This document shows, in pieces, positions 1 to 20,956 of a DNA stretch of 20,956 nt. The DNA comes from a virus, in the IMG/VR virus record IMGVR_UViG_3300025853_014522, positions 1 through 20,956 of that record; one strand, given 5' to 3'. Each line of letters begins with the position of its first letter. Position 1 is the stretch's first letter. Under the pieces are notes generated by a model. The model searched no databases, was not told the origin of the DNA, and saw only the letters and a list, made by a program, of their open reading frames with translations. The position numbers were made by a program, and so were the translations under genes.

Positions 1-430
1 CACCAATCAACTCAACATCTGTGATGACCAGTTCATAGTCAGGTCCGTCGAATCCCAAATTGCGTTGGTTGCAGCAATACCCTGCCCGAATCAGATAATC
101 CCCGGCGTTCAGGTTCGCAACAATTTTTGACGACACACACTGATCAGTTGAGTTGTGGTTACCGTCATCATCTTGGGTGATCAGCGTCCCAGCCGTTTCA
201 GGCCCATCGTCGTACAACCACAGGTACGGGTCGGCTCCACCCTCGTTGCAGGCTCGATTAGAGTTTCCGTAGATATATACGGTTTTCGCCTCGGTAAGAC
301 TGAATGTCCATTCGGATTCTTCAGTAACCGTGTACGAGGCGGCGTTTACAGCGTTTGGCGCAACAAAAGCAAAGATTGCGGTGAGCCAAAAAATCCAACT
401 TCCGCGTCGTCGAGCATAGGCGCGACGCAT
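1..430 (-). CDS. Secreted protein with PPC-like beta domain, C-terminus cut by window edge
   Basis: Open minus-strand frame starting at ATG 430-428 and running without a stop to the left edge (143 codons seen). The start overlaps the stop of the upstream 93-residue gene by one base (TGATG), suggesting translational coupling. The N-terminus is a classical Sec signal peptide: Arg-rich residues 2-9, a hydrophobic core around 12-25 (WIFWLTAIFAFVAP) and a likely signal-peptidase I site after V-N-A near residue 33. The mature part is beta-rich with 'YLWLYDDG', 'TQDDDGN' and 'NLNAGDYLIRAG', the layout of bacterial pre-peptidase C-terminal (PPC) type domains; four cysteines (CNEG, QCVSS, GYCC) could form disulphides. 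An exported phage protein next to fibre genes might act on or decorate the host surface, but the function is not known. The domain call is by eye; the signal peptide is firm. Confidence 0.7.
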   Translation of the reverse strand, partial: MRRAYARRRGSWIFWLTAIFAFVAPNAVNAASYTVTEESEWTFSLTEAKTVYIYGNSNRACNEGGADPYLWLYDDGPETAGTLITQDDDGNHNSTDQCVSSKIVANLNAGDYLIRAGYCCNQRNLGFDGPDYELVITDVELIG

Positions 431-711
431 CAAATCAGCCTGTTAGGGCCTTCAAGTTTATTGACAAGTTGCATCAAACGACCAATAAGGTTGGTCAAAA
501 GATCATAAACATGTCGGGAAGGATCCGTTTCAGGAATATACGAATCGCTCTCTTCATCAGACCAAAGAATAGGGAGATCCGCAATATTCTCGACCGATTC
601 GAAATCAATTCCGAGAGAAGCCGACAACTTGATGATTTCGCCTTCGATTTCCTGACGTGTTCTAATCAGAATTCGACGTTTTTCATCGTCACTGAGAGAA
701 ATTGAATACAT
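430..711 (-). CDS. Small acidic helical protein, 93 residues, unknown function
   Basis: ATG start at 711 preceded by a very good ribosome-binding site (GGGAGAGGTGA, four bases before ATG). The protein is acidic and predicted helical, with an N-terminal helix (residues 5-33), a loop rich in Asp/Glu/Ser (45-68) and a second helix (68-88, HVYDLLTNLIGRLMQLVNKL). The segment 'ASLGIDFESVENI' resembles the 'GIDPADL' turn of the small proteins at 11384-12603, so it may be a distant member of that family; the resemblance is weak. It sits between the long collagen-like fibre gene (24 bases upstream) and the secreted protein (1-base overlap). No function can be assigned. Confidence 0.72.
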   Translation of the reverse strand: MYSISLSDDEKRRILIRTRQEIEGEIIKLSASLGIDFESVENIADLPILWSDEESDSYIPETDPSRHVYDLLTNLIGRLMQLVNKLEGPNRLI

Positions 712-736
712 GGCTCACCTCTCCCACAATTTTACA

Positions 737-2572
737 TCACGAGTTGACGAAGATCGCCGTAGTCGCGCCCGACTGAATCGAAATACCTGTGTCGTAGTCG
801 TCACAAACAATCAGAAGACCACCGGCGCCACCCTTTGACCCTGTTGCTCCAGTTTGGCCAATACCTCCAGCACCACCAATGCCAGCAAGTCCAGCGGCGC
901 CTGCAAAACCTTTAGTTCCACGTGCCCCTGCGGTTCCAGCGGCACCACCCGGAATTTTCGGGTTGGTGATGTCCGGATTGTGACTTTCCGGAACTCTCTG
1001 GTGAATTTCAGTTTCCGGGTTGTGACCATGAACATTGGTTGTGTCAGGGTTAGTTGTTGAAGGGGTGTGGTGCGCCGTGTTGTGGCCGTCCACATACTGG
1101 TGATAATTCGTTTCTGCAGGGTTGTGTCCGCTGACATACTGGTGATAGTTCGTGGTTGCAGGGTTATGTCCTGTCACATATTGGTGGAAATGGTTAGGGT
1201 TGTGCCCAGTGTTGCAAACCTGTGTCGTGTTGCCACCATGTGAAAACTGATGGTGATAGTTGGAGCGGTAGGTGTGCTGCTGCACATAATGATGGGAAAC
1301 GTTGTATTGGGGGCTCTGGCTGTTTGGGTCAGTGGTGTGGAACCAGCGGTTCTGCGTTGGCGCGTTCGGCGTGTGATAGTGGTAGTGGTAAGCAGAGCGT
1401 TTGTGGTCATGCCCGATGGGATTCGTGTGATCGTTGCAGTCGGTGTTCTCGGTCGCTCCACCCTCGGTAGTACCGTAGTTTTCCGTCGCAGCGGTGTGCG
1501 ATGACGTCTGAGCATGGTTTTTTGTGGCCGGGGTGTGCGATGACGTCTGAGCATGGTTTTCTGTGGCCGGATTATGCGACGCAGGGTTTGCGTTAACGGG
1601 AACAACAGCATGGTTTTGAGTTGAAGGGTTGTGACCCGATACAAAGTGGTATTCCGGGTTGACGTTTCCTACATGGGTTTGCGAAGGGAAGTCGGTACCT
1701 TTCGTGCCTGCTGTCCCCGGGTTGCCGTCGACGCCGTCGCTGCCCGCTGTCCCCGGGTTACCATCCGCACCTTTTGTCCCATCAGTTCCCTTGAGACCCG
1801 CATACCCGACTCGGCCTTCGCTGACGATCCTCGGAGTGCCAGTTCCTGTTTTTACGATATGTCGAGCAATGATGACGACAAGACCGCCACCCTCGCCGCC
1901 TGCACCGCCAGCACCTACACCGCTTGCGTTACCTTGCACGCCCGGGTTGCCCGGGTTGCCGTCAGTGCCGTCAGTACCCGGGTTGCCGGGGTTGCCGGGG
2001 TTGCCAGCGCCAGATGAGCCCCACGGTTGCACAGTTCCAGCGCCTCCCGCATTGCCCGCACCGCCAGCATTAGCGGTAGTTCCTAAACCTCCCGCACCAC
2101 CGGGTGTACCGGGTTCTCCTGCTACCGATGGGGCGTCTGCACCGGGTAGGCCATCGTCGGCACCCTCAACACGCTTGAAACCATCTGCAATATCGTAAGT
2201 CCATCCGTTGACGAGGAACTGGATGTCATTTTTGAGCCACTCTGGCACATCGTCGCCGATCCGGAATTCCTTGACCCCCGTGTAGTTCTCGTAACGAGCC
2301 CAAAGTGTTCCCACATCTTTTGTGGGGTCTGCGTTTTCTGGCATGCCTATAACCGCTGAACCGTTTAGCGTAAGCGTGTCTTTTACGAAGATTTTGTACC
2401 CGTTCGTAAATAGCACTGCGCCGTTCTGAATCGTGAGATTTTCGTAATAGTAATCCCGCGTCAGATGGTAAGTGTTCCCGCTAGAAAATGTCTGGTTTCC
2501 GTCTTGGCCATCGCCGTACACGGACTGGAAACCCAGACGCTGCTCGTACTGTTTGCTTGGGCGAACGATCAT
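737..2572 (-). CDS. Collagen-like, histidine-rich tail-fibre-type virion protein (611 aa)
   Basis: Structural protein, probably a fibre or spike. Residues 20-77 form a beta domain ('DGNQTFSSGNTYHL', 'YYYENLTIQNGA', 'NGYKIFVKDTLTLNG') shared with the next gene upstream. Residues 138-226 and 252-293 are glycine repeats, including Asn-Pro-Gly triplets (GNPGNPGNPG at 190-198). Between them lies 'GEGGGLVVIIARHIV' (227-240), also shared with the upstream gene. Residues 297-535 are extremely rich in His, Asn and Thr, with repeats of the type GHNPATTNYHQYV and HxH motifs (H388/H390, H396/H398/H400, H461/H463). A last glycine-rich part (541-585) leads into a short beta tail. Compared with the 236-aa paralogue, the second collagen-like and His-rich parts look like one large insertion. 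The start overlaps the upstream stop by one base. His-rich stretches suggest metal binding, as in the T4 long-fibre tip, but this is inference. Confidence 0.88.
   Translation of the reverse strand: MIVRPSKQYEQRLGFQSVYGDGQDGNQTFSSGNTYHLTRDYYYENLTIQNGAVLFTNGYKIFVKDTLTLNGSAVIGMPENADPTKDVGTLWARYENYTGVKEFRIGDDVPEWLKNDIQFLVNGWTYDIADGFKRVEGADDGLPGADAPSVAGEPGTPGGAGGLGTTANAGGAGNAGGAGTVQPWGSSGAGNPGNPGNPGTDGTDGNPGNPGVQGNASGVGAGGAGGEGGGLVVIIARHIVKTGTGTPRIVSEGRVGYAGLKGTDGTKGADGNPGTAGSDGVDGNPGTAGTKGTDFPSQTHVGNVNPEYHFVSGHNPSTQNHAVVPVNANPASHNPATENHAQTSSHTPATKNHAQTSSHTAATENYGTTEGGATENTDCNDHTNPIGHDHKRSAYHYHYHTPNAPTQNRWFHTTDPNSQSPQYNVSHHYVQQHTYRSNYHHQFSHGGNTTQVCNTGHNPNHFHQYVTGHNPATTNYHQYVSGHNPAETNYHQYVDGHNTAHHTPSTTNPDTTNVHGHNPETEIHQRVPESHNPDITNPKIPGGAAGTAGARGTKGFAGAAGLAGIGGAGGIGQTGATGSKGGAGGLLIVCDDYDTGISIQSGATTAIFVNS
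1091..1174. repeat. Two tandem 42-bp repeats encoding GHNPA[T/E]TNYHQYV
   Basis: Residues 467-494 of the 611-aa fibre protein are two 14-residue units (TGHNPATTNYHQYV and SGHNPAETNYHQYV), with partial units on both sides (HFHQYV before, DGHN after). The DNA copies differ by several substitutions, so they are older than the 39-bp pair at 1499-1576. Confidence 0.8.
1499..1576. repeat. Two tandem 39-bp repeats in the His-rich fibre segment
   Basis: The stretch tgtgcgatgacgtctgagca recurs at a spacing of exactly 39 bases (starting 1495 and 1534). It encodes two 13-residue units of the form H-x-P-A-T-x-N-H-A-Q-T-S-S (residues 333-358), followed by a third, diverged unit. The period is a multiple of three, so copy number could change without loss of frame. 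Confidence 0.85.
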
Positions 2573-3282
2573 CAGTCCACCTCAAGGTAAATGGCTGTGC
2601 CGTCTGTACCGCTCCCCTGACCGCCGACGTTCAACGTGAGATTGCTGTTAAGAATGCTTGCGGAAGAAACACAAATAATGACACCTCCACCAGCATCGAA
2701 ACCACCGGTCGCGGCAATTTGACAAGGACCACTCGCGGAAATGTACCTAGCAGCAACAATAACTACGCCGCCACCTTCGCCGGTTGCGAGCCCCCCATTG
2801 TTGTTGCCGCCAGCGCCTCCACGTAAGAATTCTGGAGACGTCGTTGAGGCTGTCAAAGAGTAACCTTTGATCGCCTGAGAGGCGTAATAGTAGTAACCAG
2901 TTCCGCCAACGTCGGGGGTGGGCGCGCTTGCAGTGGTCACTACCCCATTTGCGTCTAGGCCATTGCCACCAAGAGAGTTTGTGACGCTTTGCCCTTCTTG
3001 GGCGCCGCCGGAGATAGAACCTTGACCAGAGAAACCGCCGATACAACCCATCACTGCGTTTTCTTCAAAATGGAGAGTGTTTCTAACAAAAACTCGATAT
3101 CCGTAGGTGTCGAGAGTGACGCCGCTTGCGATAGTCAAGTTTTCATAGAACATGTCGCCCATCAAGGTCGTGTTTTGACTGATGGTTACGTTGCCGTCGG
3201 CTCCCGTTCCGTAGATTTCATCAGGTGAATCTAGGAAGTCTTCTAACGGATCAGGGGCGTTGAGGCGATAAATGCCACCCAT
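2572..3282 (-). CDS. Glycine-rich virion protein, short paralogue of the collagen-like fibre (236 aa)
   Basis: Probable structural (fibre or spike) protein. Residues 28-80 ('DGNVTISQNTTL', 'FYENLTIASGVTL', 'YGYRVFVRNTL') align closely with residues 24-77 of the 611-aa protein downstream. The middle is glycine-rich with a Tyr cluster (GYYYYA, 129-134). 'GEGGGVVIVAARYI' (168-181) matches the equivalent segment of the long fibre, and the C-terminus is a short beta region ending in 'GTAIYLEVD'. It lacks the collagen-like insertion and the His-rich insertion. Start ATG at 3282 follows AAGGGGGG four bases upstream. The stop overlaps the next start by one base (TGATG), so the two are probably translated together. 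The two proteins may form homologous or mixed trimers, which is inference. Confidence 0.83.
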   Translation of the reverse strand: MGGIYRLNAPDPLEDFLDSPDEIYGTGADGNVTISQNTTLMGDMFYENLTIASGVTLDTYGYRVFVRNTLHFEENAVMGCIGGFSGQGSISGGAQEGQSVTNSLGGNGLDANGVVTTASAPTPDVGGTGYYYYASQAIKGYSLTASTTSPEFLRGGAGGNNNGGLATGEGGGVVIVAARYISASGPCQIAATGGFDAGGGVIICVSSASILNSNLTLNVGGQGSGTDGTAIYLEVD

Positions 3283-3291
3283 TTGCCCCCC

Positions 3292-3669
3292 TTACGGCGT
3301 CTCTACGATCGCGTTGATGGTCATGTTGACGACTGAAGCAGTGCTCGCACGCACCCAAATTTTGTCGCCATCAGATTGGTTTGAGTCGTAAGCCACGACG
3401 AGAGAGAAGTTAACCAAAGTTGTTTCGTTGGCAGCCACAGTGAAACTGGCGAAAAGTTTATGAGATGCTGCGGGAGCCACCGTCCCAGCCGGCGTAAGCC
3501 ACAAATCAATGGTCTGAGCAGAAGCGCTCGTATTGGTAAAGATCATCTGCTTAATGATGATCGTCTCGTTGAGTCCTGCCTCGTACGAATAGTTTGCGGG
3601 GGGCGTTGACGAGTTAGTAGTCGTTGCAAGCGCTGCGGGCCCGAAAACTCGGGTTTGCTGTAGAGCCAT
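3292..3669 (-). CDS. Small beta-sandwich-like virion protein (125 aa)
   Basis: The protein is rich in Ala, Thr, Ser, Asn and Val, with almost no Cys and alternating hydrophobic strands ('ETIIIKQMIFTNTSASAQTIDLWL', shortened here: IIIKQMIFTN ... TIDLWLTP; 'KLFASFTVAANETTLVNFSLVV'; 'KIWVRASTASVVNMTINAIVE'). This composition and pattern is common in small decoration, head-fibre or tail-associated proteins of aquatic phages, but I cannot name the family. Start ATG at 3669 has a clear ribosome-binding site (AGAGGAAC, six bases before ATG). It is followed after nine bases by the 236-aa fibre gene, which supports a structural role. Function beyond virion component is not known. Confidence 0.72.
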   Translation of the reverse strand: MALQQTRVFGPAALATTTNSSTPPANYSYEAGLNETIIIKQMIFTNTSASAQTIDLWLTPAGTVAPAASHKLFASFTVAANETTLVNFSLVVAYDSNQSDGDKIWVRASTASVVNMTINAIVETP

Positions 3670-3723
3670 GTGAAGTTCCTCTCAAAGCGTACCTCTACAC
3701 CATGTTACCAGCAAATAGCACGG

Positions 3724-3741
3724 TTTCAGGACTTCCTGAAA
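3724..3741 (-). terminator. Perfect 7-bp inverted repeat at a gene end, possible weak terminator
   Basis: TTTCAGG-ACTT-CCTGAAA is a perfect 7-bp stem with a 4-base loop, and it contains the stop codon of the 284-aa gene. It stands at one of the longer gaps of the operon (3670-3725), just before the virion genes. No U-tract follows on the transcribed strand, so termination may be partial or the hairpin may be an RNA-processing or stability element. Confidence 0.35.
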
Positions 3742-4580
3742 GGCCAAAACCTTCGCTTTTTGGGCTGTTCCAGATGCGCCAGATATGGGCATTCCTTGTC
3801 AGCCTTACGCTGGGCGATGCGATATTTCCTGCTATGAACCAAGGGGTCGTAAGCGGTGCCCATACCCCTAGATCTCATAAGGCGATGAATTGAATCGTCC
3901 CCATACCCGACCGAAGTCCGAGGATAACGCGGGAAAGGGATGATGTGAACGATGGGCTGACCATACGGAATGGTGAAATCTTCGTCCTCGTAGATGTTTA
4001 ACACCCAGTTGACGTGGTGATAGAAGTCGGTGTGGACCACTCCCGGCATGATCGTCCAGTTTCTGCGCCCCTCCCAGTAAACCGGAAGCACCATGCAGGA
4101 CCACCCGGGCGCAGTTTTAAGTTGCCACGGGTTGACAATTTTTACCCAGTTGGCTTCTTTCAATTTCCGATCCTCGGTCGCCGGTATTTCGCCGGTTTGA
4201 TGGAAGGAAAAAGACTGGATTTCGAAAAGGTTGTCTGGGCTCATCTGGGGATTCTCCGGAGAAAATCCTTGCTCGTTCGTCATCCATCGAGCGTCCCAGC
4301 CTTGACCGGTGATGTTTCTCCTGATTTGGACTTCTGCTGGCAGCCTAAATGTCATGCCAAGGGAAAGGAAATCTTGTGTTCCTTGACATCTTTTGAGGGA
4401 TCCATCAGCGACTTCGAGGTTGTGAAACCACTCAGGCCAACCCAATGCGTTGTCCACCGGGGTTGACGCCTCTTCGTACATCCGATTCGACTTGGGGACA
4501 ACAATAATTTGGCCCGGCAGAGGTTCAACGTCGTGAATGGTCTTCGCTACAATAAGATCTTCTTGTTTGATCCGCCGCAT
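3726..4580 (-). CDS. DUF6065-like protein (284 aa), function unknown
   Basis: The central region (about 145-218) carries 'NPWQLKTAPGWSCMVLP', 'TIMPGVV', 'HHVNWVLNI' and 'FTIPYGQPIVHIIPFPR'. The same order of motifs (TPPG, PL.G, MNWK, 'VFPAGMPFMFF') is seen in the better-conserved DUF6065-type gene at 18074-18802, so I read the two as remote homologues with a beta-barrel-like core. The N-terminal 100 residues contain 'GWPEWFHNL' and 'MTFRLPAEVQI'. The C-terminus is basic (KKRRFWPFRKS). The gene sits between the degenerate methyltransferase (18 bases upstream) and the virion genes, with a hairpin at its stop codon. No catalytic residues can be recognised. The ribosome-binding site is weak, so the start at ATG 4580 is likely but not certain. 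Confidence 0.7.
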   Translation of the reverse strand: MRRIKQEDLIVAKTIHDVEPLPGQIIVVPKSNRMYEEASTPVDNALGWPEWFHNLEVADGSLKRCQGTQDFLSLGMTFRLPAEVQIRRNITGQGWDARWMTNEQGFSPENPQMSPDNLFEIQSFSFHQTGEIPATEDRKLKEANWVKIVNPWQLKTAPGWSCMVLPVYWEGRRNWTIMPGVVHTDFYHHVNWVLNIYEDEDFTIPYGQPIVHIIPFPRYPRTSVGYGDDSIHRLMRSRGMGTAYDPLVHSRKYRIAQRKADKECPYLAHLEQPKKRRFWPFRKS

Positions 4581-4598
4581 GACTTGAACACTACTACT

Positions 4599-5312
4599 TT
4601 ACGAGTTGCGTGTCAGAACACCGATCCCTAGCCCGGATGGAATCAAACTGAAGGAAAATCCCGACATTTCCTTTAGATCTAAATAAAGTGAGTAATAGTC
4701 GTGATTTTCTCGGTACTTAAAGAGATTACCGTGATCAGTAGCGCTCAACATGACCATTGTCCCCGACGCGGTCAAAAACGAAGCAAGAGTTTTGAGAATA
4801 TCGATATCGTGAGCAACGCTTGGAACACTTACCAAAATGCAATCATATGATGAAGGCAGAGTTCCAGAATCGATATCTTGCCACGAGACAGTCGAGTAGT
4901 CACCGATAGCACTCGTCCAAGTTTTCTCAGCGTGAGCCAAGTGCACGTCATTGCTGACGACGAGCGATTCAAAATTTTCGGTGGCAAGTAGCGGCAGGAG
5001 CCCGGGGTTTCCAACGCTCAAAACAGATTTCGGTGAAGAAGTACGAACAATCGCCTCCGCAGAGGTCATAAGAGAACTCAGCATTGTCGAAAACCTGAAC
5101 GAGCCTGTGGAAAACATCTCGTAGACCATGAGTTCATGCACTTGGCCAGTGGCCTCGCGGTTACGATTCATCCCAAGATCAATCTCGGCCTGTGCGGCAG
5201 CCCTGCAAAAAGCAAGAAAATCTGCGGACTCGACAAAATCTGACCACTTCGACGAGGACAGGGAGTTGGCGAAAGTTGCTACTTGCACTGGTTGATCAAA
5301 ATTCTCAGACAT
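4599..5312 (-). CDS. Degenerate class I methyltransferase-like protein, cassette copy 1 (237 aa)
   Basis: Rossmann-like C-terminal part: 'PKSVLSVGNPGLLPLLA' (94-110) at the SAM-loop position, 'SLVVSNDVHLAHAEK' (116-130) at the acidic-strand position, 'YDCILVSVPSVAHDIDILKTLASFL' region (156-180, motif IV area) and 'SGTMVMLSATDHG' (183-195). The usual GxGxG loop is altered to G-N-P-G-L. The N-terminal helical part has 'NREATGQVHELMVYEMFS' (51-68), matching 'SREIATGDDHYFYRHRSYV' of the 260-aa protein at 12593-13375; the two are paralogues. It overlaps the upstream small helical gene by 8 bases. Likely a SAM-dependent methyltransferase or a non-catalytic derivative; the substrate is unknown. It lies downstream of a 2OG oxygenase and the halogenase, which suggests a shared modification pathway. 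Confidence 0.7.
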   Translation of the reverse strand: MSENFDQPVQVATFANSLSSSKWSDFVESADFLAFCRAAAQAEIDLGMNRNREATGQVHELMVYEMFSTGSFRFSTMLSSLMTSAEAIVRTSSPKSVLSVGNPGLLPLLATENFESLVVSNDVHLAHAEKTWTSAIGDYSTVSWQDIDSGTLPSSYDCILVSVPSVAHDIDILKTLASFLTASGTMVMLSATDHGNLFKYRENHDYYSLYLDLKEMSGFSFSLIPSGLGIGVLTRNS

Positions 5313-5592
5313 TTTCCGCCATCCACGCTTTCACCAGATCACGTTGATAAATAAACTTCCGGGCACTTTGGTTCCAGCGATACTTCTTGCGTAGTGCCTG
5401 CCGCTGGTCGACCGAAGAAAGCGACTGCATTGGCTGTTCGTTTAGATCGAAGTATGTCGCACTCGATGACAACAATTCGTCAAGAGTTACGTCGTTAGCG
5501 TCAAACGATTCTTCACAGCCGACGTAAGCCATAAGACGATACAACTCAGAAACACAGTAGTTGAGATCCAAAAAAGCATCGTATTTAGGCAT
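5305..5592 (-). CDS. Small helical protein, cassette copy 1 (95 aa)
   Basis: Small, mostly helical protein starting MPKYDAF. It resembles the 111-aa protein at 12268-12603: both begin M-P-K-aromatic/His, both have an acidic turn followed by a strand-helix ('DANDVTLDELL' here, 'ANIDTVTIDEII' there), and both end in a basic helix closing with K-[AW]-W-[ML]-x-E-N ('RDLVKAWMAENV' here, 'LHLAKWLSENEY' there). It overlaps the preceding 51-aa gene by 8 bases and the following methyltransferase-like gene by 8 bases. The constant partnership with the methyltransferase-like protein suggests a subunit or adaptor for it; this is inference from synteny, and no family is recognised. Confidence 0.75.
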   Translation of the reverse strand: MPKYDAFLDLNYCVSELYRLMAYVGCEESFDANDVTLDELLSSSATYFDLNEQPMQSLSSVDQRQALRKKYRWNQSARKFIYQRDLVKAWMAENV

Positions 5593-5740
5593 CTTGTATC
5601 AATTCTTCCTCAGGCAGTGACGCATCATCAAAAATAGACGTCTTTATGTCGTATAAAGGACAGTCCATGACCACGCCATCAGTTCCGACAAAAAGATCAA
5701 GCCCGCTGTCGTACAACTGGGGCGATGGGAAATCACTCAT
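5585..5740 (-). CDS. Tiny acidic protein, cassette copy 1 (51 aa)
   Basis: Short open frame, ATG at 5740-5738 to TAA at 5587-5585. The product begins MSDFPSPQLYDSGLDLFVG and ends acidic (LPEEELIQDA). It overlaps the 2OG oxygenase upstream by 8 bases and the small helical gene downstream by 8 bases, filling what would otherwise be a 140-base gap. The end of the frame (GCC TAA inside ATGCCTAA) is identical to the end of the 75-aa gene at 12048-12275, and both proteins finish with '[S/T]-x-[L/I]-F-D ... E-E-E ... A'. This matching synteny is the main evidence that it is a real gene. The function is unknown. Confidence 0.68.
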   Translation of the reverse strand: MSDFPSPQLYDSGLDLFVGTDGVVMDCPLYDIKTSIFDDASLPEEELIQDA

Positions 5741-6479
5741 TTACGTCCCCGTTCTCCAAATCCCCATCAATTGTACCATTGTCAGACTTGAGGGGAGTGG
5801 GATCATTTTCGCGATAAACAGGAGGCGGCTTTGCATCAGTTGAGCACATAATGAAAGTGCTAATCATCCACTTGTCATCAGATAGCGGTGTTAAACCCGT
5901 ATGTGGGTGCGTCCAACTTGTTGGGAAAAGAGTAATGCGACCGGCGCGCGGAGGGACACCGACCTCATGCTGCGGAAAATATGTTTCTCCCCCATCTTCA
6001 ACATCGTTTAGGTAAATGACGGCTCCGAGGACTCGGTTGCCGACATCTCCCGGAGGATCCCATGGGAAGGAATCGCAATGCGTTCGATAGAAGCCGTACG
6101 AGCGAGCGTAATGCTGAAGACGAAACCCGGAGTCGTGAATATTTGGCCAAGGCCATATCGATGGATAAGTATCACGATATTTGCAAATGGCTCTGGCTAG
6201 ACCGGCAGCGATTTCCTGATCGGCGGTAAGAAACCTCTCAGTTGCAAGTCCTGCTGCCTCCAAGTTGCCGACCGAATAATTGAAATCCATCGAATTCTTG
6301 ATGTTCGGCATGAAGCCACCCATCGTTGGCCCGACGTCAAACAACTCCTTGTAGAACAATTTGCATTCTTCAACGAGTTGCTTAGACAGCGATTTCCTGA
6401 ACATGTTGTCAGCAACAAGGATATGGCCGTTTTTACCAGCCGGGAACCAATATTTTGCGTCCTTCACTAGGACATCCAC
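5733..6479 (-). CDS. 2OG-Fe(II) oxygenase, prolyl-hydroxylase-like (248 aa)
   Basis: Non-haem iron dioxygenase with the double-stranded beta-helix of the P4Hc (prolyl 4-hydroxylase alpha-like) superfamily. Such enzymes couple 2-oxoglutarate decarboxylation to hydroxylation of a peptide or small substrate. Visible residues: iron ligands H134-x-D136 ('YRTHCDSFPW') and distal H193 ('TSWTHPHTG'), with K203 at the 2OG-carboxylate position. Family strand motifs are 'GAVIYLNDVEDGGETYFP' (152-169) and 'PRAGRITLFP' (177-186). The start is uncertain: GTG 6479 overlaps the halogenase stop by 13 bases, while GTG 6467 would give a TAGTG stop/start overlap with AAAGGTGG upstream; numbering here uses 6479. 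It lies directly behind the halogenase, so the two may act on the same molecule. Confidence 0.9.
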   Translation of the reverse strand: MDVLVKDAKYWFPAGKNGHILVADNMFRKSLSKQLVEECKLFYKELFDVGPTMGGFMPNIKNSMDFNYSVGNLEAAGLATERFLTADQEIAAGLARAICKYRDTYPSIWPWPNIHDSGFRLQHYARSYGFYRTHCDSFPWDPPGDVGNRVLGAVIYLNDVEDGGETYFPQHEVGVPPRAGRITLFPTSWTHPHTGLTPLSDDKWMISTFIMCSTDAKPPPVYRENDPTPLKSDNGTIDGDLENGDVNE

Positions 6480-7927
6480 CTTTCAAGCGCATCCCGATGA
6501 GGAATCACGGGTTCGGACATTTTTTGATTGAACATCGACTCAACACTACCCCCAACCGGGTTCAGTAAGTCGCGTTGACGCATGAGCGACATAGACGTTT
6601 CAGAATCGATCAGCCCTTGCCCCTGAGCGACATGCCAAAAATGGAACGCTTGGAACAACTCGAAGTTTGTCGATGGAATGTCGTGATGTTCGAAACCTCG
6701 ACGCTTGCACACTTCGAGCAAGGTTTCTAGGAGTTGCGGCTTCGGTCGATTTTTCTGGTGCGACCAAAATGGAGTGTCGTCCCTGTTGGAGACATAGTGA
6801 AGACAGATCATGGCCGCAAGGTTCTCCATGATGCTAACGAAAATGCGGTTGTATTCTCGACGCGTCCAATCGTCATTCTGATCGTAGACGCCCAAATACG
6901 ATGTGAGCAAAAACGTTTGCTGAATGCTTGAAGAAATCGATGTTGCTTCTAGAGGCTCAATAAAGTTAGAACTAAGGCCAATCGCGACGCAATTTTTAAT
7001 CCATGGGGTTTTGACGTATCCCGGATCGTACGAAATAAAACGCGGATTGTCAATGTCGAAACCACTCACCCTTGACGCCTCTTCAACAATTTGGTCATGG
7101 GATGCATAATCCGAAGCAAACACGTAACCGTTACCGCGCCTGCTCTGGGTTGGGATTTCCCACATCCACCCGCATTCCATGGCTTGGGCCAGCGTGTATG
7201 GCTTAATTTCGCGATTGTCCTCTGCTGGAGTCTGAAACACCATTGCCGAGTCGTTGGGAAGATATTCGAGATGTGATTCCCACCCCGGATCGCCTAACTT
7301 CGAAAGAATTTTCTTATGGAAACCGGTTGCATCGATAACGAAATCACATGCGTGAGTTCGGTCTTCTAACTGCAGTGCTTCGATCTCTCCTGTTTCCGGT
7401 TGGAGTACGACATCAAGAACCGTGCCTTTAATAAATGAAACACCCGAGTCGGAGGCGTGTTCTGTCAAAAAAGTGTTCAACTTGAACGTATCGAAGTGAA
7501 ATTGGTTGCTCTGCTTAAGCGTGTTCTCACCCAAGTCCTGCACCTGATTCATTATTAGTGCTGGGTGAGCGAAGAACGGTGTCAACCGTTTGCCCATCGC
7601 ATTCACATAGTTGTAGCCAGCGTTGAAAGACGACGAGTGAATCTGGCCTCCGGAAATACTATGAAAATAATCTCCGTCTACATTCCAATCTTTGAACCGA
7701 ATCCCGAACTTGAACGTCGCTTCGGTTTTTTTGACCATGGCACTACGTTTGATTTGGCAAAACTGCTCAAACGTTGTCCAGTGCTCTGTGCTCCCCTCCC
7801 CGACTCCAATAATTGGAACCTTGTCAGAAGAAATTACAGATATGGAATAAGTCGGATAAGCCTTGATCAATATGTTGGCTGCGATGAGGCCAGCAGTGCC
7901 CGAACCAACGATAGCGATCCTCTTCAT
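6467..7927 (-). CDS. Flavin-dependent halogenase, tryptophan-halogenase family (486 aa)
   Basis: FAD-dependent enzyme that makes hypohalous acid from reduced flavin, oxygen and halide and passes it through a tunnel to the substrate. Length fits the family (about 500-540, slightly short). Visible: N-terminal FAD site G8-S-G10-T-A-G13; 'IGVGEGS' (40-46); catalytic Lys at K73 in 'ATFKFGIRF', the place of K79 in PrnA/RebH; the diagnostic W-x-W-x-I-P motif at W254-M-W256-E-I258-P259; 'EPLEATS' with E327 at the catalytic glutamate position; and 'DDTPFW' (383-388). All key residues are present, so it should be active. A flavin reductase is not seen nearby and is presumably supplied by the host. Viral halogenases of this family are known from cyanophages (VirX1). 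The substrate (free aromatic, or aromatic residue in a protein) cannot be read from sequence. It starts three bases after the stop of the upstream oxygenase-like pseudoenzyme. Confidence 0.95.
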   Translation of the reverse strand: MKRIAIVGSGTAGLIAANILIKAYPTYSISVISSDKVPIIGVGEGSTEHWTTFEQFCQIKRSAMVKKTEATFKFGIRFKDWNVDGDYFHSISGGQIHSSSFNAGYNYVNAMGKRLTPFFAHPALIMNQVQDLGENTLKQSNQFHFDTFKLNTFLTEHASDSGVSFIKGTVLDVVLQPETGEIEALQLEDRTHACDFVIDATGFHKKILSKLGDPGWESHLEYLPNDSAMVFQTPAEDNREIKPYTLAQAMECGWMWEIPTQSRRGNGYVFASDYASHDQIVEEASRVSGFDIDNPRFISYDPGYVKTPWIKNCVAIGLSSNFIEPLEATSISSSIQQTFLLTSYLGVYDQNDDWTRREYNRIFVSIMENLAAMICLHYVSNRDDTPFWSHQKNRPKPQLLETLLEVCKRRGFEHHDIPSTNFELFQAFHFWHVAQGQGLIDSETSMSLMRQRDLLNPVGGSVESMFNQKMSEPVIPHRDALERWMS

Positions 7928-7930
7928 GGC

Positions 7931-8509
7931 TTACTTCAGATAGCGCGTCAAGTAAAGAGTTTCGCCAGAAGTTCCGAATTTCTTTCTGAACGGGAAATCG
8001 GCAGGAGCAATAATAATTTCCGTTGGCGTAATCGGGATACGTAAATCGTCAAAATTTGTGAAGTTCACAAACCCACCGTCATGACCCAGACAGGTGATAA
8101 CAGCAACCGCGCCAATTGAGTGAGGCGCCTCGATTGCTGCGCTTTCGCAACCTCCGTCTGAAGGATTTTTCGAAATTTTAATCAAATCACCTTGACTTGA
8201 TTCGTGCAAGTCAGGCTCCCATTCAGCGATGTAATCTTTCAGTGCTGCTTCAGATGCGTTCTCGTACTCGCTTGAATACCAGTCTTTGATGGATTCAAGA
8301 TGACCCCAAATCTTTGGTTGAAACAAAGCATCCAAAGAAGCACGCGACGAATTGGCCAAGCCAGCCTGATTGCTGCTGCCACCACCGAAAGAGATAAATC
8401 CCCAATCGCGGGAGGCCTCCTTCATGATTTCGTCAACTGGAAGTAAATCCGGGTTCATGAACCCGCTGTACTTAGTGACAAAGTCTGTAATATTTTCGAT
8501 TGTGCTCAT
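7931..8509 (-). CDS. Catalytically dead 2OG-oxygenase homologue (pseudoenzyme, 192 aa)
   Basis: The C-terminal half aligns without gaps to the active oxygenase immediately upstream: 'HSIGAVAVITCLGHDGGFVNF' region (130-150) against 'RLLSAVAFVNDDFEGGELQF', and 'IPITPTEIIIAPADFPFR' (158-175) against 'IHPKTGRLVLFPSSFIYR'. At the iron-ligand positions H-x-D is replaced by C121-x-S123 and the distal His by K176, and the 2OG-binding Lys is replaced by T184. The frame is intact and the fold residues are kept, so this is a preserved protein without the chemistry rather than decay. ATG 8509 is chosen because it overlaps the upstream stop as ATGA; a TTG three codons earlier is less likely. A role as partner, regulator or substrate-presenting subunit of the neighbouring enzyme is inferred. 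Confidence 0.78.
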   Translation of the reverse strand: MSTIENITDFVTKYSGFMNPDLLPVDEIMKEASRDWGFISFGGGSSNQAGLANSSRASLDALFQPKIWGHLESIKDWYSSEYENASEAALKDYIAEWEPDLHESSQGDLIKISKNPSDGGCESAAIEAPHSIGAVAVITCLGHDGGFVNFTNFDDLRIPITPTEIIIAPADFPFRKKFGTSGETLYLTRYLK

Positions 8510-9099
8510 ATCAACCAAGTCACTAAAGAGTACTTGACACCTTCCTCGACTGGAATAGACGAATGTCGGTAAATGAAAGATGACGGAAAAAGAACTAGGC
8601 GCCCAGTTTTAGGATGAATGCTTTTATTGAAATACTGGAACTGAAGTTCTCCGCCTTCAAAATCGTCATTTACGAAAGCAACTGCACTCAGTAATCTGGG
8701 GGAGTTCGGGCCGTGATCATAGTGCGCTTTATACTGGCCACCTACACCGTATTTATTTAGACCCCAAACCTCATCCTTGTTCAGGTGAAGATCATGTTCA
8801 TCTCGATACTCGATAATTTTTTTATCAATCTCCCACAGCATATTTCTGAACGGAACTGTCATTGGATGCGTGTCGAGTTCGGGCGTTTCAATCATAGGAT
8901 TCATGTGGAGAAACTGTGAAGTCCTGTAATTGCTTACAGTTGAAGACCCAGTTTTACCCTGCGTCCACGATGTCGGAAAGTCAGACAGATACGGATAAGT
9001 CTCAACCGACTCAACCAAACTCTCGCAGTCGTCTGCGATATCCAGATCGTAAACTTGGATAAGAGATTCAAGTTTTCCTCGAATTGATGCTGTTGTCAT
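8506..9099 (-). CDS. 2OG-Fe(II) oxygenase, P4H-like (197 aa)
   Basis: Non-haem iron dioxygenase of the prolyl-hydroxylase-like group. Numbering from ATG 9099: H126-x-D128 ('YKAHYDHG'), distal H179 ('IYRHSS') and K189 ('GVKYSLVTW') for 2OG. Core strands are 'LLSAVAFVNDDFEGGELQF' (136-154) and 'PKTGRLVLFPSSF' (163-175). ATG 9099 is preferred over an upstream in-frame start near 9144 because it overlaps the stop of the preceding gene in an ATGA junction and because the extra 15 residues (Arg-rich) have no counterpart in the family. It is followed by a sister gene in which all catalytic residues are replaced. It is closer in sequence to the oxygenase at 18804-19511 than to the WW[RK]-type oxygenases further right. 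Confidence 0.88.
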   Translation of the reverse strand: MTTASIRGKLESLIQVYDLDIADDCESLVESVETYPYLSDFPTSWTQGKTGSSTVSNYRTSQFLHMNPMIETPELDTHPMTVPFRNMLWEIDKKIIEYRDEHDLHLNKDEVWGLNKYGVGGQYKAHYDHGPNSPRLLSAVAFVNDDFEGGELQFQYFNKSIHPKTGRLVLFPSSFIYRHSSIPVEEGVKYSLVTWLI

Positions 9100-9515
9100 A
9101 TAACTTCGATTTCCTCTACGGCAATTACCCCGTCTTGGTCGCAAGCCTTGAGTTTGTACTTACCGGGGACTTGCAATTGGATACAAAAAACTGATTTATG
9201 TTTCCCGGATAGAACCTCATACGGAAATGTAAAGATCTGGCCATTCTCGTGCTCGCACTCAAGGTACACATCTTTTGTTGGATGGAACTCGTCAACGTAA
9301 TGAGCGGTGATTTTCCTGTTCCTTCCCGGCTTTCTTGGTTTGACAGAGAACCATTGCTCCATGGGGATGCCAATCAAGCAGACATTGTCTCGATCAAAAT
9401 CAAGATTTAAAGTTCGGGGTGAATCGCCCAATTGAACGGAAACGTTCCACTCTTTGGCCAGATGCTCTGCTTCGGGCAGCCTCTGTTCATCAGGGCAATA
9501 AACAACACGGTCCAT
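9096..9515 (-). CDS. Hypothetical beta-rich protein (139 aa)
   Basis: No family recognised. Residues 1-25 ('MDRVVYCPDEQRLPEAEHLAKEW') look alpha/beta. The C-terminal part has alternating strands typical of an Ig-like beta-sandwich: 'ITAHYVDEF', 'KDVYLECEHENGQIFTFPYEV', 'SVFCIQLQVPGKYKLKACDQDG' (shortened here to key residues) and 'VIAVEEIEV'. Start ATG 9515 lies one base after the stop of the 53-aa coiled-coil gene (TGA C ATG), and its stop overlaps the next oxygenase start (ATGA), so it is in the same translational unit as the oxygenases. A substrate-binding or virion-associated role is possible but not supported by any motif. Confidence 0.7.
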   Translation of the reverse strand: MDRVVYCPDEQRLPEAEHLAKEWNVSVQLGDSPRTLNLDFDRDNVCLIGIPMEQWFSVKPRKPGRNRKITAHYVDEFHPTKDVYLECEHENGQIFTFPYEVLSGKHKSVFCIQLQVPGKYKLKACDQDGVIAVEEIEVI

Positions 9516-9516
9516 G

Positions 9517-9678
9517 TCACTCGGCCGGCGGTTCCGCCATTTGCTCCTGTAGTTCTTGGATCTGACGCTGAGCAGTCTGAACCATCGATCGAAGAATCGT
9601 GTTATTCAACGACAACTGTTTGACCTGCTCGGAAAGGTCCTCAATCACGGCTTTGGTGTCGAATGGCATGTCACTCAT
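9517..9678 (-). CDS. Tiny coiled-coil protein (53 aa)
   Basis: Short open frame from ATG 9678-9676 to TGA 9519-9517. The start overlaps the stop of the TauD-like gene upstream by 8 bases, and the stop is one base before the next ATG, so it fills the only gap between these genes. The product begins MSDMPFDTKAVIEDLSEQVK and continues as one amphipathic helix with Leu/Ile/Val at heptad-like spacing (residues 10-47, including 'LSLNNTILRSMVQTAQRQIQ'), ending 'AEPPAE'. A parallel coiled coil for dimerisation is likely. Small proteins of this type are common in tailed phages; the function here is unknown. Confidence 0.65.
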   Translation of the reverse strand: MSDMPFDTKAVIEDLSEQVKQLSLNNTILRSMVQTAQRQIQELQEQMAEPPAE

Positions 9679-10630
9679 GAGCGTTCACATTAGCAGAGTC
9701 GGGGTCCGCGAAATACTCAGCGTATTGGGCCACGCCAACGGGGAAAGCCCAATATCCTTGGAAATACCGTTGACCCGGTGTAAAGCCGCCACGCACGCCA
9801 TGAGCCATCCTGAACAAATCAGGAATCACTACGTCGCCTTCGGCCCAGTCCCAGAAAATTTGATTCTCTTTGACCGACACGATTTCACGGTTTACCCAAT
9901 CTTGCATCCTAAAAAAAAGATCGAGGTCGTTTGCCTCCGGGCGTTCTCCGTCGATGCTGTAAATGTGGTGCTGGCAACCAAACCATTCACGGCAGGGACA
10001 GAGACGCAGGACATCAAATCCAAAATCTGGATGATGTTCGACAACTTGACGGGGGAACGCCAAAACGTCACGCCCGTCTCCTGCTGGGACAGCAAGGACG
10101 TTCCGCAGATTGTCGCGCTGAGTTCTGAACGACTCGATGTCTTCTGTCGTGGAGGGGAACGGCGGGTAATGAACTGCTGCCGCCCGCTCGGCGATTTCAC
10201 GGAAATTTTCCGGCATTTTGTCAAGCAACTTCGACATGTCGACAAAGCCCGTTGATCCCGTTCCGGGAGCAGCGCTAAATTTATACATGAACCAAGCAGC
10301 AGCGGCCTGTGTGCGCAACTTCGAAATTCCTTCGATATGCCACTGGATCAAGTCCTCGGAGACGTCGACTTCGCGTTCCGCCAGAACGTCGTCGTACTGT
10401 TGGAGGTAGCCCCAACTACCTGAAAGGCTTCCGTCGGGTTGAGCCGGGTGGGGCGTCCACGAAAGTTCTTGTGCGAACGCATCAAGAAGTCGTATTGGGT
10501 CTACTGCTGGATCGACGCAATTGCTATCTCGGAAACCGATAAGCCCATGCTCGCGGAAGATGTCAATGAATTCGCTGGGGTTGCTTTCGACATCTTCGAT
10601 GGTTGCGCCAACAACCATGAAGTTATGCAT
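9671..10630 (-). CDS. TauD/TfdA-type 2OG-Fe(II) dioxygenase with H-x-E ligands (319 aa)
   Basis: Member of the taurine/clavaminate dioxygenase superfamily, a different branch from the P4H-like enzymes in the window. N-terminal 'IFREHGLIGFRD' (24-35) is the family opening. The iron site is H98-x-E100 ('QWHIEG') with distal H277 ('RMAHGVRGGF') and R288 ('GQRYFQGYW') near the 2OG carboxylate. 'GSTGFVDMSKLLDKMPENFR' (125-144) is the conserved lid/strand region, and 'WAEGDVVIPDLFRMAHG' (262-278) is the C-terminal signature. Glu in place of the usual Asp is unusual for the family but still a possible ligand. The start is ATG 10630, two bases after the upstream stop. The substrate is unknown; the family hydroxylates small molecules such as taurine, amino acids and alkyl sulphates. 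Confidence 0.85.
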   Translation of the reverse strand: MHNFMVVGATIEDVESNPSEFIDIFREHGLIGFRDSNCVDPAVDPIRLLDAFAQELSWTPHPAQPDGSLSGSWGYLQQYDDVLAEREVDVSEDLIQWHIEGISKLRTQAAAAWFMYKFSAAPGTGSTGFVDMSKLLDKMPENFREIAERAAAVHYPPFPSTTEDIESFRTQRDNLRNVLAVPAGDGRDVLAFPRQVVEHHPDFGFDVLRLCPCREWFGCQHHIYSIDGERPEANDLDLFFRMQDWVNREIVSVKENQIFWDWAEGDVVIPDLFRMAHGVRGGFTPGQRYFQGYWAFPVGVAQYAEYFADPDSANVNAHE

Positions 10631-10632
10631 TT

Positions 10633-11295
10633 TCAGCCTTCGGGGTCGGGCTCCGCCAAAAACATGTTGATCGCGGCGCGAATCCGCTCAAGCGCTTCTT
10701 CGGGGGAGTAGTTGTCCTTCCCCATTTCGAAGTTGGCCGGGAGAAGGCTGCCATTTGTGAATCGACAAACACGCTTGCCGTCCTTGGAAACGATGAACTT
10801 CTCGAAATTGCCGAGGATGGGGGCAGTTCCCGCACCGAGGCGCTTGTACAGAGGGTGTGGTTCAAAGGTGTCGTCGTCATCATCGCGACTGTAGCGTGAC
10901 GTGACCAGTTCGGTAAAGGGCAGTCGGACCCGGTAGTGACTGTGGGCAAACCGCTCACAATCCTCAGCGCTGCTTCGAGAGTCTTTGAATTCGCCGTAAC
11001 CAAACTCGCAGTAATCGTTCGTGGGGACACAAACGATCGAAAAGCCAGTATTGGCGTAGTCGTACTGGAGGACCTGAAGGATCGGGTACTGCATTGAGTT
11101 GCCGCATTCGCCAGTGACGTTGACAATCATGGTCACCTTGCCTTTTCGGTCGGCTAAGGCGTTTTTGTCGCCGGTGACGTCGCGCACTTCGATGTCGTAA
11201 ACGCTTTCGCCATCGGAAGTCGGACCAAGGTCATGAATGCTCGTCAAAACGTCAAGCATTTCCTGTGAAATAACGGTTTCTGTGCTCATCGTCAT
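10633..11295 (-). CDS. Glutathione-peroxidase-like (thioredoxin-fold) protein with altered active site (220 aa)
   Basis: Thioredoxin-fold protein matching the GPx layout: 'VYDIEVRDVTGDKNALADRKGK' region (32-53), 'VTMIVNVTGECGNSMQY' (54-70) with the peroxidatic Cys C64, 'GFSIVCVPTNDY' (84-95), 'HPLYKRLGAG' (147-156) and 'ILGNFEKFIVSKDGKRVCRF' (160-179). In GPx enzymes a Cys-Gln-Trp-Asn tetrad activates the Cys. Here Gln is D94 and Trp is G162, while Asn (N163) remains, so activity may be reduced or redirected. C64 is encoded as Cys, not TGA. Acidic insert DDDDD (138-142). This is the first gene of the leftward operon, next to the divergent control region; a second ATG two codons in (11289) is an equally possible start. 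It may protect the phage or iron oxygenases from peroxide, which is inference. Confidence 0.75.
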   Translation of the reverse strand: MTMSTETVISQEMLDVLTSIHDLGPTSDGESVYDIEVRDVTGDKNALADRKGKVTMIVNVTGECGNSMQYPILQVLQYDYANTGFSIVCVPTNDYCEFGYGEFKDSRSSAEDCERFAHSHYRVRLPFTELVTSRYSRDDDDDTFEPHPLYKRLGAGTAPILGNFEKFIVSKDGKRVCRFTNGSLLPANFEMGKDNYSPEEALERIRAAINMFLAEPDPEG

Positions 11296-11383
11296 GCCAT
11301 TATCTTACATGATGTTCGTTCTAGCCGATGAACGTGACTGGTATACTTACAAGGCACACACCGTTTCCTACGGGGGTTTACAC
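11296..11383. promoter_or_regulatory. Divergent intergenic control region
   Basis: The only head-to-head gap in the window (88 bases). Rightward: an extended -10 box TGGTATACT (11339-11347) with no convincing -35, followed by a 36-base leader to ATG 11384. Leftward: AAGATAAT can be read on the minus strand just before ATG 11295, a possible -10 very close to the start codon. The rightward site fits a bacterial sigma70 promoter, so the plus-strand genes could be read by host RNA polymerase. No operator symmetry was seen. Confidence 0.5.
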
Positions 11384-11602
11384 ATGGTTGCCTTGAACAA
11401 CATTTCTGACGAATACAAGAATTCGGCAAAAACGCTTATCATCGCCGGCAAAGAGCAGCACGTCTGGACTTACGCCGTTGTCTGCGGGATCGACCCCGCC
11501 GATCTCGGTGATTCCTACACCGCTCCCGAAGGTTCGGACACCTACCACGCCGAACTGTCGCGTTTGCTCGGCGAACTCGCTGACCTGAAGGCTGGTGCAT
11601 GA
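11384..11602 (+). CDS. Small helical 'G-I-D-P-A' family protein, member 1 (72 aa)
   Basis: ATG 11384 is chosen over an in-frame start at 11237, because that longer frame would run through the divergent gene and the promoter. A run of five G lies eight bases before ATG. The protein is two helices around a fixed turn: helix 'AKTLIIAGKEQHVWTYAVVC' (14-33), turn 'GIDPADL' (34-40), a variable strand and loop, then helix 'AELSRLLGELADLKA' near the C-terminus. The same plan is seen in the next two genes and, further diverged, at 12268-12603. It overlaps the next gene by four bases (ATGA). The function is unknown. As the first gene behind the rightward promoter it should be well expressed. Confidence 0.75.
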   Translation: MVALNNISDEYKNSAKTLIIAGKEQHVWTYAVVCGIDPADLGDSYTAPEGSDTYHAELSRLLGELADLKAGA

Positions 11603-11814
11603 TGATTTTTTCTGATCTTTTCCACTCAGACGAGAAAGCCACAGCCAAGTCTGAGGCGCTTCGCATCATTGAAGAGAACGTTTTCCGCTGCTCGTGGCAG
11701 GAAGGCATCGACCCTGCCGACCTCGACTCGGCCACGTTCACATCTGACGGCTCGCTCGGGCAGGATGAACTCCGCACTTGGCTTGATCGGCTAGACTGGG
11801 TTCAGACGCTCTGA
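11599..11814 (+). CDS. Small helical 'G-I-D-P-A' family protein, member 2 (71 aa)
   Basis: Two ATG codons in a row (11599 and 11602); the first gives an ATGA overlap with the preceding stop. N-terminal helix 'KSEALRIIEENVFRCSWQE' (17-35), turn 'GIDPADLDS' (36-44), then 'ATFTSDG' and the C-terminal helix 'QDELRTWLDRLDWVQ'. Turn and helix spacing are the same as in member 1 (11384-11602). No enzymatic motif. The tandem arrangement of similar short genes points to duplication and divergence. Function unknown. Confidence 0.75.
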   Translation: MMIFSDLFHSDEKATAKSEALRIIEENVFRCSWQEGIDPADLDSATFTSDGSLGQDELRTWLDRLDWVQTL

Positions 11815-11832
11815 TAGAAGTGGAGACCCAAC

Positions 11833-12051
11833 ATGGCACTAAGCGCATCACGTCAAGCGCAAGCGGAATCTGAAGCGAGAGCATTTCTCGAATATTCAAT
11901 TTACGTTCTGTGCCTGCTTCTGGGTGTTGACCCTGCTTCAGTAGACCATCCTTACACTATCCCTGTCGCCGAAGGTCATCCGCAGTACGACCAGTACCTG
12001 TCACTGCAGAAACAACTGGAGGCGTTGAGCGCGATCCCTGCTGCGTCATGA
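11833..12051 (+). CDS. Small helical 'G-V-D-P-A' family protein, member 3 (72 aa)
   Basis: ATG 11833 with GTGGAG about eight bases upstream. Helix 'ESEARAFLEYSIYVLCLLL' (12-30), turn 'GVDPASVDHPYTIP' (31-44), C-terminal helix 'YDQYLSLQKQLEALSAI' (52-68). The first helix is more hydrophobic than in the other members, so contact with a membrane or a hydrophobic partner is possible, but there is no clear transmembrane span with flanking charges. It overlaps the following 75-aa gene by four bases (ATGA). Function unknown. Confidence 0.75.
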   Translation: MALSASRQAQAESEARAFLEYSIYVLCLLLGVDPASVDHPYTIPVAEGHPQYDQYLSLQKQLEALSAIPAAS

Positions 12052-12275
12052 ACTTCAGCAGCGAATCACTTCGCCGCTCTCGCCCAATCAAATGGGAAGA
12101 CCGCCTCGCTCAACACGGCCTGTACACGACCCCAAAGGGCCAAGAGGAAGACAGCACAGAAGTTTTTTTCTGGTCTTCAGAGGCTGGAGCGGCAGTGCGA
12201 CCGGGAACAGGTGAAGCGTTTATTTGCGGAACCACTCTTTTCGACCCCTTAGAGGAAGAAGCCAGCAATGCCTAA
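12048..12275 (+). CDS. Small acidic-tailed protein, cassette copy 2 (75 aa)
   Basis: ATG overlaps the previous stop (ATGA). The N-terminus is basic ('SLRRSRPIKWEDRLAQHGLY'), followed by 'VFFWSSEAGAAVRPGTGEAF' and an acidic end 'TTLFDPLEEEASNA'. The stop lies inside the start region of the next gene (ATGCCTAA), an 8-base overlap identical to the 5585/5592 junction in cassette copy 1. The C-terminal pattern '[S/T]-x-[L/I]-F-D ... E-E-E ... A' matches the 51-aa protein there. No known family. It may be a partner of the helical and methyltransferase-like proteins encoded next. Confidence 0.7.
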   Translation: MNFSSESLRRSRPIKWEDRLAQHGLYTTPKGQEEDSTEVFFWSSEAGAAVRPGTGEAFICGTTLFDPLEEEASNA

Positions 12276-12603
12276 GCACACCTCGACTGACGCCAAGCCT
12301 CTCTATGACAACGCCGCAAATATCGAATGGATCGAAGGTGAGGTCGCAGTCGCAATGATGATTGCCGGGCTCGACCCAGCAAACATCGACACGGTAACCA
12401 TCGACGAGATCATCGCAGGAATTCTGGACGTTTTTGATTATGGCGAGTCGATGCTGACCGAAGATGCCATCGAGGGCAAAAACCGGTATTACATCGGATC
12501 TCAGGCGTTCATCCGTAAACAGCAAAACAAACTCACTAATGTGGCTCGCCGCCACTGGCGTGAACTGCACCTAGCGAAATGGTTGAGCGAAAATGAGTAT
12601 TAA
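12268..12603 (+). CDS. Small helical protein, cassette copy 2 (111 aa)
   Basis: Homologue of the 95-aa protein at 5305-5592 and a longer relative of the 'G-I-D-P-A' proteins. Helix 'NIEWIEGEVAVAMMIA' (18-33), turn 'GLDPANID' (34-41), 'TVTIDEIIAGILDVFDY' (42-58), then a C-terminal extension 'GSQAFIRKQQNKLTNVARRH' ending 'LAKWLSENEY'. The C-terminal helix is shared with the copy-1 protein and absent from the 71-72 aa members. It overlaps the upstream gene by 8 and the methyltransferase-like gene by 11 bases. By synteny it is the standing partner of the methyltransferase-like protein. Function unknown. Confidence 0.77.
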   Translation: MPKHTSTDAKPLYDNAANIEWIEGEVAVAMMIAGLDPANIDTVTIDEIIAGILDVFDYGESMLTEDAIEGKNRYYIGSQAFIRKQQNKLTNVARRHWRELHLAKWLSENEY

Positions 12604-13375
12604 TCCTTCGATCGCAAGAAACCGAGTAGCGCGTTACCTTTCCAACGGGCAGACCGGTGAAGAATGGGATTCCAAAGTTGGGATCATGTCCGATTATGGG
12701 ACAGTCGGATCAAACCTGAACGATCTCGCTGCCGTTGACAGCCGAGAGATCGCCACGGGAGATGACCACTACTTCTACCGGCACCGCTCCTACGTCGGCA
12801 TGGCGCCCGAATGGATCGAATCAGCATGGGCGATGGGCGCGATGACCACAACCTTTGTCGAGATGTATCAGGATTTTTCATACGTCAAAGACGAGCCGAT
12901 TGTCGAGTTGACCTCTGGGCTCCCCCCGTTCTGGCCAATCGATGTCAACCTCCGAACAGGAAATGTGCAGACGTACATCCTCAACGAGGTAGAAGCAAGA
13001 ATTTTCGAAAAAACGCTTGAGACGTCTGCCGACTATCCGGATTACGAAGACCTTGTTTACGGTCAGGTCACGTATCAGGAAATCATGGACGGATCGCTCG
13101 GCGAGATGTTCGACGTCATTCGCCTCGGCGTACACCAGTTCGTCAACTGCACCGAAACAATCATTGACAAATTGTTTGACTGCCTAAAACCCGGTGGTCT
13201 TTTCATGGGTCGCGGCATGGCGCATGGAACCGGAATGTATCTCGATGACCTCACGGTTCATCAATCGTTTTGGGCAGACCAGAGCCGTTACATTGCGAGC
13301 AAAGAAAACGTGTATTCTCGTCATGTGGCCTTCCAAAACGGATTGGTTATCGCTCGCAAACTACCCACAAACTAA
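12593..13375 (+). CDS. Degenerate class I methyltransferase-like protein, cassette copy 2 (260 aa)
   Basis: Paralogue of the protein at 4599-5312. Shared features: 'SREIATGDDHYFYRHR' (50-65), the strand/loop 'EPIVELTSGLPPFWPIDV' (101-118) where SAM would bind, 'TYILNEVEARIFEKTLE' (127-143), 'MFDVIRLGVHQFVN' (172-185) and the typical 'LFDCLKPGGLFMGRG' (194-208) of class I methyltransferases, ending in 'FQNGLVIARK'. The SAM-binding glycine loop is not canonical (S-G-L-P-P), so catalysis is doubtful. ATG 12593 overlaps the upstream stop. The next gene, nine bases later, is a 2OG oxygenase. Substrate unknown. Confidence is high for the gene and moderate for the fold. Confidence 0.72.
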   Translation: MSINPSIARNRVARYLSNGQTGEEWDSKVGIMSDYGTVGSNLNDLAAVDSREIATGDDHYFYRHRSYVGMAPEWIESAWAMGAMTTTFVEMYQDFSYVKDEPIVELTSGLPPFWPIDVNLRTGNVQTYILNEVEARIFEKTLETSADYPDYEDLVYGQVTYQEIMDGSLGEMFDVIRLGVHQFVNCTETIIDKLFDCLKPGGLFMGRGMAHGTGMYLDDLTVHQSFWADQSRYIASKENVYSRHVAFQNGLVIARKLPTN

Positions 13376-13384
13376 GGAACGAAA

Positions 13385-14401
13385 ATGGCTCGGCTATACG
13401 GACCCGAAGACAACATCAAGCACGCCTACCACAAGTTGACTGACAGCGATTTCAAACTGATCGCCGATCTCGAATACACGAATCACCCCGGTGGTGTCGT
13501 GCATTTCCACGGAGCAGTTGATTTCGACTCGGACGTTTTGCTGCCCTACATCGACATGATGTCGTACGTTCCTTCATGCGGTCTGGAAATCATCAAAGAT
13601 GACGAAGGCAACATGCTCCATGGCGAAACCTTCGACGGGAAAATCGTCTCAATGGACGACCTCCTAGCCCTCCCGATGCGGGTCGGCGGAATGGGAATGC
13701 CAGAGCCGGTCAATCCCACAACGCCAGAGAACATTCGAGAGATTTTCGAAAATTTCGAAGAGACGATGTACTTCGCGCTCTGTCGATACGTCGACCTGTA
13801 CCCGCTCGTCGTGAACCAGTTGTGGTGGAGAGCCCGAGGCCATTGCCTAAAGTACCTGCCCGGAGCATCACTTGGGATTCACAACGACAACGACACCAAC
13901 TCGCTGATCATCGATGGGCAGCGCCACCTGTCTGGCCGCGAGATTGCGATGTATCAGGTGACCAACTGTTTGGTGTATCTCAACGAGGAGTACGAGGGCG
14001 GAGAGATGCACTTCCCGTATCTCGACATTAGTGTCAAGCCGAAGCGTGGCGACATGATTTTCTTCCCGGCGAACTACATGGGAACCCATGGGGTTGCCCC
14101 AGTTACTTCCGGCGAGCGTTACACCTATTTGGCTCAGTACGGCCACGGTGGTCTTCACAAGTACGAAGTGAAAGAGCCGAACGAGAGCGTCGACTGGCTG
14201 TGTCCAGTGTGGATGCCGTTCTTGTATCAGGACACCGCGCGGTTCATGCAGTCCGAATATTCACATTTCTCAAGCGAGAACAGTCGGGCTGTCGGACTTG
14301 ACGCCGCAACTGTCCACAATCAGGAGCGCTCAACTGAGGGTCCTCCGACTGGCGAGAAACTTGAGTACGGAGAGACTTGGCCGATCCCTGTTAGGCGTTA
14401 A
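13385..14401 (+). CDS. 2OG-Fe(II) oxygenase, WW[RK]-type (338 aa)
   Basis: P4H-like dioxygenase with a long N-terminal region and a C-terminal extension of about 85 residues. Iron ligands H166-x-D168 ('GIHNDND') and H235 ('MGTHGVAPV'), 2OG-binding R245 ('SGERYTYL'). Family marks: 'NQLWWRARGHCLKYLPGAS' (144-162), 'NCLVYLNEEYEGGEMHFPY' (194-212) and 'KRGDMIFFPANYM' (220-232). Closest relatives in the window are the minus-strand genes at 14398-15057 and 15646-16494. ATG 13385 follows AAGGAACG; the upstream stop codon is part of that site (TAAGGAACGAAAATG). Its stop lies in the 12-bp palindrome shared with the convergent gene. It is the last gene of the rightward island. Confidence 0.92.
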   Translation: MARLYGPEDNIKHAYHKLTDSDFKLIADLEYTNHPGGVVHFHGAVDFDSDVLLPYIDMMSYVPSCGLEIIKDDEGNMLHGETFDGKIVSMDDLLALPMRVGGMGMPEPVNPTTPENIREIFENFEETMYFALCRYVDLYPLVVNQLWWRARGHCLKYLPGASLGIHNDNDTNSLIIDGQRHLSGREIAMYQVTNCLVYLNEEYEGGEMHFPYLDISVKPKRGDMIFFPANYMGTHGVAPVTSGERYTYLAQYGHGGLHKYEVKEPNESVDWLCPVWMPFLYQDTARFMQSEYSHFSSENSRAVGLDAATVHNQERSTEGPPTGEKLEYGETWPIPVRR

Positions 14402-14405
14402 CGCC
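14394..14405. terminator. 12-bp perfect palindrome holding both convergent stop codons
   Basis: GGCGTTAACGCC is its own reverse complement. The central TTAA gives TAA stops to the genes on both strands (14399-14401 plus, 14398-14400 minus), so the two coding regions overlap by four bases. A hairpin would have only four base pairs, so this could be a weak bidirectional end signal, a protein-binding site or just a compact junction. No U-tract on either side. Confidence 0.35.
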
Positions 14406-15057
14406 AAGCAAATTCTGTTGAACCTTCTTGCGGGCCGTGCCCGAAGAATTCAAGGTACGAGACACGCTCGCCTGATGTGACAGGCTCTACGGCATGGGTG
14501 CCCAAATATCCTGCCGAGTAGATAAAGGCACTTCCCGCTTTGGGGGCAATATCTAGTCCGGCATACTTGAACAGTAGGTTCCCGCCTTCGCAGCGATCTT
14601 TCAAAATCAAAGATCCTGTCAGCACAGTAAAAATGGCGTTATTGCTTTCTTTACCGTCACCGATGAGGTTGTCATGATGGAAACCCATGTTTCCGGTTAC
14701 GGCATAGGTAGCGACATGCGGATGAGCCCTCCACCAGATGCATGGCTCAACCTCTGGAAAGTGCTGGCAGTAAACCTTGATGCATTCGCCCATTCCGTTG
14801 TACACGGACTGATAAAAATCAATATCTTCCTGTGAGGCGTTTTCTTCAAGACGCAAGATGCGGCTTGGAGATTCGTTTACCTGTTCTGCGGTAAAGCGGT
14901 AACCGCCTCGGTTGAGGTAGGTACCGTCATCCTGCAGAATATAGTCGCTCGGCTCATTAGCCTTACGGCGTTCCAGCCAGCCATCAAAAAAATCTGGGTC
15001 GATCTCGACGACATCTTGGAACTCCATGACCCCGTAGCCATGAAGGATCGATTTCAT
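14398..15057 (-). CDS. 2OG-Fe(II) oxygenase, WW[RK]-type (219 aa)
   Basis: P4H-like dioxygenase. H127-x-D129 ('GFHHDN'), distal H188 ('LGTHAVEPV'), R198 ('SGERVSYL'). 'CIWWRAHPHVATYAVTG' (106-122) and 'GSLILKDRCEGGNLLFKY' (148-165) are the family strands. It is shorter than its convergent relative at 13385-14401, lacking most of that protein's N- and C-terminal extensions. It starts in an ATGA overlap with the dehydrogenase-like gene upstream, so these two are probably co-translated. Substrate not known. All catalytic residues are present, so activity is expected. Confidence 0.9.
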   Translation of the reverse strand: MKSILHGYGVMEFQDVVEIDPDFFDGWLERRKANEPSDYILQDDGTYLNRGGYRFTAEQVNESPSRILRLEENASQEDIDFYQSVYNGMGECIKVYCQHFPEVEPCIWWRAHPHVATYAVTGNMGFHHDNLIGDGKESNNAIFTVLTGSLILKDRCEGGNLLFKYAGLDIAPKAGSAFIYSAGYLGTHAVEPVTSGERVSYLEFFGHGPQEGSTEFAWR

Positions 15058-15644
15058 ACAGGGTGACCTCGGGCCTCGTTCTCTGCGCGCTCGCGATCGT
15101 TGCGGTATCGACGGAACGCCTTGGCGTGCTCAGGTTCATCGCCTTCATCGGTGATTTCAATATTCCAGTAGCCGCTGTCGCCAAACAGTTCGGCGACTTC
15201 CTTGGCCCTTTCGCCCGAAAGGTAGATGGTGTGTTCGTTCGTGTACCCATCACGTCCGGGGTGGGGCCACCCGTAGAGCGAAGCATCCACATAGGAAACG
15301 CCAGCATCGATGTAACGACCACGGAATTCTTCCTCTGATTCCAAACCCCATAGGCCGTTCGATTCAATTACGCAGCCTTGGTACTTCCCATTTGTCAATT
15401 CTTTGCAAATGTTTTCAGCACCGTCACCGTTGGTGATCACGAAGATGTAGTCGGACGTTTCCATAACTTCGGCCATTGAATCGAGTTGTTCTACACCATG
15501 CTCTTCGGCGCGAGCCTTGGTTTCATCAGAGCGGTCAGCGGCGAAGGTGACAAGGCGGTGGCCTTGATCTTTCAAACTGTAGGCGAGCGTTGCGCCCATG
15601 CGACCAACAGAACAGATGCCAATAGTGGTTTTTGCTTCAATCAT
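15054..15644 (-). CDS. NAD(P)-binding dehydrogenase-like protein lacking the C-terminal domain (196 aa)
   Basis: N-terminal Rossmann domain of the 6-phosphogluconate/3-hydroxyisobutyrate dehydrogenase superfamily: 'TIGICSVGRMGATLAYSL' (7-24) with the dinucleotide loop S12-V-G14-R-M-G17, 'HRLVTFAADRSDETKARAEEH' region (29-49), 'SDYIFVITNGDGAENIC' (64-80), 'GCVIESNGLWG' (90-100) and 'GVSYVDASLYGWPHPGR' (115-131). Family members are about 290-300 residues and have an all-helical C-terminal domain carrying the catalytic Lys; here only about 40 charged residues follow, so the enzyme is incomplete or has another partner. ATG 15644 is chosen (one base after the upstream stop) over a TTG at 15659. 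It overlaps the next oxygenase gene by ATGA. It may be a redox partner for modification products, which is inference. Confidence 0.78.
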   Translation of the reverse strand: MIEAKTTIGICSVGRMGATLAYSLKDQGHRLVTFAADRSDETKARAEEHGVEQLDSMAEVMETSDYIFVITNGDGAENICKELTNGKYQGCVIESNGLWGLESEEEFRGRYIDAGVSYVDASLYGWPHPGRDGYTNEHTIYLSGERAKEVAELFGDSGYWNIEITDEGDEPEHAKAFRRYRNDRERAENEARGHPV

Positions 15645-15645
15645 T

Positions 15646-16494
15646 TCAGTTGAATCCAATCGGGGGAAGAATCGAGTACCCCTCCGTCATGTAGACGTTC
15701 GAGGCAATTTTTGCTGTTTCTGGTTCAGTCACGGGGTCGGCAACTGCTTCCAAATACTGGCCATTTGGCGAACCCTGACAGTACCAACCCAAGTAGGAGT
15801 ACCTCCATCCCCCAGTAACCGGCTTTACTTCGTGAGCAGCAAGGTAGTTGGCTGGAAAGAAGATCATATTCCCACGCTTGGGTTTGATGCTGATGTCGTA
15901 GTAGGCAAAACTGTGTTCGCCACCCGTGAAGTTTGTTCCGTCAAGTTCGTCCTCTGTTTCGACCCAGTCGTTGATGTAAGCAACAACGCTCACGGATGAG
16001 CGTGTGGCCAACTGATCGCGAGGATGAGGCTTGCCGTACTCGTAATCGGTACTCACATCCGAGTGCGTGCCCAGAAACGCGCCTTTAGGGTAAGCGACAA
16101 TGTGTCCACGAATCTTCCACCAAATGGTTTTCCCTGCCATGGGGAACTGATTGAGGTAATCAAGGAGACACAGATCTCGGCGCGACTCGATGTAATCGAG
16201 AGTTTCGATCACTTTGGGGTCAGGGTTTTGGTGGACCAAACTTCCCCGCCAAGGCATCTCATCCAAAGTGTCTTTTTCGAAGAAAAACTTGCTCCGGTTG
16301 ATGTAGCCCTCTTGTCCTGTAATCGGGTCGACCCCCGGAGTGTACGAAGTCTCACGTTCCTCACGCAGAGTGTTTTGGCAAAATTCTCGCATCCAATCCC
16401 AGTCGAGATCGAAAGCGTTTTCGTACATAACGATGCCGCCGCCTAGGTGAACCCCTTTTGGCGGTGCTTCGGTTTGGGTCTCGTCGACCGACAT
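15646..16494 (-). CDS. 2OG-Fe(II) oxygenase, WW[RK]-type (282 aa)
   Basis: P4H-like dioxygenase. H144-x-D146 ('LGTHSDVS'), distal H221 ('LAAHEVKPV'), R231 ('GGWRYSYL'). 'KTIWWKIRGHIVAYPKGAF' (122-140), 'SVVAYINDW' (169-177), 'TGGEHSFAYYDISIKPKRG' (190-208) and 'MIFFPANYL' (210-218) match the gene at 13385-14401 closely. An acidic insert 'ETEDELDG' (179-186) sits in the loop before the Gly-Gly strand. ATG 16494 follows AGGTAGAGAA. It lies eight bases after the TauD-like gene and one base before the dehydrogenase-like start. Substrate unknown, expected active. Confidence 0.92.
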   Translation of the reverse strand: MSVDETQTEAPPKGVHLGGGIVMYENAFDLDWDWMREFCQNTLREERETSYTPGVDPITGQEGYINRSKFFFEKDTLDEMPWRGSLVHQNPDPKVIETLDYIESRRDLCLLDYLNQFPMAGKTIWWKIRGHIVAYPKGAFLGTHSDVSTDYEYGKPHPRDQLATRSSVSVVAYINDWVETEDELDGTNFTGGEHSFAYYDISIKPKRGNMIFFPANYLAAHEVKPVTGGWRYSYLGWYCQGSPNGQYLEAVADPVTEPETAKIASNVYMTEGYSILPPIGFN

Positions 16495-16502
16495 TTCTCT
16501 AC

Positions 16503-18077
16503 CTACCTGTCGTTTTCGTGCTCATTAAGTTCGAGCATGTATCCGATGTAATCGTGTACCCGAGAGATTACACGAAGACGATCCTCGTTGTCTTTCAGCC
16601 CGTTGAAGCAGCCGTACAGCGAGTCGATCGCGAATTGAACCACGAAGTCTTCCGGAGGATGATTGCCGTCCGACTTGTAATACTGCATAAACGAGCAGTT
16701 GTGGTAACTCCACGGCCTGTACTGCAGAGGCTGATGCGGGAACCAATCCGGGTAGTGCCAAGCATGGCCCGCGTGTCGCATATCTGGGTGCCACTCAAGG
16801 AAACCACGGATCTGGTTCGGGATGCACCTAAGTGGATCAGGGTTGTCGTTTTCCAGCAGATTCCTGTCCGGTTCGAGGAACAGGTGAAAGTCACCATTCC
16901 TGTTGCAGACAAAGGAGCAGCCAGCCATCGGGTAATCGGGCATGATGTGATCCCGATAACGCTTCAGGTTTGCGAAAATCCTGTTGTTCTCATCGTGCGG
17001 AACCCGGTAGATAAAGAACTCGTCGTCGTCTACTTGATTTTCAAGTTCCTGCAATAGCGAGCGAGCGTTCCCATCTTCGTCTTCGATGGTGAACATAACC
17101 ACCTTTTGGTAGTACTCCTCTAGACCCTCAAGAGCGTAAAAACCTTTGGTGAAAACGAGAGGGATGTGGTCCGGGTTCGGCCCCATGCTGGTGTCTCGTT
17201 GATGATCCTCATCGGCAAGAACATCACCGAAGTTTTCGTTGATTTCAGCACGATATTCGGGGTCATAGAACGGCTGGTCGGTACCCGCTTCGACTCGCTG
17301 GAAGATGCGGTCTTTGCGTTCCCAGCCGGGATAGAAACCATGCATCACGGCGCGGTTATCCCAAATGACAACATCGCCAACTTCCCAATCCCACTGGTAG
17401 CGGTTCCGTGGCTCGGCGCAGTAGTCCTCTACATATTTACGAAGGTCTTGGAACCAAGGCGTTTCTTCGCCTTCGAGAATGGTCCCCGGCCCGGTCCAAT
17501 ACAGCATTGTTTCGCCAGTATCCGGGTGCGTGCGGAGAGCAGGATGAGATTTGACATCGTGCTCTTCGCTGCCAGTCTCACCACGGAATCGGGCCGTTTT
17601 CAAATGCTCCCGCAATTCGGCAGGGCACTCGTCGAAAAGATTCCGCAGGCTGACCCAGAAAGTATTGCCGTAACCTTGTTCCACATTGTAAGTCGTCATG
17701 TGGATAGAAATGAGGCTAGGTGGTTCGTCGAAAAACGGGTTGTCGACATGCCAGTTGCAACGAAGAAACCACTCTGGGTCTTCTTTGTTTTCAACGTCTT
17801 TGATTGTTTCGTGCCACTGATCTTTGAGAAGGCCACGCTGGTAGTAGCCATGGTCATGCTCGTCAGGTTTGTACTCGCCGTCGTAAAGGGCGTGAACCAG
17901 CGCGGCATGTTCCTCGTTGGTCGGGTGCATCCCGATGAAACCAATCATCTTGTTCTTCTTCAAGATTTCCTTGAAGTACTCGGGTTCAGCGAGCACCTGT
18001 TGAGCGGTTACGCCCTTGATTTTGAATCCGAGGTTTCCTAGTCGAAGACCGACTGCGATCCCGCCGACGCCTTTCAT
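16503..18077 (-). CDS. TauD-type 2OG-Fe(II) dioxygenase fused to a C-terminal domain of unknown function (524 aa)
   Basis: Residues 18-270 are a TauD/CAS-like dioxygenase: 'KKNKMIGFIGMHP' (40-52), iron ligands H110-x-D112 ('NWHVDNP') and H246 ('AVMHGFYPG'), 2OG Arg R261 (15 after the distal His, the E. coli TauD spacing) or R257. 'YGNTFWVSLRNLFDECP' (136-152) and 'WEVGDVVIWDNRAVMHG' (231-247) are family segments. Residues 300-520, about 220 residues, are extra: 'DEFFIYRVPHDENNRIFANL' (352-371), 'GCSFVCNRNGDFHLFLEPDR' (386-405), many Trp/His/Tyr (429-468), and a C-terminal helix. I do not recognise this part. TauD proteins are usually about 280 residues, so the length is unusual. The start overlaps the DUF6065 stop (ATGA). 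Confidence 0.88.
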   Translation of the reverse strand: MKGVGGIAVGLRLGNLGFKIKGVTAQQVLAEPEYFKEILKKNKMIGFIGMHPTNEEHAALVHALYDGEYKPDEHDHGYYQRGLLKDQWHETIKDVENKEDPEWFLRCNWHVDNPFFDEPPSLISIHMTTYNVEQGYGNTFWVSLRNLFDECPAELREHLKTARFRGETGSEEHDVKSHPALRTHPDTGETMLYWTGPGTILEGEETPWFQDLRKYVEDYCAEPRNRYQWDWEVGDVVIWDNRAVMHGFYPGWERKDRIFQRVEAGTDQPFYDPEYRAEINENFGDVLADEDHQRDTSMGPNPDHIPLVFTKGFYALEGLEEYYQKVVMFTIEDEDGNARSLLQELENQVDDDEFFIYRVPHDENNRIFANLKRYRDHIMPDYPMAGCSFVCNRNGDFHLFLEPDRNLLENDNPDPLRCIPNQIRGFLEWHPDMRHAGHAWHYPDWFPHQPLQYRPWSYHNCSFMQYYKSDGNHPPEDFVVQFAIDSLYGCFNGLKDNEDRLRVISRVHDYIGYMLELNEHENDR

Positions 18078-18802
18078 GATGGCTCCTTTAGTTTTGGGTG
18101 TCCTGAAAATTCAGGCCCGATACGGTTTCCTTCTTCGTCCAAACCGGTACGGATCCCACCCATCCATGTCCATGGTTCGTTGACCAATTTTTCTCTTTTA
18201 GCGACGCTGTATCTCATACGGGCGTCGTTTAATTCCTTTTGGTCATCATCCCACATGTTGTTCACATTGAACTCGACACTAGGCATGAGACTTGTGTCAT
18301 AGAACTGGAAAAACATGAAAGGCATTCCCGCTGGGAACACTACAGGCTCGCCGATTTTGGTGATCTTCCAGTTCATGTTGAACTCATCAGGCCACCAATC
18401 CGAAGGAATATGTCCAGTCAGGGGTACGGCACCATCAACGAAATAGTTGGGGGATCCGGTAATCCATGTTGCGACTCCCGGAGGTGTCGCGAACTTCCAG
18501 CCGACACAAAACGACATAATGCCGACGATGCTCGGCATGACGATGTCGCGTTCGTATGAGTGCCCGTCAATCTCGAACGTCTTGGTATGGCCTTCCAGAA
18601 TTCGCGGAACAGTTGGGCCCCCGTCATACTGGACGACAACGTCGTGCTGCAGAAGAACTTCCCAGCCATTGACGTTGGCCTCAGTCAACGGAAGGCACTT
18701 GTACGCGTGCTTCTTGTATGTTTCATCCATCCAGTCTCGACGCACGGACGCCTGTCGAATTTCTGGAGGATTCTGATGGCTTCGGGTGAGCGTAACTTCC
18801 AT
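18074..18802 (-). CDS. DUF6065 family protein (242 aa)
   Basis: Matches the DUF6065 pattern as I remember it: 'RRDWMDETYKKHAYKCLPLT' (21-40), 'ANVNGWEVLL' (42-51), 'GIMSFCVGWKFATPPGVATW' (94-113), 'AVPLTGHIPSDWWPDEFNMN' (125-144) and 'VVFPAGMPFMFFQF' (154-167). The biochemical role of the family is not known to me. ATG 18802 is chosen instead of ATG 18838: it follows the upstream stop by one base (TGATATG) and begins where the family normally begins, whereas the longer form adds 12 unrelated residues. The stop overlaps the TauD-like start (ATGA). The 284-aa protein at 3726-4580 appears to be a remote paralogue. Repeated association with 2OG oxygenases suggests a shared pathway. Confidence 0.78.
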   Translation of the reverse strand: MEVTLTRSHQNPPEIRQASVRRDWMDETYKKHAYKCLPLTEANVNGWEVLLQHDVVVQYDGGPTVPRILEGHTKTFEIDGHSYERDIVMPSIVGIMSFCVGWKFATPPGVATWITGSPNYFVDGAVPLTGHIPSDWWPDEFNMNWKITKIGEPVVFPAGMPFMFFQFYDTSLMPSVEFNVNNMWDDDQKELNDARMRYSVAKREKLVNEPWTWMGGIRTGLDEEGNRIGPEFSGHPKLKEPS

Positions 18803-18803
18803 A

Positions 18804-19511
18804 TCACGCGCCAAGCATGGTGACTTGCGAGTTCGCATCAGGTAGCCCGAGTCCGGGCATTCCCGCTGATGCGTAACCTCCCGAGCCGCCGTGCTCTTGG
18901 TGGTTGCGATCGTTGTAGTCGTACATCGTCACAGCGGAGTATTTAGTTCCGGACGAAACAGGGAGTGACGCGTGAGCGTAGATGAAGTCACTCGGATGAA
19001 CGATGACGTCACCGAATTCTGGCTTGAACTTGAGATTTTTGTACGGCATCATGTATTCGCCGCCTTCGTAATCGTCGTTGATGTAGCCGATGGCGGACAC
19101 CGCACACGAGTAGGAGAATCCAGAGTCGGGGTGGACCGAGAAGTGTTGGCCCGGACCATATTTTACGAAGTTGGTTGCTTCCTCGTAGTCGAGCGAAAGA
19201 TTGAAAAGCGACGAATAGTGCTTTACGCACGCACGTACACCGGCAATCACCTCTTCGTAAACCTTGCCGAGATCTGAGAACTCGTCGGGAACTGGCATGT
19301 CGCCCTGCCGCAACTTGAAATCGAAGCAGTCACGGTAATCCTTCATGATCTCGTTGTCACCGACCATTCTGCTCTTCCATGTGAAGTAGTCGGTGGCGCT
19401 TCCTTCAAGGCCTCGTTCGAGGCGTCCGACAAAATCAGAGTCCTTGGGCCACACGTCCTTGTACAGGATGATTCCGTCAGTTGATGTGCCGAGAGTTCCA
19501 GCAACTCGCAT
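18804..19511 (-). CDS. 2OG-Fe(II) oxygenase, P4H-like (235 aa)
   Basis: P4H-like dioxygenase. H127-x-D129 ('FSVHPDSG'), distal H180 ('IYAHASLPV'), K190 ('SGTKYSAVTMY'). Core strands 'AVSAIGYINDDYEGGEYMMPY' region (137-157) and 'PEFGDVIVHPSDF' (164-176). It has Lys rather than Arg at the 2OG position, like the gene at 8506-9099, so these two form a subgroup apart from the WW[RK] type. The C-terminal 35 residues are Gly/Ser/Ala-rich ('HGGSGGYASAGMPGLGLP'), an unusual flexible tail. The ribosome-binding site TGAGGAAC includes the stop codon of the upstream gene. Confidence 0.92.
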   Translation of the reverse strand: MRVAGTLGTSTDGIILYKDVWPKDSDFVGRLERGLEGSATDYFTWKSRMVGDNEIMKDYRDCFDFKLRQGDMPVPDEFSDLGKVYEEVIAGVRACVKHYSSLFNLSLDYEEATNFVKYGPGQHFSVHPDSGFSYSCAVSAIGYINDDYEGGEYMMPYKNLKFKPEFGDVIVHPSDFIYAHASLPVSSGTKYSAVTMYDYNDRNHQEHGGSGGYASAGMPGLGLPDANSQVTMLGA

Positions 19512-19517
19512 TGTTCC

Positions 19518-20147
19518 TCAGTTCAGGTCGGTAATTGTGTAAAAGGATGGTGTTGTCCAGCGCTCACCAGAAATGATCTGCTTTACGCCGTGCAGGTAGT
19601 GTACGTCGCCCGGGTGAGCAACCGCAAGGCCCGGTTTGATATCAAGTTCGATATCAAATTCCGGATAATAAAACTGGCCGCCTTCGAATTCGTCATTCCA
19701 GTAAATGATCGAATTGATGTCGTATGTCGGGAACGGGTTTGGCGTACCATCGTTGAGTTGCTTGTCTGCGTGTGGTTGCTGCTCGTTCCCCGGCAACCAT
19801 CGAATAAGAACTGGCGAGCGTGAATACAACTGGACGTTGAACTTTTGTTCAAGAACGTCTTGCATTTTGTAAACGTATTTATCCACAAGATCATATATCT
19901 CTGGACCAATTCGTTTCAAAATTTCACCGCTGCACATGCGATCCCACCAATACGAGGCGTCATAAATGCAAGTGCCGTCTTCGTTGTACTCATCAGCCTT
20001 CGGGTTTTCCCATTCGTTGATAGTCGGGAAGAAGGCTTGAATTTTCGCCAGATCGTCGGGCTCGACAAAGTCTTCAATGATGACGATGTTTTCTACGCCT
20101 GTTCCGAAATGGCCCGGCTCGATAAGAGATTTCTCGGGCTCCTCCAT
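19518..20147 (-). CDS. 2OG-Fe(II) oxygenase, P4H-like (209 aa)
   Basis: P4H-like dioxygenase with H126-x-D128 ('QQPHADKQ'), distal H186 ('HYLHGVKQI') and R196 ('SGERWTTPSFY'). N-terminal 'ENIVIIEDFVEPDDLAKIQ' (19-37) is the usual opening strand-helix of this family, and 'IIYWNDEFEGGQFYYPEFD' (147-165) is the Gly-Gly strand region. 'LIRWLPGNEQQPHADKQLND' (114-133) is the typical lead-in to the iron site. ATG 20147 lies 22 bases after the two-TM gene; no strong ribosome-binding site. Shortest and most canonical of the set. Substrate unknown. Confidence 0.92.
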   Translation of the reverse strand: MEEPEKSLIEPGHFGTGVENIVIIEDFVEPDDLAKIQAFFPTINEWENPKADEYNEDGTCIYDASYWWDRMCSGEILKRIGPEIYDLVDKYVYKMQDVLEQKFNVQLYSRSPVLIRWLPGNEQQPHADKQLNDGTPNPFPTYDINSIIYWNDEFEGGQFYYPEFDIELDIKPGLAVAHPGDVHYLHGVKQIISGERWTTPSFYTITDLN

Positions 20148-20169
20148 AGTGATGCGACTTTAGCACATC

Positions 20170-20445
20170 TTAGAGTCGCTTGTAAATCGCTTTTCTTACT
20201 CGATGCTCAGCAACAAGATGGAAGGTGGCGATACCCCAAAGCAGATGAACGAGAAGAGAGCCGCGTCGGCTGGCAGACCCACGCCAGTAGGCACGAGTCA
20301 ACGTTTCGACGTGCTTGGTTCTAATCGCGTATACGTCATAACACACTATGTATATGACTAGCAAAGCCCAACCGATCGCGCCAGTTCTTCGACTGCCTTT
20401 ATCAATCTCGACCGGCCCCCAATACTTTTTTACCAATGGGGGCAC
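20170..20445 (-). CDS. Small two-TM membrane protein, GTG start (91 aa)
   Basis: Two hydrophobic segments, residues 22-41 (GAIGWALLVIYIVCYDVYAI) and 62-79 (GSLLVHLLWGIATFHLVA), separated by a basic loop ('RTKHVETLTRAYWRGSASRR') and ending basic (HRVRKAIYKRL). 'YDVYAIRT..ETLTRAYWR' recalls a membrane-protein family I have seen in actinobacterial phages ('DVWA ... ETLS.AFWR'), a recollection I cannot test here. Start GTG 20445 is supported by the strong upstream GGGGAGGGAG. A holin or other membrane-active role is possible because of size and topology, but no lysin gene is next to it. Confidence 0.72.
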   Translation of the reverse strand: MPPLVKKYWGPVEIDKGSRRTGAIGWALLVIYIVCYDVYAIRTKHVETLTRAYWRGSASRRGSLLVHLLWGIATFHLVAEHRVRKAIYKRL

Positions 20446-20462
20446 CGTCTCCCTCCCCTACT
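20446..20462 (-). promoter_or_regulatory. Strong ribosome-binding site for a GTG start
   Basis: On the minus strand the sequence reads AGTAGGGGAGGGAGACG and then GTG. The purine-rich core GGAGG lies about six bases before GTG, and the TAG stop of the upstream FPP-repeat gene is part of the same stretch. This fixes the start of the 91-aa membrane protein at a GTG. Confidence 0.7.
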
Positions 20463-20956
20463 TGAATCGGGGAGGGAAGAACGGCGGGAAGTGCGGCGGG
20501 AAGTGCGGTGGGAAGAATGGTGGGAAGTGCGGCGGGAAGTGTGGTGGGAAATGCGGCGGGAAGAATGGTGGGAAGTGCGGCGGGAAATGTGGTGGGAAGT
20601 GCGGCGGGAAGTGCGGTGGGAACCACGGTGGGAAGAAGGGAGGGAAGTGAGGTGGGAAGAACGGTGGGAAGAACGGCGGGAAGTGAGGTGGGAAGAATGG
20701 CGGGAAGAACGGCGGGAAGTGTGGCGGGAAGAACGGAGGGAAGAACGGCGGGAAATGTGGTGGGAAAAATGGCGGGAAAAACGGTGGGAAGTGGGGCGGG
20801 AAGTGAGGTGGGAAGTGTGGCGGGAAAAATGGGCCGAAAGCACGGAACTCGATCGAAGTCGCATAATGGAGACCAGTGAACGATGTAGTTGCAGTATATG
20901 CGGTACCGTCGACAACAACCTGATGCGCGGACCCAACGAGGCCAGCGTTCGTCGTA
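20458..20956 (-). CDS. C-terminal part of a virion-type protein ending in 30 F-P-P-[H/F] repeats (5' end outside window)
   Basis: Open minus-strand frame entering from the right edge (complete codons from 20955) and ending at TAG 20460-20458; 165 residues are visible. The first 40 ('TTNAGLVGSAHQVVVDGTAY', 'TATTSFTGLHYATSIEFRAFG') look like the end of a beta-rich structural or fibre domain. Then follow 30 tetrapeptides F-P-P-X with X = His (16), Phe (13) or Trp (1), ending 'FFPPRFK'. Coding in this frame is supported by wobble: Pro is written CCG, CCA, CCT and CCC, Phe TTC/TTT and His CAC/CAT, while the amino acids stay fixed. The same DNA read on the plus strand in the frame of the Gly-Lys repeats has stops. 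A rigid polyproline-type stalk or a surface-binding tail is plausible. It is followed after 12 bases by the two-TM gene. Confidence 0.85.
   Translation of the reverse strand, partial: TTNAGLVGSAHQVVVDGTAYTATTSFTGLHYATSIEFRAFGPFFPPHFPPHFPPHFPPFFPPFFPPHFPPFFPPFFPPHFPPFFPPFFPPHFPPFFPPFFPPHFPPFFPPWFPPHFPPHFPPHFPPHFPPFFPPHFPPHFPPHFPPFFPPHFPPHFPPFFPPRFK
20476..20832. repeat. 12-bp minisatellite, about 30 units, within the FPP-repeat gene
   Basis: Consensus on the plus strand GGGAAGNNNGGN, with G and A dominating one strand. All units are exactly 12 bases long, so the reading frame is kept through the whole array. On the right (N-terminal) half every third unit carries the His codon, giving a 36-base higher-order period (H-F-F). 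Such arrays can change length by slippage or recombination. The G-rich strand could also form unusual DNA structures. Confidence 0.9.

Follow-up and report, generated by a model that had tools for sequence, protein, structure and literature searches.

A duplicated three-gene cassette with a predicted pseudo-O-methyltransferase beside oxidising-enzyme and fibre genes of aquatic phages

The characterised viral halogenase VirX1 comes from cyanophage Syn10 and accepts bulky aromatic substrates (PMC8407142). In the Syn10 genome the halogenases are flanked on one side by Gly-rich fibre-like genes and on the other by a series of oxygenase-like genes, and a homologue of the conserved phage protein g284 lies beside them. 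The halogenase of P-SSM2 is found beside tail-fibre assembly genes, and that of actinophage DSL-LC01 beside two collagen genes. The roles suggested for viral halogenases and phage 2OG oxygenases are antibiotic protection, DNA repair and control of 2-oxoglutarate levels (PMC2984593, PMC3037559), and these suggestions rest on annotation. Here we analyse a locus that resembles the Syn10 VirX1 region in having a halogenase next to Gly-rich genes of fibre-like type, together with a g284 homologue and a number of oxygenase-like genes, and that carries two copies of a three-gene cassette, A-B-C.

The locus lies on a virus record of 20,956 bases, the whole of which we call the window. It contains nine genes for oxygenases of the 2OG/TauD type, a flavin halogenase gene, a GPx-like gene, a DUF6065 gene and collagen-like fibre genes; one of the oxygenase genes (19518-20147) is below Pfam detection and was assigned to its type by profile. 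No tRNA was found in the window, and scanning the gap that separates the divergent GPx-like and s1 genes revealed no promoter. The original prediction placed the cassette twice on opposite strands, and the six open reading frames and their overlaps are indeed found as it described them (Table 1): the A and B genes overlap by 8 nt in both copies, and the B and C genes by 8 nt in copy 1 and by 11 nt in copy 2.

Profiles of A-B-C gave no match better than E 0.02 in the Syn10 region. A 73-aa Syn10 protein encoded after the g284 homologue is a weak match to B (E 0.029); a search for C in this phage gave no homologue, and the gene that follows the 73-aa one has a 2OG-oxygenase-like sequence. Neither Pfam nor PHROGs holds a family matching A-B-C, the isolated phages of INPHARED gave chance-level matches only and no C, a pattern search of GTDB genomes gave no C, and no paper describing A-B-C was found in the literature searched. 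With the B and C families shared between the copies (see below) and no match in the databases searched, the proposal of a duplicated and undescribed functional unit is supported. Our main reading, to which we assign a probability of roughly 0.4, is that A-B-C is an old duplicated unit that acts as a non-catalytic adaptor for the neighbouring oxidising enzyme, probably in the modification of the tail fibre.

Table 1 Features of the window, with their positions and the evidence for each.
Feature	Position	Strand	Evidence
A1, 51-aa acidic-tailed small protein, net charge -11	5585..5740	-	ORF; acidic ORF in the same slot in all 23 copies
B1, 95-aa protein, predicted three-helix	5305..5592	-	AF2 pLDDT 85.6; profile joins B1 and B2
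C1, 237 aa, predicted degenerate cation-dependent O-methyltransferase fold	4599..5312	-	AF2, Foldseek, VIA, hhalign; active-site residues lost
A2, 75-aa acidic small protein, net charge -6	12048..12275	+	ORF; purifying selection in orthologues
B2, 111-aa relative of B1	12268..12603	+	shuffles, BLASTP, profile
C2, 260-aa relative of C1	12593..13375	+	profiles, tree
2OGa, 2OG-Fe(II) oxygenase, directly 5' of copy 1	5733..6479	-	PF13640 2.1e-11
Flavin-dependent (Trp-type) halogenase	6467..7927	-	PF04820 2.2e-93; VirX1 6qgm 3.3e-36; constant neighbour of copy-1-type cassettes
g284, 284-aa conserved phage protein, directly 3' of copy 1	3726..4580	-	phrog_7084
2OGc, 2OG-Fe(II) oxygenase, constant 3' neighbour of copy 2	13385..14401	+	PF13640 1.2e-10
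s1, small helical protein	11384..11602	+	start MVALNN inferred from orthologues
s2, small helical GxDPA protein	11599..11814	+	profile
s3, small helical GxDPA protein	11833..12051	+	profile
s-family protein directly behind collagen-like gene	430..711	-	s profile 5e-9
Collagen-like, tail-fibre-like protein, 611 aa	737..2572	-	PF01391 4.7e-7; PHROG tail fibre 1e-4
coll236, Gly-rich fibre-associated protein, 236 aa	2572..3282	-	same place in most related loci
g125, fibre-associated protein, 125 aa	3292..3669	-	phrog_20100 5e-7; related loci

Relatedness and age of the two copies

We used profiles to compare the members of each pair and predicted one structure per family (B1 and C1). B1 and B2 resemble each other directly, with a BLASTP value of 4e-5 and none of 500 shuffles as good. 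The direct comparison of C1 with C2 is weak (BLASTP 0.002; 0.8% of shuffles as good), and since the C pair was marginal by itself, we fetched relatives for profile comparison via the halogenase (80 loci) and via 2OGc (6 loci). In iterated profiles seeded on C and run over the open reading frames of these relatives, C1 and C2 find each other at 1e-24 to 1e-33, and B1 and B2 are likewise joined in one family. An iteration-free check of the copy-1 C profile against the copy-2 C profile gives E 6.6e-7 with a probability of 92%. On these sequence comparisons, the B proteins of both copies are one family and the C proteins another, as had been expected for both pairs.

For the A pair, homology is not demonstrated by BLASTP, shuffles or profile: A1 and A2 give no BLASTP alignment, 35% of shuffles are as good, and the A profiles of the two copies do not match each other. 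What is conserved in A is its position, size and acidity only, and its slot holds an acidic open reading frame of 44-89 aa with a net charge of -6 to -13 in 23 of 23 copies.

These 23 copies, on 18 distinct viral contigs, all have the order A-B-C, and each non-truncated C locus has a small helical open reading frame (B) directly before C and an acidic one (A) before B. Three gene contexts occur, A-B-C-Hal-g284, Hal-2OGa-A-B-C-g284 and s-array-A-B-C-2OGc, where Hal is the halogenase; the A-B-C order is constant while its position relative to the halogenase varies, and searches seeded on C itself recovered these three settings only. Thus A-B-C is a kept unit, carried together by other phages as the original prediction anticipated, and its status as a conserved unit of aquatic phages is well supported. 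Purifying selection is strong on A, B and C; pN lies far below pS (0.09-0.30 against 0.61-0.89 in the A2 orthologues), which indicates that all three are real genes, the dN/dS ratios themselves being rough because pS is near saturation.

Other phages have separate orthologues of each copy at the corresponding position. The C tree separates copy 1 (clade 92/87) from copy 2 (clade 100/100), showing that the duplication is old and took place before these phages diverged. The two copies in the window also have in common the ATGCCTAA junction, MPK starts and W[ML]xEN ends, which had been proposed as shared features. The junction is present in both copies together with the 8-nt overlap, but it is not kept in the orthologues, whose A and B genes overlap by 1, 4 or 8 nt or are separated by a gap. 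The starts and ends are not kept either, the B proteins of the relatives beginning with MGK, MGQ, MTK, MTIR or MAIR. We considered the ATGCCTAA junction and the MPK start as a sign of recent duplication and rejected this on the same grounds: the junction and start motif common to the two copies are a matter of coincidence or convergence.

Fold and conserved residues of protein C

The model of C1 (AF2, 24 family members; pLDDT 83.6, pTM 0.84) is matched across its whole chain by cation-dependent O-methyltransferases. Its best Foldseek match is TrmR of B. subtilis (5zw3, E 2e-8), and VIA gives Z 16.5 with an rmsd of 3.9 over 194 residues, ranks within one Z unit being tied. With the PF01596 enzymes, such as COMT, caffeoyl-CoA OMT and TrmR, C shares the whole fold, including the N-terminal helices and the C-terminal strand pair. 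The C profile aligns with eight annotated O-methyltransferases from plasmid records (hhalign E 8.6e-9, 154 columns), and C has no match to the curated PF01596 model.

Active-site residues were scored in 24 rows, in the register of the hhalign alignment with the O-methyltransferases. The catalytic Lys is present in none of the 24 C rows and the first metal Asp (D-A-D-K) in two. At the D-N metal site the Asp is again absent from all rows and its Asn partner is found in eight. The second Gly of motif I (L-E-x-G-x-x-x-G) occurs in none and its Glu in a single row nearby (position 100), and the ribose acid, the Glu after strand 2, is kept in two. As the SAM and metal residues and the catalytic Lys are lost in nearly all members, C appears to be a degenerate relative and no functional member of the O-methyltransferase family. 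The original guess of a degenerate methyltransferase was right and can now be made more precise: the fold is that of the cation-dependent O-methyltransferases, and the active site is lost. The alignment shows C as a predicted pseudo-enzyme, in which the residues needed to bind SAM and metal and to transfer the methyl group are gone in nearly every member; it differs from the PF01596 enzymes in this loss, in being below Pfam detection and in being coupled to A and B. The best structure matches to C in the viral library are four uncharacterised proteins of uncultured Caudovirales (A0A6J5ND78, A0A6J5M8D5, A0A6J5RCS9 and A0A6J7X1E1; query TM 0.58-0.78), which, judged from the models, are likely relatives of C.

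C may not be inert, since its own conserved residues (N121, D193xGxLY198, H223) could form a new site. It might still be an enzyme with a re-made pocket, for another cofactor or substrate or for a small ligand, with A and B controlling it. The residues kept within the family, which also include D157 and G184, fall at the ends of loops, which in this fold is the place of cofactor and substrate, the set differs from that conserved in O-methyltransferases, and the strong purifying selection on C is consistent with activity. On the other hand, D157 is the only invariant residue besides the start Met, the mean column identity is low (32%), and no known alternative cofactor motif was recognised. We regard an active C as unlikely, though it is the most probable of the alternatives.

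Gene neighbourhood and proposed function

Most of the related halogenase loci read g125-coll236-collagen-like fibre gene-s-g139-2OG-(slot)-halogenase-g284-2OG. The slot holds A-B-C, a protein of ~360 aa or nothing. The ~360-aa protein was tried as a B-C fusion and rejected, as it has no similarity to C and only an s-like tail, seen at least in one locus. A close relationship of g284 to the DUF6065 protein of the window was likewise rejected, the match being weak only (E 0.024).

The copies have specific partners, copy 1 the halogenase and copy 2 2OGc. The halogenase is the most constant neighbour of copy 1, and 2OGc has the same place beside copy 2 in five related loci. One record of 137 kb, which may be incomplete, has copy 2 with 2OGc and is without the halogenase, collagen matches, the 125-aa gene and copy 1. 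A 2OG oxygenase at one end of each copy, as first noted, holds true in the window (5' of copy 1, 3' of copy 2) but is not universal, since two loci have A-B-C directly beside the halogenase and no 2OG gene labelled nearby. Many halogenase loci are without A-B-C, which indicates that the cassette is not required for the enzyme. In nine longer records, most collagen matches fall close to the cassette, and this region is also where the 2OG matches cluster.

We infer that the products of A, B and C probably form one complex, which would be a non-catalytic adaptor or holder for the oxidising enzyme encoded beside it. The copy 1 set would serve the flavin halogenase with 2OGa, and the copy 2 set would serve 2OGc. 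Such an adaptor would assist the enzyme in modifying one of the phage's proteins; the gene neighbourhood suggests the collagen-like tail fibre as the probable target. In its most specific form, a pseudo-O-methyltransferase and two small partners would hand the phage's own fibre to a dedicated halogenase or hydroxylase, with one adaptor set per enzyme, and this version we consider unlikely. The kept partner cassette and the fibre neighbourhood offer a concrete, testable alternative to the published roles, namely oxidative tail-fibre modification with a pseudo-enzyme adaptor. If true, the fibre would be the natural substrate of VirX1 and other viral halogenases, and its modification would help to account for the many oxygenase genes clustered in aquatic phage genomes and supply tools for protein-targeted halogenation.

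The same neighbourhood could belong to a small, RiPP-like biosynthetic pathway, in which A is a peptide substrate decorated by the halogenase and the oxygenases and presented by B and C. A is tiny and, as judged by eye, the copies carry an aromatic residue (Trp in most of them) at roughly matching positions; nine oxygenases and a halogenase are encoded in the window, and VirX1 takes bulky aromatic substrates (PMC8407142). However, Pfam scans of the window proteins revealed no protease, transporter or leader-binding domain, the tail of A is acidic with no obvious leader and core, and A1 of the window has Tyr, not Trp, at the aromatic place. We find this pathway improbable.

A unit for host takeover or counter-defence could simply happen to lie in a variable genome region; phage counter-defence often involves small acidic proteins, and the cassette is optional. 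Nine small proteins gave no match in PADLOC, however, and the cassette does not move freely but stays with the halogenase, g284 or 2OGc across contexts, leaving such a unit distinctly improbable. That the two copies are alike by chance or loose paralogy and are not one unit, as the lack of detectable similarity in the A pair and the unconserved junction and start motif might suggest, is very hard to believe, being contradicted by the joining of B and C in iterated profiles, the order kept in 23 copies and three contexts, the C tree and the match between the copy-1 and copy-2 C profiles.

Protein B and the s proteins

A Foldseek search of the PDB with B1 gave no convincing match. B1 and the s proteins have in common the motif helix-G[LI]DP-x-x-[hydrophobic]-T, and the single-copy B family matches s at an hhalign value of 1.7e-5; the match between s and the B proteins of copies 1 and 2 is weak (0.0033, probability 10%). 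B thus appears related to the s proteins, being small and helical and belonging broadly to their kind. In most related loci s stands directly behind the collagen-like gene, a place that B does not occupy.

Tail-fibre chaperones and assembly proteins are encoded behind fibre genes; s is small and helical. B and s gave no sequence match above noise to a known chaperone family: one B member reached phrog_1002 at the noise level (E 0.17) and no s member was matched. We know of no counterpart of the C component among tail-fibre chaperones. In the nine longer records, matches to s are confined to the cassette and fibre region.

Oxygenase paralogues

The 2OG oxygenases 2OGc, 2OGd and 2OGe (13385-16494) make up a closely paralogous trio, with hhalign values of 1e-84 to 1e-98 between them. 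2OGb and 2OGf, one in each half of the window, form a second paralogous pair. The duplication may, therefore, judging from these sequence relationships, extend beyond the three-gene cassette A-B-C.

Halogenase neighbourhoods in related phages

The VirX1 neighbourhood of cyanophage Syn10 (locus L093, 3826-17661) contains two halogenases, Gly-rich fibre-like genes, a homologue of the conserved phage protein g284 and a run of oxygenase-like genes. This combination of fibre-like, halogenase and oxygenase-like genes suggests fibre modification.

In six related loci (L020, L034, L042, L054, L057 and L067), the slot ahead of the halogenase, held by A-B-C in other phages, is occupied by a protein of ~360 aa (7366-8454 in L020). 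At least in L020, this protein carries a helical tail resembling s, the family of small helical proteins encoded, in most loci, immediately after the collagen-like fibre gene. L077 and L083 each present four halogenase genes side by side (around 9986-15000).

The contig end

Features near the end of the contig
Feature	Position	Evidence or note
Small DUF7427 protein	20170-20445	PF24202, 3.4e-8
Tandem repeat, 24/36-bp	20474-20826	contig end; either strand could code

The DUF7427 protein, together with the relative DSL-LC01, an actinophage whose halogenase adjoins two collagen genes, may hint at an actinobacterial host. The tandem repeat translates as GGK[NC]GGK repeats (+) or FPPHFPP repeats (-), and possibly encodes another fibre-like or low-complexity protein.
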